Assembly (NCBI GenBank): GCA_944388145.1
Contig: CALXHQ010000011.1
Coordinates: 17,192 to 81,191 of the forward strand
Direction: 5' to 3'
DNA length: 64,000 bases
Origin: an uncultured Gemmiger sp.
GTDB lineage: Bacteria; Bacillota; Clostridia; Oscillospirales; Ruminococcaceae
In this document: positions 1 through 64,000 of the stretch, one piece after another
How the letters are laid out: each line of letters starts with the position of its first letter
How positions within the stretch are numbered: the stretch's first letter is position 1
The notes under the pieces: model-generated
Told to the model about the DNA's origin: nothing
Seen by the model: the letters and a program-made list of their open reading frames with translations, nothing else
Databases searched by the model: none
Translations under genes and position numbers: made by a program

Positions 1-1
1 G

Positions 2-148
2 CTGGATGGCTGCGCCTGCACCCGGCAGGCTGTACAGCAGGCGCTGGCAGCCGGGGATGTCGTCCCCGTACTGCAAAACATTGCCCTTGACCTGACCGGG
101 CTGCTCCTGAACGGGACATCGGCACGAAGGGAGGAGGATTCCGTATGA
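2..148 (+). CDS. C-terminal end of an upstream protein (possibly lipoate-protein ligase)
   Basis: An open frame enters from the left edge and ends at a TGA that overlaps the start of lpdA in an ATGA arrangement, so the two genes are translationally coupled. About 48 residues are visible, starting LDGCACTRQAVQQALAAGD and containing NIALDLTGLLLNG. The spacing of an LxG, an ALxxxD and a final LL resembles the C-terminal accessory domain of LplA-type lipoate ligases, which would suit an lpdA neighbour. This identification is weak inference; only the reading frame and the coupling are directly visible. Confidence 0.5.
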   Translation: MDGCACTRQAVQQALAAGDVVPVLQNIALDLTGLLLNGTSARREEDSV

Positions 149-1521
149 AGTACGACCTTGCCATCATCGGCGGCGGGCCGGGCGGCTACACAGCGGCGGA
201 TGCCGCGGCGAAGGCCGGACTTTCGGTGGTGCTGTTCGAGAAGGACAAACTGGGCGGCACCTGCCTGAACCGGGGGTGCATCCCCACCAAGGCGCTGCTG
301 CACGCAGCTGAAACTTGGTCTGCCATGAATGGTGCCGGTGCCATGGGCCCGCACACCGGGGAAGCACGTTTCGATTGGAACGCCGTTTTAGCCTACCGTG
401 ACCGCACGGTGGAAACGCTGCGCCGGGGTGTGGGCCAGCTGATGCAGGCCGGGAAGGTTGCCCTGGTGCAGGGTACCGCGCAGGTGGCCGAGGAGGGGGT
501 AATCCTGTGCGGCGGGGAGCGGTATGAGGCTGCGGACATTGTGATCGCTGCCGGCGCTGCCCCCGCCCTGCCGCCCATTCCCGGCCGGGAGCTGCCCGGC
601 GTGTATACCAGCGACGGGTTGCTGGAGGGAGATGGCAGGCTGCCGGCCTCGCTGGTCATCATCGGCGGCGGCGTGATCGGCGTGGAGCTGGCCAGTGCCT
701 ATGCGGCGTTTGGTTGCCGGGTAACCATTTTGGAGGCGATGGAACGGCTGCTGCCTGCCATGGACCGGGAGCTTGCCCAGCGGCTGACCGCGGCGCTGAA
801 AAAGCAGGGCGTACAGGTGGCGGTGAAAGCTTCAGTCCAAGAGATTGAGCCGGACGGCAGCAGCTTGGCGGTGGAATACCGTGACGCCCAACAGAACACC
901 GCACGCGTTCAGGCCGAAGCCGTGCTGATCGCCACCGGCCGGAGCCCCAACGCTGAGCCGTTGTTTGTCGGTTCCTACCGGCCGGAAATTGTCCGCGGCG
1001 CCATTGTTGCCAACGAGGCGGGATGCACCAGTCTGCCCCATCTGTATGTGATCGGCGATGCAAAGGCGGGCAACATTCAGTTGGCGCATCTGGCCGAGGC
1101 GCAGGGCAAAAACGTGGTGGCCTATATTTTGGGCCAGCCGTTGCCGGTGGATACCGCTCTGGTGCCCGCCTGTGTATACACAAACCCGGAGATCGCCTCG
1201 GTGGGGATGACCGAGACGGAGGCCAGAGCCGCCGGGTTGGCCGTAGCCTGCGGCAAGGCGCTGACCGGCGCCAATGGCCGCTGTGTCATTGCAGGCAGCA
1301 TTCCGGGCTTTCTCAAACTGGTCTGCGATAAAGATACCACCCGCCTGCTGGGCGCACAACTCTGCTGGCCCCGTGCCACTGATCTGGTGGCCGAACTGGC
1401 GCTGGCGGTGCAAAAGCGTCTGACCGCCGCGGATCTGGCCGGACTGATCCACCCCCACCCCACCTTTGCCGAGGGCGTGCGTGCCGCGGCGGAACAGGTA
1501 CTGGCTGCCAACGTACGCTGA
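145..1521 (+). CDS. lpdA: Dihydrolipoyl dehydrogenase
   Basis: A 458-residue flavoprotein disulfide reductase that reoxidises dihydrolipoyl groups with NAD+ in 2-oxoacid dehydrogenase or glycine cleavage type complexes. Residues 9-14 (GGGPGG) form the FAD dinucleotide fold. Cys40 and Cys45 in GGTCLNRGCIPTK are the redox-active pair. A second Rossmann motif (IIGGGVIGVELA) lies near residue 175, and the C-terminal HPHPTFAE holds the catalytic His-Glu pair. Length is normal for the family. The start is set by the GGGAGGAGG ribosome binding site and the ATGA overlap with the upstream gene. A strong terminator follows, so lpdA is separate from the selenium operon downstream. Confidence 0.93.
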   Translation: MKYDLAIIGGGPGGYTAADAAAKAGLSVVLFEKDKLGGTCLNRGCIPTKALLHAAETWSAMNGAGAMGPHTGEARFDWNAVLAYRDRTVETLRRGVGQLMQAGKVALVQGTAQVAEEGVILCGGERYEAADIVIAAGAAPALPPIPGRELPGVYTSDGLLEGDGRLPASLVIIGGGVIGVELASAYAAFGCRVTILEAMERLLPAMDRELAQRLTAALKKQGVQVAVKASVQEIEPDGSSLAVEYRDAQQNTARVQAEAVLIATGRSPNAEPLFVGSYRPEIVRGAIVANEAGCTSLPHLYVIGDAKAGNIQLAHLAEAQGKNVVAYILGQPLPVDTALVPACVYTNPEIASVGMTETEARAAGLAVACGKALTGANGRCVIAGSIPGFLKLVCDKDTTRLLGAQLCWPRATDLVAELALAVQKRLTAADLAGLIHPHPTFAEGVRAAAEQVLAANVR

Positions 1522-1554
1522 CCTGGCCAGGCAGGCAATCGCCAGACAACATGC

Positions 1555-1605
1555 AATGCCGCATCCGGGCAGAAGGAACTTTTCTGCCCGGATGCGGCAT
1601 TTTTT
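1555..1605 (+). terminator. Intrinsic terminator of lpdA
   Basis: A perfect 20-bp inverted repeat (1555-1574 pairing with 1582-1601) with a 7-nt loop is followed by a T tract at 1600-1605. It ends the lpdA transcript before the selenium operon promoter. Confidence 0.93.
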
Positions 1606-1755
1606 GCAGTGTTTATGCCCGGTAAAAGCAGCGAAAGATGGCGATGCCCGCGCTGCCGTGCCACTATCGCTGCGCCAGCGGTAAAAGGCACCGGCAATGG
1701 CCAGGCAAAGCACGGCCTTTCCGCGTTCAGGCATCTGTTCTTTCAGGAAAAGATA

Positions 1756-1764
1756 TGCTATAAT
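1756..1764 (+). promoter_or_regulatory. Extended -10 promoter of the selenium operon
   Basis: TGCTATAAT gives a TGn extension and a consensus -10 hexamer at 1759-1764. The -35 position is poor, as expected of an extended -10 promoter. It lies 67 bp before the DUF3343 start. The rest of 1606-1830 shows no gene; no riboswitch fold was recognised. Confidence 0.65.
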
Positions 1765-1830
1765 GTCTTTATCGTTATACTTTCAGAAATACTACGCCTG
1801 ATTTCACGGGTGCCGGAAGGACAGTACAGC

Positions 1831-2067
1831 ATGATTTGCAGGGAGGACCGGCTGGTCATCACATTTTTCACCACCACCGACGCCATGGCCATGGAACAGT
1901 TTTGCCGGGAGGATGGGGCGGACGGGCGGATCATTCCGGTACCAGGGCACATCACAGCGGGATGCGGCCTGGCCTGGTGTGCATTGCCGGAAAGTGAAGC
2001 CGCACTGCGTGCCCTGATGACCGCCCACGGGCTGCAACCCCAGGGCGTATATCGCTGCATGGTATAA
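1831..2067 (+). CDS. DUF3343 small protein, putative Se/S carrier-like
   Basis: A 78-residue protein beginning MICREDRLVITFFTTTDAMA. Start chosen at the ATG preceded by GGAAGGA; the longer open frame upstream has no ribosome binding site and contains the terminator. Size, the FxTTTDAMAxE-like N terminus and a C-terminal half with GCGLAWC match DUF3343 (putative Se/S carrier-like) proteins, which sit next to class V aminotransferases and YedF in selenium clusters. The two cysteines in GCGLAWC could carry sulfur or selenium. It is the first gene of the operon, 10 bp before the PLP enzyme. The carrier role is inferred from family and context. Confidence 0.75.
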   Translation: MICREDRLVITFFTTTDAMAMEQFCREDGADGRIIPVPGHITAGCGLAWCALPESEAALRALMTAHGLQPQGVYRCMV

Positions 2068-2077
2068 AGGAGGCCGC

Positions 2078-3217
2078 ATGATCTACTTTGATAACGCCGC
2101 CACCACACTGCAAAAACCTCCCTGCGTGGTGCAGGCAATAACGGCAGCACTTTGCAGCATGGGCAACCCCGGGCGGGGCAGCCACCTCACCGCGCTGGAT
2201 GCCTCCCGCACGGTATTTGGCACGCGTCGTGCACTGGCAGAGCTGTTCCATGCGGAAAGCCCTGACTGTATTGCCTTCACTGCCAACTCCACCCAGGCAC
2301 TGAACACCGCCATCAAGGGAATTCTCTCGCCCGGTGATCACGTGGTCACTACGGCGCTGGAGCATAACTCGGTGCTGCGGCCGCTCTACGAGATGGAGTC
2401 CCGGGGCGTGGAGTTGACCATTCTGCCCGCCGACCGGCAGGGTAGGCTGCACTACAAGGACTTTACGGCGGCTATCCGGGGAAATACCCGGGCCATTGTC
2501 TGCACTCACGGTTCCAACCTGACCGGCAATCTGGTGGATATTGGCCGGATTGGCGCGCTTGCCCGCCGGCGGAGGCTTTTGTTTGTGGTGGATGCCTCCC
2601 AGACGGCGGGAGTGTTCCCCATTGACGTGCAAATGATGCAGATCGATATTCTATGTTTCACCGGGCACAAGAGCTTGCTGGGTCCCCAGGGCACCGGCGG
2701 GTTGTATGTGCGGCCAGGGGTGTCGGTGCTCCCCCTTATCACAGGCGGCAGCGGCGTTCAGAGCTTTCTGCATCAGCATCCATCCCGGATGCCCACCGCG
2801 CTGGAAGCCGGTACGCTGAATGCCCACGGCCTTGCCGGGCTGGGGGCTGCGGTGCGGTATCTTCTGGAAACCGGGGTGGATACCATCCGGGAGCGGGAAC
2901 TTGCCCTGATGCGCTGCTTTTACGAACAGGTACAACGGATTCCGGGGATTATGGTATACGGTGATTTTTCACCGTCTCAGCGCTGCCCCATCGTGGCACT
3001 GAACGTGCGGGACTATGACTCCGGGGTGGTAAGTGATACGCTGGCTGCCCGGTACGGCATCGCCACTCGCCCCGGCGCACACTGCGCACCGCTGATGCAC
3101 CAGGCGCTGGGAACGGTGAAACAGGGCGCCGTCCGGTTCAGTTTTTGCCATTATAACACCGAAGAGGAAATTCAAACTGCCGTTGCCGCACTGCGGGAAC
3201 TGGCAAAGGAGGAGTAG
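2078..3217 (+). CDS. Cysteine desulfurase family protein (class V aminotransferase, selenium-associated)
   Basis: A 379-residue PLP enzyme of the SufS/CsdA-like subgroup found in selenium clusters (EF2568 type). It should release S or Se from cysteine or selenocysteine as an enzyme-bound persulfide or perselenide. The sequence starts YFDNAATTLQKPP. The PLP lysine is Lys198 in FTGHKSLLGPQG, an Asp-rich VVDASQTAG pocket precedes it, and the nucleophile is Cys336 in RPGAHCAP. RBS AAAGGAGG precedes the ATG. It sits between DUF3343 and yedF, so it is the likely donor of reduced selenium for SelD. The exact substrate (Cys versus Sec) cannot be read from sequence. Confidence 0.87.
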   Translation: MIYFDNAATTLQKPPCVVQAITAALCSMGNPGRGSHLTALDASRTVFGTRRALAELFHAESPDCIAFTANSTQALNTAIKGILSPGDHVVTTALEHNSVLRPLYEMESRGVELTILPADRQGRLHYKDFTAAIRGNTRAIVCTHGSNLTGNLVDIGRIGALARRRRLLFVVDASQTAGVFPIDVQMMQIDILCFTGHKSLLGPQGTGGLYVRPGVSVLPLITGGSGVQSFLHQHPSRMPTALEAGTLNAHGLAGLGAAVRYLLETGVDTIRERELALMRCFYEQVQRIPGIMVYGDFSPSQRCPIVALNVRDYDSGVVSDTLAARYGIATRPGAHCAPLMHQALGTVKQGAVRFSFCHYNTEEEIQTAVAALRELAKEE

Positions 3218-3221
3218 CTGT

Positions 3222-3836
3222 ATGAAAAAGACAATCGACTGCCGGGGTATGGCCTGTCCCCTGCCCGTTGTCAACGCAAAGAAAGCATCCGAGGAGCTGC
3301 AAACCGGCGATGTATTGACCGTACTGGTGGACAACGAGGTTGCTGTGCAAAATCTGCAGCGGTTTGCCGCACACAAAGGGTTTGTCTCCACCGCCGAAAA
3401 AAGGGCTGAAAAAGAATTTGCCGTGGTCATAACCGTCTCTGGAGAAGCAGCCGCCAAACAGCCCGAACCGGAAACCGTATGTACGCCGGATGTCCGCCGC
3501 AAAGGACTGATGGTAGTGCTTTCCGCCAACACCATGGGCAGCGGCGACCCCAAACTGGGCACTGCATTGATGAAATCCTTTGTGTTCGCGCTGACCCGGC
3601 AGGACCGGCTACCGGATACCATCCTGTGCTATAATTCCGGCGCTTACCTGACCTGCCAGGGGTCCGACCTGCTGGAAGATCTGAAGCTGCTGGAATCCGA
3701 GGGTGTGACCATTTTGACCTGCGGCACCTGCCTGGATTTTTACGGTCTGCGGGATAAGCTGGCCGTGGGCGTGGTGACCAATATGTACGAGATTGTGGAA
3801 CAGATGGAAACCGCCCAGTCCATTGTCAAACCGTGA
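3222..3836 (+). CDS. yedF: Selenium metabolism protein YedF
   Basis: 204 residues, two domains. Residues 1-70 are a TusA/SirA-like fold with the CPxP motif at Cys12 (ACPLPVVNAKK), the usual persulfide acceptor site. The C-terminal half is DsrE-like and includes LTCGTCLDFYGL. The start is the ATG behind AAAGGAGGAG, giving the expected family length; the upstream extension of the frame overlaps the previous gene. YedF of this two-domain form occurs almost only in selenium-using bacteria. Lying between the desulfurase and selD, it plausibly relays selenium. Mechanism is inferred, family identity is firm. Confidence 0.92.
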   Translation: MKKTIDCRGMACPLPVVNAKKASEELQTGDVLTVLVDNEVAVQNLQRFAAHKGFVSTAEKRAEKEFAVVITVSGEAAAKQPEPETVCTPDVRRKGLMVVLSANTMGSGDPKLGTALMKSFVFALTRQDRLPDTILCYNSGAYLTCQGSDLLEDLKLLESEGVTILTCGTCLDFYGLRDKLAVGVVTNMYEIVEQMETAQSIVKP

Positions 3837-3845
3837 GGAAATGTC

Positions 3846-4883
3846 ATGGAGACAGAAGTCAAACTGACCAAGCTGGCCACCTGCGCCGGCTGCGGCGCCA
3901 AGATGGGCGCCGGCACACTGGCGAAAATGCTGGAAGGGTTCAAGACCCATGCCGACCCGCGGCTGATCGTGGGCTATGACAAGAGCGACGATGCCAGTGT
4001 GTTTGTGCTGAGCGACGACCTGGCGCTGATCCAGACCACCGATTTTTTTCCACCCATTGTGGATGATCCCTACCTGTACGGCAGGATCGCCGCCACCAAT
4101 GCGCTGAGCGATGTCTACGCCATGGGCGGCGAACCCAAGCTGGCACTGAATATTCTGTGTGCCGCCGAAACGATGGAGGATACGGCCATCCGGGAGATTC
4201 TGCGGGGCGGATACGACGCCGCCTACGATGCCGGGGCCATCATTACCGGCGGGCATACCATTCGGGGCGCCGAGCTGATCTACGGGCTGGCAGTATCCGG
4301 CTTTGTGCGGCCGGACCGGGTACTGACAAACGCCGGGGCCAAACCCGGCGACGTACTCATTTTGACAAAGCCCCTGGGGGTTGGCGTACTGACCACCGCT
4401 GCCAAGGCTGAACTGGCCGGGGGCGAGGTAATGCAGCGGGTCTACCGCCAGATGGCCACCCTAAACAAAACCGCACGGGACATTATGGTGAAATACCCGG
4501 TACACAGCTGCACCGACGTGACGGGTTTTGGCCTGATGGGCCACAGTTATGAGATGGCCCAGGGCAGCGGCTGCACGCTGCATATTGCAGCGGACAGCGT
4601 CCCCTATCACCCGGAAGCGCTGGAGCTGGCGGATATGGGGCTGATCCCCGCCGGGGCCTACCGTAACCGGGAATACGCCGAGCCGGGCGTTGTGCTTTGC
4701 CGAGAGATCCCGCTGGCACTGCAGGATCTCTTTTACGACCCGCAGACCAGCGGCGGTCTGCTGATCGCCGTTGCGCCCGAGGCTGCCGGTGCCTGCCTGG
4801 CAGAGCTGCAGGCCAGTATCCCCGCGGCGGCACAGATCGGCTACGTGACCGAAAAGCAAGGGGCCTATCTCAAATTGGAGTGA
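3846..4883 (+). CDS. selD: Selenide, water dikinase
   Basis: 345 residues; makes selenophosphate from selenide and ATP in the cytosol. The glycine-rich N terminus has the catalytic residues Cys16 and Lys19 (CAGCGAKMG). Later motifs are DFFPPIVDDPYLYGRIAATNAL with the metal-binding Asp, ITGGHT, and DPQTSGGLL near the C terminus. The active site is Cys, not an in-frame TGA (Sec), as in many clostridial SelD proteins. RBS GAGGAAA overlaps the yedF stop. No selA or selB is in the window, so selenophosphate here could serve the labile-Se hydroxylase pathway, Sec synthesis elsewhere, or both. Confidence 0.95.
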   Translation: METEVKLTKLATCAGCGAKMGAGTLAKMLEGFKTHADPRLIVGYDKSDDASVFVLSDDLALIQTTDFFPPIVDDPYLYGRIAATNALSDVYAMGGEPKLALNILCAAETMEDTAIREILRGGYDAAYDAGAIITGGHTIRGAELIYGLAVSGFVRPDRVLTNAGAKPGDVLILTKPLGVGVLTTAAKAELAGGEVMQRVYRQMATLNKTARDIMVKYPVHSCTDVTGFGLMGHSYEMAQGSGCTLHIAADSVPYHPEALELADMGLIPAGAYRNREYAEPGVVLCREIPLALQDLFYDPQTSGGLLIAVAPEAAGACLAELQASIPAAAQIGYVTEKQGAYLKLE

Positions 4884-4886
4884 GCT

Positions 4887-5702
4887 ATGAACAACCTGAT
4901 TCTTGTGCGGGGCGGCGGAGACCTGGCCACCGGCACCATCTATAAGCTGCGCCGGTGCGGCTTTCCCGTTTTGGTTCTGGAGGCAGCCATGCCCTCCGCC
5001 ATCCGGCGCAACGTTGCTTTTTCGGAGGCAGTCTACGAGGGCAGCCAGACAGTGGAGGACATGACCTGCCGCCGGGCGGGCAATCGCGATGAGGCCGGGC
5101 GGCTACTCCGGCAGGAAGGGCTGGCACTGCTGGTAGACCCGGCAGGCGAGGCCATCCAGACCTTCCATCCCATGGCGGTTGTGGACGCTATCCTTGCCAA
5201 GAGGAATTTGGGCACCCGCCGGTCAATGGCGCCCATCACGGTAGCGCTGGGGCCGGGGTTTACCGCCGGACAAGACGTGGACGCGGTGATTGAGACACAG
5301 CGCGGCCACAATCTGGGCCGGGTGCTGTGGCAGGGATGCGCTGCGCCCAATACCGGGGTCCCCGGCATCATTGCGGGGTATGGCAGGGAGCGGGTCATCC
5401 ACAGCCCGGCGGCAGGTGTGCTGCGAAACCTGCACAAGATTACCGATACAGTGCACAAGGGGGAAGCAATCGCGCTGGTGGAAACCGAAAACGGCCATGT
5501 GCCGGTGTACGCCACACTCGACGGCCTGCTGCGGGGGCTGATCCGGGATGGCTACCCGGTGACCGCCGGCTTTAAGATCGCCGACATTGATCCCCGCAGG
5601 GGGGAATATCAAAACTGTTTTACCATTTCGGACAAAGCGCGCTGCATTGCCGGCGGCGTGGTGGAAGCAGTTTTGCAGCGGAAGGGGGAGCTGGGGCTAT
5701 GA
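4887..5702 (+). CDS. yqeB: Selenium-dependent molybdenum hydroxylase system protein YqeB (EF2563 family)
   Basis: 271 residues starting LILVRGGGDLATGTIYKLRR, the hallmark opening of the YqeB/EF2563 family, with a Rossmann-like glycine motif at residues 9-13. The family occurs with selD, YqeC and XdhC in genomes with selenium-dependent molybdenum hydroxylases; its exact reaction is not established. It begins 3 bp after selD and its TGA overlaps the next ATG (ATGA), so it is translationally coupled to the YqeC-XdhC gene. Function is inferred from co-occurrence and operon position. Confidence 0.88.
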   Translation: MNNLILVRGGGDLATGTIYKLRRCGFPVLVLEAAMPSAIRRNVAFSEAVYEGSQTVEDMTCRRAGNRDEAGRLLRQEGLALLVDPAGEAIQTFHPMAVVDAILAKRNLGTRRSMAPITVALGPGFTAGQDVDAVIETQRGHNLGRVLWQGCAAPNTGVPGIIAGYGRERVIHSPAAGVLRNLHKITDTVHKGEAIALVETENGHVPVYATLDGLLRGLIRDGYPVTAGFKIADIDPRRGEYQNCFTISDKARCIAGGVVEAVLQRKGELGL

Positions 5703-7087
5703 TCCAGGCCGTAGTCGGATCGGGCGGGAAAACCACCCTGATCCACAAAAAAGCTGCAGAATACCGCAGCCAGGGCAAGACCGTGTTTGTGACCACCACT
5801 ACCCATATGCGCATCGAGCCGGACACGCTGTTGACCGATGATGCCGGCGAGATTCTGCGCCGCCTGACAGAGACCGGCTATGCGATGGCCGGCCGGCCCG
5901 AGGGGGAAAAAATCAAGGCCCTGTCCCCTGCTGTTTACCGGGAGGTCTGCGCCCAGGCCGATGTGGTTCTGGTGGAAGCGGACGGCTCAAAAGGGATGCC
6001 GCTGAAATACCCCCATGCCGCCGAACCGGTCATCCCGGACAACGCCGATACCATTTTGGTGGTTTGCGGCCTGAATGCCTTGGGGCATCCAGCCAGGGAG
6101 GTCTGCCACCGGTTGGAGCTGGTGACTGACTGCCTGGGCATCGACGGCGATACCCTTGTCACCCCAAAGCATATCCAGCGGCTGATGACCGATGGGTATC
6201 TGAAACCCCTGCGGGCCAAATATCCGGACAAGGCCGTCACACTGGTGCCCCGCACCGACGGTTCCCTCTACCAGCGGGCCGTGGCAGCACTGATGACCAG
6301 CGGGATGGATGCAGGACTTTTGCGGCAGGAGTGGTTTCAGCCACAGCCGCGGCTGATTGTGTGCGGCGCGGGCCATGTGGGCCGGGAGGTGGCCGAATTG
6401 GCCGCTCGCCTGGATTTTACCGTCCGTGTTGTGGACGACCGGGCGGATCTTTTAACGCGGGAGCGGTTTCCCGCTGCGGATGAGTTGGTCTGTGATTCTT
6501 TCGATCATCTTTCCCGGCATATGGAAGCCGGCGCCTGCTATGTGGTGGTTACGCCCAATCATAAGGCAGATTACCAGTGTGTGGCTACGATTTTGCCCAC
6601 TGAATATTCCTACCTGGGCATGATGGGCAGCAAGCACAAGGTTGCCGCCACCTTTGCCCGGCTGCGGGAAGCCGGCTTTGCCGAGGACCGGATTGGCCGC
6701 ATCTTTGCCCCCATCGGCCTGCCCATCGGCGCGGTGACGCCGGCAGAGATCGCTGTCAGCATACTGGCCCAGCTGATTCAGGAGAAAAATCGGACCCACG
6801 CAGCTTCGGCAGACCGGAGCCTGCTGGCGAACCGCGAACCTGGCGTACTGTGTGTTGTGATTGAGGCGGAAGGCTCAGTGCCGCGGGGAGCAGGCAGCAT
6901 GATGCTGGTGGGCAGGGAACATCTTTTGGGCAGCATTGGCGGCGGGCAGAGCGAACATCTGGCCATCCTCCACGCCAAAGGGCTGACCGGGGGTGATATC
7001 CAGACATACCAGCTGCATCACGGTGCGGCCGGCGGCTTGGACATGGTCTGCGGCGGCAGGATTCAGGTGCTGTTTTTGCCCGTTTGA
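5699..7087 (+). CDS. YqeC-XdhC fusion, selenium/molybdenum hydroxylase accessory protein
   Basis: 462 residues in three parts. Residues 1-205 are YqeC: a P-loop at 7-13 (GSGGKTT), TTTTHM at 32-37 and LVEADGSKGMPLK at 91-103. Residues 215-362 are the XdhC Rossmann domain with CGAGHVGRE at 222-230 and the VTPNHKAD and LGMMGSKHK motifs. Residues 380-462 are the XdhC_CoxI domain with GSVPRGAGSMMLV, GSIGGG at 411-416 and MVCGG near the end. XdhC binds and sulfurates molybdenum cofactor for xanthine dehydrogenase-type enzymes; YqeC is a selenium-linked accessory. In ordinary XdhC the CoxI domain comes first, so the order here is permuted. The ATGA overlap with yqeB sets the start. Confidence 0.88.
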   Translation: MIQAVVGSGGKTTLIHKKAAEYRSQGKTVFVTTTTHMRIEPDTLLTDDAGEILRRLTETGYAMAGRPEGEKIKALSPAVYREVCAQADVVLVEADGSKGMPLKYPHAAEPVIPDNADTILVVCGLNALGHPAREVCHRLELVTDCLGIDGDTLVTPKHIQRLMTDGYLKPLRAKYPDKAVTLVPRTDGSLYQRAVAALMTSGMDAGLLRQEWFQPQPRLIVCGAGHVGREVAELAARLDFTVRVVDDRADLLTRERFPAADELVCDSFDHLSRHMEAGACYVVVTPNHKADYQCVATILPTEYSYLGMMGSKHKVAATFARLREAGFAEDRIGRIFAPIGLPIGAVTPAEIAVSILAQLIQEKNRTHAASADRSLLANREPGVLCVVIEAEGSVPRGAGSMMLVGREHLLGSIGGGQSEHLAILHAKGLTGGDIQTYQLHHGAAGGLDMVCGGRIQVLFLPV

Positions 7088-7124
7088 CAAGATGGCCGGG
7101 ACCACGCCCGGGGAGGTGTTTTTT

Positions 7125-7568
7125 ATGATGAAACTGAGTTTTGATGCGGTGGAACAACTGCTGGCCCGCCCCTGTTACCTGATCGACTGCCTGCCGGAAC
7201 AAGTTTCAGCAGACGGGACCGGACAATACTTTGCCGCGGAGGAATTCTGGCTGGCACACCCCGAATTTTTGGACCTGAAACGGCGGTTTACCAACTTGCT
7301 GCTGCGGTTGATGTGCTATTACCACATTGCCATGGAATGGTGCGGCTGGCACGACCAGCCCAGCCCCGACCGGGTGGCAGCCGCCATCGACACGGTGCTG
7401 TCCCACGGGGAAGGCACCATCGATATTCTGTTTCCGGAGGATGACGCCCTGCTGGTATTAAACGGGAACGACTTGTATCTTTCCGTATACAATCCCAACG
7501 CCGGGATGCAGCAGCTGATGCAGGCCATTGCCCGGGCAGAAGGGCTGTTTTGGCGGGACCCCTGCTAA
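7125..7568 (+). CDS. Unknown small protein at the end of the selenium operon
   Basis: 147 residues, starting MMKLSFDAVEQLLARPCYLIDCLP, not recognised. Start chosen at the ATG 7 bp after GGGGAGGTG; the open frame upstream of it overlaps yqeC-xdhC. No signal peptide or membrane segment. It has a Trp/Tyr-rich centre (MCYYHIAMEWCGWHDQPSP), a stretch IDILFPEDDALLVLNGNDLYLSVYNP and a C-terminal helix-like QQLMQAIARAEGLFWRDPC. Its place 37 bp after yqeC-xdhC and before the terminator puts it in the same transcript, so a role in Se/Mo maturation is possible but not shown. Confidence 0.75.
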   Translation: MMKLSFDAVEQLLARPCYLIDCLPEQVSADGTGQYFAAEEFWLAHPEFLDLKRRFTNLLLRLMCYYHIAMEWCGWHDQPSPDRVAAAIDTVLSHGEGTIDILFPEDDALLVLNGNDLYLSVYNPNAGMQQLMQAIARAEGLFWRDPC

Positions 7569-7591
7569 ACCGCCCTCTCAGTGCACAAACA

Positions 7592-7635
7592 ACAGCAAAA
7601 CTCCCTGAGTCGACCGGCTCAGGGAGTTTTGCTGT
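7592..7635. terminator. Bidirectional terminator between convergent operons
   Basis: An 18-bp perfect inverted repeat (7592-7609 with 7618-7635) flanked by A and T runs inside the arms (GCAAAACTCCC / GGGAGTTTTGC). It can stop both the selenium operon (+) and the ABC permease gene (-). Confidence 0.9.
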
Positions 7636-7654
7636 ATGGGGGCAGGCGGTTGGT

Positions 7655-10063
7655 TCAAGCATCCAGCTTGAGGCCTTTCCACTCATACCTGCCGGTCAAA
7701 TGCTGGCACAGTGCAGCGCAGCCTGCGGCCGCGGCCAGCATCAGCAGTACCACCACCCACCAACTGCTATACGGGGCGCCATCGACAGAACGGTACCCCT
7801 GCACCGCCAACAGCGCCGCAGCATGGAACAGCGGCCAGAAGCCCAGCCACTGGATGCCATTTTCCATGCCGGAAAGCGCCAGCAGCGGCGGCAGGCAATA
7901 GGCGGCTGCACTGACGAAAAGTGCCGGCAAAAAATTGCCGAACGCCTGCCCCAACCACAGGGTAACCAGTCCCATGCACAGGCAGGCCAAAACCCGGCAG
8001 GCAAACCAGAGCAGCAGCACATCGGCCAGACGGAAGGCGGAAGGCAGTGTTTCCAACTCAGAGATGCTCATAGCCGGAGCATTCAGAGCAGGCAGACCAT
8101 AGTCCCGCAGGACCTGAATCAGATGGGGCAGCGTGGTGCCGAAGGCGATCACTGTTGCCGTCCCCCCTGACGCCAGCAGTTTTGCCTGCACAGTGTGCTT
8201 GCGCCCCAGCGGCGTGGCGCACAGAATCTCATCCATGCCGCCTCTGCGCTCCATGGCAAACAGCCCGGCAAAGCAGGCCGCACAGAGCAGCCCTGCATAG
8301 AGCGTATCCTGCAGGTCGGACGTGCCGTCAAAGCCAAACAGCTGGCGGTAGCCGCTCTCGTAAACAAGCCAGGCACCGGGGTGCTCACCAAGATAGCCAT
8401 TGATGTTTTGACGGATGACCTGCTGATAGATGCTGTACTTCTGCTGCAGGCCCATGTAGGCCAGCATGGCATCGGAGCTCAAAGCCCCCTGCGCCACCAG
8501 GCGCTGAGTCTCCAACATGGGGGCAAACTCCTCCCCCTGCTGTTCCAGCCAGTCATAGCTTTGCTGGGTGAAGGGACCGGAAACACCTTTCATATAGTAA
8601 GCGTAATAGATTTCCTCGGCACTGATATAACTTTTCGCCGTCACCCCCTGCCAGACAGCGAAGGCAAGAAAAGCCAGTACAAAAATCAGCGCGCCGTTGG
8701 TTACCAGCAGTTTGCGGGCTTCCTCCCGCCGGATGGTTGTGGCGCGGGTTTTTCGGGCACGGCGCAGCAGCACAAAGCTTCGCTTTGCAGCCGGCAGCAG
8801 CTGCGCACGGGCAAACACCAGGCAAAAGCTCAAAAGAAATGCCGCACCGTAAACAATTGCCGACAGCCATTCCACCAGCGGCAGCCCCACCGGTGTGCCG
8901 AACCAGTACAGATTGCGGTAGTTCCCCAGCAATTCATTGGTCTGCAACAAGCTGGCCAGATTGGCATACTTCACCACATTCAGCCGGGCGGTGGCAGGAA
9001 TGGCCGCCCGGATACCGTACATAGCCAACGGCACTGCCAGTGCCGCCGTCCAGCCTGCCGCAGGCCGCCGGGCATACAGCGCAGCCAACATAACCCACAG
9101 CCCCATAACAAAGGCTCCCGCCCACTTGGCCAGCAAAAAGCGGAACAGATACTGCCCCACCGTGATCTGCATGGTACAGCGCATCAGGGCGGGCACGCTC
9201 TGGATCGTGCGTCCCAGTGGGCCAAGCCCGAAGCTGGCCGCACAGTAGAGCAGGTTGACCCCATACAGCACGGCCAACACAGCCAGAAGGCTGACGCCAA
9301 ACGCCGCCAGTTTGGCCAGCGCGGTCTTGAGCCGGCCTCCGGGCAGCGACCGCACAAGCGAGAGCAGTCCGCTGTCCCGTTCCTGCCGGACCAGGATCAG
9401 CGCCAGCAGCAGCATTCCTGCCAGCAGAATCAGGTCCGTGAAGGCGTAAGAGATGGCGGTGTACAGCCCCTTTTGCGGGTAATAATCGATAGGAGTTTCC
9501 CCCAGGCCGGCGTAGACCCGGGCAGTCAGCTCAATGTTTGCCAGATCATAGCCGGTCTCGTCGTTTTGAAAGATGGAGATGCCGGACAGCTGGGTGGCCT
9601 TTTCCTGCACGCTCTGCAAAAACTGGGAATAGCCGTTGACGGTGTCGTATTCGCTTAGCAGCTGGGTAAACAACAAGTATTCGGTGTTGGGATCCTCGGT
9701 GAAGAGGGTATAACTCTTGTCCAGATACTCCTGCTCGTACTGGTCGAACATGGCAGCGTTTTCCTCACGGTAATTGCGCAGCACCACACTGCCGCCATAG
9801 GCCAGCTGCTGGTAATAGTTGTCGATCTTCAGGATACTTTCAAACTCGGTGAGACGGGCGTTCAGGTATTCGCCTTTTTCGGGCATCGTCATACCCGAAA
9901 GCTCCTCCCCCACTGCCCGGTAAGCTCCTGCCGGCGGCTGGTTTGTGGTGGGCCGGGTGCCCATCCAGAGCAGCAACAGGTTGGCGGCTGCCAGCACGCC
10001 CAGCAGCATCGGAAAGACACGGCCGCCCCACACCTTGCGCAGCTCGGCAAAGAACAGGCTCAT
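7655..10063 (-). CDS. ABC-2 type transporter permease (large, two-half)
   Basis: 802 residues. It starts SLFFAELRKVWGGRVFPML with one membrane helix, then an extracytoplasmic segment rich in Gln/Tyr (about 40-200), a helix bundle (about 210-425), and after a basic linker (RRARKTRATTIRREEARK) a second half with the same plan: one helix, an outside domain, then a helix bundle containing FAMERRGGMDEI. This two-copy ABC-2 layout is typical of large Firmicute permeases. Its ATG overlaps the stop of the ATPase gene (ATGA), so they are one complex. Substrate is unknown; the co-transcribed lipoprotein suggests an envelope role. Confidence 0.85.
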   Translation of the reverse strand: MSLFFAELRKVWGGRVFPMLLGVLAAANLLLLWMGTRPTTNQPPAGAYRAVGEELSGMTMPEKGEYLNARLTEFESILKIDNYYQQLAYGGSVVLRNYREENAAMFDQYEQEYLDKSYTLFTEDPNTEYLLFTQLLSEYDTVNGYSQFLQSVQEKATQLSGISIFQNDETGYDLANIELTARVYAGLGETPIDYYPQKGLYTAISYAFTDLILLAGMLLLALILVRQERDSGLLSLVRSLPGGRLKTALAKLAAFGVSLLAVLAVLYGVNLLYCAASFGLGPLGRTIQSVPALMRCTMQITVGQYLFRFLLAKWAGAFVMGLWVMLAALYARRPAAGWTAALAVPLAMYGIRAAIPATARLNVVKYANLASLLQTNELLGNYRNLYWFGTPVGLPLVEWLSAIVYGAAFLLSFCLVFARAQLLPAAKRSFVLLRRARKTRATTIRREEARKLLVTNGALIFVLAFLAFAVWQGVTAKSYISAEEIYYAYYMKGVSGPFTQQSYDWLEQQGEEFAPMLETQRLVAQGALSSDAMLAYMGLQQKYSIYQQVIRQNINGYLGEHPGAWLVYESGYRQLFGFDGTSDLQDTLYAGLLCAACFAGLFAMERRGGMDEILCATPLGRKHTVQAKLLASGGTATVIAFGTTLPHLIQVLRDYGLPALNAPAMSISELETLPSAFRLADVLLLWFACRVLACLCMGLVTLWLGQAFGNFLPALFVSAAAYCLPPLLALSGMENGIQWLGFWPLFHAAALLAVQGYRSVDGAPYSSWWVVVLLMLAAAAGCAALCQHLTGRYEWKGLKLDA

Positions 10064-10839
10064 TTTCCGTCCCCCTCACCAAACACTGCCAGATACACAT
10101 CCTCCAGGCCCTTGCCGGGGGCATAGGTTTCGATCAATTCTGGCACCGGGGCTGCGTCCACGACCTGCCCAGCGCGCAGCAGGATCACCTTGCTGGCAAC
10201 GCTTTCCACATCGGACACCACATGGGTGGCCACCAGGATAATGCGGTCATGGGCCATCGAAGCCAGAAGCCGCCGGAGCCGCACCCGCTCCCTGGGGTCC
10301 AGGCCCGCGGTGGGCTCATCCAGAATTAATAGCCTGGGGTTTCCCAAAAGTGCTGACGCCAACAAAAGCCGCTGCTTCATGCCTCCGGAGTAGGCGGACA
10401 ACCGCTTGTCCAGCTCATCCGCCAGATTGACGGCGGCCGCCACCCGGGCCACCTCATCCGGCACCGCCCTGCGGGGGATCTCCTTCAGCGCTGCCAGATA
10501 GGCCAGAAACCGGCGGCCGGTGTAGCTGTCATACAGGCCCTGTTGCTGGGGCATATAGCCCAGCACCCGGCGGAACCGAATTCCCCTGGCCGGCACGCCG
10601 CACCAGAGTACCGCGCCGGAATCGGGGGCCATTGTGCCGGTGATGATATGGATCAGGGTGGATTTGCCCGCGCCGTTCGGCCCCAGCAGACCGTACAGCC
10701 CCGGTCCCAGGGTCAGCGACACCCCATCCAGCGCCTTTTTAACCTTGGGTGCCATCCCACCGCGTTTGGGCAGGCGCAGCAGCGGCTGGGGCAGCAAATA
10801 GGTTTTGCGCAGATTGTCAAGTTTCAGCTCCGGTTGCAT
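10060..10839 (-). CDS. ABC transporter ATP-binding protein
   Basis: 259 residues from the ATG behind AAAGGAGC (the open frame extends further up but into the lipoprotein gene). Walker A is GLLGPNGAGKST, the Q-loop LGYMPQQQGLY, the signature AYSGGMKQRLLLA, Walker B LLILDEPTAGLD, and the switch His lies in ATHVV. It energises the ABC-2 permease encoded directly downstream with a 4-bp overlap. It lies 52 bp after the lipoprotein stop with no terminator between, so the three genes probably share the repeat-box promoter at 12291-12321. Confidence 0.92.
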   Translation of the reverse strand: MQPELKLDNLRKTYLLPQPLLRLPKRGGMAPKVKKALDGVSLTLGPGLYGLLGPNGAGKSTLIHIITGTMAPDSGAVLWCGVPARGIRFRRVLGYMPQQQGLYDSYTGRRFLAYLAALKEIPRRAVPDEVARVAAAVNLADELDKRLSAYSGGMKQRLLLASALLGNPRLLILDEPTAGLDPRERVRLRRLLASMAHDRIILVATHVVSDVESVASKVILLRAGQVVDAAPVPELIETYAPGKGLEDVYLAVFGEGDGK

Positions 10840-10891
10840 GGCATTGCTCCTTTCTTTCCGACCTGCAGCCCTGCAGGCCGGCCGCGCCCGT

Positions 10892-12238
10892 TCACAGCAG
10901 GGTGATCCATGCAAAGTCTGCCGTGGAGTTCAGGTATTCCTCTTTTGTCATGAGCGCCAGTTTCTGCCCCAGCGCCGCCATCATCCCGCCGGGGTTCTGC
11001 TCTTCCTCCACAGTGGCGGCTACCAGCAGGCGGTCCCCGGTTTGCGCGTAGATCTCGATGGGTACGCGGGTGGCATGATAGTAATTGGAGAGCGTCAGCT
11101 CCCGCATCTCACTGTTTCGGGTGTTGACCGCATAGCAGCTGTACAGCAGCTCAATGTCGCCGTTATCCAGCACGGTGTTGGAAGTCATCGCATTCAGGAT
11201 GACCCAGTCATCCACAAAGGCACGGATAAAAAGATCGTCCGGCCGGTCCACCGGGATGGTTTCCTTCAAATCAGTGATCAGGACACGGTTGTCCCCGGTG
11301 GCTGCATCGATGCAGCCCAGCGTGATCTGCTGCTCATCCGGGCCGGCCTCCAAATAGTACCAGCCCTCTCCGTGGGGCTGCCCCTGTTTTTCGCCGTTTT
11401 GGGGCGGGACAATGATGTGCGCCGCGCTGCCATCGAATGGGATCAGCCAAACGGCATCGGTGGGATCGTTGAGATCTGCGCCCGCTTCCACTGTCTTTAC
11501 GACAAAGCCGCCGGTTGTAACCCCCTGAAAGAAAGCCCCCGCCATTTTGCCTTCCTCCACCGTCGAAGCAGCGTCGAACAAAGTGGTACGCACCCCGGTG
11601 GCGGTATCGATCGCCTCCAGGCGGCGGGTGATGGCCGCGTTGTCCCCCTGATTGGATACACCGCTGATCATCATCACCAGCCATCCCGGCCGGTAAGCGG
11701 CGCCCGCCTCAAAGGTTTCGCCGGCGGATAATGTGCACAGGCGCTGCCGGTTGCTGCCATCCAGCTCTGCCCGCTCGAGGTATGCGCCATCCATGCCGTC
11801 GTTGTGAACAAAAAAGAGGGCATCTTCACAGGCGACGGGCCAGATCTGCTGATCCCCCGCCGGGAACCAGGATGTGCAGCTTTCCCCGTTGTGGGGGCAA
11901 TTGGCATTGGAGCACAGGTAGACCTGCTGCCGGGTGGCATAATCGATGTAGGTGGCATGGAAGGTGCCGTCCTCATGGGCGGCGACCTGGTAAAAGCCAT
12001 CCGCCGTGCCGCTGCCATACACGGTAAGATCGCAGGAGAGCACCAGCTCATACGGCTGGCCGTTCAGGGCGGCATTGGTTTGCGGGGACGGCTGCGGGAA
12101 ATCGGGGAGTTCCTGCCGGGCAGCAGACGATGACTGCGGCGCCGCCCCGCAGGCCGCCAGCAGGCTGACAGACAGCAGCATACATGCCAGCGTGCGGAGT
12201 ACTTTGACAAAGCATCTTCCTTGGACTTTGGGCAACAT
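10892..12238 (-). CDS. Lipoprotein 1, beta-propeller-like, CX4CXHX4C family
   Basis: 448 residues from the ATG behind AGGGGAAGG. A lipoprotein signal peptide ends in the lipobox SLLAAC; a Ser/Ala/Pro-rich linker follows. The body has the family pattern seen in five neighbours: YIDYATRQQVYLC, then CSNANCPHNGESC (CX4CXHX4C), then AELDGSNRQRL and further short repeats typical of TolB/DUF5050-like propellers, and a C-terminal MTKEEYLNSTADF. It should be anchored outside the membrane. First gene of the transcript with the ABC-2 ATPase and permease. A binding or sensing role is inference; a metal site at the Cys/His motif is plausible. Confidence 0.82.
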   Translation of the reverse strand: MLPKVQGRCFVKVLRTLACMLLSVSLLAACGAAPQSSSAARQELPDFPQPSPQTNAALNGQPYELVLSCDLTVYGSGTADGFYQVAAHEDGTFHATYIDYATRQQVYLCSNANCPHNGESCTSWFPAGDQQIWPVACEDALFFVHNDGMDGAYLERAELDGSNRQRLCTLSAGETFEAGAAYRPGWLVMMISGVSNQGDNAAITRRLEAIDTATGVRTTLFDAASTVEEGKMAGAFFQGVTTGGFVVKTVEAGADLNDPTDAVWLIPFDGSAAHIIVPPQNGEKQGQPHGEGWYYLEAGPDEQQITLGCIDAATGDNRVLITDLKETIPVDRPDDLFIRAFVDDWVILNAMTSNTVLDNGDIELLYSCYAVNTRNSEMRELTLSNYYHATRVPIEIYAQTGDRLLVAATVEEEQNPGGMMAALGQKLALMTKEEYLNSTADFAWITLL

Positions 12239-12290
12239 GACCTTCCCCTGCCTTTCCCGCATGAAGTGACACTTTCGATGTCTTACCCAC

Positions 12291-12321
12291 ATGGTAGCAG
12301 GCGGTTGCATCAAAGTTGTAT
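12291..12321 (-). promoter_or_regulatory. Repeat-box promoter of lipoprotein 1 / ABC-2 operon
   Basis: On the minus strand two 11-bp direct repeats (ATACAACTTTG, ATGCAACCGCC) run straight into TGCTACCAT, an extended -10-like element. The same layout is found upstream of lipoproteins 2, 3 and 5 and the DUF6056 gene. The repeats replace a -35 box, as at promoters activated by OmpR/PhoB-type regulators. Confidence 0.6.
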
Positions 12322-12337
12322 CAGCTGTGGGGGCGGA

Positions 12338-13651
12338 TCATTGCACTCTCTGGATTGGCTGCAACTCGGGGTCTTGTGCCGCAAACTGCTGTTTTGGGAT
12401 CAGGCTGTACCCGTATACCTGATTTTGCAGGGTGACGGCGGTGCCGTCGCCTTTATGCAGCTCAGCATCCTCATGCCGAATCTCCGTCATCACAAGATAA
12501 GCGGTATCATTTTCCGCCAGCACCGTGGCGCCCAACGGGTCTTTGCCATCTTCCTGTGTCAGGCATACATCTGAACGGGAAACCGCACCGGTCCCGGTGT
12601 CGACCAAAATTTGATACCCGTGGTCCTGCTCTGCATCCCAGCAGGGAATGAAGAGGGTGTTGCCCACCAGGTAGGGGGTATCCACCTGCTGGAAGCTATT
12701 CCCCGCCACTTCGGTCAGGGAGATGGTGGTTTGTACCTGCCCGTTCTCATCGCAAATGGCCACCTGGCGTTCGCCGTCGGGATAGTAATATAGCAGCGTC
12801 CCGCCTGCCATGTGTGGTTCCGCGTACCGACCGTTGCTGGGGCAAAGATCAGCCAGCTCGCTCAAGGTGCCGGATTGAACATCCAGCGTTGCCAGTGTGT
12901 GCGTGGTGGCCCCCATGTCCCCCTCTGAATTTTCCCGGTTTGGGTCAATGCCGATTTGGTGGAGATAGAGCAGGCCGTCCCGGCAGCCGATGAGATTGTA
13001 GTAGTCGTTTGCGGGCAGGTTGGCAACCACCGCTGCCTCGCCCCCGTCCTCTGGTATTCGCAGTACTTTGGTACCATCAGATTCCTGCTGAAGCAGGTAA
13101 AGACATCCCTGGCCGCCAACGGCGTACATCAAAAGAGTGCTGCCATCATCGCAGGTATAGATCTGTGTCTGAGCACTGCCGTCCAGATTCATCCGGTAGA
13201 CTGCGCCGGCAGCCAGAGCACCAAGGTCGCTGTTTTCCACGGAGCCGGAGCGGATAAAGTACAGGTGATCCGCATAGACAAACATACGGTAGTCGCCGAC
13301 AATGGAATCCAGGTAGGCGGTGTCTGTTTCGTCGGAATGGTCGCTGTTGACCTGTGTGGATAGCGGAATATCCATACAGGTGGCGTAATCCACATAGCGG
13401 ATCTGGCCGGTCAACGCATCAGACAGCCCGGGTTCCACGTAGTAATACCCCTCCGAAGTGCCGGCCCCCACGCTAAGGAGCCGGTCCGGGATCAGCATGG
13501 TCAACTGTTCACCGCCGGAGGGAGGGTTTCCCGCCGCGGGTGCCGCGGAAGGATCGGCGGACCCGCCCGCACCAGAACCCCCGCAGGCTGAGAGAAAGAG
13601 CGCCGCCGCCAGGATGGCTGACACCTGCATACCGGATCTTACTTGTTTCAT
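12338..13651 (-). CDS. Lipoprotein 2, beta-propeller-like, motif lost
   Basis: 437 residues from the ATG behind AGGAG. Signal peptide and lipobox FLSACG are almost identical to lipoprotein 3, from a 246-bp duplicated DNA segment. The body keeps IRYVDYATCM, MNLDGSAQTQIY and a C-terminal LIPKQQF, but where its relatives have CX4CXHX4C it reads CMDIPLSTQVNSDHSDETD, keeping one Cys and one His only. It is therefore either specialised or drifting. It has its own repeat-box promoter at 13721-13751. Exported and lipid-anchored; function unknown. Confidence 0.8.
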   Translation of the reverse strand: MKQVRSGMQVSAILAAALFLSACGGSGAGGSADPSAAPAAGNPPSGGEQLTMLIPDRLLSVGAGTSEGYYYVEPGLSDALTGQIRYVDYATCMDIPLSTQVNSDHSDETDTAYLDSIVGDYRMFVYADHLYFIRSGSVENSDLGALAAGAVYRMNLDGSAQTQIYTCDDGSTLLMYAVGGQGCLYLLQQESDGTKVLRIPEDGGEAAVVANLPANDYYNLIGCRDGLLYLHQIGIDPNRENSEGDMGATTHTLATLDVQSGTLSELADLCPSNGRYAEPHMAGGTLLYYYPDGERQVAICDENGQVQTTISLTEVAGNSFQQVDTPYLVGNTLFIPCWDAEQDHGYQILVDTGTGAVSRSDVCLTQEDGKDPLGATVLAENDTAYLVMTEIRHEDAELHKGDGTAVTLQNQVYGYSLIPKQQFAAQDPELQPIQRVQ

Positions 13652-13780
13652 ACAGATCACTCCTGTTCCGCAATTTTGCCGCCGCGGCTTTCGGGTTTGT
13701 GCCGCAGTTGTTCTGGTTACAGGATAGCAGGTGCGTGTATCCAAGTTGTAACGCGGGCAGCCCCCGCGGGGTGTCTGGCG
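13535..13780 (-). repeat. 246-bp near-identical direct repeat, copy A
   Basis: Copy A of a segment repeated at 15201-15449, nearly identical in my reading, with few substitutions and small indels in the G/C run near the distal end. It covers the repeat-box promoter, the ribosome binding site, the signal peptide and the first linker residues of lipoprotein 2. Beyond it the two genes diverge sharply. Confidence 0.88.
13721..13751 (-). promoter_or_regulatory. Repeat-box promoter of lipoprotein 2
   Basis: Minus strand: TTACAACTTGG, ATACACGCACC, then TGCTATCCT as extended -10. Two 11-bp direct repeats, identical in layout to the boxes at 12291 and 15387. Confidence 0.6.
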
Positions 13781-13782
13781 CC

Positions 13783-14000
13783 AATTCCGGTTGCACGGCA
13801 TTGTTCCTTCCTTCTCACACAGCAAGGTACTCCATGCAAAGTCTGCCGTGGAGTTCAGGGATTCCTCTTTTCGCATACAGTGCCGGGACTTTTCCAGTAG
13901 CCGAATGTAGCATAACAGCCACCTGCCTTTCCCGAATACGGGAGCCTTTTTGGTGGTCCCGCATCCGTGGTGGCAAGCGGCTGTATCAAAGCACCGATAT
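13783..14000 (-). pseudogene. Decayed remnant of a lipoprotein 1 / ABC operon copy
   Basis: 13783-13875 matches 10825-10955, the junction of the lipoprotein 1 3-prime end and the ATPase start, including about 40 bp around TCCATGCAAAGTCTGCCGTG with one mismatch; the ATPase ATG has become GTG. 13920-13997 resembles the 5-prime region of lipoprotein 1, with CCTGCCTTTCCC and a degenerate repeat box (ATACAGCCGCT followed by TGCCACCAC). The coding body between them and the rest of the ATPase gene are gone. The region to 14090 holds no intact gene. Confidence 0.68.
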
Positions 14001-14090
14001 TGTTTTGTACGGCAAACTGCGGGGCGAAAGGCTGCGCTGCTTCTGCAAAGCGGACATCAGGTTCATGGTGATTGCAGCAGCCGGACATGC

Positions 14091-15317
14091 TTACATTCCG
14101 GTGATATATTGGTAATTGGGCCGGGAATGCAAATAATCGTCCCGGGAGATGAGGGCATAGACCGGGCGCAGGCTGGTGATATCCCCACCGCTTTGTTGCA
14201 TATTCCAAGCAGCCCGCACCAGAAGATTGTCGCCGGACTGTGCCAGCACCAGAATGACATTCTGCTGGTCCTTGTAGTACAACGTCATGGGAATGGTTTC
14301 GCCAGTGGAGGGGTTGACATGGTAGTCTGTGATCCGATTGGTTTCCGCATCCAGAAGCTGCACCCGGTACCAGCCGTCCCACAGCCCGAAAACAATAATC
14401 TGTGCGTTTGGTATTCCCGCCTGCGCCGCCAGCGTGTCCGCCTGCCAAGTGAGGATTGTGCCGTCGCTCAGGTCGGTGAAAGTTGCCTGCTGCCCTGTGG
14501 TTTGGACAAGCACATCGCCGAACAGGGTCGCCCCCTGCTGCGAATCAAAGGGCTGCTCGACCAGCGGCTGCTCCATCTCGCCGGTAGCGGTATCATACAA
14601 CTCCACCGCATAGCGGGTCTCGCCGGTGGAGAGCTCTTCATAGGCCAGCGACAGGCCAAGGCGTGTACCGAATCCGGTCAACAGCTGGGCATCTGAATTT
14701 TCCGGAAATGTGTATAGAAGATCCACCCGCCCATCCTGCAGGCTGATGCGAATCAACTGCATCACCGGCGTGCTATTCTGTACGGTACCTGCCAAGGCAT
14801 ACAAGTTTTGGGCGTCGGTGTAAATTTCCGGCCGCAGTGTGACAGTCGCATCCAACTGGCATAACGTCTGAGGGTTACTGCCGTCCGGCTGGCAAAGCAT
14901 CACCCGGGCTGGAGCGTCTTCCGTTGGTGCAGTCTGGATGATCGCCAGCTGATCCTCCAGCAGAGCAAGCACCGGAACAGCCATATTCTCGATCAGTGCA
15001 TAGGCAGTGCAGCTGCTGTCCGAATGGGCACATTCCGGACGGCTACAAAGTGGCATCTGCTGCCGTGAGGCATAGTCGATATAAGTAACGATAGCTGCAT
15101 TGCCCCACTCCTCCGTGGTATAGTAACCGTCTGCATTGCCGGCACTGACCAGCTGCAGTTCCTTCGTTGCGGCCGATTGCTCTGCGGAAGATTCTGCTGT
15201 CGCGGGTGCCGCGGAAGGATCGGCGGACCCGCCCGCACCAGAACCCCCGCAGGCTGAGAGAAAGAGCGCCGCCGCCAGGATGGCTGACACCTGCATACCG
15301 GATCTTACTTGTTTCAT
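14091..15317 (-). CDS. Lipoprotein 3, beta-propeller-like, CX4CXHX4C family
   Basis: 408 residues from the ATG behind AGGAG. Signal peptide with lipobox FLSACG, Gly/Ser/Ala-rich linker, then YIDYASRQQMPLC, CSRPECAHSDSSC (the CX4CXHX4C motif), CQPDGSNPQTLC, several short propeller-like repeats and a C-terminal LISRDDYLHSRPNYQYI. The first 34 residues match lipoprotein 2 because of the duplicated DNA, whereas the rest is closer to lipoproteins 1 and 5. That pattern points to gene conversion or promoter-module transfer. Predicted outer-surface anchored; ligand unknown. Confidence 0.82.
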   Translation of the reverse strand: MKQVRSGMQVSAILAAALFLSACGGSGAGGSADPSAAPATAESSAEQSAATKELQLVSAGNADGYYTTEEWGNAAIVTYIDYASRQQMPLCSRPECAHSDSSCTAYALIENMAVPVLALLEDQLAIIQTAPTEDAPARVMLCQPDGSNPQTLCQLDATVTLRPEIYTDAQNLYALAGTVQNSTPVMQLIRISLQDGRVDLLYTFPENSDAQLLTGFGTRLGLSLAYEELSTGETRYAVELYDTATGEMEQPLVEQPFDSQQGATLFGDVLVQTTGQQATFTDLSDGTILTWQADTLAAQAGIPNAQIIVFGLWDGWYRVQLLDAETNRITDYHVNPSTGETIPMTLYYKDQQNVILVLAQSGDNLLVRAAWNMQQSGGDITSLRPVYALISRDDYLHSRPNYQYITGM

Positions 15318-15449
15318 ACAGATCACTCCTGTTCCACAATTTTGCCGCCGCGGCTTTCGGGTTTATGCCGCAGTTGTTCTGGTTACAGGATAGCAGGCGC
15401 GTGTATCCAAGTTGTAACGCGGGCACCCCCCCGCGGGGGTGTCCGGCGC
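15201..15449 (-). repeat. Near-identical direct repeat, copy B
   Basis: Second copy of the segment at 13535-13780, here supplying the promoter and signal-peptide region of lipoprotein 3. Offset between copies is 1,666 bp. Copies in the same orientation could recombine and delete or exchange the gene between them. Confidence 0.88.
15387..15417 (-). promoter_or_regulatory. Repeat-box promoter of lipoprotein 3
   Basis: Minus strand: TTACAACTTGG, ATACACGCGCC, then TGCTATCCT. It lies inside repeat copy B and differs from the copy A box by one base. Confidence 0.6.
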
Positions 15450-16697
15450 TCAGTTGATATTGGTGAAGTTTGCCGTGCCGGCCATGCAATCATCGAAGGG
15501 AATTGCCTGGTAGAAGGTCCGCTCCCAGCTGGTTTGTGTGGTGCCGTTGTATGCGTTGTTTTCCAAAATCAGGATGTCTTCCTCCGGCCCTGCCGCGCCC
15601 ACGACCTGCAGCGGCCGCCCGGTGACGGCGTCGGTGAAGGGAAACTCCACCACCTGGCCGGTCTGGCAGTTGATGGCAAACATCTTGACCTGAAGGGAAG
15701 AATCTTCCTCCACACCGGTGACGCTGTCGACAAACAGGGTATCGTGGTAATACCCCTCAACGTAGATGCCGGCGGTGCCCTGCACGGACGGGAAGCAGTC
15801 CGGCAGATGGATCTCCTGTGTGCCGTCAGTTGCGGTCAGGGTAACCTGTTCCCCGTCGGGTTCCAGCTGGAACCACCAGGGGCCGCTGGCATATCCGACC
15901 ATCTGCTCCTGCTCGTACTCGGTGCGGGGCGTCCAGGCCCCAGTGGCCGGCGCATAGGTGGAGACTTTATGGATTCCGTCCGTTGTGATTTCCTTGATCC
16001 AAAGTTCGTCCCCGTCTGTGCCGAGGACAAAGAGATACCCCTCGTTTGCGCTGTAAAGGGTGGTCAGCTCCCCGGTGTTCACGTCCAGGCTGATCAGCTC
16101 ATTGCTGTACGCACCTTCCGGCGAGACGGTTGACCGCGTCAGATACAGGCGCGCACCGTCGCTGACCACACCGGCCCCCATCGTCTGGCCGCTGCCAAAG
16201 GTGTAAAGCGTATGCCGGTCGCCGCCATCGAGGTTGCCCACCTCAATCCTGGCGGGATACTCGTTTTGGCCATCGTTGTAATCGATGAAGAACAGATAGA
16301 GATGTTCCTCGTCCACACCAATGGAGGGGGCAAAGCCGGTGGAAGTGGCAAAGGCGGTGCAGCTGTCGTCCGTGTGCTGGCAATTGGGGCTGGCGCACAG
16401 GTAGGTGGCCTGGCCGGTGGCCAAATCCCAATAGTGGATCATGGAGCGCCCGTCCTCGATCTCAACCCAGTACATTCCCTGGTCGGTACAGGCCTGTGCC
16501 CCGGTGTCATCCGGGGAAAGGGAAAGCATCTTCAGTTCCCCGGCGGGGGCGTTGTCCCCGGCGGGCGGGGCGGAAGGGGCGGCATTCTCTGACGTTGCGG
16601 GCGCTCCCGCCTGCTGTGCAGAGCACGAAGCAAGTACAGCTGCGGCCATCATTACAGATAGTATTTGCAGAGGGAAAATGTTTGACTTTTTATTCAT
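15450..16697 (-). CDS. Lipoprotein 4, beta-propeller-like, CX4CXHX4C family
   Basis: 415 residues. Signal peptide NKKSNIFPLQILSVMMAAAV with lipobox LASC, a Pro/Ala linker, MIHYWDLATGQATYLC, CASPNCQHTDDSC (CX4CXHX4C), GNLDGGDRHTLYTFG and further blade-like repeats (ISLDVNTGELTTLYSA). The C terminus AGTANFTNIN lacks the YLxS motif of its relatives. The ribosome binding site AGGAG is 10 bp from the ATG. Unlike the others it has no 11-bp repeat box upstream, only a long inverted repeat at 16729-16781, so it may be regulated differently or read from the secreted protein gene. Confidence 0.8.
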   Translation of the reverse strand: MNKKSNIFPLQILSVMMAAAVLASCSAQQAGAPATSENAAPSAPPAGDNAPAGELKMLSLSPDDTGAQACTDQGMYWVEIEDGRSMIHYWDLATGQATYLCASPNCQHTDDSCTAFATSTGFAPSIGVDEEHLYLFFIDYNDGQNEYPARIEVGNLDGGDRHTLYTFGSGQTMGAGVVSDGARLYLTRSTVSPEGAYSNELISLDVNTGELTTLYSANEGYLFVLGTDGDELWIKEITTDGIHKVSTYAPATGAWTPRTEYEQEQMVGYASGPWWFQLEPDGEQVTLTATDGTQEIHLPDCFPSVQGTAGIYVEGYYHDTLFVDSVTGVEEDSSLQVKMFAINCQTGQVVEFPFTDAVTGRPLQVVGAAGPEEDILILENNAYNGTTQTSWERTFYQAIPFDDCMAGTANFTNIN

Positions 16698-16728
16698 ATG
16701 ATAAAATCTCCTAAATGTGTCAATGATG

Positions 16729-16781
16729 TGCCAAATGCCCTACAGTAGCTGTCTTTTTCTACTGGTAGGGCATTTGGCTAA
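16729..16781. repeat. Long inverted repeat between lipoprotein 4 and a secreted protein gene
   Basis: GCCAAATGCCCTAC at the left pairs with GTAGGGCATTTGGC at the right, extended inward by CAGTAG/CTACTG around a T-rich loop, giving about 19 paired bases. There is no T tract after either arm, so it is not a typical intrinsic terminator. It lies 45 bp after the secreted protein stop and about 30 bp before the lipoprotein 4 start. Confidence 0.75.
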
Positions 16782-16824
16782 GTGTTGAATCCTGTCAATC
16801 TATATGCAAAGGGAGAGATTCATT

Positions 16825-17376
16825 TTACCGGGCTTTCCAAAGTGAAGAAGTGGAAGATCCAACTCCTGTTGTAAAATTGATAATTGCGGAATTGCCGCCG
16901 CCGGTAGCATTCAGATACTGTCCATCATAATTTGCAAGCCGGAAACGATAACCACTCGCATAGCTTCCTGTGCACATAAGATTCGAATCAAAATAGGCAG
17001 TGCTTCCAGACCAGAGTATTGCATTACCTGTGTCTTTATCACGGTTAATCATCAGGGTGTATTTCGAACCGTTCGGAGGAGCAGTCTGTACACGAAGCGT
17101 CAAATAGCCACCACTGCTGGTGTATCCCTTGAAGCGCTGGTCACTGCTGCTAGTGCGAGCCCAGATACGAAGCGGCGTACCTTTTTGCACCGGATTTCCA
17201 TTGATCGGATACGCATTGAGATAGCCACAGCCTGTTTGGCCACCGTAGCTCTGATAGAAGTATTCTTTGCCTGCAAGGCCATTTGTATAGTCGGCCGCAA
17301 ACGTCGGCACGGCCATACCAACGGCCATCACCATAGCCAGCAACAGGGTAAGCAGACGTTTCTTTGCTTTTGTCAT
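16825..17376 (-). CDS. Secreted protein, possible beta-trefoil (ricin-like) fold
   Basis: 183 residues from the ATG behind AAGGAGG. A classical signal peptide (TKAKKRLLTLLLAMVMAVG then AVPTFAA) predicts cleavage near residue 28. The mature part of about 155 residues has repeated short motifs: GYLNAYPINGNPVQKGTPL, YTLMINRDKDTGNAIL, YRFRLANYDGQYLNATG, ending SSLWKAR. This spacing of hydrophobic and Gly/Asn turns recalls beta-trefoil lectin-like domains, but that is a guess. Base composition is clearly lower in GC than the neighbours, suggesting transfer. It is divergent from a PadR regulator and has an excellent promoter. Confidence 0.78.
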   Translation of the reverse strand: MTKAKKRLLTLLLAMVMAVGMAVPTFAADYTNGLAGKEYFYQSYGGQTGCGYLNAYPINGNPVQKGTPLRIWARTSSSDQRFKGYTSSGGYLTLRVQTAPPNGSKYTLMINRDKDTGNAILWSGSTAYFDSNLMCTGSYASGYRFRLANYDGQYLNATGGGNSAIINFTTGVGSSTSSLWKAR

Positions 17377-17514
17377 TTTGATGTCCTCCTTTTCAAAGGT
17401 TTTGTTTGGGTTTGGGTTGGGTTTCGATCCGTACTGCAAAGCGCCCGCGCGCTGGCGCTTGTACCGTAATCATTCGGCCGCTTCGGCGGCCCCTTTTCGT
17501 GCTATCTTGGTTAG

Positions 17515-17543
17515 AGTATACGTCATTGGACAAATTTTGTCAA
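17515..17543 (-). promoter_or_regulatory. Sigma-70 promoter of the secreted protein, with operator-like repeat
   Basis: Minus strand: TTGACA (17538-17543), 17-bp spacer, TATACT (17515-17520). An imperfect inverted repeat ATTGgACAAA/TTTGTCAAT at 17525-17544 covers the -35, a natural operator position. The 130-nt leader contains two hairpins: one around the GGCCGC run near 17480 and AAGCGCC/GGGCGCTT near 17450. Confidence 0.8.
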
Positions 17544-17552
17544 TAAAAAGCA

Positions 17553-17581
17553 TTGAAAATTTACAACTACAATGATAAACT
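17553..17581 (+). promoter_or_regulatory. Sigma-70 promoter of the PadR operon
   Basis: TTGAAA (17553-17558), 17-bp spacer, TAAACT (17576-17581), 42 bp before the PadR start. Its -35 lies 10 bp from that of the divergent secreted-protein promoter, so one regulator could act on both. Confidence 0.65.
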
Positions 17582-17623
17582 AAATACAGTCGAACCAAAC
17601 CCATCGCAGATAAAGGCAGAACC

Positions 17624-18013
17624 ATGGCAAATACCAACTCTTCCCGTGCGCCCCGCAGCGGCACCGCCGCCGGTATGCGGGAGTCGATCAAAAAGGCCGT
17701 CACCGAGATGATGGTCCTGTTTTTGCTGCGCCAAAAGCCGATGTATACCTACGAGATGTCACAGGAGCTTACGCGGCTGACGGGCGGCGTTTATACCTTC
17801 AATACGCTGTATCTTGCCATCTATCGCCTGCAGGAGCACGGCTACATCACCGAGGCCGGCAAGCAGGAGGCGGGCAACCGCCTCAGGGTCTACTTCAAGC
17901 TGACGGACGCCGGGCAGCGGTATCTGGACGAGCTTCTGCCCACTTACCGTGAGATGATCGGCGCGCTGGATTCCCTGCTGGCGCAGGATGGCAAGCTGTA
18001 CAAGGAGGAATGA
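17624..18013 (+). CDS. PadR family transcriptional regulator
   Basis: 129 residues. After a Ser/Ala/Arg-rich N terminus, the winged-helix core runs about 20-105: VTEMMVLFLLRQKPMYTYEM, then GGVYTFNTLYLAIYRLQEHG (the DNA-facing helix) and a wing RLRVYFKLTDAGQRYL, followed by a helical dimerisation end. PadR proteins are small-molecule or stress-responsive repressors, usually autoregulated. It heads a three-gene unit with a HAAS-type membrane protein and a secreted protein and faces the secreted protein gene across overlapping promoters. Confidence 0.9.
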   Translation: MANTNSSRAPRSGTAAGMRESIKKAVTEMMVLFLLRQKPMYTYEMSQELTRLTGGVYTFNTLYLAIYRLQEHGYITEAGKQEAGNRLRVYFKLTDAGQRYLDELLPTYREMIGALDSLLAQDGKLYKEE

Positions 18014-18015
18014 CC

Positions 18016-18426
18016 ATGTATGAAAGTGAAGTGAAGGATTACTGCCGGCGCGCCGGCAGTCTGCTTGCCTGCAGCCGGGCACAGCGGCAGCAATTTGACC
18101 GCCTGACCCGCCAAAGCGTGCAGGAGTACCTGCAGGAGGTGCCCGGCGCGCCCTGGCCGGAGGTGGAGCGGACGCTGGGCAGCCCTGAGGAGGCCGCCAG
18201 TGCGTTTATGGAATCCCTTCCGCCAGACACTGCGGAGCATTGGGCCGGCGCGCACAAGTGCCGCCTGCGGCTGGCAGCCGCCGCCGTCTGCCTGGTGTTT
18301 GCGCTGCTGGTAGGTGTGATTGCATTCTTTGTGATAACCAAAGGCGTGGCGATCATCGAAAAGGAAACCACCATCTATTATTTAGATGACAATTCTTCTA
18401 TGCCGCCGTTGCCGGATTTGGAATAA
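18016..18426 (+). CDS. PadR-associated HAAS/DUF1700-like membrane protein
   Basis: 136 residues from the ATG 7 bp after AAGGAGG; an alternative ATG 6 bp earlier overlaps the PadR stop but sits on the ribosome binding site. Residues 1-70 are a cytoplasmic helical domain with PWPEVERTLGSPEEAASAF, the usual HAAS signature. One membrane helix follows (LAAAAVCLVFALLVGVIAFF), then a short outside tail. PadR/HAAS pairs are thought to couple membrane state to transcription. Here the partner output gene is probably the secreted protein that follows. Confidence 0.85.
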   Translation: MYESEVKDYCRRAGSLLACSRAQRQQFDRLTRQSVQEYLQEVPGAPWPEVERTLGSPEEAASAFMESLPPDTAEHWAGAHKCRLRLAAAAVCLVFALLVGVIAFFVITKGVAIIEKETTIYYLDDNSSMPPLPDLE

Positions 18427-18447
18427 CTTATAAGGAAGACGTGTTTT

Positions 18448-18888
18448 ATGAAAAAGTTCTTTGCAGCTTGCTTTTCCCTCTTGCTGTTGATCGTGGTTGC
18501 GGTTCCCTGCTATGCCGCGCCCCAGCGCGAAATCGTATCAGAGACCACAACGGCATTAGCCAATGGGATAGAATGTACAACGACAATTTATTGGGAAGCT
18601 TCTTCCACTCGTGCATCAACCAGGAAGGGAGGAATCGACCAAAGTTACAGCTATGACGGTAAAACAATTGCAATAGCGCGGCTGACCGCCACTTTCACCT
18701 ACAACGGCAGTACCGCAACGGCAATCAGCGCCAGCGGTAGTCATTCGACTGCCTCCGGCTGGTCGTACAGCGGCCAATCCACCTGGTGCAGCGGCGCAAC
18801 CGCCCATCTGACCGCCACGGTCTCCGGCCCGGTCAGCTTCCCGGTCAATCTCTCGCTGACCTGTTCGCCCAGCGGAGTTTTGTCCTGA
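18448..18888 (+). CDS. Small secreted protein, unknown function
   Basis: 146 residues. Signal peptide KKFFAACFSLLLLIVVAVPC then YAA predicts secretion. The mature part is rich in Ser and Thr (about a third of residues), with YDGKTIAIARLTATFTYNG, SGSHSTASGWSYSGQSTWC and TAHLTATVSGPVSFPVNLS, an all-beta-looking sequence with Cys residues that could pair. Third gene of the PadR operon, 21 bp after the HAAS gene, ended by a strong terminator. I do not recognise the family; it may be a small exported peptide whose level is set by PadR. Confidence 0.75.
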   Translation: MKKFFAACFSLLLLIVVAVPCYAAPQREIVSETTTALANGIECTTTIYWEASSTRASTRKGGIDQSYSYDGKTIAIARLTATFTYNGSTATAISASGSHSTASGWSYSGQSTWCSGATAHLTATVSGPVSFPVNLSLTCSPSGVLS

Positions 18889-18916
18889 CCGTATTTCTTC
18901 CCCAATCGACACACCC

Positions 18917-18953
18917 GGCGCACCGCCTTATCCCTGGCGGTGCGCCGTTTTTT
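18917..18953 (+). terminator. Terminator of the PadR operon
   Basis: An 11-bp perfect stem (18917-18927 with 18936-18946, GGCGCACCGCC), 8-nt loop, then a six-T run. Confidence 0.93.
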
Positions 18954-18977
18954 CCTTTTCCAAGCCGCCGCCTCTGG

Positions 18978-20351
18978 TCAAAAGGGCAGGCCCGGGTCGC
19001 CGCAGATGGTGTCCACGCCGTAATAAAAGGCCAGCGCCACATTGCGCTCATTTTCAGGATTTTGCATCAGGTCAGACAGGGCGTCGCCCCAAAACGGGCT
19101 GAATCGGGTCCGAGCGGCGGGCAGGATGGGGACTGTCAGATCAGTCTCGCCCGCGGCGCGGCTTTGCTCGATCCGGGCAGCGCGGGCGTCGGTGTTCCGG
19201 CGCAGCGCCGCCAGCTCGGCAACACCGGCGGGCAGCTGCAATGCCAGGGCCAGGGCCAGCACCCCGCAGGCCAGGGCAGGCCAGCGCAGCCGCCGGACCA
19301 GACGGTTGGCGCATACCAGCACCGCCGCGGCCAAAAAGGCCACGGTGCCCAGCATACTGCGCAGCGGATAAGCAGGCGAGGCAGTCATAGCCACATGGCA
19401 GGCCGCCGCACCGCCCAACAGCCACAGCGCGGGCGGCAGCTGCCGGGGCTGCCGGATGGCTAACTGCGCCGCCAGCAGAACGGCCAGCAGGATCAGCCAC
19501 CAAGCCTGTTCCCACAGAGCCAAGGTGTACTGTACCAACCGGGACGGCAGCAGCGCCAGGCCCAGCCCGGCCTGCCCATACCCCGCTGCACGGCGGTAGT
19601 TGCCGGGAGCGGCCATCAGCAGCGCAAAGCCCAGCCATTGCCCCGCCGCGCCCGCCGCCAGCAGACGGGGCATTGGGCGATGGCGGAAATGTATCTGCAC
19701 CAGGCGGGCGGTGCAGAGCAGGCAGGCGGCTGCACTCTGGTTTTCCATGCTCCAGCCGGAAAGCAGTCCCAGCAGAAACCACCATCCCGCACCGCGGCGC
19801 AGCTGGGGCATCCAACCCGGATGGATGTAGGGTCCCAAAAACCACATTGTCGCCGTCATGGTCCACAGGTAGTTCACCGATCCGGTCTGCCAGAGAAAGT
19901 TTTGCCCGAGGGCGGGAGTGCCCACCCAGAGCAGCAGTGCCGCCCCCGCCGCTGTCCACGCCGATGCCGCCGGGCTTTGGGGGCGGGCAAGCTTGGTCAA
20001 AGCGGCCGCCAGCAGCAAAAAAAGCGCTGCATTGCACAGGTCAAACAGCCAGCCCGGCAACAGGGTGGAGATCATCACGATGCCCAATACCGGCAGCCGC
20101 CCGCTATGCACTGCGCAGACCGCCTTGAGCGAGGACAGCAGGTCCGCCATACTTCGCAGCTTTCCCGCCGGGAAAAGCACCCCGTCCGGCCGGACCGTCA
20201 GGCGGCAGGCAAAAAAGTAATCGTCTGCCACCATGGGTGTCAGCAGGTTCAGAATCAGCATGCACACCCCCGCTCCGGCCAGCACAGCCAGCCAGGGCCG
20301 ACGAGGCGGGGCAGGCAGCGCCCTGTAACTTGTTTGTTGGTGCAGTTTCAT
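18978..20351 (-). CDS. DUF6056-like multi-pass membrane protein
   Basis: 457 residues from the ATG behind AGAGGGGG; the frame extends upstream past the promoter. About ten membrane helices. After the first helix comes PMVADDYFFACRL, an acidic DDY motif on the outside, then HSGRLPVLGIVM and FLWQTGSVNYLWTMTATMW. DDY, SGR and W-GSxNYLW are features of DUF6056 proteins, which have a GT-C glycosyltransferase-like topology; a role in cell-surface glycan assembly is inference. It has its own repeat-box promoter of the lipoprotein type, 46 bp before the start. Confidence 0.78.
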   Translation of the reverse strand: MKLHQQTSYRALPAPPRRPWLAVLAGAGVCMLILNLLTPMVADDYFFACRLTVRPDGVLFPAGKLRSMADLLSSLKAVCAVHSGRLPVLGIVMISTLLPGWLFDLCNAALFLLLAAALTKLARPQSPAASAWTAAGAALLLWVGTPALGQNFLWQTGSVNYLWTMTATMWFLGPYIHPGWMPQLRRGAGWWFLLGLLSGWSMENQSAAACLLCTARLVQIHFRHRPMPRLLAAGAAGQWLGFALLMAAPGNYRRAAGYGQAGLGLALLPSRLVQYTLALWEQAWWLILLAVLLAAQLAIRQPRQLPPALWLLGGAAACHVAMTASPAYPLRSMLGTVAFLAAAVLVCANRLVRRLRWPALACGVLALALALQLPAGVAELAALRRNTDARAARIEQSRAAGETDLTVPILPAARTRFSPFWGDALSDLMQNPENERNVALAFYYGVDTICGDPGLPF

Positions 20352-20396
20352 GACGATCCCCCTCTTGTCAAACGGATGAAACCGGCTTTTGCTTTT

Positions 20397-20427
20397 ATGA
20401 TACCGCCGGATTGTATCCAAACCGTTT
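20397..20427 (-). promoter_or_regulatory. Repeat-box promoter of the DUF6056 gene
   Basis: Minus strand: AAACGGTTTGG, ATACAATCCGG, then CGGTATCAT (-10 TATCAT). The distal repeat is weak, the proximal repeat and -10 spacing agree exactly with the lipoprotein boxes. Confidence 0.45.
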
Positions 20428-20452
20428 CAGTTTGTGTCGAGGGAGGTGCTGT

Positions 20453-21823
20453 TTATGGCAGAAGCTGGACGGGCCGCAGGGCGTCCGCGTCGGAATCCAG
20501 ATACGCCTGCTGATTGATCAGCGACCACTCGGCCTGCTGAGGCCCCGCCCCTGGGGTGGCATGATTGCCGGTCACCAACAGTACATCGGCTGCGTTCTTT
20601 CCCAACATGGTGCACAACAGCAAATCGGCGCCGGACTGTTGGCGGATAGTCAGCTCTCGCCGTTCCCCCGTCTGCACCTGAACGGCATAGCAGGAATCGG
20701 TGACCCTCCAGGAGGTACCCGCCTCATTTTGCTGGCTTTGCCCCTGGGAGAGCAGAAACCAGTCCCCCATCTGGCCATCCAGCCAGAAAGAGGTGGCGCC
20801 CACGTCCGGCAGGGTGGAAAGCTCCGTGGCCAGGCCGTTGGGCAGGGTGATGCGCGTCAGTGTGCGGGTATCCAGATCGAGATAAAACAGCCCCGCCTCC
20901 GTGAGAAGGTCGTAGACCCGCCCGCTGTAAGTGACCGTACCGACGGGTTGGGAACTGCCCACCGGGACCACGGTGCAGGTATACTGTGCAGAGCGTTCGA
21001 TCTCCTCATGGATGTCCGCCCAGTCCTGGCCGGGAAAGTCGGCCTCGGATTTGGTTTGGATTTTTTGCCGCAAAACGCAGCAGCCATTTTCGGTAACCCC
21101 CAGGAAGGCCGGTTCGGTCCCGTTCAGCTGGACCGGACAGGTATAAAAATCGGTGCGTGCACCGGTATCCAGGTCGATCGACACCAGTTTGAAGGTGGCG
21201 CCGATCCCCTGCTGGCCGTCGGAGCTCACCTCATTCAGAGCACAAATCAGCTGACTGCCATTGGCGGCAAAAGTCCGACTCAAACGCTCGTTGGCGGCAA
21301 ATTCCACCAAAGTATGGCGGTCACTGCCGTCCAGGTTGGCGGCCTCGATGTGAGGAATGGCACGTTCCGGGGCTTCGGCCCCGTAGGTAATATGCACCAG
21401 CAGCAGGTGTTCCCCGCTGACCAGCGGAAGGTAGCCGCCCTCATCAGGGTCAAGCCAGGCGGTACAGTTTTCCTGATCATGGGTGCAGTTTGGGTCAGCG
21501 CACAGGTAAATTTCCCGGGCAGTCTGGTAGTCAACATAGAGGATTTTGTTACCGGTGGCCTCGTCATAACGAATCTCATAAAAGCCCTGGTCGCCGCCGC
21601 ACCCCCACAGAGAGGCATCCTCCCTGGTTAAGGTGACGAAGCCTGTTGCCGCGGGCTCAGCCGGGGTCTGTGTTGGCAGCGGTGCAGCGTCCTGCTCCGA
21701 TGCAGGAGGGGCTTCGTTTGGCGGCGTGCACCCCGTCAGCAGCGCAGCGGCCAACAAAGCGGCCATCACAGAGCAGCGGGGCTTTTTCCGGCGATATGTT
21801 TGCCGCGGTTTTAACAGTTTCAT
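20453..21823 (-). CDS. Lipoprotein 5, beta-propeller-like, CX4CXHX4C family
   Basis: 456 residues from the ATG behind AAAGGTGG. A basic N region (MKLLKPRQTYRRKKPR) precedes the hydrophobic stretch and lipobox LLTGC. The body has ILYVDYQTAREIYLC, CADPNCTHDQENC (CX4CXHX4C), AANLDGSDRHTL, ISLDTGAR-like repeats and a C-terminal LINQQAYLDSDADAL. It is the closest full-length relative of lipoprotein 1. A leader of roughly 190 nt separates it from the strongest repeat box of the region (four repeats). Secreted and lipid-anchored; ligand unknown. Confidence 0.83.
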   Translation of the reverse strand: MKLLKPRQTYRRKKPRCSVMAALLAAALLTGCTPPNEAPPASEQDAAPLPTQTPAEPAATGFVTLTREDASLWGCGGDQGFYEIRYDEATGNKILYVDYQTAREIYLCADPNCTHDQENCTAWLDPDEGGYLPLVSGEHLLLVHITYGAEAPERAIPHIEAANLDGSDRHTLVEFAANERLSRTFAANGSQLICALNEVSSDGQQGIGATFKLVSIDLDTGARTDFYTCPVQLNGTEPAFLGVTENGCCVLRQKIQTKSEADFPGQDWADIHEEIERSAQYTCTVVPVGSSQPVGTVTYSGRVYDLLTEAGLFYLDLDTRTLTRITLPNGLATELSTLPDVGATSFWLDGQMGDWFLLSQGQSQQNEAGTSWRVTDSCYAVQVQTGERRELTIRQQSGADLLLCTMLGKNAADVLLVTGNHATPGAGPQQAEWSLINQQAYLDSDADALRPVQLLP

Positions 21824-22015
21824 TATAAAACGACCACCTTTCTTTGACGCGGACGGTATAAGAATTTGCAGCCGCAAGGCTGAGAGGCGTGCTCCTTTGC
21901 GGAATGCAGAGCCTGTTTCCGCGGCGGATGCTGCTCCTTCGCCAACATTTTGCGGCTTTCATTTCCTAATAAAAGTCTCGCTTTTATCCTGGGTCTGCCT
22001 TTCGGCTCCAACCCA

Positions 22016-22068
22016 ATCATAACAGGTGGTTGTATCCTGCTTGTACCGTGCTTGTATAAAAGTTGTAT
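22016..22068 (-). promoter_or_regulatory. Four-repeat regulator box and -10 upstream of lipoprotein 5
   Basis: Minus strand, four consecutive 11-bp direct repeats: ATACAACTTTT (22058-22068), ATACAAGCACG (22047-22057), GTACAAGCAGG (22036-22046), ATACAACCACC (22025-22035), directly followed by TGTTATGAT (22016-22024). Exact one-turn spacing and the place just before the -10 suit cooperative binding by an OmpR/PhoB-type activator. 21824-22015 is leader with no recognised element. Confidence 0.72.
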
Positions 22069-22108
22069 CGCCTGTGCAAAAGGCGGCTGCGGATACCCTG
22101 CTGCCAGG

Positions 22109-23029
22109 TCATGAGGCGCCGGTTTCCTCCTCCAAAGGCAGCCAGTTGGGGGCACCGTCCAGGTAATCCTGCTGTTCGATCAGCGCAAGATCCGGTATTT
22201 CAACTGTGGTCGCATAGTGGGTGCCATCTTGCCCGGTGAGCATTGTTTCCCGGCTGCGAATGCCCCGCTGTACCAGGAAACGGCTGCCCACGGAGGCCAA
22301 CGGCTCGCAGGGGACGGTGATGTTCCCCTGCCGAAAGCTCAGGCGAACGGGACGGGCGGTGCCATCCGCCAGATGGATCAGATAGGCCTGCCAGTCCGTT
22401 CTATGGCGTGCAATGTCCTGGACGGTGACAAACAATTCTCCATTGCAGGGGGTACCGGCAATCAGGCTGTTGCCGCCATAGTAAGGAATGTCCGTCTGGA
22501 ATTCCGTCTCCTGTCCGGTAATCAGATCCCGATGGATCAAATGGCAGCTGTTCCCTTTCCCGGGGGCGAACAGCCACAGCGTATAGCCGTCCGGCACAGC
22601 GGTGGGGGCGGCGGGTCCGTAGTCGTTGGCATACTGATACAATTCAGCGGCGGTCCCGTCCGTCGGGTTGCAGGACAGCCAGGTGTCTGTACCGTCCCCA
22701 TGGCACAGCACCAGCAGCTTGCCTGCCCCGGCGCCCATCAGCCAGGCGGTGTCCGGCAGAGTAATCAGCGTGCGGACATGACCGGCGGCAAGCTCGATGC
22801 AGCGCAGTTCGCGACAAGTGTCGCCCATTTGGCGGCCCAGTACCCGCACAGTCAGGTAGAGGGCTTGGCCATCCCCCGCCACCGCACCGGTGAGGTTCTC
22901 GCCGGGGGCAGCAGTCCAAACCTGACGCCGGTTGCTGCCGTCCGGGGACATTTGCCATAGCGTATCCCGCTGGCCGTCGCTGGAAACGGCAAACAGGCTG
23001 TCACCTGCACCGGATGCAAAGACGGACAG
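22109..23029 (-). pseudogene. Lipoprotein 6, N-terminally deleted copy
   Basis: About 305 residues align with the second half of lipoproteins 1 and 5 (MSPDGSNRRQVW, RCIELAAGHVRTLITLPD, C-terminal LIEQQDYLDGAPNW), but the signal peptide, lipobox and CX4CXHX4C region are missing. The frame stays open upstream only by running through a repeat box and a tRNA gene. The repeat box at 23021-23051 now abuts the propeller body, so a deletion removed leader and N terminus. It cannot be exported; a cytosolic product from an internal start is possible but unlikely. Confidence 0.75.
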
Positions 23030-23051
23030 TGCGGTTGTATCTGAGTTGTAA
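23021..23051 (-). promoter_or_regulatory. Repeat box stranded in front of the truncated lipoprotein 6
   Basis: Minus strand: TTACAACTCAG, ATACAACCGCA, then CTGTCCGTC, where the -10 sequence is lost. The repeats are intact but the promoter is probably dead. 23052-23270 shows nothing else recognisable. Confidence 0.5.
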
Positions 23052-23270
23052 CGGGTGAGGCATCCGCCGGGGCTGCTCTCAGACAGTCGGCCCCTGCGCC
23101 ATGTAAGTGGGTCTTTGCCGGCGCCTTTCCCTGCCCGGGAGACACTTGCTTTCCGCAAACAGTTACCGGCAACGCAGAGCACACAGCGTGAGCGGTATTG
23201 CCAGTTGTACCAGACAACGGCCTTTTGTCCCCCCCTCGAAGTCCTGTTCAAAGAGCGGATAAATAAACAG

Positions 23271-23306
23271 AAAAACGCCACATCTCGGTTTCCCGAAATG
23301 TGACGT
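23271..23306 (-). terminator. Terminator of the tRNA-Ala gene
   Basis: Stem 23275-23288 with 23293-23306 (ACGTCACATTTCGG-type arms, two mismatches or wobbles) and a TTTTT run on the minus strand at 23271-23275. Confidence 0.9.
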
Positions 23307-23312
23307 TGAACT

Positions 23313-23388
23313 TGGTGGACCTGGAGGGATTCGAACCCTTGACCTCTCGGATGCGAACCGAACGCTCTCCCAACTGAGCTACAGGCCC
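23313..23388 (-). tRNA. tRNA-Ala (anticodon CGC)
   Basis: 76 nt including an encoded CCA. Acceptor GGGCCTG/CAGGTCC with the G3-U70 wobble that marks alanine tRNAs, D arm GCTC-GAGC, anticodon loop TTCGCAT (CGC at 23353-23355), T arm AGGG-TTCGAAT-CCCT. One A-C mismatch at the base of the T stem. It has its own promoter and terminator. Confidence 0.93.
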
Positions 23389-23408
23389 TTCTTTTCGATA
23401 GCTTTGCT

Positions 23409-23437
23409 ATTATACCACAGGATTCGGCGTTCGTCAA
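23409..23437 (-). promoter_or_regulatory. Promoter of tRNA-Ala
   Basis: Minus strand TTGACG (23432-23437), 17-bp spacer, TATAAT (23409-23414), about 20 bp before the tRNA. Confidence 0.88.
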
Positions 23438-23517
23438 TCCTATTTTTCTGTTTTCCGGCAAGCGAATGGAAGGCCATCTCATTTCACAAATTTTGCGCAT
23501 GATGTGCAATTATCTCT

Positions 23518-23545
23518 TTGCATTTTGCCCCAATTCTGTTATAAT
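23518..23545 (+). promoter_or_regulatory. Promoter of hpf
   Basis: TTGCAT (23518-23523), 16-bp spacer, TATAAT (23540-23545), giving a leader of about 115 nt. Confidence 0.78.
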
Positions 23546-23666
23546 AATGGTACAGACAGCGTGCCGCCACCCTGGCGGAAGGGTTTCGCCTTGTGGGCCG
23601 GCATGTTGCAGAATTGGCGGTGCGGTCACTTTACGCAGTTGCCGCTCCGCAAAGGAGGCTTGTTCC

Positions 23667-24179
23667 ATGAAAGTTACGTGCACAGGACGCCGGGTTACCT
23701 TGAAACCCAGTTTTGTCGAGAAAGCAGAGGCCAAATTGGCCAAGCTGGATAAGTTTTTCCCCGGTGAGGCGGAAGCTCAGGTGACGGTCAATGTGGAGAA
23801 ATCCCGCCAGACCGTTGAGATTACCGTGCGGGAAGGCGGTCTGATGCTGCGTGCGGAGAAGGCCTCGGAGCGCATGGAGGATGCCCTGAACGACGCCTGC
23901 GACCTGCTGATGCGCCGTGTGGTCAAATACCGCAAACGCCTGGGCGACAAACTGACCAGTGCCGCTGCGGAACTGCTCGCTGCCGAGCCGGAAGAGACTT
24001 ATGATGTTATCCGTGAAAAGCACTTTGCCGTGAAGCCCGCCAGCGTGGAGGAGGCCATCCTGCAAATGAACCTGCTGGGCCACAGCTTTTATGTTTTCCG
24101 CAGCGCCGATACGAGCGGGATTCAAGTTGTCTACCGCCGGACGGACGGTGGCTACGGCTTGCTGGTGCCGGAGGAGTAA
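23667..24179 (+). CDS. hpf: Ribosome hibernation promoting factor, long form
   Basis: 170 residues from the ATG behind AAAGGAGG; upstream codons in the same frame have no start signal. Residues 1-100 form the RaiA/HPF domain (KVTCTGRRVTLKPSFVEKAE, FFPGEAEAQVTVNVEKSRQT) that binds the 30S decoding region. Residues 115-170 form the dimerising C-terminal domain (VIREKHFAVKPASVEEAILQ, GHSFYVFRSADTSGIQVVYR). Long HPF in Firmicutes joins two 70S ribosomes into inactive 100S dimers in stationary phase. Stand-alone gene with its own promoter and terminator. Confidence 0.94.
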   Translation: MKVTCTGRRVTLKPSFVEKAEAKLAKLDKFFPGEAEAQVTVNVEKSRQTVEITVREGGLMLRAEKASERMEDALNDACDLLMRRVVKYRKRLGDKLTSAAAELLAAEPEETYDVIREKHFAVKPASVEEAILQMNLLGHSFYVFRSADTSGIQVVYRRTDGGYGLLVPEE

Positions 24180-24265
24180 TTGCTGCGTAACGTCTGTTCC
24201 CTGCCACCGCCGCCCCGGGTTGCCGCATGGCTGGCCGGGGTGGTTGGTGAATCGTAGATTCCTGT

Positions 24266-24305
24266 CGCCTGTGCTTTTGGCGGTTGCTACGCACAGGCGC
24301 TTTTT
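24266..24305 (+). terminator. Terminator of hpf
   Basis: CGCCTGTGC (24266-24274) pairs with GCACAGGCG (24291-24299), followed by CTTTTT. Confidence 0.88.
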
Positions 24306-24388
24306 GTGTCGCTTGCCGCGCAGCGCACTGCATCTGTGCCTGCCGGCGGCAATTTTGTGAGGAGTGATTGATATGCGGCTGTCAAAAG

Positions 24389-24417
24389 TTGTGTCAAATC
24401 AAATTTAATCGTAATAT
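24389..24417 (+). promoter_or_regulatory. Promoter of the small ORF / ABC exporter unit
   Basis: TTGTGT (24389-24394), 17-bp spacer, TAATAT (24412-24417), in an AT-rich stretch. The transcript would start about 25 nt before the small ORF. Confidence 0.6.
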
Positions 24418-24448
24418 AGCTTTTTATTTTTATCGGAGGTGTTCGAAA

Positions 24449-24595
24449 ATGCGCTTTTGCAAATTGTTTGGCGCTTATCTTTTTGAATTGTATGGCGCAG
24501 GGGTTCATGCCCTGTGCTTGACGGGGGAATATCCGAATGAAAGAGACACAAAAGGCCGGCGTGCGGCCTTATTTGCACGCGATCTATCAAAATAA
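24449..24595 (+). CDS. Small ORF (48 residues) overlapping the ABC exporter start
   Basis: Begins MRFCKLFGAYLFELYGAGVH and continues ALCLTGEYPNERDTKGRR. It has the better-placed GGAGGT ribosome binding site (24435-24440, 8-bp spacing) directly behind the promoter and overlaps the exporter gene by 59 bp in another frame. It may be a leader peptide coupling translation to the exporter, or a small exported peptide: aromatic/hydrophobic N half with two Cys, basic C half. No family recognised. It could also be a chance frame. Confidence 0.42.
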   Translation: MRFCKLFGAYLFELYGAGVHALCLTGEYPNERDTKGRRAALFARDLSK

Positions 24596-26258
24596 CCGTC
24601 TGCGTTTTGCCGTAACGTTGGCCGGATACCTGATTTTTGGAGCATCGGATACAGTCTTTTCGATTTTGCAAGGGGAGATCTTGAACGTAATTGTGCTGGG
24701 CAGCCTGTCCCGTTTGCTGGGCTTGGCTGCGCTGCTTGCCGCCCTTTTGATTCTTCAGTTTGCGATTTCGTCAGCCACCTACTATCTCAAGTGTCGGTTT
24801 GTGCATCAGGGCATCGCTCAGTACAAGGGCGTTCTGTTCCGGCAGCTCTGCAAAAAGTCCATTGCCGCATTCCAGCAGGAGAGCACCAGCCGGTATCTTT
24901 CCCTTTTGACCAACGATGCGGGCTCCATCGAGGAGAACTATCTGAACCGCACCACCCTGATAGCGACGATGGGCTTTACCATTGTCACGTCGCTGACCGC
25001 CATGGTATTGCTGAGCTGGAAACTGACGCTGCTCAGCCTTTTTCTCAGCCTGATTCCCGCCGCCGTTTCCGCTGCCATGAGCGGCGAGATGACCCGCCGT
25101 GAGAAAGCTGTCAGCGACCAAAACGAGCATTTTGTGGCCAACCTGAAAGACTTTTTGACCGGGTTTGCAGTGGTCAAGGGATTCAAATCCGAGGATGGGA
25201 TGATCGCCCGCTTTGACGAGATGAATCGAAAGACCGAGCTCTGTAAGCAGCGCCGCCGCTGGTGGGACTGCTTGGTGGGGGCGGCCGGCGACCTTTCCAG
25301 CGGCATCTTTATGTTCGGACCATACCTTGCCGGCGCGCTGCTGGCTCTGAACTGCGAGATCGCTGTGGGCACTGTGGTATCTGTGGTCAACCTTTGCAGT
25401 ACGGTTGCCTGGTCCATCCGGGATTTTCCCGGTTTTTGGGCCAGCCGCAAGGCGGCACGGGGGTTGATAGATAAGGCAGCCCAGGCAGTCGAAGAGCATG
25501 CCGGGCGCAGCGGCCGGCACATTGCGCCGGTCCTGCGGCAGGGCATCCGGCTGTCCCACGTCAGCTACCGCTACGACGGCAGCAGCACCGAGGCGCTGCG
25601 GGATGTCTCGCTGGAATTTGAGGCCGGGAAAAGCTATGCCATCGTGGGCGGGTCCGGTTCCGGCAAATCCACGCTGCTCAGCCTGCTGATGGGTGCCAGC
25701 GCGCAGTATGGCGGCAGCATCACCATTGACGGGCAGGAAATGCGGGACATCGACCCCGACAGCCTGTACGACCTGTGCAGCCTGATCGGCCAGAACGTAT
25801 TCTTGTTTGACGACACAGTGGCCAACAACATCACCATGTTCCGGCAGTTCCCTGCCGATGCGGTAGAACGCGCGGTGCAGCGCAGCGGCCTGGCGCCTCT
25901 GGCGGCCGAGCGCGGCTTGAATGCCCCCTGCGGCGAAAACGGCTGCCAGCTTTCGGGCGGAGAACGGCAAAGGGTATCCATTGCCCGTTGCCTGCTGCGG
26001 GGCACACCGGTACTGTTGCTGGACGAGGCCACCGCCGCGCTGGACAACCGGACCGCCTTTGCGGTGACGCAGGCAGTTTTGGACCTGGACGGCCTGACCC
26101 GGCTGGTGGTAACCCACCGGCTGGATGATGCCCTGCTGCGCCGGTACGATGAGATCATCGTGTTGCGGGACGGCACTGTCTGTGAGCGCGGGCGCTTCGA
26201 TCAACTGATGCGCCGGATGGGGTATTTTTACTCACTGTATACCGTCAGCAAAGAATAA
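24537..26258 (+). CDS. ABC transporter, fused permease and ATPase (exporter type)
   Basis: 573 residues. A six-helix membrane domain (about 25-320) is fused to an ATPase domain: Walker A GGSGSGKST at 371-379, Q-loop LIGQNVFLF, signature LSGGERQRV, Walker B VLLLDEATAALD, and switch VTHRLD. It works as a homo- or heterodimer that exports lipids, peptides or drugs; the substrate cannot be told. No peptidase C39 domain is present at the N terminus. Its RBS (GGGGGA) lies inside the overlapping small ORF, which suggests coupled translation. A bidirectional terminator follows. Confidence 0.92.
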   Translation: MKETQKAGVRPYLHAIYQNNRLRFAVTLAGYLIFGASDTVFSILQGEILNVIVLGSLSRLLGLAALLAALLILQFAISSATYYLKCRFVHQGIAQYKGVLFRQLCKKSIAAFQQESTSRYLSLLTNDAGSIEENYLNRTTLIATMGFTIVTSLTAMVLLSWKLTLLSLFLSLIPAAVSAAMSGEMTRREKAVSDQNEHFVANLKDFLTGFAVVKGFKSEDGMIARFDEMNRKTELCKQRRRWWDCLVGAAGDLSSGIFMFGPYLAGALLALNCEIAVGTVVSVVNLCSTVAWSIRDFPGFWASRKAARGLIDKAAQAVEEHAGRSGRHIAPVLRQGIRLSHVSYRYDGSSTEALRDVSLEFEAGKSYAIVGGSGSGKSTLLSLLMGASAQYGGSITIDGQEMRDIDPDSLYDLCSLIGQNVFLFDDTVANNITMFRQFPADAVERAVQRSGLAPLAAERGLNAPCGENGCQLSGGERQRVSIARCLLRGTPVLLLDEATAALDNRTAFAVTQAVLDLDGLTRLVVTHRLDDALLRRYDEIIVLRDGTVCERGRFDQLMRRMGYFYSLYTVSKE

Positions 26259-26267
26259 GTGATAGAA

Positions 26268-26316
26268 AAAGCGTCGGCTGTGGACAGAAATCTGTACTGC
26301 CCACAGCCGGCGCTTT
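26268..26316. terminator. Bidirectional terminator between the ABC exporter and radC
   Basis: 16-bp arms AAAGCGTCGGCTGTGG (26268-26283) and CCACAGCCGGCGCTTT (26301-26316), one wobble, A/T runs on both sides. Confidence 0.85.
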
Positions 26317-26361
26317 GTACTTTCGGCATTTTTGTGGTATACTGCTGCCAGGATATCCGGC

Positions 26362-27108
26362 TCAATAATAGACCTGCTGGTTGTAGGGGTCAAAATGGGG
26401 CATACGCCCGCTTTGGCGCATGGAGCAGGCATCGCCGGTGGTGATGATAATGTGGTCCAGCACATCGATGCCCAGCAGCCCCAGTGCTTTGACAATCTGC
26501 GCAGTGGTGGCAAAGTCGGCTTCCGACGCGGCAGCCAGACCAGACGGATGGTTGTGAGCCAGCAACGCACAGGTACAGCCGGTGGCCACTGCCGCGCGAG
26601 CCAGCCGGTTGATGTCAAACGTCACCTTGTTGGGCAGGCCCTCAGCCACGCGGATATCCCGCAGCGGGGTACAATGATCGTCCATGGCGATCAGATACAG
26701 CGCCTCCTGTTGAAGCCCGAAAAACAGCGGCCGGACGTATTCGATGGCCTGCTCGGTCTGTTTCAGGCTGACACGGCGTCCCCGCTTGTGCAAGCCATAG
26801 TACCGGGCAAAGTCCAGCACCCCGTGGATGAGCCGGGCGCTGGCCGGGCCGATGCCCTCTACCTGGGCAAGCTCTTCCTCACTGGCTTCCAGCACGGCGC
26901 AAAAACTTCCAAACCGCTGGATCAGCGCATGGGCGATGGGATTGGTGTTTTTGCGCGGGATGGCAAAGAACAGCAGATATTCCAACGCCTCGTGCTCGGC
27001 AAGGCTTTCCAGTCCATCCCGCTGGACGCGGGCCTGCATACGGGCCCGATGGTCTGCATGGATGGGCTTCGGCTTTTTGGGCTGTTTGGACTGCATTTCT
27101 TCTGCCAT
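26362..27108 (-). CDS. radC: RadC family protein (JAB/MPN domain)
   Basis: 248 residues from the ATG behind GGGGA. N-terminal helix-hairpin-helix-like part (LAEHEALEYLLFFAIPRKNT, VEGIGPASARLIHGVL), then the JAB domain with the zinc-site motif HNHPSG and downstream EADFATTAQIVKALGLLGIDVLDH. Early repair assignments for RadC are no longer accepted and its substrate is unsettled; some relatives act around mobile DNA. Transcribed alone and divergent from the RluA-family gene. Confidence 0.9.
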   Translation of the reverse strand: MAEEMQSKQPKKPKPIHADHRARMQARVQRDGLESLAEHEALEYLLFFAIPRKNTNPIAHALIQRFGSFCAVLEASEEELAQVEGIGPASARLIHGVLDFARYYGLHKRGRRVSLKQTEQAIEYVRPLFFGLQQEALYLIAMDDHCTPLRDIRVAEGLPNKVTFDINRLARAAVATGCTCALLAHNHPSGLAAASEADFATTAQIVKALGLLGIDVLDHIIITTGDACSMRQSGRMPHFDPYNQQVYY

Positions 27109-27216
27109 GATGGTTCCCCGCAATCAAGATCGGGTCTGACAACCCCTTACATTCGACAAAATTCAGCGCTGCTTCTATTATACACGCAGCCGAAGAAAAT
27201 GAAAAGAGAGGCCCCC

Positions 27217-28185
27217 ATGAAACAATTCACTGCCGGCCGGAACGAGAACGGCGTGCGGCTTTCCCGGTTTGTGGAGAGTGTGACCCGCAATCTGCCCCGA
27301 AGCCTGCTGTACAAAAGTTTTCGCAACAAGCGCATCAAGGTCAACGGCAAACGGGGCGATCCGGATACCCGCCTGAGCACCGGCGATGTGATTGAGCTGT
27401 ATTTGAACGACGAGTTTTTCCCGGAAAAGCCGGTGCAGGCCAGACCAATCCCTCGCCGCCAACCGCCGGTGAAGGTGATCTATGAGGATGACAACATTGC
27501 CGTGCTGTACAAACCTGCCCACCTGCTGTGCCACAGTGACCGCACCGGCGACGCCAATCTGGTGGATGCTTTTGCCGCCCAGTTGGAGGCCCAGGGCAAA
27601 TACGACCCAAAAGCCGAGAATCGGTTTGCCCCTGCCATCTGCAACCGGTTGGACCGGGGCACCGAAGGCCTTGTGATCGCCGCGAAAAGTTACGCGGCAC
27701 TGCGGGACATGAATGAGGTCATTCGCCAGGATTGGATGAAAAAGGAATACCTGACCATCACGGTGGGAGCGCCGCCCCAGGGGCGCCACGTTGCCTGGCT
27801 GCAGCACAGCGAGAAGAACAACAAAGTTCGCATCCACGCCCGGGAAAGCGAAGGATACAAAAAGATCATCACCGATGTGACGGTGATCCGGCAGTCGGGA
27901 CCGTTTGCCCTGTGCCGTATCGGGCTGGTGACGGGGCGTACCCACCAGATTCGGGCACATTTGGCCTACCTGGGTCACCCGGTTTTGGGCGACATCAAAT
28001 ATGGCAACCGCAAGATGAATGAGCGCACCGCCTTGAAAACCCAGGCCCTTTGCGCCCAACGGCTGACGTTTGGGCGTATTCCGGAGGGAAATACCCTACA
28101 CTATTTGTCTGGCCGTGTCATCAAGCTGGAGCATCCTCAGATTGTCAGCCTGTTTGAGAAGTTGGCCTCCGCCAAGCCGCAGTGA
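27217..28185 (+). CDS. RluA-family pseudouridine synthase
   Basis: 322 residues. An S4-like N-terminal domain (LSRFVESVTRNLPRSLLYKS, KRIKVNG) precedes the catalytic domain with the active-site Asp in CNRLDRGTEGLVIAAK and the later motif TGRTHQIRAHLAYLGHPVLGD. It isomerises uridines in 23S rRNA or tRNA; whether it is RluC-, RluD- or another type cannot be fixed from sequence. The start at 27217 has AGAGAGG upstream; an in-frame ATG 18 bp earlier is an alternative. Confidence 0.92.
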   Translation: MKQFTAGRNENGVRLSRFVESVTRNLPRSLLYKSFRNKRIKVNGKRGDPDTRLSTGDVIELYLNDEFFPEKPVQARPIPRRQPPVKVIYEDDNIAVLYKPAHLLCHSDRTGDANLVDAFAAQLEAQGKYDPKAENRFAPAICNRLDRGTEGLVIAAKSYAALRDMNEVIRQDWMKKEYLTITVGAPPQGRHVAWLQHSEKNNKVRIHARESEGYKKIITDVTVIRQSGPFALCRIGLVTGRTHQIRAHLAYLGHPVLGDIKYGNRKMNERTALKTQALCAQRLTFGRIPEGNTLHYLSGRVIKLEHPQIVSLFEKLASAKPQ

Positions 28186-28334
28186 ACGGCGGTGATCCGT
28201 CGGTGGGCTCCCCCGCTCCCGCAGCCGCATTTTGCGGCCCGGGCGCGTGCGGACGCAGGATGCCCCCTGTGCGCCGTACCGTTTTGCCCTGCCGGCCGGT
28301 CGGAATCTGCTTTTTCAATCCACAGTCCAAAACC

Positions 28335-28389
28335 AACAACACCGCCGCGCCCGGGCAGGAAGTTTCTGCCCGAGTGCGGCGGTGTTGTT
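28335..28389. terminator. Bidirectional terminator
   Basis: Arms 28335-28358 and 28366-28389 (AACACCGCC...GGGCAG / CTGCCC...GGCGGTGTT) with one or two mismatches. It separates two convergent genes; 28186-28334 holds nothing recognisable. Confidence 0.85.
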
Positions 28390-28411
28390 ATGAAAGGAAA
28401 TCGGTTCCCGC

Positions 28412-29464
28412 TTACGCGATCAGCAAGCGATAGATCACGGCCGTGGCAATGATCAGGGCGCAGACAACAGCGGTGATAGGCGGCGCCCAATGGATGATGC
28501 GCTCAGCCATCACATCGTCTTCGCTCTCCTCGTCCTCATCGGCATAGCGGCCGCGACGACGGGGCGGATCGTATTCCTCGTCATCCTCATCATCGTTGTA
28601 ATCCACTTCGCCGGACTGTTCCGTGGTGTCGAACATACGGGTGTTCTCGTCATCGTCCTCGTCGTCATCCAGGATTCCACCGCGGGCTGCATATTGGCGT
28701 ACTCGCTGCATTTCCGGGTTATTCTCCTGTTCCGCGGCTGGGGTAAACTGGGTAGTGGCTTCCTGCTTTTCGATGGCCGCCTGGGCTGCCGCGGCAGTTG
28801 CCGCAGCGACAGACTGGCCGTTGGCTACAGCGTTAATCTCCCGCTGCTGCTGCTCTGCAGCCTGGCGAGCCTCCTCCAGCACGCGGGTCAACGCCGCCTT
28901 GATGTAAGCACGGTCGCCGCCGCACTCGCTGCAGACCTGGGTGTTTTCTTCATTGGGATGGAAGGCACCGCAGGCGCAGAACCACCCCTGCTCCACATCC
29001 TGCGGGACACACACCAACTGTTTGTTGCCGGTGCGCGCCTGCAATGTCTTTGCGATGGAGGCAGGCAGCATCCGCGGGGACTGCAGGCGCACCCGCTTGT
29101 AGCTGCGCAGGTCCACCCCGCGGCCATTCAGGAATGCACGATCCTGCTCGATCTCCACGCTGGAAACCGGTGTGTCACTGACATAGACAGCATCATCGCT
29201 GCCAAACAGATCGCCGGGCTGCGCGTTGAGCTGCTCATAATAGAAATCATCCTCGCAGAGGACCTGCCCGGCGGCGTCCTTGCATTTGAAGTGGATCACC
29301 AGACCGGTCAGCGGCTCGGTGCCTACATTTTTGAAAGTCAGGCAGACAGCGATCTCCCCGGTCACGTCGCCCTTCAGCAGTTCCACACGCACAAACTGCA
29401 CCGGACTGCCGGCGGTATAATAGTTTGCACGGGATTGCGCCATCAGCGAAAAATTTTGATCCAT
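28412..29464 (-). CDS. Zinc-ribbon, acidic, C-terminally anchored membrane protein
   Basis: 350 residues, family not recognised. Residues 1-135 look like an all-beta domain (LTFKNVGTEPLTGLVIHFKC). A zinc ribbon follows at about 160-182 (WFCACGAFHPNEENTQVC, SECGG). Then come a Gln/Ala-rich helical stretch, a very acidic patch with DDDEDDDENTRMFD and DYNDDEDDEEYD, a basic RRRGR, and one C-terminal membrane helix (APPITAVVCALIIATAVIYR). It is therefore probably a tail-anchored cytoplasmic protein. It lies 133 bp downstream of ftsH in the same direction with no terminator seen between. Confidence 0.75.
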   Translation of the reverse strand: MDQNFSLMAQSRANYYTAGSPVQFVRVELLKGDVTGEIAVCLTFKNVGTEPLTGLVIHFKCKDAAGQVLCEDDFYYEQLNAQPGDLFGSDDAVYVSDTPVSSVEIEQDRAFLNGRGVDLRSYKRVRLQSPRMLPASIAKTLQARTGNKQLVCVPQDVEQGWFCACGAFHPNEENTQVCSECGGDRAYIKAALTRVLEEARQAAEQQQREINAVANGQSVAAATAAAAQAAIEKQEATTQFTPAAEQENNPEMQRVRQYAARGGILDDDEDDDENTRMFDTTEQSGEVDYNDDEDDEEYDPPRRRGRYADEDEESEDDVMAERIIHWAPPITAVVCALIIATAVIYRLLIA

Positions 29465-29597
29465 GCTTCACTCACCCTTGCTTTTTGATTGTTGCTCCTC
29501 ATCCGGCGTGCCAGGTACCACGGGCAAGCGGCCTCTTTGAGTGGTATGCCTTTCCATGGTATATGCGTTACAGCGCCGGCCTTTCTACCAGTTTGCT

Positions 29598-31655
29598 TCA
29601 GGCTTCCGCAGGTGCCTCGCCGGCATCTGCCGCGCCGCCTTCTGTCCCATCGTTTGCGGCGGAAGGCTCCGCGGGCATGCTGTCAGCAGCTGCCGCATCG
29701 CTTTGCTGCGCAGGGTCCTGTTCCATAATCTCACGGAATTCATCGCCGGAGATCTTCTCCTTGGCGATCAGCACCTTTGCCACGGCGTGCAGCTTATCCA
29801 TATGGTCAGACAGGATACGGCGGGCATTCTCATAGGATTCGTCCATAATGTCGCGGATTTCGTGGTCAATCTCCGAGGCAGTGACCTCAGAGTACCCCTT
29901 GCCCTGAGCCAAGTCGCGGCCCAGGAAGGTCTGGTTGGGGTCGTTGCCGTAGACCACAGGGCCCAGCCGCTCGGAGAAGCCGTAGCGGGTGACCATGGCG
30001 CGGGCCATATCTGTGGCGCGCTCCAAGTCATTGGAAGCGCCGGTGGAGATATCGTCCAGCACCAACTGCTCGGCCACGCGGCCGCCCAGCAGGCAGACGA
30101 TATCCTCGTACATGGCCGTGCGGGTCACATAACTGGGCTCCTTGTCAGGCAGATACATCGTATACCCACCTGCAGCGCCGCGGGGGATAATGCTGATCTG
30201 GTGCACCGGGTCGTGGGTGGGGCAGAAGTAGCCGGTAATGGCATGGCCGGCCTCATGGTAGGCGGTCAGTCGCTTTTCCTTGTCGGTAACCACACGGCTC
30301 TTCTTTTCGGGACCGGCCACCACCTTGATGGAGGCTTCCTCAATCTCCGGCTCGGTGATGGCCTTTTTGCCCTTGCGGGCAGCCAGCAGCGCAGCCTCGT
30401 TGACAAGATTTTCCAGATCGGCGCCGGAGAAGCCGGCGGTGGACTGGGCAATGGTCTTCAGGCTCACATCAGGCCCAAGGGGTTTATTCTTGGTGTGGAC
30501 GCGAAGAATCTCCTCCCGGCCCTTCACATCGGGCAGGCCCACATAGACCTGACGATCGAAACGGCCGGGGCGCAGCAACGCTTTGTCCAGGATATCTGCG
30601 CGGTTGGTTGCCGCCATAACGATAACGCCATCGTTGGCGTCAAAACCGTCCATCTCCACCAGCAGCTGGTTCAGGGTCTGCTCGCGCTCATCGTGGCCGC
30701 CGCCAAGACCGGTGCCGCGCTGACGGCCCACTGCGTCAATCTCATCGATGAAGATGATGCTGGGCATCGTCTTTTTGGCCTTTTCAAACAGGTCACGCAC
30801 ACGGGAGGCACCAACGCCCACATACATTTCCACAAAGTCGGAACCGGAGATTGCATAGAACGGGACACCTGCCTCGCCGGCACAGGCACGGGCCAGCAGC
30901 GTCTTACCGGTACCCGGAGGGCCGACCAGCAGCACACCATGGGGGATGCGGGCCCCCAGAGAGTTAAAGCGTTCAGGTGCCTTGAGGAACTCGACAACTT
31001 CCTGCAGTTCCGCCTTTTCCTCCTCTGCACCGGCCACATCGGCAAAAGTTGCCTTGCGCTGGCTGTCCTGCTGGTCCTTGACCTTGGCGCGTCCCACGTT
31101 CATGATGCCGTTGCCGCCAGCGCCGCTGCGGTACATCGAGATGAACAAAAACGCCACGCCGCCGATCATGATGACGTAGAGGATGATCTCCATCCAGGGG
31201 ATGGAGGCACGCACCGGGGTCATATCATAGACCATGGGGGCATCGGGGTTGGCCTCGTTGTACTGGTCGATATACCCCTTGAGTGTCAGCTCATTGAGGA
31301 AATATTCGATATAGGGCAATTTGTAGGTTGCCAGCACCTTACCGCCGTTCTGGGGCCCAAAGGGTTCATCCGAACCGGTCAGTTCCTGGAGAAGACCGGC
31401 GGACTCAGTGGCGGGGGCGGCATTCTCCGGCAGGGGCTTTTCCCCTTCTTTCAGGCTCAGCTCAATGGTGCCGGTGTTCAGGTCCAGGTCGAACGCTGTG
31501 ACCTGGTTGTTTTCAAAGTATTCAATGACATCCGAATACGCCATGGTACTGGTGTCTGAGCCGGACAGCGACGAATACATGGTTACCATCACTAGGGCCA
31601 GAACCAGCACGACCGCGATGAGAATGCCACCGCTGAAACGAGGTTTTTGCTGCAA
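29598..31655 (-). CDS. ftsH: ATP-dependent zinc metalloprotease FtsH
   Basis: 685 residues, membrane-bound quality-control protease. First helix at about 10-28, an extracytoplasmic domain, second helix at about 155-173, AAA+ module with Walker A GPPGTGKT (245-252), Walker B IIFIDEID, second-region-of-homology [18 protein letters not shown], and protease motif HEAGH (467-471). The start is TTG at 31655 with AGGAG 8 bp upstream; no ATG lies near it. The C-terminal Ala/Pro-rich tail is normal. Follows hpt as in many Firmicutes (tilS-hpt-ftsH). Confidence 0.96.
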
Positions 31656-31746
31656 AAAATCAACTCCTACTCTTTCCGTTGTCCGGCGTCCGGGGCATCA
31701 GCAGCGGCAAACCGCCGCTGTCCCTCTCCCCGGGAGGGCAACGCTG

Positions 31747-32295
31747 TTATTCGTAGATTTCGGGTTTCAACACCCCGACATAGGGAAGGTTGCGGTACTT
31801 TTCGTCGTAGTCCAGGCCGTAGCCCACCACGAACTCGTCCGGCACATCAAACCCCTTGTAATCCGGTTCAATGTTGGCCTGACGGCGGCTGGGCTTGGAG
31901 AGGATCGCGCAGATCCTGACACTGTCGGGGTTGCGCATTTTCAGCATGGGGACCAGGTTGGAGAGGGTGACGCCGGTGTCCAGAATATCCTCCACAATCA
32001 GCACGTCCTTGCCGGAAAGATCCTGATCCAGGTCCTTGATGATCTTGACCAGACCGGTGGTGGTTGTGTTGGAACCGCCATAGCTGGACACTACCATAAA
32101 ATCAATGCCGCAGGGGATGGTAATGGCGCGCATCAGATCCGCCATAAACACCACAGATCCCTTGAGGATCGAGACCAGAAGCAGATCACGGCCGGCGTAG
32201 TCCCGGCTGATGGCAGCGCCCAACTCAGCCACCTTGTCCTTCAGCTGCTGCTCCGACACCAGCACGTGGTCGATGTCGCAGTTCATATCGTACAT
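31747..32295 (-). CDS. hpt: Hypoxanthine phosphoribosyltransferase
   Basis: 182 residues; salvages hypoxanthine and guanine to IMP and GMP. The PRPP-binding motif is VLIVEDILDTGVTL, preceded by the flexible-loop segment SSYGGSNTTTTG and LLLVSILKGSVVFMADL near the start. RBS GGAGGA. It begins 6 bp after tilS and precedes ftsH, the conserved Firmicute order. Confidence 0.95.
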   Translation of the reverse strand: MYDMNCDIDHVLVSEQQLKDKVAELGAAISRDYAGRDLLLVSILKGSVVFMADLMRAITIPCGIDFMVVSSYGGSNTTTTGLVKIIKDLDQDLSGKDVLIVEDILDTGVTLSNLVPMLKMRNPDSVRICAILSKPSRRQANIEPDYKGFDVPDEFVVGYGLDYDEKYRNLPYVGVLKPEIYE

Positions 32296-32301
32296 AATTT
32301 G

Positions 32302-33693
32302 TCATTCCTCCGTGTCGCGCCAGGCGTGCACTGCCAGTACCCTGCGGGTGGATGCGTCGGGGGCCAGCCCCTCTGCAAAACCGCACCCGTACAGCCAGAG
32401 GACCTCGCTGCCGTCTGCCAGAAGCGGCATCAGCGCCCGGTCCGCCAGGCTGGTGCCAAGCTCGTTGAACAATTTTTTCAGAGATTTTCTCACGTGGCGC
32501 CCCGCCGGGCGGAAAAAATCTCCCGGCTGACGCGTGCGCAGTAAAATACTCTTTTGTATTTTATCATAATCTGCGCCACAGTTTAAGTCTTTTTTAAAAA
32601 TTGGTGCATTTTTCAGAAAATCTTCATAATTTTGGGTCTCAATTTGCACCACAAAGCCCCCCGGAAGCCGGTAAATACCAGCAAGCGCGGGTTGCGGCGG
32701 GGCGGGCGGGGGCAGGCTGCCGGGCGGCGCCACCCGGCGCAGCAGTCCATCCCGGACCTGATAGGTCACCTGCGGCGTGAGCTGCAACGCACCCTCCCCC
32801 CGCAGGATCAAAAAGCGCAGCAGGCTGACATACTTTTCCTCGGCGTCCCGCACCGGGCTGACCAGACTGTGCAGCGCAGCCTTCAAAACCGGACCGTCGG
32901 CGGCGCGCAGGCGCTGTATGTCGTAGCCGTCTTCCAGCGTGGCCGCCTGCAGCAGGGCAGCCGCCTCGGCCGAAAGCCAGGCGTCCAGTTCCTGCATCTG
33001 GCTGCAGAACCGTCCGATGGCGCGCTCCGCCGCCGGGTTGGCGCTGGCCAATGCCGGCATGGCGTGGTGGCGAATGCGATTGCGGGCATAGTCATCGGTC
33101 TCGTTAGTGAAGTCCTGCACATAGCTTTGCCCCAGCGCCCGGCAGTATGCGGCGGTTTCGGCGCCGGTCAGGCAAAGGCAGGGCCGTACATAGACGCCCC
33201 GCCGCGCCGGGATGCCGGCCATACCGTGCACCCCCGTGCCCCGGGCCAGCCGGAACAGAATCGTCTCGGCCTGGTCGGAGAGGGTGTGGGCGGTGGCGAT
33301 CTTGGCTTCCTCCCGCCGGGCAAGGGTGTCGAACCAGCCGTAGCGCAGCCTGCGGGCCCAATCCTCGCTGGGATGGTCAGGAATCTGCACCCCTTCCCGC
33401 ACAGCATCGTAGACAAACAGCTCAATGCCATGGCTGCGGCAGAACTGCCGCACAAAGTCGGCGTCGCGGCGGGATGCCTCGCCACGGATGCCATGGTCCA
33501 CATGTGTGGCCAGCACCCGGATGAACAACCGTCGGCGGCAGCGGATCAAAAACAGCAAAAGGGCCATAGAGTCTGCTCCACCGGAGCAGGCTGCAATGAC
33601 CCTGTCGCCGGGCTTGAACAGCCCGTGCTGCCGGCAGAAGGCCAGCAGTTTTCGTTCGGTTTCTTCAATTGTCGGATCAACCGTAGTCGTCAT
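32302..33693 (-). CDS. tilS: tRNA(Ile)-lysidine synthetase
   Basis: 463 residues; converts C34 of tRNA-Ile(CAU) to lysidine so that it reads AUA. The PP-loop SGGADS is at 37-42, followed by THVDHGIRGEASRRDADFV and the TilS-specific DFTNETDDYARNRIRHH. The C-terminal domain ends in RKSLKKLFNE and LWLYG. Its start overlaps the end of dnaB by 17 bp. Confidence 0.95.
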   Translation of the reverse strand: MTTTVDPTIEETERKLLAFCRQHGLFKPGDRVIAACSGGADSMALLLFLIRCRRRLFIRVLATHVDHGIRGEASRRDADFVRQFCRSHGIELFVYDAVREGVQIPDHPSEDWARRLRYGWFDTLARREEAKIATAHTLSDQAETILFRLARGTGVHGMAGIPARRGVYVRPCLCLTGAETAAYCRALGQSYVQDFTNETDDYARNRIRHHAMPALASANPAAERAIGRFCSQMQELDAWLSAEAAALLQAATLEDGYDIQRLRAADGPVLKAALHSLVSPVRDAEEKYVSLLRFLILRGEGALQLTPQVTYQVRDGLLRRVAPPGSLPPPAPPQPALAGIYRLPGGFVVQIETQNYEDFLKNAPIFKKDLNCGADYDKIQKSILLRTRQPGDFFRPAGRHVRKSLKKLFNELGTSLADRALMPLLADGSEVLWLYGCGFAEGLAPDASTRRVLAVHAWRDTEE

Positions 33694-35074
33694 GGCTGTA
33701 ATCCAGGTTCATAAAGCGGGTGTGGGCGCCGTCCCAGCCAAGGCGTACCGAGGTGGTTTCACCATGGCGGTTTTTGGCGACGATGCACTCGGCCACGTTC
33801 TCGTCTGCCTGATCCCCTTCCCCGTTCTGGCTGTTGTAGTAAGCCGCCCGGTAGAGGAACAGCACCACGTCAGCGTCCTGCTCGATGGAGCCGGAATCAC
33901 GCAGATCGGAAAGCTGAGGCCGGTGATCGGACCGGCCGCTGGACTTTTCGGCAGCACGGGACAGCTGGGACAGGGCAATCACCGGGACATTGAGTTCCTT
34001 GGCCATGATCTTCAGGTTCCGGGTGATATCGCTGATTTCCTGCACACGGCTCTCAGTCCGCTTGGAAGACTGCATCAGCTGCAAGTAATCGATAATAACC
34101 AGGCCGATCTTGTCCTTTTTGGGATCCTGATTGATCTGACGGATCTTGGCCTTGATTTCCGGCACCGAGATGCCGGAGGAATCGTCCATATAGATGGGGG
34201 CGTCGTACAAGAGGGTACTGGCTCCCACCAGATCGTTCCAGTCGGAATCGTTCAGGCGGCCGGTGCGGAAGGTCTGACTGTCGATGCCGGCAGTACTGGA
34301 CAGGATGCGGTCGGTGAGCTGTTCACAGGTCATTTCCAGGCTGAACACGATGGTTGGCACCTTCTGCAGGCGGGCCACATTGGTGGCGATGTTCAGCGCA
34401 AAGCTGGTCTTGCCCATGCCAGGGCGGGCGGCCAGTATAATCAGGTCAGAGCGGCCCAATCCGGTGAGCACTGTGTCCAGGTAGGTAAATCCGGTGGGGA
34501 TACCGGCGTACTTGTCCCGGTCGGGGCCGCTGAGTTTCTGCAGCGTGGAGATAACATCCAGAATCGATTCTTTGATCGTCTTGACGCCGGATTTGTCTTT
34601 GCCGCTGCGGATGTCATAAATCTTCTGCTCCGCACTTTCCAACAACAGGTCCGCGTCGGATTCCTCGGCAGACTGCTGCAGGATGGTGCGGGCGGCTTCA
34701 ATCAGGCGGCGGGTCTGGTATTTTTCCTTGACGATGCGGATGTAGGAATCCACATTGGACAGGGCAGGCACCGTCTCAGCCAGACGCGCCACATAAATTT
34801 TAGCGTCATCCGCCCCCTGAAACGCCGGATTCTGGGCCAGGGCGTCCACCAGTGTGACCACGTCCACGGCCTCGTTCTCGGCAAACAGGGCAGCCATCTG
34901 GGTGTAGACGGCACGGTTCTGCTCCGAGTAGAACATATCCGCTTCCAGCTCAGTAATGAGCTGGGTGAGGATATTCTCATCCATCAGGGCGGCGCCCAGC
35001 ACGCTCTGTTCCGCCTGCATATTGTACGGCATCTGGATGCCCAGCCCGGATAGGCTGAGCTCATTGTTCGGCAT
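33677..35074 (-). CDS. dnaB: Replicative DNA helicase DnaB (DnaC in Bacillus)
   Basis: 465 residues from the ATG behind AGGGAGGGG. N-terminal primase-interaction domain (QMPYNMQAEQSVLGAALMDE), linker, then RecA-like motor with Walker A ARPGMGKTS, Walker B IGLVIIDYLQLM, and RDSGSIEQDADVVLFLYR. No intein interrupts it. Hexameric helicase of the replication fork. Forms part of gdpP-rplI-dnaB-tilS. Confidence 0.96.
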   Translation of the reverse strand: MPNNELSLSGLGIQMPYNMQAEQSVLGAALMDENILTQLITELEADMFYSEQNRAVYTQMAALFAENEAVDVVTLVDALAQNPAFQGADDAKIYVARLAETVPALSNVDSYIRIVKEKYQTRRLIEAARTILQQSAEESDADLLLESAEQKIYDIRSGKDKSGVKTIKESILDVISTLQKLSGPDRDKYAGIPTGFTYLDTVLTGLGRSDLIILAARPGMGKTSFALNIATNVARLQKVPTIVFSLEMTCEQLTDRILSSTAGIDSQTFRTGRLNDSDWNDLVGASTLLYDAPIYMDDSSGISVPEIKAKIRQINQDPKKDKIGLVIIDYLQLMQSSKRTESRVQEISDITRNLKIMAKELNVPVIALSQLSRAAEKSSGRSDHRPQLSDLRDSGSIEQDADVVLFLYRAAYYNSQNGEGDQADENVAECIVAKNRHGETTSVRLGWDGAHTRFMNLDYSHDDYG

Positions 35075-35126
35075 GGCGCGCCCCTCCCTTCCCTGCAAAA
35101 TCAACCCGCCTGGTGCGAGGGCCGGG

Positions 35127-35573
35127 TCACAGCTCCTCTACTTTGACCTTGAATCCAGCGGAGATGCCGGCATAAAGCTTGACGTTGGCATCGTAGCTGC
35201 CGAACTCCTTGATGCTGGAGGGCAGGTCCACCTTTTTCTTGTCGATCTCGGCGCCGATCAGCTGGCTGAGCACCTCGGCCACTTCCTTGGATGTGACCTT
35301 GCCGTACAGTTTGCCGGACGCGCCGCCTTTTACCTTGACGGTGACAGTCTTATCCTTGATCTTTGCGGCCAGAGCCTGGGCTTCGGCGCGGGCTTCCGCC
35401 TCATGGTGGGCCTTTGCCTCGCTCTTGGTACGGGCCACGTTCAGCGCCCCGGCATCCGCCACTGCGGCCAGGCCGCGGGGGAACAGAAAATTGCGGGCGT
35501 ATCCGTCCGACACTTCATGGATTTCATCCTTCTTGCCAATATTTTTGACGTCCTGCTTGAGAATGACTTTCAC
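35127..35573 (-). CDS. rplI: Ribosomal protein L9
   Basis: 148 residues. The N-terminal rRNA-binding domain [20 protein letters not shown] with [16 protein letters not shown] is typical, followed by the long central helix and C-terminal domain ([15 protein letters not shown]). Located 14 bp after gdpP, RBS GGAGGG. Confidence 0.97.
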
Positions 35574-35587
35574 AGCAAAACCCTCCT

Positions 35588-37552
35588 TTATTTATTGTTG
35601 GCCGACTGTGCGGCGCGATAAATGTCAATCTGCTCCCGAATACGGTGCTCGGCCTCCTCGGGGGTGCAGTTTTTCAGCTGGGCGCCGGCCATGGTCAGAT
35701 GACCACCGCCACCCAAAGGTTCCAGGATAACCTGGACGTTCAGTGCGCCCATGCTACGGGCCGAGATGTTAACCCCGCCGTTTTTGGCCACCGCCACAAA
35801 GCTGGCGTCCACACCGGTAATGGTCAGCAAGTCGTTGGCAGCCATGGGCAAAACCACCGCCATGCCGGGTTCCAGCTCGCCGGAAACCGCAATGGCGCAG
35901 CCCTTATAGATGTAAGCATCCTCCACAATGCGGGCACGGGCCTCGTATTCCTCCTTGGAGGTGTTGAACAGCAGCTTGGTTTCAGCGGTCTGGGCGCCGC
36001 GGCTGCGCAGCCAGGCGGCGGCCTCAAAGGTGCGTACCCCCACATGCAGCGCAAAGCTGCGGGTATCCAGCATAATGCCTGCCAGCAGAGCCTCAGCTTC
36101 CAGCGGAGTGATGTTGCCCTGGCTGGGCATGAATTGCAGCAGTTCCGTAACAAGTTCACTGGCGCTGGAGGCGTACGGCTCGTGGTAGAGCAGGATGGGG
36201 TTGTCGATATGTCCCACCGCCATGCGATGATGGTCGATGACCACCACCCGCTGGCACTTTTCGTAGATTTTCTGGCTTTCCAGCAAGCGCTTCTGGTAGG
36301 TATCCACCACGATCAGCAGCGTTTTGGGGGTAATAAGCTCGTAGGTATCCTCCGGCTCGATAAAATTGTCCCCCTCCCCTGCCTTGTCGAACAGGTCAAT
36401 GAGCTGGCCGGCCAGCGTGGCGCCCCGCCGCACCGTAATCACTGAGGGCACACCGCACATCTTGCAGATGCGCAGCACACCAATGGCCGAGCCGATGGCG
36501 TCCAGGTCACTCATGCTGTGGCCCATGATGAGCACGCTGTCGCTCTGGCGGATCTGGTCCTCCAGTGCATTTGCAAAGATGCGGCTGCGCACATGGCTGC
36601 GCTTTTCCACCCCGTGGGAGACACCGCCGAAGAATTCAAAACCGTCAAGAGTCTTGACAGCGGCCTGATCGCCGCCGCGGCCCTGGGCGATGTCGATGCT
36701 CTCCCGGGCCATATCCTGGCATTCAGCCAGCGTTTTGCCGCCATGGCCGACGCCGATGGAGATGGTGATCATACCGCCGGGGTGCAGGGCACGCACCTTG
36801 TCCAGAATGTCAAAGCGATGTTTGATCATCCTGCGGATGTGGCGTTCCTCCACCACCGCAATATAGCGGCTGTTGGAAACCCGGCGCAAAAAGCCGGTGG
36901 TCTGGCCGATGTACTCCTCCAACAGGCGGTTGATGGCCTCCTGCTCATGGGCCTGTTCCGAGTCCTTCATGTCAGTGAACAGCTCGTCGTAGCCATCGAC
37001 CACAATAATCATATAGGCAGGGCGGCTGGCCGTGTACTCGTCCAGGGTATCTTTGTAGAAGGTATCATCCACCAGATAGACGATGCTGGCCCCGTTGGTG
37101 GTGGGGCTGGGGCTGGTATAGGCTGTAAAGCGAAATCCATTGACAGCAATATCCTGACCATGGGGCCGGGCACAGACGTCCAAGTCCAGGCCAGGCAGCA
37201 TCTGGCTGACAGGCGCCATCACCGCATCCCTGCCGCTGAGCACCTGCTCCTTGAAAGCAGCATTATACCACAGCACCTTGCGGCCCGACAAGAGCATGAC
37301 CGGGATGGGCAGCCGGGTCAGCGCATACTGCACCTTGCTGCCGCCGAACACATTGCCGCCCAGGTTCCGGGCAATAAAGCTGCGCAGACGGCGCCGGTTG
37401 GCAGCCATCAGCAGGATAGCCGCCGCAAGCAGGATAGCCGGCGCCAGCAGCCACTGGGGCGCAAGCAGCGCCACCGGCACGGCCAGCGCCAAACAGCAGA
37501 CCACAAGCAGCAGCAGGATGGCCGCCGTATCCAGATGTAGTTTGTTCTTCAT
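35588..37552 (-). CDS. gdpP: Cyclic-di-AMP phosphodiesterase GdpP
   Basis: 654 residues from the ATG behind GAGGAA. Two membrane helices at the N terminus ([20 protein letters not shown] and [16 protein letters not shown]), a degenerate PAS region, a degenerate GGDEF domain ([18 protein letters not shown]) and the DHH/DHHA1 phosphodiesterase: [28 protein letters not shown] and the terminal [13 protein letters not shown]. Hydrolyses c-di-AMP and so affects osmotic balance and wall stress. Conserved neighbour of rplI and dnaB. Confidence 0.95.
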
Positions 37553-37645
37553 GGGACTTCCTCGCTCGTCCCGGGCATATCCCGGGGCGGCCGCAATCAG
37601 CGGTTTGTGCACAATCCTTGCAGTGCGGCATAAAAACGCACAGAT

Positions 37646-39559
37646 TTACACTTCCATCACGATGGGCAGAATCATGGGGCTGCGCTTGGTCTTGCGGTAG
37701 ATATAACTGGAAAGCGCCTCCCGCACGCGGGTCTTCAGGCTGTTCCAGTCATGGGCATTGTCCGCCAGAGCGCGGTCCAGAGCGATCTCCACCTGGGTGC
37801 GGGCGCCGTCCATCAGCTCCTCACTTTCACGCACATAGACAAAGCCACGGCTGACCAGCTCGGGGCCGGACAGCACCCGGCCGCTGCGGCCGTCAATGGT
37901 GACGGTGACAACGATGATGCCGTCCTCCGACAGATGGTGACGGTCACGCAGAACCACATTGCCCACGTCCCCCACGCCATAGCCGTCCACCATAACGGCA
38001 CCGGCGGGCACCGTGCCTTCCAGCACCATACTGTCGCGGGAAAGGCGGATCTTCTGGCCGTTCTCCGCGATATAGATGTTCTGCCGGGGCACATAGCCCA
38101 GGTGCTCGGCGGTCTCGGCATGGCGCTTGAGCTGCTTGAACTCACCGTGGACGGGCAGGAAATACTGCGGGTGGGCCAGGGTCAGCATCAGCTTTTGCTC
38201 TTCCTGGCAGGCATGGCCGGACACATGGGTGTCGTACATATTTTCGTAGATGACCTCCGCGCCCAGGGCCAGCAGGCCGTTGACCACCTTGGTGACGGTC
38301 TTTTCATTGCCGGGGATGGGCCGGGCCGAGATGATGATGAAGTCGCCGGGGCCCACCTTGACGTTGCGATGACTGGCCTGTGCCATGCGGGACAGAGCCG
38401 AAAGCGGCTCACCCTGGCTGCCCGTGGTGATGAGCACCACTTTTTCCGGCGGGTATTTGTTGACTTGTTCGATGTCGATCAGCACGTTATCCGGCACATG
38501 CAGATACCCCAGTTCCTTGGCCATCTCGGTATTGGAAACCATGCTGCGGCCGTTGACTGCCACCTTGCGGCCCGACTCAATGGCCAGGTCGATGATCTGC
38601 TGAATGCGGTAGATGTTGGAGGCAAAGGTGGCCACGATGATCCGCTTTTTGCGGGCCCGGTTGAACAGAGCCCGCACCCCCTCGGCCACCGTCTGCTCGG
38701 TGGCGGTAAAACCAGGGCGCTCGGCGTTGGTGGAATCAGCCAGCAGGGCCAGAACACCGCGGCGGCCATACTCCGCGATGGTGGACAGATCGGTGACGGC
38801 ATCGCCGGACAGCGGGGTGTAGTCCACCTTGAAGTCGCCGGTATGGATGACAACACCGGCCGGGCACTCAATGGCGTAGGCCACCGCATCGGGGATGGAG
38901 TGATTGACGTGGATGGGCTCCACCGTGAAGCAGCCCAGGCGGATCTTCTGCCGGGGGCGGATCTCATTGAATTTGGCGGTGGCGGCCAGGCCGTGTTCCT
39001 CCAGTTTGTTGCGCATCAGGCCGATGGTCAATTTGGTGGCGTAGATGGGCACATTGAACTGACGCAGCAGATAGGGCAGGCTGCCGATGTGATCCTCGTG
39101 GCCGTGGGTGATGAACAAGCCCTTGATGCGGTCCTTGTTCTCCAGCACATAGGTGAAGTCGGGGATAACCAGGTCGATGCCGAACATATCATTGTCCGGG
39201 AACACCGAGCCGCAGTCCACCAGGATCATATCTCCCTGACACTCGTACAGGGTGATGTTCTTGCCCACCTCGCCCAGGCCGCCCAGCGGAATGATATGCA
39301 TGGGCACCGCGGCCTGCTCCTCGGTGCGGGGCTGGCTGCGGCGGCGGGGACGCAGCGCCTGGCCGGGCTGCTGACCCACGGCAGCGGTGCGGCGGGGGCG
39401 GGGCTGGCGCGGCGGACGCGCCGGGCGGACGGGCTGCTCTGCCACCTCGGCAGCAGGCTCAGTCTGCCGGGCGGCGGGCGTGCGGCGAGGGCGCCGCTGG
39501 GCTGTGCTGCGGGGCGCTTTTGTGCGGTTGGGCTGACGTTTGCTGCTAAAATCTTCCAT
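37646..39559 (-). CDS. rnj: Ribonuclease J
   Basis: 637 residues; a metallo-beta-lactamase fold 5-prime exonuclease and endonuclease of mRNA decay and rRNA maturation. The zinc-site motif HGHEDH is at 152-157, later HVNHSIPDAVAYAI, HTGDFKVD and the beta-CASP region ADSTNAERPG. The first 86 residues are an unusual basic Arg/Pro/Ala/Gln-rich extension (QRRPRRTPAARQ, RPARPPRQPRPRR), likely disordered and RNA-binding. RBS GGAGG. Only one RNase J gene is in the window. Confidence 0.95.
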   Translation of the reverse strand: MEDFSSKRQPNRTKAPRSTAQRRPRRTPAARQTEPAAEVAEQPVRPARPPRQPRPRRTAAVGQQPGQALRPRRRSQPRTEEQAAVPMHIIPLGGLGEVGKNITLYECQGDMILVDCGSVFPDNDMFGIDLVIPDFTYVLENKDRIKGLFITHGHEDHIGSLPYLLRQFNVPIYATKLTIGLMRNKLEEHGLAATAKFNEIRPRQKIRLGCFTVEPIHVNHSIPDAVAYAIECPAGVVIHTGDFKVDYTPLSGDAVTDLSTIAEYGRRGVLALLADSTNAERPGFTATEQTVAEGVRALFNRARKKRIIVATFASNIYRIQQIIDLAIESGRKVAVNGRSMVSNTEMAKELGYLHVPDNVLIDIEQVNKYPPEKVVLITTGSQGEPLSALSRMAQASHRNVKVGPGDFIIISARPIPGNEKTVTKVVNGLLALGAEVIYENMYDTHVSGHACQEEQKLMLTLAHPQYFLPVHGEFKQLKRHAETAEHLGYVPRQNIYIAENGQKIRLSRDSMVLEGTVPAGAVMVDGYGVGDVGNVVLRDRHHLSEDGIIVVTVTIDGRSGRVLSGPELVSRGFVYVRESEELMDGARTQVEIALDRALADNAHDWNSLKTRVREALSSYIYRKTKRSPMILPIVMEV

Positions 39560-39900
39560 TGAAACCTCCGAATAAATGGCTCGGCAAAGCCGGCATCCGA
39601 CGCTGCGAAGGACACTTCGCCAGTGGGGACACCGCGCCTTTGCGGATATAAATTTTTGTCTGAATAAAAAACAGCGTACCTGTCACTGTGCCAGTGGGTG
39701 GCTTTCAGAACAGCGCCGAGTGACCGGATGTTGCGTTGCGACAGCACAAATGCTGTCAAGAACCATACGGGAACCGGGCAGCTTCCTCGGGAAACGCGCC
39801 CCATGGACGCCCTGCCCCGGAATGGCAGCGCCCTCTGTTGAATCAAGCCCATGATAACAGGAGCAGGCGCTGAAGAAACACGAACATTGCAGTTGCCATT
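39560..39900 (-). other. Long leader of the RNase J gene
   Basis: About 330 nt between the minus-strand promoter and the RNase J start hold no gene. A small hairpin GACAGC/GCTGTC lies near 39741-39758 and a T-rich run near 39664-39670, but no clear terminator or known riboswitch was recognised. Open frames across it look accidental. Confidence 0.5.
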
Positions 39901-39930
39901 ATTATACGGCCTTCCCGGCCGCTTTGTCAA
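39901..39930 (-). promoter_or_regulatory. Promoter of RNase J
   Basis: Minus strand TTGACA (39925-39930), 18-bp spacer, TATAAT (39901-39906). Confidence 0.78.
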
Positions 39931-39949
39931 TCTCGCCGGGGTGCGCCCC

Positions 39950-39978
39950 TTGCCGGTGCCGGGCAAAGCAGGTATAAT
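39950..39978 (+). promoter_or_regulatory. Promoter of rnhA
   Basis: TTGCCG (39950-39955), 17-bp spacer, TATAAT (39973-39978), divergent from the RNase J promoter. Confidence 0.75.
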
Positions 39979-40060
39979 GGCAGGCAGAACATGCGCCCGG
40001 ACTGCCTGTACCGGGCAATCAAAACCAGTGATAGTATCGGCTGCGAAACGGGAGTTAAAC

Positions 40061-40522
40061 ATGAAACATATTGAGATTTACACCGACGGCGCCTGCAGCG
40101 GCAACCCCGGGCCGGGGGGCTGGGGAGCGATTTTGCGTTTCCGCACAGCTGCAAAAGTTTACGAGAAGGAACTGTCCGGCGGCGAGGCCGGGACCACCAA
40201 CAACCGCATGGAGCTGACCGGCCTGCTGGAGGCACTGCGCCAGCTGAAAGAGCCCTGCGACATTGACCTGTACTCAGACAGCCAGTATGTGATCAACGGG
40301 CTGGAGAAGGGCTGGGCGAAGGGCTGGCGTGCCCGCGGCTGGCGCAAGGCGGACAAGTCCCCCGCCCTGAACGCCGACCTGTGGGCGCAGCTTTTGGAAG
40401 AGAGCGAAAAGCATGTGATCCACTACCACTGGCTGAAAGGTCATGCCGGTCACCCGGAAAACGAGCGCTGTGACCGTATGGCCGTGGCACAGAGCAAAAA
40501 GTACGGCGGAAAGCAGGACTGA
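40061..40522 (+). CDS. rnhA: Ribonuclease HI
   Basis: 153 residues from the ATG behind [25 protein letters not shown] carries the first catalytic Asp, [13 protein letters not shown] the Glu, [12 protein letters not shown] the second Asp, and the C-terminal NERCDRMA the last. Standard length for the bacterial RNase HI family with basic-protrusion residues ([12 protein letters not shown]). Removes RNA from RNA-DNA hybrids. Confidence 0.96.
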
Positions 40523-40622
40523 GTATGCCTGCGGCGGCCGGCCAGCCTTTTGCAAATAGTCTCGCTGTGCCGTCATTTTACTTGCAACGCCCGGGCGGGT
40601 GTATTTCTTTGTTCTCCCCCCC

Positions 40623-40651
40623 TTGACGGGCGTTTTTCCTGATGCTACACT
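40623..40651 (+). promoter_or_regulatory. Promoter of the ABC-2 operon
   Basis: TTGACG (40623-40628), 17-bp spacer, TACACT (40646-40651), about 94 bp before the ATPase start. Confidence 0.68.
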
Positions 40652-40744
40652 ACCCTCGAAATTTCGCCGCGTCATTGTGCGGAAAACGGATAGCCACACC
40701 TGTTTTCCGGCCGGGAAACATGGCGCACGGGGGATGTGTCACTT

Positions 40745-41734
40745 ATGGAGATCATCACAGTAAAAGACCTGACCAAGACCTTCACCTACTCCGTCAAAGA
40801 GAAGGGGCTAAGAGGATCCCTGCGCAATCTGTTTGCGCGGCAGACCCGGCAGAAGACCGCAGTCAGCGGTATCAGTTTTGCCGTTGACCAGGGCGAGGCG
40901 GTGGGGCTGCTGGGTCCCAACGGTGCCGGCAAGACCACCACGCTGAAAATGCTTTCGGGTATATTGTACCCCACCAGCGGCGAGGTGAAGGTGGCCGGAT
41001 ATGTGCCCTGGGAGCGGCAGCGGGAATACCAGCGCCGGTTTGCCATCGTGATGGGGCAAAAGACCCAGCTTTGGCCCGACCTGCCCGCACTGGACACATT
41101 CGAGCTGAACCGCCGCATCTACCAGATTGACGCGGCCGAGTACCAGCGCACGCTGGACGAGCTGACCAGCCTTTTGGACGTGCGCAGCCTGCTGCAGGTG
41201 CAGGTGCGGCGGCTGTCGCTGGGGGAACGGATGAAGATGGAGCTGATTGCCGCTTTGCTGCACCGGCCGGAGATTTTGTATCTGGACGAGCCCACCATCG
41301 GGCTGGATATCTTGTCCCAGCGCAGCATCCGGGAATTTTTGCACTACTACAATCAGCAGACAAAAACCACCATCCTGCTGACCAGCCATTACACCGCCGA
41401 CATTGAGGCCATCTGCCCCCGCAGCATTATCATCAACCACGGCAGCGTGGTGTTCGACGGGCCGTTGGCCGAGGTAAGCGAGGTGTTCGGCCACAAAAAG
41501 CTGGTATCCCTCAAGGCGCGCCGGGACCTGGACGCTGGAGAATTGGCAGGCTTTGGCACGGTGCGCCGCCTGGATCACAACACCGCCCTGCTGGAGGTGG
41601 ACCGGGACGGGTTGCAGGGCTGCCTGCAGCGGCTGTTTGGCGCGCTGCCTGTGGTGGACCTGGACGTGAAAGACATTCCCATCGAGGAAGGCATCGCCTA
41701 TTTTTACCGGAAAGCAGGGGTGGGCGCGCAATGA
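40745..41734 (+). CDS. ABC transporter ATP-binding protein (ABC-2 exporter)
   Basis: 329 residues from the ATG; a GTG 9 bp upstream is too close to the GGGGGA ribosome binding site. Walker A is GLLGPNGAGKTT, signature RLSLGERMKME (LSLGE variant), Walker B ILYLDEPTIGLD, switch TSHY. A C-terminal extension of about 80 residues (VSLKARRDLDAGELAGFGTV) is typical of the DUF990-associated exporters. Its TGA overlaps the first permease ATG (ATGA). Confidence 0.92.
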   Translation: MEIITVKDLTKTFTYSVKEKGLRGSLRNLFARQTRQKTAVSGISFAVDQGEAVGLLGPNGAGKTTTLKMLSGILYPTSGEVKVAGYVPWERQREYQRRFAIVMGQKTQLWPDLPALDTFELNRRIYQIDAAEYQRTLDELTSLLDVRSLLQVQVRRLSLGERMKMELIAALLHRPEILYLDEPTIGLDILSQRSIREFLHYYNQQTKTTILLTSHYTADIEAICPRSIIINHGSVVFDGPLAEVSEVFGHKKLVSLKARRDLDAGELAGFGTVRRLDHNTALLEVDRDGLQGCLQRLFGALPVVDLDVKDIPIEEGIAYFYRKAGVGAQ

Positions 41735-42534
41735 AACCAGCCGGCTACTGCTATATCTTTGGCATGGGGATGCAAAAGGCCATGGCTTACCGGGCCGACT
41801 TTTTTCTGAGCCTTGCCAGCTGCATTTTCCCCATCATCATGCAGGCATACCTGTGGACGGCATTGTACGCCGCCGGCGCAGCCGACACCAACGGCTACAC
41901 CTATGAACAGATGATCCTGTATACACTGCTGGCGGGCATCACCTCACGCATTGTGGCCACCGGGTTTGAAAATGATGTGGCACAGGACATCAAGGACGGC
42001 GGCCTGAACAAGTACCTGGTCAAGCCAGTAAACTACGGCAGCTACTGTTTTGCCCAGTTTGCAGGCAGCAAGGCGGCCGCAGTGGGCTTTCTGCTGGCAG
42101 TGACCGCTGCCGTGCTGGGCGGCGCATCGCTGCTGCTGGGCATTCCCTTTGAGCCGGTGCGGCTGGCGCTGTATGCGCTGTCTCTGGCCCTGGCTCTGGT
42201 TTTGAACTTCTCCATCTTTTTTACCATTGCTTTACTGGGTTTCTGGCTGACTGAGATCCGTCAGCTGTTCGGCACCATTTCCATCGTCATTATGGTCATC
42301 AGCGGCGGCGTGTTTCCGCTGGACATTTTCGGCCCGGCAGCGGCTGCCGCGTCGGCGGTGCTGCCTTTTGGCTACACCACCCAGTTCTGCGTCAACATCG
42401 TCAACGGCCAGCTGACTATGGGCGAGATTGGCTTGGGATTTGCGGCACAGCTTTTTTGGATCATCGTCTTCACCCTTGCGCACAGGGTACTGTGGTGGCA
42501 AGGCGCCAAGCGCTATACTGCTGTGGGCGGCTGA
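41731..42534 (+). CDS. ABC-2 family transporter permease (DUF990-like), subunit 1
   Basis: 267 residues, six predicted helices. N-terminal part KAMAYRADFFLSLASCIFPI, then a cytoplasmic DIKDGGLNKYLVKPVNYGSY loop that is characteristic of this ABC-2 subgroup (the LxKPxN motif). Pairs with the following permease to form a heterodimeric channel driven by the upstream ATPase. Substrate unknown; annotation as a viologen exporter in some databases is by similarity only. Confidence 0.87.
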   Translation: MKPAGYCYIFGMGMQKAMAYRADFFLSLASCIFPIIMQAYLWTALYAAGAADTNGYTYEQMILYTLLAGITSRIVATGFENDVAQDIKDGGLNKYLVKPVNYGSYCFAQFAGSKAAAVGFLLAVTAAVLGGASLLLGIPFEPVRLALYALSLALALVLNFSIFFTIALLGFWLTEIRQLFGTISIVIMVISGGVFPLDIFGPAAAAASAVLPFGYTTQFCVNIVNGQLTMGEIGLGFAAQLFWIIVFTLAHRVLWWQGAKRYTAVGG

Positions 42535-42548
42535 AGGAGGTGCCTGAC

Positions 42549-43358
42549 ATGAAACGTCTCTGGGCGCGCGTGCGCTATTACCTGGGCCTCTTGGGGCTGT
42601 TTGCCAAGTATTCGCTGATGGAGCAGATGGAATACCGCATCAACTTTGTGGCCGGCATTGCGGTGGAGTGCGGCTATATGCTCATCAAACTGATGTATGC
42701 AGTACTGATTTTGAACGCCGGTGCCGAGATCAACGGCCTGACCGCCAACGAGATGCTGATGTGCATCGGCACCTATATCATGGTGACGGGCATTTATATG
42801 GGCATCTATCCCAACTTTTGGGCGCTGCCCCTCTCGGTGCGGGACGGCAGCCTGGACATGCTGCTGACCAAACCGGTGAACTCCCAGTTTCTTATCACGC
42901 TGCGCAAGCTGGATTTCGGTATGCCCATCCCCGATGTGCTGTGCGGTCTTGCCCTGATCGTGTACGGCTGGCAGCAGCAGGGGCTGCCGGTGACCTTTGC
43001 CAATGTGGCAGGGTTTGTGGTATTCTGTATTACAGGATGGTTTTTGACCTACTGCCTGTTCTTGATCCCGGAGCTGCTTTCCTTCTGGTTCATTTCCACC
43101 AACGGGCTGCAGGCGTTGTCCTCGTCGGTGTTCGATTTCAATAACACACCGATGAACATCTACCCCAAATGGGTACAGCGGCTGGGCATTTTTTTGCTGC
43201 CAGTCTTTTTGATCACCAACTTTCCCACCCTGTTTGTGATGGGCGCGCTCTCACCGGCGATGATCCTGTGGGGGCTGGCTGCACCGCTTTTGATCTTTGC
43301 CGTACAGCGGTTCCTATGGCGCCGGGCCCTGCGGCGATACACCAGCGCCAGCGGCTGA
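42549..43358 (+). CDS. ABC-2 family transporter permease (DUF990-like), subunit 2
   Basis: 269 residues from the ATG behind AAGGAGG. Six predicted helices, with MEQMEYRINFVAGIAVECGY near the start and VRDGSLDMLLTKPVNSQFLI as the counterpart of the GGLNKYLVKPVN loop of subunit 1. Third gene of the exporter operon; mnmA follows 45 bp later and may be read through. Confidence 0.87.
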   Translation: MKRLWARVRYYLGLLGLFAKYSLMEQMEYRINFVAGIAVECGYMLIKLMYAVLILNAGAEINGLTANEMLMCIGTYIMVTGIYMGIYPNFWALPLSVRDGSLDMLLTKPVNSQFLITLRKLDFGMPIPDVLCGLALIVYGWQQQGLPVTFANVAGFVVFCITGWFLTYCLFLIPELLSFWFISTNGLQALSSSVFDFNNTPMNIYPKWVQRLGIFLLPVFLITNFPTLFVMGALSPAMILWGLAAPLLIFAVQRFLWRRALRRYTSASG

Positions 43359-43403
43359 CATCCAGAGTCAGGGGGAAAGGAACGCACAAAATGGAGGTTC
43401 CCC

Positions 43404-44459
43404 ATGGACGGTTTCAACACATATGAGAAGCAGGACAGAGTTCTTGTGGGTATGAGCGGCGGCGTGGATTCCAGCGTGACGGTGCGCATCCTGCAGGAGC
43501 AGGGCTTTGCGGTGGAGGGCGCGGTGATCCGCTTTTCCCCCGCCCACGACGGTGCCGTGGCCGAGGCCAAGGCCGCCGCCAAGGCACTGGGCGTACCGGT
43601 ACATGTGATCGACGCCGGGGCGGATTTTGAGCGGGAGGTGGTAGCCCCCTTCTGCGCGGATTACTGCGCCGGGCGCACCCCCAACCCCTGCATTCTGTGC
43701 AATCCGGGTGTCAAGTTCAAGCTGCTGGCCAAGAAGGCGGACGAACTGAGCATCCACTACATTTCCACCGGCCACTATGCCCGCATTGAGCTGTGCGCCG
43801 ACGGTGTCTGCCGCCTGTGTGCCCCCGAAAGCGCTGCCCGGGACCAAACCTATATGCTTTACCGGCTGAGCGGCGACATTTTGGAGCGTTTGATCCTTCC
43901 GCTGGGCGAATTTGAGAAGGACGACGTGCGGGAGATTGCCCGGGACATCGGGCTTTCCTGCGCCGACGCCCCCGACTCGATGGAGATCTGCTTTATCCCC
44001 GACGGCGACCACGCCGGGTTTATCCGCAGCCGGGGTATGCAGCCCAAGACCGGGCGGTTCATCGGCCCGGAGGGCGAGGACCTGGGGGCGCACCTGGGCG
44101 TGGACCACTACACGGTGGGCCAGCGCAAGGGGCTGGGCATCGCCGCCGGGCGGCCTTTGTTCGTGAAGGCGATTTTGGAAAACGGCGACATCCAGCTGGC
44201 CGAGAGCGGCGGCGAATTCCATACCCGCATTGTGGTGGGAGATGCTGTCACTCCGGACGGCAAGCCCCTGCCAGCGGGCGAGTATCTGGCCAAGATCCGC
44301 AGCACTGCCAAACCGGCCGCCTGCCATGTGACTGCCGAAGGCGGCGCCCTGGCGGCCGACTTTGCCGAGCCGGTACGGGCTGCCGCGCCGGGCCAGAGCG
44401 CCGTATTTTACAGAGATGGCTATGTGGTGGGCGGCGGCATCATCCTGGCAGCGGAGTAA
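43404..44459 (+). CDS. mnmA: tRNA-specific 2-thiouridylase MnmA
   Basis: 351 residues; adds sulfur to U34 of tRNA Lys, Glu and Gln. PP-loop SGGVDSS at 18-24, catalytic Cys99 in NPCILCNPGVKF, second Cys196 in DSMEICFIPDG, and TVGQRKGLGI downstream. RBS GGAGG. The insert found in E. coli MnmA for TusE contact is short here, fitting a Firmicute enzyme supplied directly by a cysteine desulfurase. Confidence 0.95.
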   Translation: MDGFNTYEKQDRVLVGMSGGVDSSVTVRILQEQGFAVEGAVIRFSPAHDGAVAEAKAAAKALGVPVHVIDAGADFEREVVAPFCADYCAGRTPNPCILCNPGVKFKLLAKKADELSIHYISTGHYARIELCADGVCRLCAPESAARDQTYMLYRLSGDILERLILPLGEFEKDDVREIARDIGLSCADAPDSMEICFIPDGDHAGFIRSRGMQPKTGRFIGPEGEDLGAHLGVDHYTVGQRKGLGIAAGRPLFVKAILENGDIQLAESGGEFHTRIVVGDAVTPDGKPLPAGEYLAKIRSTAKPAACHVTAEGGALAADFAEPVRAAAPGQSAVFYRDGYVVGGGIILAAE

Positions 44460-44495
44460 CCCGGCCGGGGTTCCCAAAATTAACGACAGCAAAGT

Positions 44496-44527
44496 AAAAC
44501 CCGGGCAGATCCACCTGTCCGGGTTTT
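44496..44527. terminator. Bidirectional terminator after mnmA
   Basis: AAAACCCGGGCAG pairs with CTGTCCGGGTTTT (one wobble), T run at 44524-44530. Also serves the convergent cca gene. Confidence 0.9.
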
Positions 44528-44561
44528 GTTTTGCAGTTTGCCTTTGGGAGGGCAGACCCTC

Positions 44562-45941
44562 TCAGAGCTGTTTCAGGCGATCCAGCAGTGCCGCCTTCTC
44601 GTTGGGCAGCGTGCCGTCCATGACCTCCTCCAGCAGGCTGTGCAGCAGGGTCCCCACCGCAGGTCCGGGACGGATCCCCGCCGCCAGCACATCACCGCCG
44701 GTGATTTTCAGCTGCCGCAGCGTGTAGCAGCCGGTGCGGGCCAGAGTGTGCATCTGTGCCTCAAAGTCGTTGATCTCAGCCCGCCGGGCAGCCACCGCCG
44801 CATTGCGGGCATGGCCGTCCAGGTCGGCCCGCTTGACCGCGCAGAGCAGGGTCAGCCAGGCTTCTCCCCTGCTGCCCAGCAGCCGAAGCGTCGCCGGTGT
44901 GTCGTTGACCGGCAGCGGGCAGTCATGCACTGCCACCAGGCTGACCACCTGCTGGCGCAGTGCATTGGGTGCTTTCAGCCTGCGGAGGATTCGGTCCGCC
45001 ATGCGGGCGCTCTGCCCGTTGTGACCGGGAAAGTGTGCGGCCCCATCCGGGCCTTCCAACCGGCAGGCAGGTTTGGCAATGTCGTGCAGCAGCAGGGTCC
45101 AGCGCAGCACGCGCAGAGCTGCCTGACGGTCAGCGCCCGGCAGGTCCGCCGCACGCGCTGCCCCCACCGCGACCGCGGTGTGCCGCCAGACATCGTAGCA
45201 ATGCCATTTGCCCGGCTGCGTGCAGCCAATGCAGGGCTCGATCTCGGGGATGGCGCCGACCAGGATTGCACCGTACTCGGCCAGGGTACGCCCCGCCGCC
45301 GGGCTGGTAAGCAGCCGGTCAAGCTCGGCAAAAATGCGTTCGGCCGAGACGCGCTGTACCGTATCCCGCAACGCCAGAGCGGACTGTGCGGTGAGCGCCT
45401 CCACCCGGAACCCCAGCTGGGCGGCAAAGCGCACCGCCCGCAAAATGCGCAGGGCATCCTCGGCAAAGCGTCGATCCGGCTGCCCCACGCAGCGGATCAG
45501 GCGGGCATCCAGATCCCGCCGGCCGCCAAAGCAGTCCACCAGCCCGGTGTCCGGGTGCCAAGCCATCGCATTGACGGTGAAGTCCCGCCGGGCCAGGTCC
45601 TCCTCTATCCGGGGAACAAAGCGCACCGCATCGGGATGGCGGTGGTCGGCGTATCCCCCATCCACCCGAAAGGTGGTAATCTCGTAAGGCTTGCCCTCCA
45701 AAAGAACGGTCACAGTGCCGTGCTTCAAGCCGGTCAGCAGCAGACGCTGCCCGGAGAAGACCGCCTGCGTCTCTTCCGGCAGGGCGCTGGTACAGATATC
45801 CCAGTCGCCGGGGGTACGCCCCAGCAAGCTATCCCGCACACAGCCCCCCACCGCATAGGCCGCATATCCCGCCCGGTTCAGCTGCGCAAGCAGCCAGGCA
45901 ACCGGCCCGGGCAGATGCAGCACCATCGACTGATGGTTCAT
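44562..45941 (-). CDS. cca: CCA tRNA nucleotidyltransferase
   Basis: 459 residues from the ATG that overlaps the upstream stop (ATGA); an ATG 15 bp earlier is possible. The head domain has GGCVRDSLLGRTPGDWDICT with the metal-binding Asp pair, RRDFTVNAMAWH, and the neck RFAEDALRILRAVRFAAQL. An HD domain (LLLHDIAKP, HFPGHNGQSARMA) follows, as in many class II enzymes. It adds or repairs the 3-prime CCA of tRNAs. Confidence 0.95.
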   Translation of the reverse strand: MNHQSMVLHLPGPVAWLLAQLNRAGYAAYAVGGCVRDSLLGRTPGDWDICTSALPEETQAVFSGQRLLLTGLKHGTVTVLLEGKPYEITTFRVDGGYADHRHPDAVRFVPRIEEDLARRDFTVNAMAWHPDTGLVDCFGGRRDLDARLIRCVGQPDRRFAEDALRILRAVRFAAQLGFRVEALTAQSALALRDTVQRVSAERIFAELDRLLTSPAAGRTLAEYGAILVGAIPEIEPCIGCTQPGKWHCYDVWRHTAVAVGAARAADLPGADRQAALRVLRWTLLLHDIAKPACRLEGPDGAAHFPGHNGQSARMADRILRRLKAPNALRQQVVSLVAVHDCPLPVNDTPATLRLLGSRGEAWLTLLCAVKRADLDGHARNAAVAARRAEINDFEAQMHTLARTGCYTLRQLKITGGDVLAAGIRPGPAVGTLLHSLLEEVMDGTLPNEKAALLDRLKQL

Positions 45942-46330
45942 TTGCCCGGCCGCCATTCTTCCGCCAGATCCACCACGCAGGCGATGCTGTCGCCCTCTTG
46001 CTGCAGAGCAGCCACTTTTTCACGGGCTGCCTGCGCGTCCGGCATCCAGGTGACCAGGAAAAAATTCTCGGCCGGGACGCCATAGTAGACCCAACTGCCG
46101 TCAGCGCGGACCAGGTCCTCCAGGTGGTCCAGCTTCTCACCGTCCACCAGGCCCTGGCCCTCCTCGGCGTAGATCATCTCGGGCTGGATCTGGATGGAAT
46201 TGATGACGTTGATGCTGCTGTTGATGTAGGTGTCCCGGTCAATCTTCTGATTTCCGGCACGCCAGGCGCTGGCAAAGGCCTTGATGAGCAGTTCACGGAC
46301 TTCCAGCATGGTATCTCCTGCGGTATACAT
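45938..46330 (-). CDS. Small conserved-looking protein upstream of cca
   Basis: 130 residues from the ATG behind GGGGGGA; the ATG at 46309 behind AGGAG is an alternative (123 residues). The frame upstream includes the promoter and is not coding. Features: LEVRELLIKAFASAWRAGNQ, INSSINVINSIQIQPEMIYA, DGSWVYYGVPAENFFLVTWM and CVVDLAEEWRPGK. No signal peptide or membrane helix. Unrecognised; coupled to cca by an ATGA overlap. Confidence 0.72.
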   Translation of the reverse strand: MYTAGDTMLEVRELLIKAFASAWRAGNQKIDRDTYINSSINVINSIQIQPEMIYAEEGQGLVDGEKLDHLEDLVRADGSWVYYGVPAENFFLVTWMPDAQAAREKVAALQQEGDSIACVVDLAEEWRPGK

Positions 46331-46358
46331 GGATGGATTCCCCCTATGGTTGATTTTC

Positions 46359-46377
46359 TGTGGTACAGTATACCACA
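46359..46377 (-). promoter_or_regulatory. Palindromic operator-like site over a -10 box
   Basis: TGTGGTA and TACCACA flank a 5-bp centre, and the minus-strand -10 TATACT lies inside it. The -35 is poor. A repressor dimer could block the promoter of the small protein/cca unit here. Confidence 0.5.
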
Positions 46378-46502
46378 AAACCGCACCGCTGCCCATCTTT
46401 TTTCCGCGCATCTCCGCCCCGACAGTGATTTTTCCCTTGGCCCCTGATCCGGGGCGAGTTGAGGAATGGAACTGCAACGCCGTTTTGCACAGAGCAAATC
46501 CC

Positions 46503-46553
46503 AAAAAACGGATCGGCACCCGAAAAGCAGCTTGGCCTTCTTCGGGTGCCGAT
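46503..46553 (-). terminator. Terminator of the anti-sigma gene
   Basis: 13-bp arms ATCGGCACCCGAA (46512-46524) and TTCGGGTGCCGAT (46541-46553), with a T6 run on the minus strand at 46503-46508. Confidence 0.9.
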
Positions 46554-46623
46554 TTGTGTGCACGATCTTCTCAGGGGAGCGCCCTGCGGCGGTCCCCTGT
46601 CCTGGTTGTACCGGTTTGAGCAA

Positions 46624-47907
46624 TCATTGCGATGCGCCGGCGTTGTCGGCAGCCCAGGCGTTCAGCTGGTCGTACAGTTCCCCGGAATCGTAGGGCAGCT
46701 GCCAGCATTCAGCCGTCATCGAATCATCCTCACCGCGAACGGTGAGATGGACCCAGCGCTTCTGTGTGTTGCTGTCTGACATCATCGATACCATCTGCGT
46801 TTTCCCCACCGGGTAAGCGCTGTCCCACTCTTTACGGAGTTCGTCGATTGGCCGATCTGTATCGTAACCCGCAAGGGCAAAATTGGTAAATTCCGTGTCA
46901 TCCTGTTTGCCAAAGTACCAGCCGGCGCCGGCATTCTGGCAGCCTTCCGGCGCCTGTGTCAAGAATGGCACCGTCTTTTCACCAATCTTTTCGCCGATAT
47001 CCCGGACGGCCTGGGGATACTTTTCCAACAGGTTGTGCAATACCTTGGTATCCGCCCGGTCTTCCCAGGCAACACCGTTGGAAGGGGCTTCCTGCCACTG
47101 ACGGATAAACGCCTGCGCCGCTTCCGGATCGGCTTTCAACCGGTCCAGCGGCAGGTCAAACACCAGGTTGACCCCTGCATAGTCCGGGTTGGCCGTGATG
47201 GCACCAGTGGACTCGTCGTAGCAAAATGCGAACGTTGAGAAATTGCTGCCGCCGGTAGAGACACAGAGCACCACATCCCGGTCGGCAAAGATCTCCACAT
47301 TGTCACACGCGATCAGCAGATAGCGCACACCGTCCACCGTCGTACCGTATGTTTCTGCGTGCAGCGTATAGGCCATCGGGTTCAGTTCCGGGATTGCCAG
47401 TACCGGCTGGGCGAAGGTGTTGGACAGGAGAAAGTCATCCGCTGTGTCGGTCAGTTCCGGCATGGGCGTTCTGTCCGATTTCTGCACAGCCAGCACTGCA
47501 TAGGTGGTGCCGTTTTTCGGCCCTTCCTCCGTCCAGGAACTGTTCCAACTCTCTGTCAGGTGGTCGCCGGTGACAAGGCCCAGCAGGGTCACATCATAGC
47601 CGGCATCGCGCTGCGTCTCATGGATCTCAACGGCGTCATCGCCCTCAAACAGAGTTGCCACCGCATCCGGCCCGGCCGCAGCAGCGGCTTCCCCGGCACT
47701 GAGCAGTACGCTGGCGGCGCATACACAGCCGCCCAGGCAGGCGGCGGCCAGCACAATGGCGAAGGCGACGGTCAGTTTGTGTTGTTTCATGGCTGTTTCT
47801 CCTTTCTGCAGGCGGGCAGCGCCTTCCCGGCGCGCCGCCTGGCAGATGGCCTGCCGGTCCAGCCCGTAAGCTGAAAGTGCTTTGCGCATCAGGTCATGTT
47901 CATTCAT
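46624..47907 (-). CDS. Membrane protein with anti-sigma factor features
   Basis: 427 residues starting MNEHDLMRKALSAYGLD, with the ATG overlapping the sigma gene stop by 8 bp. Residues 1-40 form a short cytoplasmic helical segment, one membrane helix follows at about 44-70 (VAFAIVLAAACLGGCVCAAS), and about 355 residues face outside (TGDHLTESWNSSWTEEGPKN, VFDLPLDRLKADPEAAQAF). The arrangement and coupling to an ECF-type sigma factor are those of a regulatory anti-sigma factor, but no ASD/ZAS zinc motif is seen, so the role is inferred from context. Confidence 0.75.
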   Translation of the reverse strand: MNEHDLMRKALSAYGLDRQAICQAARREGAARLQKGETAMKQHKLTVAFAIVLAAACLGGCVCAASVLLSAGEAAAAAGPDAVATLFEGDDAVEIHETQRDAGYDVTLLGLVTGDHLTESWNSSWTEEGPKNGTTYAVLAVQKSDRTPMPELTDTADDFLLSNTFAQPVLAIPELNPMAYTLHAETYGTTVDGVRYLLIACDNVEIFADRDVVLCVSTGGSNFSTFAFCYDESTGAITANPDYAGVNLVFDLPLDRLKADPEAAQAFIRQWQEAPSNGVAWEDRADTKVLHNLLEKYPQAVRDIGEKIGEKTVPFLTQAPEGCQNAGAGWYFGKQDDTEFTNFALAGYDTDRPIDELRKEWDSAYPVGKTQMVSMMSDSNTQKRWVHLTVRGEDDSMTAECWQLPYDSGELYDQLNAWAADNAGASQ

Positions 47908-48469
47908 CGTCGGCACCGTCCTTTGCATACAGTTTTCGTAATTTCGCCAATGTTCGGTAGATCTTTGTCTTGACCGTGGATTCCTTCATGCCCAGCGCCC
48001 GGGCGGTGGCCGGAAGGGTCATATCCAGCTGAAAGTGACAGATAAATATTTTCTGCACATCGGCAGGGCAGGCTTTTAACGCCTCCGCCAACTGGGCCGC
48101 CAGCAATCGGTCCTCGACCAGCCGTTCGGGCAGCGGTTCGTTCAGGGCGCATTCCGCCAGTTCCGGCGTGTCGTAGCATTGACCGTCATCGTCATCCTTT
48201 TGCAGCGGAAGCAGGGCCGCCAAACGGCTGCGCAGGGTATAATACTGACGCAGCCTGCTTTTGGCCAGATGCCGCACAAACGCTTTTGGGTCCCGAAGGT
48301 AGCCGGTGCCTTTTTGCAGCAGAACCACGTAAAGCTCGGCGTAGATCTCCTGCATCAGGTCAGGCAGTTGGGCAGGGTCCGAACATCTGCGGGTCAGGTA
48401 AAGCAGGGTATCGTTGTAGGTCTGTTCATACAGAGCCTCGAAAAAAGGGGTTAGGCCTTGAGCGCTCAA
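47900..48469 (-). CDS. RNA polymerase sigma factor, ECF-like
   Basis: 189 residues if TTG at 48469 is used; it is preceded by GAGGTG at 6 bp spacing, and the GTG codons further up lack a ribosome binding site. Region 2 is FFEALYEQTYNDTLLYLTRR followed by LPDLMQEIYAELYVVL; region 4 is PADVQKIFICHFQLDMTLPA, ARALGMKESTVKTKIYRTLA. The inter-region linker is longer than in the smallest ECFs. Controls its own operon if the promoter-like GCAACTTTTT upstream is real. Confidence 0.88.
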   Translation of the reverse strand: MSAQGLTPFFEALYEQTYNDTLLYLTRRCSDPAQLPDLMQEIYAELYVVLLQKGTGYLRDPKAFVRHLAKSRLRQYYTLRSRLAALLPLQKDDDDGQCYDTPELAECALNEPLPERLVEDRLLAAQLAEALKACPADVQKIFICHFQLDMTLPATARALGMKESTVKTKIYRTLAKLRKLYAKDGADDE

Positions 48470-48510
48470 TCGTTTCACCTCTTTCACCAGGTTTGTGTCC
48501 TCTGCCGCCG

Positions 48511-48520
48511 AAAAAGTTGC
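48511..48520 (-). promoter_or_regulatory. Possible ECF-type -35 of the sigma operon
   Basis: Minus strand GCAACTTTTT resembles the AAC-containing -35 elements recognised by many ECF sigma factors. A transcript starting about 25-30 bp downstream would leave a very short leader before the TTG start. Autoregulation is inference. Confidence 0.35.
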
Positions 48521-48532
48521 ACCGTGCGAAAA

Positions 48533-48573
48533 TAAAAATTGCCCCCGCAGGACTGCTTCCTGCAGGGGCAATT
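48533..48573 (-). terminator. Terminator of the first AI-2E family gene
   Basis: Arms AATTGCCCCCGCAGGA (48537-48552) and TCCTGCAGGGGCAATT (48558-48573), T-rich tail on the minus strand. Confidence 0.9.
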
Positions 48574-48581
48574 GTGTCTGT

Positions 48582-49850
48582 TCAAACCGGTGGATGCTTG
48601 CAAGGCGCATCCGGGCGGTCCCGCTCTGCCTGCGGGCCGGAGGGATGCTCAGGGGCCTCCTCATCCCCCTGAATATGTACCGCGGCGGCCTCGGCAGATT
48701 CCGGCTTTGCAATGCGCACGCCCTCATCATCAATGCCGCGGCGGCGGAGGCACCAGGCAACGGCCTCCTGCAGCAAGCCGCACAGGGTGGCGAACACCGG
48801 CACCCCCAGTACCATGCCCACCACACCGAACAGGTTGGCACCCAGTACAACGGCAAACAGTACCCATAGCGCTGAGAGCCCCACCGACTGGCCCAGAATT
48901 TTGGGGGCAATAAAGTTGCTGTCCACCTGCTGCAGGCAGACCACCAGCACGAGAAATTCCAGCGCCTGAAGAGGATTGGCAATCAGCAGAATGACCAGGC
49001 TGGGGATGGCGCCGATAAACGGGCCGAACACCGGTATGATATTTGTGACCCCCATCAGCACGGCGATCAGCGGGGCAAAGTTGATGCCCAAAATCGACAT
49101 GCCAATGAAGAGGATCACGCCCAGAATGGCGCCGTCGATAACCTTGCCCACCAGAAAGCCGGTGATGTTGGCGTTGGCAATCTGACAGATGCGCAATGTC
49201 TGCTCCGCTATGCCCCGAGGCAGCACGGCATGTACAACGGTGCGCAGCTGGCGCAAAAGTTTGTCCTTGCCGGCAAGCATATACACGCTGCTGGCCACTG
49301 CCGTAAACAGAGACACCACGTTGGAGGCAGCCGTTTGCAGGGTGGACATAATCTCGGGCGCCGCGCCGGCCACCATATTATACAGGTTGTTCATCAGTTG
49401 CTCGTAGTTGTTCAGCATATCCACCAGGCCCTGCAGATCAACGCCGGAGCTTTGCTGAATATCCAGCAACGTGGCCTGCACATTGTTGATGTATCCCGGC
49501 AGGCTGGTGAACAGGGTGCCAAAGCTGGCCCACACCTGGGGTACCACCAGCCAAACCAGCAGCGCCAGCAGCAGCAGAAACAACAGGTAAGCACACAGGA
49601 TTGCCACCCAGCGAAGGTTGGGACGGTTATGCAGGACGGTATCGCTCATCCAACGGACAAACGGGTCCAAGATGTAGGCCAGCACAATGCCGCCGGCAAA
49701 CGGAGACAAAATGGAAAACACCTTGCCAACCGCGCCAAACAGTCCCTGCACCGCACCCAGCAGCACATAAAACAGGATGCAGGCACAAATGATGATCAGC
49801 CAGTCCTTATTTGTTTCAGGCTTTTTGTCCAGCCAGACTTTACCGCTCAT
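48582..49850 (-). CDS. AI-2E family transporter (PerM-like), copy 1
   Basis: 422 residues from the ATG behind GAGGAT. Eight or so helices in the family layout: FSILSPFAGGIVLAYILDPF near the start, a long amphipathic middle (LPGYINNVQATLLDIQQSSG), then IIPVFGPFIGAIPSLVILLI and QQVDSNFIAPKILGQSVGLS, the strongest family signature. Members are secondary exporters; only some move AI-2, others act in ion or pH stress. The hydrophilic tail (HIQGDEEAPEHPSG) is longer than in copy 2. Confidence 0.92.
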   Translation of the reverse strand: MSGKVWLDKKPETNKDWLIIICACILFYVLLGAVQGLFGAVGKVFSILSPFAGGIVLAYILDPFVRWMSDTVLHNRPNLRWVAILCAYLLFLLLLALLVWLVVPQVWASFGTLFTSLPGYINNVQATLLDIQQSSGVDLQGLVDMLNNYEQLMNNLYNMVAGAAPEIMSTLQTAASNVVSLFTAVASSVYMLAGKDKLLRQLRTVVHAVLPRGIAEQTLRICQIANANITGFLVGKVIDGAILGVILFIGMSILGINFAPLIAVLMGVTNIIPVFGPFIGAIPSLVILLIANPLQALEFLVLVVCLQQVDSNFIAPKILGQSVGLSALWVLFAVVLGANLFGVVGMVLGVPVFATLCGLLQEAVAWCLRRRGIDDEGVRIAKPESAEAAAVHIQGDEEAPEHPSGPQAERDRPDAPCKHPPV

Positions 49851-49948
49851 TTCCAATCCTCACTGCACGGCTGCGCGTGCAATTGTCCTGCCCGGGCAGT
49901 GCCGGGCCATCCTTCCCGCCTTTGTTAAGCAGCGCGTTTTGTAACTTT

Positions 49949-49977
49949 ATTGTAATCCTTTTGCCGGAGCAGCGCAA
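49949..49977 (-). promoter_or_regulatory. Promoter of AI-2E copy 1
   Basis: Minus strand TTGCGC (49972-49977), 17-bp spacer, TACAAT (49949-49954). Confidence 0.55.
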
Positions 49978-50019
49978 GTAAAATCGATGTGAAAAGCCAG
50001 CCCCAATCCGCTGGTCCTT

Positions 50020-51177
50020 TCAGCTCTTGGGCTGCTGGGAGGGATCTTCCGGCAGCGGGTTGCCGTAGGCATCGATGCCGCGGCTTTTCAGGCCTGCATC
50101 CACGCACTCCCGCACCAGGGCATAGATCACACCAAACAGCGGTACGCCGATGACCATACCCGGCAGACCGAACAGATCGCCGCCCAGCATGATCGCTATC
50201 AAGACCCACAGGCCGGACAGGCCGATGGCGTTGCCCACAATGCGGGGGGCGATGAAATTGCCGTCGATCTGCTGCACCACCAGGATCAAGATGACAAACC
50301 AGACCGCCTGGATGGGGTCGGCAAACAGCAGAATGATGGCGCTGGGCACCGCGCCGATGAAGGGGCCAAAGATGGGGATCACATTGGTAACGCCCACCAG
50401 CACCGCAATCAGCGGGGCAAAGTTCAGCCTGAAGATCGTCATCAGCACAAAGGTTTCAACCCCCACCAGCAGTGCGTCCAGAAGCTGGCCGCCGATGTAG
50501 CTGCTGAACACATTGTTTGCCATGGAGAAGATCCCCAACACGCTGTTGGCCAGACGGGGCGGCAGGGCGGCGCGCAGAGCGGCACGCAGGTTGTGCAGCA
50601 GGCTTTCCTTGCTGGCCAGCATATAGATGCTGCCCGCCACCGCCGTGAACACCGCCACCACGCTGGATGCAGCATTGGCCGCGTAGCTGGCCACCGTGGG
50701 CATGGTGGAGGCCAGGGTCTCCATGATTTTGTCAAAGGTCTCGGTGGAACCGGCCAGAATCCCGCGCAGCGCATCCAGGTCCAGGCCGAACTGTTCCTGC
50801 AAGATGTTCAGAAGGCTTTGCAGGTTGGCAACGTAGCTGTCCAGATTGTTTGTGAACATCTGCACACTGGCCATCAGCTGCGGAACCACCAGACTGACCA
50901 GCAGCACAATGCCCAAAATCGCGCACAGATAGGAGAGGACGATGGCCGGTCCCCGCTTGCCCCGGAACAGCTTTTTGGCGAAAAAGCGGGTGGGCATATC
51001 CAGCAGGTATGCCAGCACGATCGCCCCGGCAAAGGGGGAAAGAATGCCAACAACCAACCCCACCGCACCGCCAATATCCGGCAAATGATTGAACACAAAG
51101 TATACCGCAACGCCGGCAGCGATCAAGAACAGCCAGTCGGCAACCGTTTCGGGCCGATGGCGCAGCCATTTTTTCAT
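50020..51177 (-). CDS. AI-2E family transporter (PerM-like), copy 2
   Basis: 385 residues from the ATG behind GGAGGA; two extra upstream starts in frame lack spacing. It shares motif order with copy 1 (LSPFAGAIVLAYLLDMPTRF, VIPIFGPFIGAVPSAIILLF, QQIDGNFIAPRIVGNAIGLS), so the pair is a tandem duplication that has diverged. Each has its own promoter. Confidence 0.92.
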   Translation of the reverse strand: MKKWLRHRPETVADWLFLIAAGVAVYFVFNHLPDIGGAVGLVVGILSPFAGAIVLAYLLDMPTRFFAKKLFRGKRGPAIVLSYLCAILGIVLLVSLVVPQLMASVQMFTNNLDSYVANLQSLLNILQEQFGLDLDALRGILAGSTETFDKIMETLASTMPTVASYAANAASSVVAVFTAVAGSIYMLASKESLLHNLRAALRAALPPRLANSVLGIFSMANNVFSSYIGGQLLDALLVGVETFVLMTIFRLNFAPLIAVLVGVTNVIPIFGPFIGAVPSAIILLFADPIQAVWFVILILVVQQIDGNFIAPRIVGNAIGLSGLWVLIAIMLGGDLFGLPGMVIGVPLFGVIYALVRECVDAGLKSRGIDAYGNPLPEDPSQQPKS

Positions 51178-51326
51178 AATTTCCTCCGCCCTCCCCAAAG
51201 CCTGTCTGCAGCCAGGGGAAACAAGATTGAAGGGGGTGCTTCCTTATTGATTAGAACGAGCCTGCCGGCGCCGATTCCTCAACCATTTGAAAGATATTTT
51301 TCGGCGGGCAAACCGTTTACAAGCTT

Positions 51327-51355
51327 ATTGTAATATATTCCTGCTCTCCCCGCAA
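51327..51355 (-). promoter_or_regulatory. Promoter of AI-2E copy 2
   Basis: Minus strand TTGCGG (51350-51355), 17-bp spacer, TACAAT (51327-51332); gives a leader of about 140 nt. Confidence 0.5.
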
Positions 51356-51423
51356 GGGCAATTGCCGTCGGTTTGGGGCAGAGAATGGATTCTCGCCTTT
51401 GCCTGGATTTTGTGCGGCTGTAC

Positions 51424-51452
51424 TTGCAATCTGCACACAAACGCGGTAAACT
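51424..51452 (+). promoter_or_regulatory. Promoter of the Mrp-type ATPase gene
   Basis: TTGCAA (51424-51429), 17-bp spacer, TAAACT (51447-51452). The 390-bp intergenic region 51178-51570 shows only these divergent promoters. Confidence 0.6.
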
Positions 51453-51570
51453 ATACCACAGTGTCTGCGGGGCCCGCAGCGCCATGCCCGGCACATTGCC
51501 GGACTGCCGCCTGCCCCCGGCCGGATCAATCGTTTTTTCATTCATCAGGTATCAAAGGAGTTTGTTCACC

Positions 51571-52398
51571 ATGAGCGAAGCCTGCAATCACGACTGCTCT
51601 AACTGCAGCGCCAATTGCGAAAGCCGCGTCCCCCAGCATGAACCGCCCCACGCCAAAAGTCACATCAAAAAGGTGATCGGCGTGGTGTCCGGAAAGGGCG
51701 GCGTGGGCAAAAGCATGACCAGCGCCATGCTGGCCGTCTCGATGCGGCGGCTGGGCTACCAGGTCGGCATTCTGGACGCCGACATCACCGGCCCGTCCAT
51801 CCCCAAGCTGTTCGGTGTGCGGGGCCCCGCCCGCGGCACCGAGGACGGCATCCTGCCCGTCAAGAGCCGGGTGGGCATTGACATCATGAGCATCAATCTG
51901 CTGCTGGAGGACCCGGAAGCCCCCGTGGTCTGGCGCGGTCCCGTCATTGCCGGCGCTGTCAAGCAGTTCTGGCAGGATGTGATCTGGCAGGATGTGGACT
52001 TTTTGTTTGTCGACATGCCCCCGGGAACCGGTGACGTACCGCTGACCGTTTTCCAGACGCTGCCGGTGGATGGCATTATCATCGTGTCCAGCCCGCAGGA
52101 GCTGGTGGGCATGATCGTCGGCAAGGCTGTGCAGATGGCCAAAATGATGAACGTCCCCATTCTGGGCATTGTCGAGAATATGAGCTATGCCGTTTGCCCC
52201 GACTGCGGCAGGCATATCCAGGTGTTCGGCGACAGCCATGTGGACGAGACCGCCGAAAAATACGGCCTGCCCGTGCTGGCAAAAATGCCCATCGATCCCG
52301 AACTGGCCAAGGAGGCCGACGCCGGCATGATTGAAACCTTTGCCGGTGAATATCTGGACGGCGCCGCCCAGGCAGTAGCCAAGCTGCTGAAGCAGTAA
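51571..52398 (+). CDS. Mrp/NBP35 family iron-sulfur cluster carrier ATPase
   Basis: 275 residues. The N terminus has clustered cysteines (CNHDCSNCSANC), then VVSGKGGVGKSMTSAMLAVS (deviant Walker A, 41-48), DADITGPSIPKLFG, FVDMPPGTGDVPL and a CPDCG motif near residue 210 that bridges a 4Fe-4S cluster between subunits. Proteins of this ApbC/Mrp type load clusters on target apoproteins. RBS AAAGGAG. Single-gene unit with terminator. Confidence 0.93.
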   Translation: MSEACNHDCSNCSANCESRVPQHEPPHAKSHIKKVIGVVSGKGGVGKSMTSAMLAVSMRRLGYQVGILDADITGPSIPKLFGVRGPARGTEDGILPVKSRVGIDIMSINLLLEDPEAPVVWRGPVIAGAVKQFWQDVIWQDVDFLFVDMPPGTGDVPLTVFQTLPVDGIIIVSSPQELVGMIVGKAVQMAKMMNVPILGIVENMSYAVCPDCGRHIQVFGDSHVDETAEKYGLPVLAKMPIDPELAKEADAGMIETFAGEYLDGAAQAVAKLLKQ

Positions 52399-52423
52399 CA
52401 GCTCCGTTTTCCTCTCCGCACCG

Positions 52424-52464
52424 AAAACCGGTCGGGCGGCCCTGCGGGCGCCCGGCCGGTTTTT
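52424..52464 (+). terminator. Terminator after the Mrp-type ATPase gene
   Basis: AAAACCGG and CGGGCG pair with CGCCCG and CCGGTTTT around a short loop; T run at 52460-52464. Confidence 0.9.
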
Positions 52465-52524
52465 ACATTCTCTTTGGACGTTCGCTGCCCGCCCGGCGGC
52501 TTCGCCAACAGAAAGGACATACTG

Positions 52525-52947
52525 ATGAAAAAGTTTCTCAATGAATTCAAAGCCTTCGCCCTCAAGGGCAACGTGATGGACCTGGCCGTCGGCGTCATCA
52601 TCGGCGCAGCGTTCCAGAATATCGTCACCTCACTGACCAACGACATTCTCAACCCGATTCTGGGCATCGCCTTCAGCACCGACTTCAGCAATGTGGTGCT
52701 ACCGCTGCCCAACGGCGCTGACCCGCTGCGCCTGGGCGCTTTTATCTCGGCGGTTCTCAACTTTGTTATTATGGCGTTTGTGCTGTTCTGCATCGTCAAG
52801 GTCATGAACCGCCTGATGGCGCTGGGCCGCCCCAAAAAGGAGGAAGCCCCCGCAGCCTCCAAAGGCCCCACCCAGGAGGAGCTGCTGGCCGGCATCCTGG
52901 CTGAGCTTCAGGCCCAGAACGACCGCGAGACCGCCGTTGCAAAATAA
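52525..52947 (+). CDS. mscL: Large-conductance mechanosensitive channel
   Basis: 140 residues from the ATG behind GAAAGGA. FLNEFKAFALKGNVMDLAVG and VIIGAAFQNIVTSLTNDILN form the amphipathic start and pore helix M1, a short outside loop follows, then M2 (GAFISAVLNFVIMAFVLFCI) and a cytoplasmic helical tail. Pentameric safety valve against osmotic downshock. Confidence 0.96.
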   Translation: MKKFLNEFKAFALKGNVMDLAVGVIIGAAFQNIVTSLTNDILNPILGIAFSTDFSNVVLPLPNGADPLRLGAFISAVLNFVIMAFVLFCIVKVMNRLMALGRPKKEEAPAASKGPTQEELLAGILAELQAQNDRETAVAK

Positions 52948-53023
52948 TATTAAGTTTTGCAGCCAGTTTGCATAAGTCGTTTGGTTTTTGCAGTTAATTT
53001 CTTTGCTATATTTTGTCTTGTGC

Positions 53024-53052
53024 TTGCCAACCCCCTGCTTCTATGATATAGT
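53024..53052 (+). promoter_or_regulatory. Promoter of gltBD
   Basis: TTGCCA (53024-53029), 17-bp spacer, TATAGT (53047-53052), about 135 bp before gltB. Confidence 0.75.
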
Positions 53053-53065
53053 ACATGGTAAGAAC

Positions 53066-53116
53066 AAAGGCGTTCCGTCGGTGGTGTATTGCGTCCCATC
53101 GACGGGGCGCCTTTTT
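53066..53116 (+). terminator. Terminator-like hairpin in the gltB leader (possible attenuator)
   Basis: AAAGGCG (53066-53072) and CCGTCG (53075-53080) pair with CGACGG (53100-53105) and CGCCTTT (53108-53114), with a TTTTT run to 53116. It starts only about 7 nt after the expected transcription start, so transcription must pass it to reach gltB. No alternative antiterminator stem is obvious by eye. Confidence 0.75.
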
Positions 53117-53186
53117 GTTATCCCAACTGTTCCAGGATATAAATGTTTTTCCATTGTCAGTTGAGACGGGAAGGAGACCGGGAGTA

Positions 53187-56100
53187 ATGGAGAATTTTAC
53201 CGAACGCAGCACCCCCGCCGGGTTGTATGACCCGAAATTCGAGCATGATAACTGCGGCATCGGCGCGGTGGTGGACATCAAAGGCCGCAAAAGCCATAAG
53301 ACGCTGGATGATGCCCTGCAGATCGTTGAGCATCTGGAGCACCGCGCCGGCAAGGACGCCGAGGGAAAAACCGGTGACGGCGTGGGTATCCTTTTGCAGG
53401 TCAGCGATAAGTTTTTCCAGAAAGCGGCCGCTGAGCTGGGCATTTCCTTGGGCAAAGAGCGGGAATACAGCGTGGGCATGTTTTTCTTCCCGCAGGACGA
53501 GCTGCAGCGCAACCAGGCGAAGAAGTTGTTTGAGATCGTCTGCCAAAAGGAGGGCCTGCGCTTTTTGGGCTGGCGGCAGGTGCCTGTCTGCCCCGACATT
53601 TTGGGCTCCAAAGCGCGCGACTGCATGCCCAGCATCTGGCAGGGTTTTGTGGAAAAGCCCGCCCGCATGAAGGCCGGCATCGACTTTGACCGCCGCCTGT
53701 ATGTGGTTCGCCGCGTGTTTGAGCAGAGCAGCCGCGAAACTTATGTCTGCAGCCTGTCCAGCCGGACCATCGTCTACAAGGGCATGTTCCTGGTCAAGGA
53801 GCTGCGCCTGTTCTACCCGGACCTGCAGGACACCGACTACGAGAGCGCCATCGGCATGGTGCACAGCCGGTTTTCCACCAACACTGCCCCCAGCTGGAAC
53901 CGTGCCCATCCCAACCGCTTTATCCTGCACAACGGCGAGATTAACACCATCCGCGGCAACGTGGACACCATGCTGGCCCGCGAGGAGACCATTGCCAGCA
54001 AGTACCTGAAGGACGACATGGGCAAGATCCTGCCCATCGTCAACCAGGGCGGCAGCGACTCGGCCATGCTGGACAACACCCTGGAATTCCTGGTCATGAA
54101 CGGCATGGACCTGCCCCTGGCCGTCATGGTCACCATCCCCGAGCCCTGGTCCAACAACCAGAGCATGGACCCCAAAAAGAAGGCGTTCTATCAGTATTAC
54201 GCCACCATGCTGGAGCCCTGGGACGGCCCCGCTTCCATCCTGTTCAGCGACGGCGACGTGATGGGCGCTGTGCTGGACCGCAACGGCCTGCGGCCCAGCC
54301 GCTACTACATCACCAAGGACGGACGTCTGATCCTGTCCAGTGAGGTGGGCGTGCTGGACATTCCCGCCAGCGAGATCGTCTGCAAGGACCGTCTGCGTCC
54401 CGGCAAGATGCTGCTGGTGGATACCGTCAAGGGCGAACTGGTGGACGATGACCGGCTGAAAGCCGATTACGCCAGCCGCCAGCCCTACGGTGAGTGGCTG
54501 GACCGCAACCTGGTGGATCTGGCCAACCTGAAGATCCCCAACCAGAAGGTCCCCAGCCACACCCCGCAGGAACTGGTCCAGCTGCAGAAGGCTTTCGGCT
54601 ACCAGTACGAGGACGTGTCCACCATGATCCTGCCGATGGCCAAGACCGGCGGCGAGCCCGCCGGCGCCATGGGCAGTGATACCCCGCTGGCTGTGCTGAG
54701 CCATACCCATCCGCCGCTGTTCAACTACTTCCAGCAGATGTTCGCCCAGGTGACCAACCCGCCCATCGACGCCCTGCGGGAGAAGATCATCACCGCCACC
54801 ACCGTCTATGTGGGTGCCCAGGGCAACCTGCTGGAGGAGGACAGCGAGAACTGCAAGGTCCTGAAGATCAACAACCCCATCCTGACCGAGACCGACCTGT
54901 TGAAGATCAAGGCCATGAAGGTTCCCGGCTTCAAGGTGGAAACCGTCTCCATCTGCTACTATAAGAATACCGAGCTGGATCAGGCCATCGAGCGCCTGTT
55001 CGTGGATGTGGACCGTGCCTACCGGGACGGTGCCAACATCCTGATCCTCTCTGACCGCGACATCGACGAGTACCATGTGGCCATCCCCAGCCTGCTGGCT
55101 GTGGGTGCCGTGTCCAAGTACCTGGTCCGCACCAAGAAGCGTACCGCCATGGCGCTGATTCTGGAAAGCGGCGAGCCCCGCCTGGTCCATGACTTTGCCA
55201 CCCTGCTGGGCTACGGCGCCTGCGCCATCAACCCCTACCTGGCACAGGAGACCATCGGCCAGCTGATCCGCGAGGGTCTGCTGGACAAGGACTACTACGC
55301 TGCTGTGGACGACTACGACCACGCCATCCTGGGCGGCATCGTCAAGATTGCCTCCAAGATGGGCATTTCCACCATCCAGTCCTACCAGGGCAGCCAGATC
55401 TTCGAAGCCCTGGGCATCAGCCGCGAGGTGGTGGACAAATACTTCACCAACACCCCCTGCCGTGTGGGCGGCATCACGCTGGCCGATATTCAGGAGGACA
55501 TCGAGGCCCGGCACCAGAAGGCCTTTGACCCCCTGGGCCTGGACACCAACACCGAGCTGCCCAGCCTGGGCGGCCACAAGCTGCGCAGCGGCCACGACGC
55601 CGAGCAGCACCTGTACAATCCCCTGACCATCCATCTGCTGCAGCAGGCCTGCTGGACCGGTGACTACAACAAGTTCAAGCAGTACACCGACGCCATCGCC
55701 CACACCGGCGACGATGAGATGCACCTGCGCAGCCTGCTGGACTTCAATTACCCCGAGGCCGGTGTTCCCATTGAGGAAGTGGAGAGCGTCGATGACATCG
55801 TCAAGCGGTTCAAGACCGCTGCCATGAGCTACGGCGCCCTGTCCGACGAGGCCCACGAGTGCATGGCCATCGCCATGAACCGCCTGGGCGGCAAGTCCAA
55901 CACCGGTGAGGGCGGCGAGCCGGAGGAGCGTTTCGGCACCGAGTCCAACTCCGCCATCAAGCAGGTGGCTTCCGCCCGGTTCGGCGTCACCAGCAAGTAC
56001 CTGGTCAGCGCCAAGGAGATCCAGATCAAGATGGCCCAGGGCGCCAAGCCCGGCGAGGGCGGCCAGCTGCCCGGCGGCAAGGTTTACCCCTGGGTTGCCA

Positions 56101-57737
56101 AGACCCGTCACTCCACCACCGGCGTCGGCCTGATCTCTCCCCCGCCCCACCACGACATCTACTCCATCGAGGACCTGGCCCAGCTGATCTATGACCTGAA
56201 GTGTTCCAACCGTCAGGCCGCCATCAACGTCAAGCTGGTCAGCGAGGCCGGCGTCGGCACCATCGCCGCCGGCGTTGCCAAGGCCGGCGCCGAGGTCATC
56301 CTGATTTCCGGCTTTGACGGCGGCACCGGTGCTGCGCCCCGCAACTCCATCCACAATGCCGGCCTGCCCTGGGAACTGGGCATCGCCGAGGCTCACCAGA
56401 GCCTGATCCTCAACGGGCTGCGCAGCCGCGTCCGCATCGAGGCGGACAGCAAGCTGATGAGCGGCCGGGATGTGGCCATTGCCGCCATGCTGGGCGCCGA
56501 GGAATTCGGCTTCGGCACCGGCCCGCTGGTGGCCATGGGCTGCGTGATGATGCGTGTCTGCAACCTGGATACCTGCCCCATGGGCATCTGCACCCAGAAC
56601 CCCGAGCTGCGCAAGCGGTTCAAGGGCAAGCCGGAGTACGTGATGAACTTCATGCGCTTCATGGCCCAGGAACTGCGGGAGTATATGGCAAAGCTGGGCG
56701 TCCGCACGGTGGATGAGCTGGTCGGCCGCACCGATCTGCTGCGCCTGAAGCAGGAGCCTGCCGGCAGCCGTGCCAGCGAGCTGGATCTGAGCGCCCTGCT
56801 CTCCAACCCGCTGATCGACAGCAGCAATGTCCACTTCGACCCCAAGGCGGTCTACAACTTCAATCTGGAAAAGACCCCCGACATGCGGGTGCTGATGAAG
56901 AAGTTCAAGAAGAGCTTCGACATGGCAGAGCCCAAGCCGATGCGTGTGGAGCTGGAGGTCGGCAACACCGACCGTGCCTTCGGCACCATCTTCGGCAGCG
57001 AGATCACCTGCAAGTTCGGCAACACCCTGCCGGAGGATACCTTCCATGTGGTCTGCCACGGCTACGGCGGCCAGAGCTTCGGCGCCTTTATCCCCGCCGG
57101 CCTGACGCTGGAACTGATCGGCGACTCCAACGACTATCTGGGCAAGGGCCTGTCCGGCGGCAAGCTGATCGTCTACCCGCCCGCCGACGCTGCCTACAAG
57201 GCCAGCGAGAACATTGTCATCGGCAACGTGGCGCTGTACGGTGCCACCGAGGGCAAGGCCTTCATCAACGGTGTGGCCGGCGAGCGCTTCTGCGTGCGTA
57301 ACTCCGGCGCCACCGCCGTCGTGGAGGGCGTGGGCGACCACGGCTGCGAATATATGACCGGCGGCACCGTGGTGGTGCTGGGCAAGACCGGCAAAAACTT
57401 TGCAGCCGGCATGAGCGGCGGCATTGCCTACGTGCTGGACGAGGACTGGGACTTCTATCAGCGTGTCAACAAGGACATGGTCAGCCTGGAGCCGGTGGAG
57501 CACAAATATGATGTTTCGCTGCTGAAGGAGCTGATCCGTGAGCATGTGGAGCTGACCGGCTCCGCCCGCGGCAAGGAGATCCTGGACAACTTCAGCGAGT
57601 ATCTGCCCAAGTTCAAGAAGGTCCTGCCCCACGATTATGACCGCATGCTGCGGCTGATTGCCCAGATGGAAGAGAAGGGCGAGGACAGCGAGCAGGCGCA
57701 GATCGAAGCATTTTACGCCATGAAGACTGCACAGTAA
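53187..57737 (+). CDS. gltB: Glutamate synthase, large subunit
   Basis: 1516 residues from the ATG behind AAGGAGACCGGGAG. Class II amidotransferase domain with a propeptide ending before Cys23 (FEHDNCGIGAVVD), the expected N-terminal nucleophile after processing. Central domain, then the FMN and synthase domain with TGEGGEPEERFG, GAKPGEGGQLPGGKV and the 3Fe-4S cysteines in CVMMRVCNLDTCPMGIC. The C-terminal beta-helix shows GGGAVV-like repeats (MTGGTVVVLGKTGKNFAAGM). Makes two glutamates from glutamine and 2-oxoglutarate with the GltD subunit. The antisense strand is open over this whole gene, a codon-bias effect. Confidence 0.97.
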   Translation: MENFTERSTPAGLYDPKFEHDNCGIGAVVDIKGRKSHKTLDDALQIVEHLEHRAGKDAEGKTGDGVGILLQVSDKFFQKAAAELGISLGKEREYSVGMFFFPQDELQRNQAKKLFEIVCQKEGLRFLGWRQVPVCPDILGSKARDCMPSIWQGFVEKPARMKAGIDFDRRLYVVRRVFEQSSRETYVCSLSSRTIVYKGMFLVKELRLFYPDLQDTDYESAIGMVHSRFSTNTAPSWNRAHPNRFILHNGEINTIRGNVDTMLAREETIASKYLKDDMGKILPIVNQGGSDSAMLDNTLEFLVMNGMDLPLAVMVTIPEPWSNNQSMDPKKKAFYQYYATMLEPWDGPASILFSDGDVMGAVLDRNGLRPSRYYITKDGRLILSSEVGVLDIPASEIVCKDRLRPGKMLLVDTVKGELVDDDRLKADYASRQPYGEWLDRNLVDLANLKIPNQKVPSHTPQELVQLQKAFGYQYEDVSTMILPMAKTGGEPAGAMGSDTPLAVLSHTHPPLFNYFQQMFAQVTNPPIDALREKIITATTVYVGAQGNLLEEDSENCKVLKINNPILTETDLLKIKAMKVPGFKVETVSICYYKNTELDQAIERLFVDVDRAYRDGANILILSDRDIDEYHVAIPSLLAVGAVSKYLVRTKKRTAMALILESGEPRLVHDFATLLGYGACAINPYLAQETIGQLIREGLLDKDYYAAVDDYDHAILGGIVKIASKMGISTIQSYQGSQIFEALGISREVVDKYFTNTPCRVGGITLADIQEDIEARHQKAFDPLGLDTNTELPSLGGHKLRSGHDAEQHLYNPLTIHLLQQACWTGDYNKFKQYTDAIAHTGDDEMHLRSLLDFNYPEAGVPIEEVESVDDIVKRFKTAAMSYGALSDEAHECMAIAMNRLGGKSNTGEGGEPEERFGTESNSAIKQVASARFGVTSKYLVSAKEIQIKMAQGAKPGEGGQLPGGKVYPWVAKTRHSTTGVGLISPPPHHDIYSIEDLAQLIYDLKCSNRQAAINVKLVSEAGVGTIAAGVAKAGAEVILISGFDGGTGAAPRNSIHNAGLPWELGIAEAHQSLILNGLRSRVRIEADSKLMSGRDVAIAAMLGAEEFGFGTGPLVAMGCVMMRVCNLDTCPMGICTQNPELRKRFKGKPEYVMNFMRFMAQELREYMAKLGVRTVDELVGRTDLLRLKQEPAGSRASELDLSALLSNPLIDSSNVHFDPKAVYNFNLEKTPDMRVLMKKFKKSFDMAEPKPMRVELEVGNTDRAFGTIFGSEITCKFGNTLPEDTFHVVCHGYGGQSFGAFIPAGLTLELIGDSNDYLGKGLSGGKLIVYPPADAAYKASENIVIGNVALYGATEGKAFINGVAGERFCVRNSGATAVVEGVGDHGCEYMTGGTVVVLGKTGKNFAAGMSGGIAYVLDEDWDFYQRVNKDMVSLEPVEHKYDVSLLKELIREHVELTGSARGKEILDNFSEYLPKFKKVLPHDYDRMLRLIAQMEEKGEDSEQAQIEAFYAMKTAQ

Positions 57738-57752
57738 GGGAGGCAGAAGATT

Positions 57753-59234
57753 ATGGGAAACCCCACAGGCTTTATGAAAGTTGCGCGGCAGACCAGCACT
57801 GAGCTGCCGCCCAAAGAGCGAATCACCAATTTTAACGAGTTCCACGTTCCCCTGCACCGGGACGAACAACAGCAGCAGGGCGCCCGCTGCATGGACTGTG
57901 GTGTGCCTTTCTGCCAAAGCGGCATGATGCTGGGCGGCATGGCCAGCGGCTGCCCGCTGAATAACCTGATCCCCGAATGGAACGACCTGGTCTACCAGGG
58001 CCGCTGGGAACTGGCGCTGCGCCGGCTGATCGCCACCAACCGGTTCCCCGAGTTCACGGGCCGGGTCTGCCCCGCTTTGTGCGAGGCCGCCTGCACCTGC
58101 GGCATGACCACCGGCGACCCGGTCACCGTCAAGGAAAACGAGCGCGCCATCATCGAATACGGATACAGTGCCGGGCTGCTGACCGCTGCCCCGCCGGCGG
58201 TGCGCACCGGCAAGCGGGTTGCCGTGGTGGGCGGCGGCCCCGCCGGTCTGGCCGTGGCCGACCTGTTGAATCTGCGCGGCCATACTGTCACCGTGTTTGA
58301 GCGCGATGACCGGGTGGGCGGCCTGTTGATGTACGGCATCCCCAACATGAAGCTGGAAAAATGGGTTATTGAGCGCCGGGTGGAGCGGATGGAGCAGGAG
58401 GGCATTGCCTTCCGCACCAACGCCGATGTGGGCGGCAACCTGCCCGCCTCTGAGTTGCTGGACAACTATGATGCGGTGGTATTGTGCTGCGGTGCCAAAC
58501 AGGCACGGGACATTGACGCTCCCGGCCGGGACGCCGGCGGCATCTATTACGCGGTGGATTACCTGACCAGCGTGACCAAGAGTTTGCTGGATTCCAACTT
58601 CACCGACGGCAAGGCTGTCAACGCCCAGGGCAAGAAGGTACTGGTCATTGGCGGCGGCGACACCGGCAACGACTGTGTGGGCACCGCCATCCGCCAAGGC
58701 TGCACCGGCGTGGTACAGCTGGAGATGATGCCCTGCCCGCCCGTTGAGCGTGCCCCCGGCAATGACTGGCCGGAGTGGCCCCGCGTCCTCAAAACCGATT
58801 ACGGCCAGCAGGAAGCCATCGCTGTGTTTGGCAGTGACCCGCGGATCTATCAAACCACGGTCAAGGAGTTCTACAAGAACGAGAACGGCCAGCTGTGCGG
58901 TGCCCGCATCAGCAAGCTGGAGAGTCAGGTGGTGGACGAGGCCACCGGCCGCCGCGCCATGGTGCCCACCGGCGAGGAGTTTGATGTGGAGTGTGACCTG
59001 GCCCTGATCGCTGCCGGCTTTACCGGCTGTGAAAGCTATGTGGCCGAGGCATTCGGCGTGGACCGCACCGTCCGCGGCTGCGTGGCAGACACCATGTATC
59101 AGACCAATGTGCCCGGCGTATTCACCTGCGGCGATATGCGCCGCGGCCAGAGCCTGGTGGTCTGGGCGCTGCGCGAGGGCGGCGAAGCTGCCGCCGCCGT
59201 GGATAAGTACCTGATGGGCTACACCAACCTGTAA
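57753..59234 (+). CDS. gltD: Glutamate synthase, small subunit
   Basis: 493 residues, 15 bp after gltB. N-terminal Cys-rich domain for two 4Fe-4S clusters ([33 protein letters not shown]), then FAD motif [13 protein letters not shown] and NADPH motif [15 protein letters not shown]. The C-terminal [19 protein letters not shown] is typical. Feeds electrons from NAD(P)H to GltB. Confidence 0.97.
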
Positions 59235-59257
59235 ACGCCGTTTTCAGGCATATACCA

Positions 59258-59311
59258 AAAGCAGGCAGGCTGCCGTTTCCCCGCAAAGGGGAACGGCAGC
59301 CTGCCTGCTTT
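59258..59311. terminator. Bidirectional terminator after gltD
   Basis: A 24-bp perfect stem (AAAGCAGGCAGGCTGCCGTT... pairing with ...AACGGCAGCCTGCCTGCTTT) with a short GCAAA loop. Stops gltBD and the convergent CmpB gene. Confidence 0.94.
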
Positions 59312-59333
59312 GTCAATCTTTTTCCGGCTGCCC

Positions 59334-60644
59334 TCAGCCAGTTGTCGAATGCTGTTCAGTATGCACCGCCTTGGGGTAGATGGCGTACATGCGGTCATCG
59401 TCATAGTGCTCATCCAGGTACACTTCCACCGCATTCTGCGGCGGAACGCCTTCCGCGCGGGCTGTGTAGCGGGACAGCGCCGCCGAGCTGACCACCACAT
59501 CGGCCGCCATAAACACGATCAGGCACCAGGTGATCACCTTTCCCGGGCGAAGGGGGATTTTCTCGATCCAGCGGGAGAGCACCGGGTAGCAAACCCGGAA
59601 CCATACCACCGCCGCAATGCCCCAGAAAAAGCAGTAAAGCAGGTTTACACGCCCCGCCAGGTTGAAAGGGATGGCGCTGTAATCCCAGAACACCGTGCCG
59701 AACACGATCTCGGTAAATACACTGCACAGATACTCGTAAGCGCCGCCCAAAAGCGTACCCGCCACAAACAGGAAGGTGGAAGAGCGGTCCTTATAGCGAT
59801 ACATCAACAGCGTAGCCAGCGCCAGCGCCAGCCCCCATACAATGGAAAACGGGCCCCACACCACGCTGGAACGACTCATCCAGTACCCGGCGGTAATCCG
59901 GCAGAAAATTGTTTCGGCAATATCCCCCAAAAACGAGCCGATAAAAAACAGCATAACGATCTTGTAAAAGCTGCACCCCTGGGCAAACACTGTGGGTTTC
60001 GCCTTTTTTGTGCGGGCAAAGCTTGCTTTGGGGTTCGCTTTGACCATGCGGCGCTCGGTGCGGCCCAGCAGCCACAGGCCAAGTTTCAGCGTCAGGGCGG
60101 AGAGGCGGTTGCCCACCTCCTCCACCTGGCGCAGGCGGTTCTGTACACCGGCCAGCGTCAGCACTGTGTCCGCAGCGTCAATAACCAGCAGCACTTCCAG
60201 CACGATCTGAATAGCGAGCCCCACCGGCCGTGGGATCAGGTCCATCAGATCGAACAGCAGCGGGTTGATCCAGCGGACCATTGCCACGCCCAAAAGGCCC
60301 CATACCACCGACACCGGCAACGCCACGTAACCGTCAAAGTTGAAGGGCAGATGGCCATAGTCCCACCAGCGGGTGCCGGTGAAATGTTCCAGGATATGTC
60401 CGGCAATCCACTCGATGACAGTGGCGTACAGGGCACTGTATAAAAACAGAAAGAACAGATTGTCCCGGATATCCGGCATGGTTACTGCAATGATAACGCC
60501 GGCCACGCCGTAGATGATGCACAGCGGGCCATTGAGCACACCGCGGTCCATATACTTGTGCCGCCGCAATGCCACAAACAACACTTCCAACACCCAACCG
60601 GCGATGGAATAGATGAAGAACAGCCAAACCAGATTGTAGAGCAT
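59334..60644 (-). CDS. Putative ABC transporter permease, two CmpB domains
   Basis: 436 residues from the ATG behind GAGGAGG. Two copies of the CmpB (PF06541-like) unit: copy 1 at about 1-165 (FFIYSIAGWVLEVLFVALRR, NGPLCIIYGVAGV, WWDYGHLPFNFDGYV) and copy 2 at about 225-400 (FFIGSFLGDIAETIFCRIT, WGPFSIVWGLALAL, FWDYSAIPFNLAGRVNLLYC). The shared WDYxxxPFNxxGxV motif marks both. The linker is basic and cytoplasmic. Function of CmpB proteins is not known beyond membrane topology. Confidence 0.85.
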   Translation of the reverse strand: MLYNLVWLFFIYSIAGWVLEVLFVALRRHKYMDRGVLNGPLCIIYGVAGVIIAVTMPDIRDNLFFLFLYSALYATVIEWIAGHILEHFTGTRWWDYGHLPFNFDGYVALPVSVVWGLLGVAMVRWINPLLFDLMDLIPRPVGLAIQIVLEVLLVIDAADTVLTLAGVQNRLRQVEEVGNRLSALTLKLGLWLLGRTERRMVKANPKASFARTKKAKPTVFAQGCSFYKIVMLFFIGSFLGDIAETIFCRITAGYWMSRSSVVWGPFSIVWGLALALATLLMYRYKDRSSTFLFVAGTLLGGAYEYLCSVFTEIVFGTVFWDYSAIPFNLAGRVNLLYCFFWGIAAVVWFRVCYPVLSRWIEKIPLRPGKVITWCLIVFMAADVVVSSAALSRYTARAEGVPPQNAVEVYLDEHYDDDRMYAIYPKAVHTEQHSTTG

Positions 60645-60900
60645 ATCGGTTGCCTCCTCTGTTACAGCAGTCCAGCCCGGGCATTACAGGGCTGCGTTGC
60701 CTGCGGCGATTGCCTGCAGGTAATACGGCAATGGTAGCACGCCGCACGGTGGGAAGTCAATCCGCCTGCGGCACTTTTTTACAGAATTCCGCACCGGGCC
60801 AGGAATCGTTCCCAGCTGCGGGGCAACGAGGAGAATTTTGGCCGATTTTATCAGGTCCGGCACAGTCTGTGGGGATAGAGTTTTTGGAGGAACTATTGCA

Positions 60901-60930
60901 TTGTACGTTTTGGTGCCGGTATGGTATACT
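60901..60930 (+). promoter_or_regulatory. Promoter of the Spx/ArsC gene
   Basis: TTGTAC (60901-60906), 18-bp spacer, TATACT (60925-60930). Confidence 0.6.
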
Positions 60931-60994
60931 TGATTTCAACCCCGAAGTCAGAAATCTGCCGAACCGGTCCACCGCCGGAAAAGGAGGAAACGCT

Positions 60995-61348
60995 ATGTTG
61001 TTTGTCTGGTATCCGAACTGCAATACCTGCAAAAAGGCCAAAGCTTACCTGGACAGCCATGGTAAGACCTACACCGCCCGGGACATCAAAGCCAACCGCC
61101 CCACCGAGGTTGAGCTGCGCACCTGGCAGGCAGCCAGCGGACTGCCGCTAAAAAAATTCTTCAATACCAGCGGCCAACTGTATAAGAGCATGGCACTGAA
61201 GGACAAGCTGTCCGCCATGACCGAAAATGCGCAGTTTGCCCTGCTGGCCAGTGACGGCATGCTGGTCAAGCGTCCGATTTTGGTGCTGGATGACAGCCGG
61301 GTGCTGGTTGGCTTCCGGGAAAGTGAATGGGCCGCGGCACTGGAGTGA
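60995..61348 (+). CDS. Spx/MgsR/ArsC-like protein
   Basis: 117 residues from the ATG behind AAAGGAGG. Thioredoxin-like fold with the redox CNTCKKA motif at residues 9-15, DIKANRPTEVELRTWQ, KKFFNTSG and VKRPILVLDD, the cis-Pro signature of the ArsC/Spx family. It is closer to the YffB/ArsC-like subgroup than to true Spx, since the RNA polymerase-contact residue pattern is not evident. May act in oxidative or metal stress. Confidence 0.88.
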   Translation: MLFVWYPNCNTCKKAKAYLDSHGKTYTARDIKANRPTEVELRTWQAASGLPLKKFFNTSGQLYKSMALKDKLSAMTENAQFALLASDGMLVKRPILVLDDSRVLVGFRESEWAAALE

Positions 61349-61438
61349 CCGTGCTGTTGCTGTGCGACAGTCCTGCAGCCATCGCCGCACCGGGACGGGC
61401 AGCCCTTCACCCGGGTGCTTTGCCCGCCCGTATGAGCC

Positions 61439-61492
61439 AGCCGGATCTTCAGTTGCACAGCAGGCTGCTGCAAGAAGGCGCCGGCTTTTTTT
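61439..61492 (+). terminator. Terminator after the Spx/ArsC gene
   Basis: AGCCGG/CCGGCT outer stem with inner CTTC/GAAG and TTGCA/TGCAA pairs, then a T run at 61486-61492. Confidence 0.75.
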
Positions 61493-61619
61493 GACCGGAA
61501 TTCTAAATCCGCAGTGCGGCGACCTGTGCCTGTACTGGGATTCTGCCTATACACCGGTGGATACAATCCCGCTGACGAAGGAGAACGGCGCCAGCCTGGG
61601 GCCGGTGATCGATCGCTGA
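61493..61619 (+). pseudogene. Possible 3-prime remnant of a lost gene
   Basis: An open frame without a convincing start encodes a peptide ending DLCLYWDSAYTPVDTIPLTK then ENGASLGPVIDR and a TGA. It lies between two terminators with no promoter. The protein-like composition and the terminator just after it suggest a fragment left by a deletion, but chance cannot be excluded. Confidence 0.3.
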
Positions 61620-61658
61620 TTGCGGTACAGCTGGCGCTCCACTCAGAATTTCACGCAG

Positions 61659-61693
61659 AAAGTCCGCGTCAAATTGTTTTGACGCGGACTTTT
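61659..61693. terminator. Bidirectional terminator
   Basis: 15-bp perfect arms AAAGTCCGCGTCAAA (61659-61673) and TTTGACGCGGACTTT (61678-61692). Confidence 0.88.
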
Positions 61694-61721
61694 GGGAATT
61701 GTCAAAATAATTAGGTGGACA

Positions 61722-61749
61722 TTGTGCCGGTTTGCGCGCAGAATAGAAT
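61722..61749 (+). promoter_or_regulatory. Promoter of the XRE membrane regulator
   Basis: TTGTGC (61722-61727), 16-bp spacer, TAGAAT (61744-61749), 31 bp before the start. Confidence 0.6.
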
Positions 61750-61779
61750 CAGAACTCATCCGGGGAAGGAGGATGCACC

Positions 61780-62418
61780 ATGAATATTGGTCAGAAGCTG
61801 AAACAGGCCCGTGCAAAAGCCTGCCTGACCCAAGAGCAGGCCGCCGAGGCGCTTGGCGTTGCCCGGCAGACGGTCTCCAACTGGGAGAACAGCCGTTCCT
61901 ATCCAGATGTCGTGGCGGTGCTGGCCATGAGCGACCTGTACCATGTCAGCCTGGACGAACTTTTGAAGGGAGACCGGAAAATGATCGACCACCTGGAACA
62001 GAGCACCGACACGGTGGCCAGCCGCGGCAGGCTGGCCCGGCGCATTACGGTGCTGGCCTACCTGGTGGTATGGGCGCTGGTAATCCTGGTGTTCTGGCTG
62101 GGCGGCCGGCAGGACGCCCTGGGCTACTCGCTGGTCAACCTGTACCTGGTGCTTCCGGTGACCACTCTAGCCGTTTCGGTCGTGATGGGGCTGGATGAGG
62201 GCTGGCGGGGCGTGCGCTGGCTGATGCTGCTGCTTTTGGGCCTGCTGTATATGCTGGTGCCCTATGCTACCTTCTCGCTGGCCAACATGGCCAGTTTTGG
62301 GCAGCTGCGCCTGCCCGAAGCCGCCGCCATGCTGCCCGGTATCCTGTGCGCGGCGGCAGGCATGGGCATCGGCTGCCTGGTACGGCGGCTGAAGTGGAAG
62401 AGGGCCGCCAAACAGTGA
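61780..62418 (+). CDS. XRE-family regulator with C-terminal membrane helices
   Basis: 212 residues from the ATG behind GGAAGGAGG. HTH_3 domain at 1-65 (IGQKLKQARAKACLTQEQAA, EALGVARQTVSNWENSRSYP), then four to five membrane helices (ITVLAYLVVWALVILVFWL, LYLVLPVTTLAVSVVMGL, LMLLLLGLLYMLVPYATF, AAAMLPGILCAAAGMGIGCL). Such membrane-bound XRE proteins are common in Clostridia and may respond to membrane or antibiotic stress. Single-gene unit. Confidence 0.9.
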   Translation: MNIGQKLKQARAKACLTQEQAAEALGVARQTVSNWENSRSYPDVVAVLAMSDLYHVSLDELLKGDRKMIDHLEQSTDTVASRGRLARRITVLAYLVVWALVILVFWLGGRQDALGYSLVNLYLVLPVTTLAVSVVMGLDEGWRGVRWLMLLLLGLLYMLVPYATFSLANMASFGQLRLPEAAAMLPGILCAAAGMGIGCLVRRLKWKRAAKQ

Positions 62419-62664
62419 CACAACGCCGGAGAACCTTTTCGCCGCCTGCGAAGCTTGTCATCGGCCCTGCGGCTGCGGTGAATACCGCCCACCAGAAAGC
62501 AATGACGTCCCCCATACATCCGCCCCCCCTGCCCGGCGCGGGCCAAGCCGGGAAAAGTATGATACACCGAGCCGGACTTTCACTGCGACCGGTTTACATC
62601 TGCCTGCAAAATGCATCCATTTCAAGATGTTACAGTCAATTGACAAATTGACAACACTTCTTGC

Positions 62665-62693
62665 TTGCCGGCAAAGTCCGAAAGCAATATACT
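62665..62693 (+). promoter_or_regulatory. Promoter of the truncated XRE gene
   Basis: TTGCCG (62665-62670), 17-bp spacer, TATACT (62688-62693). Two TTGACA-like words lie just upstream. 62419-62640 holds nothing recognisable. Confidence 0.7.
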
Positions 62694-62724
62694 TGTCGCA
62701 GCAAACGCAAGGAGGTTTTTGCAA

Positions 62725-62853
62725 GTGAAATTTCATGAAAAACTGATGACCCTCAGAAAACAGAAGGGCTTATCGCAAGAAGAACTGGGATTGGAACTTC
62801 AGGTTTCAAGGCAAACCATCTCCAAGTGGGAAACCGGGGGTTCACTTAGATAA
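62725..62853 (+). pseudogene. XRE-family regulator truncated after the HTH
   Basis: A GTG start behind AAGGAGG opens a good HTH: VKFHEKLMTLRKQKGLSQEE, LGLELQVSRQTISKWETGGS, after which two unrelated codons and a stop follow. Normal family members run on for at least 60 more residues. The break near 62838-62845 coincides with a change to hairpin-rich DNA, so insertion of another element probably cut the gene. Confidence 0.78.
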
Positions 62854-62914
62854 AGATACCACATCAATCCCACGCTGACTTTTGCTCAACCGATACAGCC
62901 GGAGGGCTGGATAA

Positions 62915-62966
62915 CAAGAAAAGGCGGTATGCGCCCCGTGGAGGGGTAGCGTACCGCCTTTTCTTG
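62915..62966. terminator. Strong bidirectional hairpin in the element edge
   Basis: CAAGAAAAGGCGGTAtGCG (62915-62933) pairs with CGtaCCGCCTTTTCTTG (62948-62966), 17-18 bp with one mismatch; T and A runs within the arms allow termination in both directions. A second GC-rich hairpin (CCAAAgGGGGC / GCCCCcaTTTGG) follows at 62976-63002. Confidence 0.82.
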
Positions 62967-63092
62967 TGGGGGTTTCCAAAGGGGGCAACGCCCCCATTTG
63001 GCACACGACTTTGCGAAGCAAAGTGTAGTGTGTTATACGCTCTGTCGGCGTTGCCGTGAAAATGCCGTTGCCGCCGGGGAGGGCAAGGGCAT

Positions 63093-63335
63093 TTGAAGCG
63101 GCAGGAAAACAGGGCTGTGCTTGCGTGGCGTAGAGCCGTAAGCACAGGTCTGGTTTCAACAGCAGACTGGGCGTATATGAAAGCCCCCGTCCCTCGTCCT
63201 ACGCTCCGACTTGTGGACAAAGTGTCCCGAAGTTGTGGCTACACTCCCGGAAAAGTAACAGGACAGCGGGCAACCGTCAAGGCTGAAATGAACGGGCTTA
63301 CACCCGGCCTTGACCGCCACCCGCCGTTCCGCTGA
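63093..63335 (+). CDS. Doubtful small ORF in the element edge
   Basis: 80 residues ending GQRATVKAEMNGLTPGLDRH then PPFR. The ribosome binding site is poor and the region is full of repeats and hairpins. I have the impression that short ORFs of this kind occur in similar elements of gut Firmicutes, which may only reflect automated annotation. Treat as unproven. Confidence 0.2.
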   Translation: MKRQENRAVLAWRRAVSTGLVSTADWAYMKAPVPRPTLRLVDKVSRSCGYTPGKVTGQRATVKAEMNGLTPGLDRHPPFR

Positions 63336-63420
63336 ATGGGTGAACAAGGCGACCAATCCCTCAAAGTGCTTGGCCGCTCTCTTTCTGATTTTGGAGTGTT
63401 TCTTTTCTCATAATTGAAAT

Positions 63421-63451
63421 GGGCGGGAAGCCATTTTAGGGCTTTCCCGCC
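63421..63451. repeat. Inverted repeat (hairpin)
   Basis: GGGCGGGAAGCC pairs with GGGCTTTCCCGCC with one bulge around ATTTTA. Confidence 0.7.
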
Positions 63452-63464
63452 TTGATTGCCCATC

Positions 63465-63538
63465 AGCAAAGCCAGACGGGACGGTCAACGGCGGCGCATG
63501 AAATGCGCCGTTCATCTTGACCGTTGACTGGCTTTGCT
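63465..63538. repeat. Nested inverted repeat, 74 bp
   Basis: Outer arms AGCAAAGCCAG (63465-63475) and CTGGCTTTGCT (63528-63538), middle GGTCAA/TTGACC, inner CGGCGCAT/ATGCGCCG with a GAA loop. It could form a large cruciform or RNA structure and could also terminate the partial gene at 63578. Confidence 0.85.
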
Positions 63539-63577
63539 ATTTCTCTGATAAATGAAATTTCGATTTTTAGAAATCGT

Positions 63578-64000
63578 TTAAGATAGCAATGCGGCTCCAC
63601 TTGAAATTTTTTCTTTTACTGCAAAAACAGCCTCTTGGATAGAATAGGTTGTCGTTTCTATAACATTCGATTCATATATCCCCAAATTACAAAATTGCTC
63701 CCACATTGTTTCTACTAATTCAACATTTGTTTTTCTGTCTAATTTTGAACGTTCCACAGCTCGTTTCATAGTTTCTTCTTTACTGGCTCTTAAAACAATA
63801 TAGTGTACTTCATAATCTTCTCGAACAAGGGCTCTCCATGGTTCTAAAAACCACGGCCCGACAATTCCATCTACAATTACATCATATCCGCCGCGGGCAT
63901 AGCGCTTTGCAGCTTCTAAAAAGGCTTCAATGACAACTAAATTTTGTTCGTTGGACTCTGGTAAATGCGGCGGTATTGCTCCTTTGCTTAAATAATGAAA
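63578..64000 (-). CDS. P-loop kinase-like/AAA protein, N terminus outside the window
   Basis: 140 residues are visible up to the right edge, frame open throughout: GAIPPHLPESNEQNLVVIEA, RYARGGYDVIVDGIVGPWFL, YEVHYIVLRASKEETMKRAV then ERSKLD, MWEQFCNLGIYESNVIETT. The VDGIVGPWFLEP and IVLRAS...R pattern is that of small AAA_33/gluconate kinase-like phosphotransferases, where it forms the Walker B and lid regions. The P-loop must lie beyond position 64000. GC is about 40 percent, well below the chromosome, so the gene was probably acquired with the element. Confidence 0.7.
   Translation of the reverse strand, partial: FHYLSKGAIPPHLPESNEQNLVVIEAFLEAAKRYARGGYDVIVDGIVGPWFLEPWRALVREDYEVHYIVLRASKEETMKRAVERSKLDRKTNVELVETMWEQFCNLGIYESNVIETTTYSIQEAVFAVKEKISSGAALLS

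What the first reader, a model, noticed from the sequence alone, without database searches (positions are those of the whole stretch)
22016..22068. Four 11-bp direct repeats define a regulator box shared by lipoprotein and DUF6056 promoters
Minus strand repeats ATACAAnnnnn occur four times at exact 11-bp spacing and run into a -10-like TGTTATGAT. Two-repeat versions sit in the same register at 12291-12321, 13721-13751, 15387-15417 and 20397-20427, and degenerate ones at 13976-13997 and 23021-23051. A shared activator of the OmpR/PhoB type, binding in place of a -35, would explain this. No matching response regulator is in the window, so a trans-acting system elsewhere appears to control this island.
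Basis: partly seen in the sequence, partly recalled or inferred. Interest (0 to 1): 0.75.

Follow-up and report, generated by a model that had tools for sequence, protein, structure and literature searches.

The report
Shared regulator box, regulator found elsewhere
A short repeated DNA element that appears to switch on a cluster of surface lipoprotein genes in a gut bacterium is real, and the same element sits in front of a two-component regulator gene elsewhere in the genome and in related species, which names the likely controlling protein and makes the gene network testable.

Summary
On the minus strand, 22016-22068 carries four 11-bp repeats running into TGTTATGAT; two-repeat versions in the same register lie at 12291, 13721, 15387 and, weaker, 20397. 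13721/15387 are one duplication; 13976 is chance; 23021 has no -10. That RR is the likely trans regulator: an OmpR/PhoB-family protein at contig C2:317083-317745 of the same genome; across the 18 RR loci only its promoter region holds a full box (30.7; next 15.5, opposite strand, one half-site). Its relatives carry the box upstream in 23 of 30 loci, own genome included, at up to 3 mismatches. Many other confirmed targets are lipoprotein genes, and the RR operon encodes a domain homologous to those lipoproteins (hhalign 99.3%). Best explanation: an autoregulated two-component system, built like MtrAB-LpqB and WalRK-WalA but passing the membership tests of neither, activates these promoters by binding in place of a -35. 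Binding, transcription starts and signal are untested. New member of a known kind.

The parts
22016..22068 (-). Four-repeat box and extended -10 of the propeller-like lipoprotein gene 20453-21823: hexamers 22068-22063, 22057-22052, 22046-22041 (GTACAA), 22035-22030; TGTTATGAT at 22024-22016
   Evidence: matrix 29.7
20453..21823 (-). Lipoprotein (ATG at 21823), C-x4-C-x-H-x4-C motif, predicted beta-propeller
   Evidence: orthologues in G005, G010, G021 (59-61% identity) have the box upstream
20397..20427 (-). Weaker box of the DUF6056 gene (AAACGG-N5-ATACAA-N5-CGGTATCAT)
   Evidence: matrix 20.7; the four DUF6056 orthologues in other genomes score 10.2-19.9 upstream, three of the four below the Markov-window maximum of 13.9
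18978..20351 (-). DUF6056 membrane protein gene, ATG at 20351
   Evidence: PF19528 E 2.8e-82; start codon
15387..15417 (-). Two-repeat box of lipoprotein gene 14091-15317
   Evidence: matrix 29.9
14091..15317 (-). Lipoprotein with C-x4-C-x-H-x4-C motif
13721..13751 (-). Two-repeat box of lipoprotein gene 12338-13651; duplicate of 15387
   Evidence: matrix 29.7; 255-bp duplication at 94%
12338..13651 (-). Lipoprotein gene; cysteines of the motif lost; weak DUF5050 match below cut-off (24.1 against 27 bits)
12291..12321 (-). Two-repeat box of lipoprotein gene 10892-12313 (true start probably inside the listed frame)
   Evidence: matrix 20.8
10892..12313 (-). Lipoprotein, C-x4-C-x-H-x4-C motif
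23021..23051 (-). Probable relic box: both half-sites, no -10, within the frame of a lipoprotein gene without its 5' part
   Evidence: matrix 17.8
15450..16697 (-). Lipoprotein of the same family WITHOUT a box (counter-example)
   Evidence: best score -4.5 upstream

Best explanation
The repeats are the binding site of an OmpR/PhoB-family response regulator encoded elsewhere in the same genome (C2:317083-317745), first gene of an operon RR, HAMP/HisKA/HATPase kinase, and a 693-residue protein, membrane-anchored by eye, carrying the same domain as the window lipoproteins. Proposed working: the phosphorylated RR binds head to tail to two hexamers, (A/T)TACAA-N5-GATACAA, ending 8 bp before the -10, thus covering positions about -37 to -21 of promoters with no usable -35, and recruits RNA polymerase; extra upstream repeats (four at 22016) let more RR load. 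It activates its own operon and a set of propeller-like lipoprotein genes, in some species perhaps also cell-wall enzymes. Shown: sequence, register, rarity, conservation in promoters of the RR and lipoprotein genes, homology of the operon's third protein to the targets. Inferred: binding, phosphorylation, activation, transcription start. Unknown: the signal.
For: Among 18 RR loci of the genome, both strands, only this RR's promoter region has the full box. RR relatives: box in 23 of 30 loci at up to 3 mismatches (22 by script, own genome included, plus G001). Genus scan: 50 matches against 4 reversed-pattern controls in 35 genomes; of 43 matches outside the own genome, 14 lie before the RR orthologue and 14 before genes judged by eye (signal peptide, lipobox) to be lipoproteins. 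Of 61 more distant RR relatives (under 63% identity, four of them Gemmiger), 8 have the two half-sites with at most 1 mismatch, shuffle mean 0.3, maximum 2; the eight are L184, L196, L198, L199, L204, L209, L238, L241, none titled Gemmiger. Operon third protein family against window lipoproteins, profile-profile: probability 99.3, E 4.1e-20. OmpR-family C-terminal domain in the RR. The conserved bases allow at most 3 of 6 matches to TTGACA at spacers of 16-18 bp, so no good -35 (follows from the counts).
Against: No binding or expression data. Two paralogous RRs in the same genome (60-61% identical, C2:36046 and C2:201305) sit in similar operons with lipoproteins and have partly similar promoter repeats, so they could share sites. 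In one search, of 30 RR loci, one has 4 mismatches, four have 5-7, and three were not located by the script (G001 was then found and G014 as a diverged box, G015 was not). One intact window lipoprotein gene has no box; two of eight relatives of the 20453 lipoprotein scored outside the other window genes have none (7.5 and 3.9). The DUF6056 boxes are weak. Single-sequence comparison of the third protein with the lipoproteins was weak (probability 17.8) before relatives were added.
Confidence: 0.77

Rival explanations
1. A paralogous two-component system (C2:36046 or C2:201305), or several RRs with overlapping specificity, controls the window promoters.
For: All three systems are in operons with the same lipoprotein type; recognition-helix stretches are near-identical by eye; paralogue promoters hold related half-sites (GGATACAA..., GATACAG-N5-ATACAT). 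The amidase box (C2:30732) stands beside the C2:36046 system.
Against: Upstream of the two paralogues in the own genome the matrix scores only -2.8 and 3.4, against 20.7-29.9 for the window boxes. In 37 further RR loci fetched as paralogues the best is 14.8. Paralogue clades keep their own variants (for example ATAGAA-N5-GAAAGAA) in several species.
Confidence: 0.15
2. The boxes belong to the WalR-like regulator of this organism (closest candidate C8:108332).
For: WalR consensus TGTWAH-N5-TGTWAH (PMC4168254, PMC9210968, passages seen) is a 6+5+6 direct repeat; the M23 endopeptidase box GTTACA-N5-GTTACA fits its reverse complement by eye; cell-wall enzymes are among the genes behind boxes.
Against: The proximal half-site has A or G, never the required T, at the second consensus base in 21 of 21 training boxes. 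The C8:108332 locus has no box (best 8.8). M23 orthologues outside the own genome have the box in 1 of 24 loci examined.
Confidence: 0.04
3. Bound as proposed, but the RR represses rather than activates.
For: Sites touching the promoter core can be repressor sites; C. difficile RR_1586, which binds 11-bp direct repeats, repressed reporters in E. coli (PMC6222199, passages).
Against: No good -35, constant 8-bp phasing to the -10, and S. venezuelae MtrA with a site at -34 of its own operon and less MtrB and LpqB in the mutant, where the authors note that polar effects are possible (PMC13189361, passages), favour activation.
Confidence: 0.12
4. The repeats are only inherited promoter copies of a duplicated gene family, without a regulator.
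For: 13721 and 15387 are one duplication.
Against: The same box stands before an unrelated RR gene and amidase-like genes in several species, and weakly before DUF6056 genes.
Confidence: 0.02

Closest known systems
MtrAB-LpqB three-component system (Actinomycetota)
   Same: Operon order RR, kinase, exported protein; RR site of two motifs with a 5- or 6-bp spacer; site in the own promoter at -34 (PMC13189361, passages); MtrA is the best solved-structure match of the RR, RegX3 practically equal (156.5 and 156.0 bits).
   Different: RR scores 182.2 bits against the MtrA cut-off of 300; no LpqB-type Pfam domain found in the third protein; half-site GATACAA instead of GTnAC; many targets are relatives of the third protein.
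WalRK with WalA (Clostridioides difficile)
   Same: RR and a kinase without PAS domain, with a lipoprotein of predicted propeller fold in the operon (PMC9210968, passages); hexamer-N5-hexamer site.
   Different: RR scores 147.6 against the YycF cut-off of 340; C. difficile wal is reported not autoregulated, whereas here the box is in the own promoter; half-site differs.
C. difficile RR_1586
   Same: Clostridial OmpR-family RR binding two 11-bp direct repeats (PMC6222199, passages).
   Different: Repeat DRTTAAGNWWW; listed targets include sporulation and germination genes; repressor in reporter tests.
PhoB pho box
   Same: Direct repeats of 11-bp period (PhoB consensus seen in a passage of PMC4168254; use in place of a -35 recalled). 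PhoB is the top NCBIfam model for the RR.
   Different: RR scores 192.2 against the PhoB cut-off of 296.2; other half-site and targets.

Membership tests
OmpR/PhoB-family direct-repeat promoter | Hexamer-N5-hexamer direct repeats, 11-bp period | tested here: met
OmpR/PhoB-family direct-repeat promoter | Fixed phase to a -10 and no good -35 | tested here: met
   8 bp to the -10 hexamer in all 21 training boxes, which were chosen by a pattern that includes the -10, and in five window boxes
OmpR/PhoB-family direct-repeat promoter | Regulator has a winged-helix Trans_reg_C domain | tested here: met
   C2:317509-317724, 82.0 bits against 26.2
OmpR/PhoB-family direct-repeat promoter | Regulator binds the box | not testable with these tools
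   needs EMSA or footprint
WalR/WalK | RR passes the YycF equivalog cut-off | tested here: not met
   147.6 against 340 bits; another RR of the genome scores 241.8, also below
WalR/WalK | TGTWAH-N5-TGTWAH consensus | tested here: not met
   second base of the reversed proximal half-site is A or G in 21 of 21
MtrAB-LpqB | Operon RR, kinase, exported propeller-type protein | tested here: met
   L023 5084-9227; domain shared with window lipoproteins, one of whose models matches propellers; the third protein itself was not modelled
MtrAB-LpqB | RR passes the MtrA equivalog cut-off | tested here: not met
   182.2 against 300 bits
MtrAB-LpqB | Third protein has an LpqB Pfam domain | tested here: not met
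   no such match up to E 0.1 in 13 homologues, 12 of them cut by locus ends
DUF5050 (PF16472) | Match above the gathering score | tested here: not met
   of the six lipoprotein frames of the window only 12338-13876 matches, 24.1 against 27 bits

The most novel reading that the evidence does not exclude
The two-component system controls an expanding family of relatives of its own third component: the lipoproteins, sharing a C-x4-C-x-H-x4-C propeller-like domain with the operon's third protein, act as interchangeable envelope sensors or feedback partners of the kinase, and three such systems have split within one genome, each with its own variant of the promoter half-site.
Probability: 0.25. Interest if true: 0.72.

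Novelty: new member of a known kind. Interest (0 to 1): 0.52.

Why it matters
It ties an unnamed lipoprotein cluster of a gut commensal to one named regulator with a defined site, gives a predicted regulon that can be tested in a culturable relative, and offers a series of paralogous regulators whose DNA sites can be compared to see how RR specificity diverges. If the lipoproteins feed back on the kinase, it would be a clostridial counterpart of LpqB and WalA.

Tried and rejected
Rejected: site 13976 (score -15.6); genome hits C4:77393, C7:84151 and C21:3049 as targets (scores 10.8, 8.3 and 5.6); the C7 hit had looked tempting because an RR gene lies about 1 kb downstream. M23 endopeptidase as a core target: box in the own genome and G016 only, 2 of 25 loci. 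WalR and MtrA membership (cut-offs not met). Pfam and NCBIfam gave no match above a curated cut-off for the lipoproteins and third proteins scanned. The first named-genome search with the third protein found nothing; the RR was used instead. Single-sequence comparison of the third protein with the lipoproteins was weak, and with the 249-residue protein of the C2:201305 operon gave no similarity. Papers: no hit for Gemmiger with two-component, response regulator and binding site, none for ATACAA with response regulator and direct repeat; DUF5050 in 3 papers, listing seen only; a search with Subdoligranulum among its terms showed ten of 71 papers, none of the ten holding that word. Listings only were seen for papers not named in this report. 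The lipoprotein model is of middling confidence (pLDDT 67.9); its listed PDB matches are by title mostly propeller proteins but with low TM-scores, so the fold is likely, not certain.

The matrix was trained partly on window boxes and is circular for the window; the claim rests. In one search the training boxes were the best pattern matches upstream of RR relatives (up to 4 mismatches), so the column counts partly reflect that choice. Left out of training: the own genome, four loci with 5-7 mismatches, two loci where the script found no start (G014, G015), and two identical copies. One search scored 16 of the 18 RR genes in one direction because my script had taken a wrong frame for two, made while checking this report, scanned all 18 loci on both strands.

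Full report
1. What is there. The minus strand at 22068-22016 reads ATACAACTTTT-ATACAAGCACG-GTACAAGCAGG-ATACAACCACC-TGTTATGAT. Five window sites (12291, 13721, 15387, 20397, 22016) share one layout: two hexamers 11 bp apart, five bases, then an extended -10. Full-box matches with up to 3 mismatches: 4, expected 0.01. 13721 and 15387 belong to one 255-bp duplication (94%), so the independent strong cases number three, plus the weaker DUF6056 site.

2. The genome. The window lies in G000:C11 of a 2.73-Mb genome. The full box with up to 3 mismatches occurs 11 times against 3 for the reversed pattern; with up to 2 mismatches 7 against 1, four of the 7 in this window. One hit, C2:316909-316939, precedes an OmpR-family RR gene. 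The genome has 18 Trans_reg_C genes. All 18 loci (about 3.2 kb each) were scanned on both strands with the independent matrix: 30.7 at this promoter region (held by L040 and by its divergent neighbour L034), then 15.5 on the opposite strand near the C8:80901 RR (one good half-site), then 8.8. Scored in the direction of the gene over 400 bp, 16 RRs gave 30.7 for this one and 5.9 at most for the others.

3. The operon. RR (L023 5084-5749), kinase with HAMP, HisKA and HATPase domains (5746-7149) and a 693-residue protein (7146-9227). The third protein contains C-x4-C-x-H-x4-C; 13 members of its family against the six window lipoproteins give hhalign probability 99.3, E 4.1e-20, although the single sequence gave only 17.8. 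Two paralogous operons (C2:36046 and C2:201305) also join RR, kinase and lipoproteins of this type; a lipoprotein of the latter matches the window family at 97.5%.

4. The genus. The closest named relatives of the RR are Gemmiger and Subdoligranulum records, some from chicken, and lengths of named contigs agree with same-genus handles (for example 801,102 bases in G010 and Gemmiger gallinarum), so the genus is inferred to be Gemmiger. 33 of 35 genomes have an RR match at E 1e-60, which may include paralogues. Of 30 loci examined, 23 have the box at up to 3 mismatches (22, own genome included, plus G001) and one has 4; G014 has a more diverged box (24.5); L064, L075, L078 and L079 have 5-7 mismatches and G015 was not located. 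The box pattern with up to 2 mismatches gives 50 matches in 35 genomes, reversed pattern 4; 8 of 35 genomes have no match. Of 43 matches outside the own genome, 14 precede the RR orthologue; 14 precede genes that by eye are lipoproteins (nine, one, four); two precede amidase-like genes, in G016 and G006 (named by resemblance to the Amidase_3 gene); one an M23 gene in G016; one a penicillin-binding-like gene in G020 (by eye). The other 11 were not assigned or look like chance.

5. Independent test. Twenty-one distinct RR-promoter boxes from other species made a matrix; in the window its eight best of 127,940 positions are 15387, 13721, 22016, 12291, 20397, 23021 and two register shifts inside 22016-22068; the ninth scores 9.9. 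Sixty Markov windows, one strand each, reached 13.9. Leave-one-out scores of the training boxes run from 16.1 to 42.8. Orthologues of the 20453 lipoprotein in G021, G005 and G010 have boxes upstream (17.7, 22.2, 21.3); more distant relatives in G018, G008 and G017 too (35.0, 18.8, 18.1); those in G016 and at C9 of the own genome do not (7.5, 3.9). DUF6056 orthologues score 10.2, 19.9, 11.5 and 10.3 in the other four genomes that have one; three of these are below the Markov maximum for a whole window, though the stretch searched was under 2 kb.

6. Further relatives. Among 80 named RR relatives, those at 63% identity or more have both half-sites with at most 1 mismatch in 15 of 19 (shuffle mean 0.025), the others in 8 of 61 (mean 0.3, maximum 2). 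The eight are none of the four Gemmiger records in that group. L198, L199, L204 and L209 also keep a -10 at the same distance by eye. So most distant relatives (53 of 61) do not show it. In L199 and L204 the operon is followed by what looks like a D,D-carboxypeptidase (by eye).

7. Mechanism. With the -10 hexamer at -12 to -7, hexamers lie at -37 to -32 and -26 to -21. The conserved bases exclude a good -35 at usual spacing. This is the geometry expected for an RR that replaces the -35 contact (PhoB-like; recalled), and close to the MtrA site at -34 of its own operon (PMC13189361, passages). I therefore favour activation with autoregulation. Binding, phosphorylation and transcription starts were not tested.

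8. What it is not, by tests made. YycF, MtrA and PhoB equivalog cut-offs are not met; the WalR consensus is not met; LpqB and DUF5050 Pfam criteria are not met. It works like MtrAB-LpqB or WalRK-WalA without being filed there.

9. Lipoproteins. The AlphaFold model of 20456-21820 is almost all beta (pLDDT 67.9) and its listed PDB matches are by title mainly propeller proteins. One array member, 15450-16697, lacks a box, and 22109-23059 is a 5'-truncated relic whose box has no -10.

10. Papers. PMC9210968, PMC13189361, PMC4168254 and PMC6222199 were seen as passages from term searches, not in full. Pho-box promoter geometry is recalled.

Noticed in passing
L023 4008-4634 (G000:C2:316.0k, minus): A second OmpR-family RR gene is divergent from the RR named here and shares its promoter region; no kinase was looked for beside it.
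   Followed up: no
L129, L131-L133, L139, L142 upstream regions: A paralogous RR clade has a different conserved promoter element (close to ATAGAA-N5-GAAAGAAGTGTACAGTA), suggesting that RR and site diverged together.
   Followed up: partly
window 23313-23388: tRNA-Ala (CGC) gene directly upstream of the truncated lipoprotein gene and relic box.
   Followed up: no
window 16825-17439: Small secreted protein that looks like a lectin-type (ricin B-like) protein inside the lipoprotein array; by eye, no search made.
   Followed up: no
window 17624-18426: PadR regulator gene followed by a small membrane protein gene, possibly a DUF1700-type partner (second name by eye).
   Followed up: partly
L022 1930-5819 (G000:C14): An ABC-transporter operon headed by a lipoprotein-like gene has a box of the same layout (26.4) with two further degenerate repeats upstream by eye, a likely further target.
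   Followed up: partly
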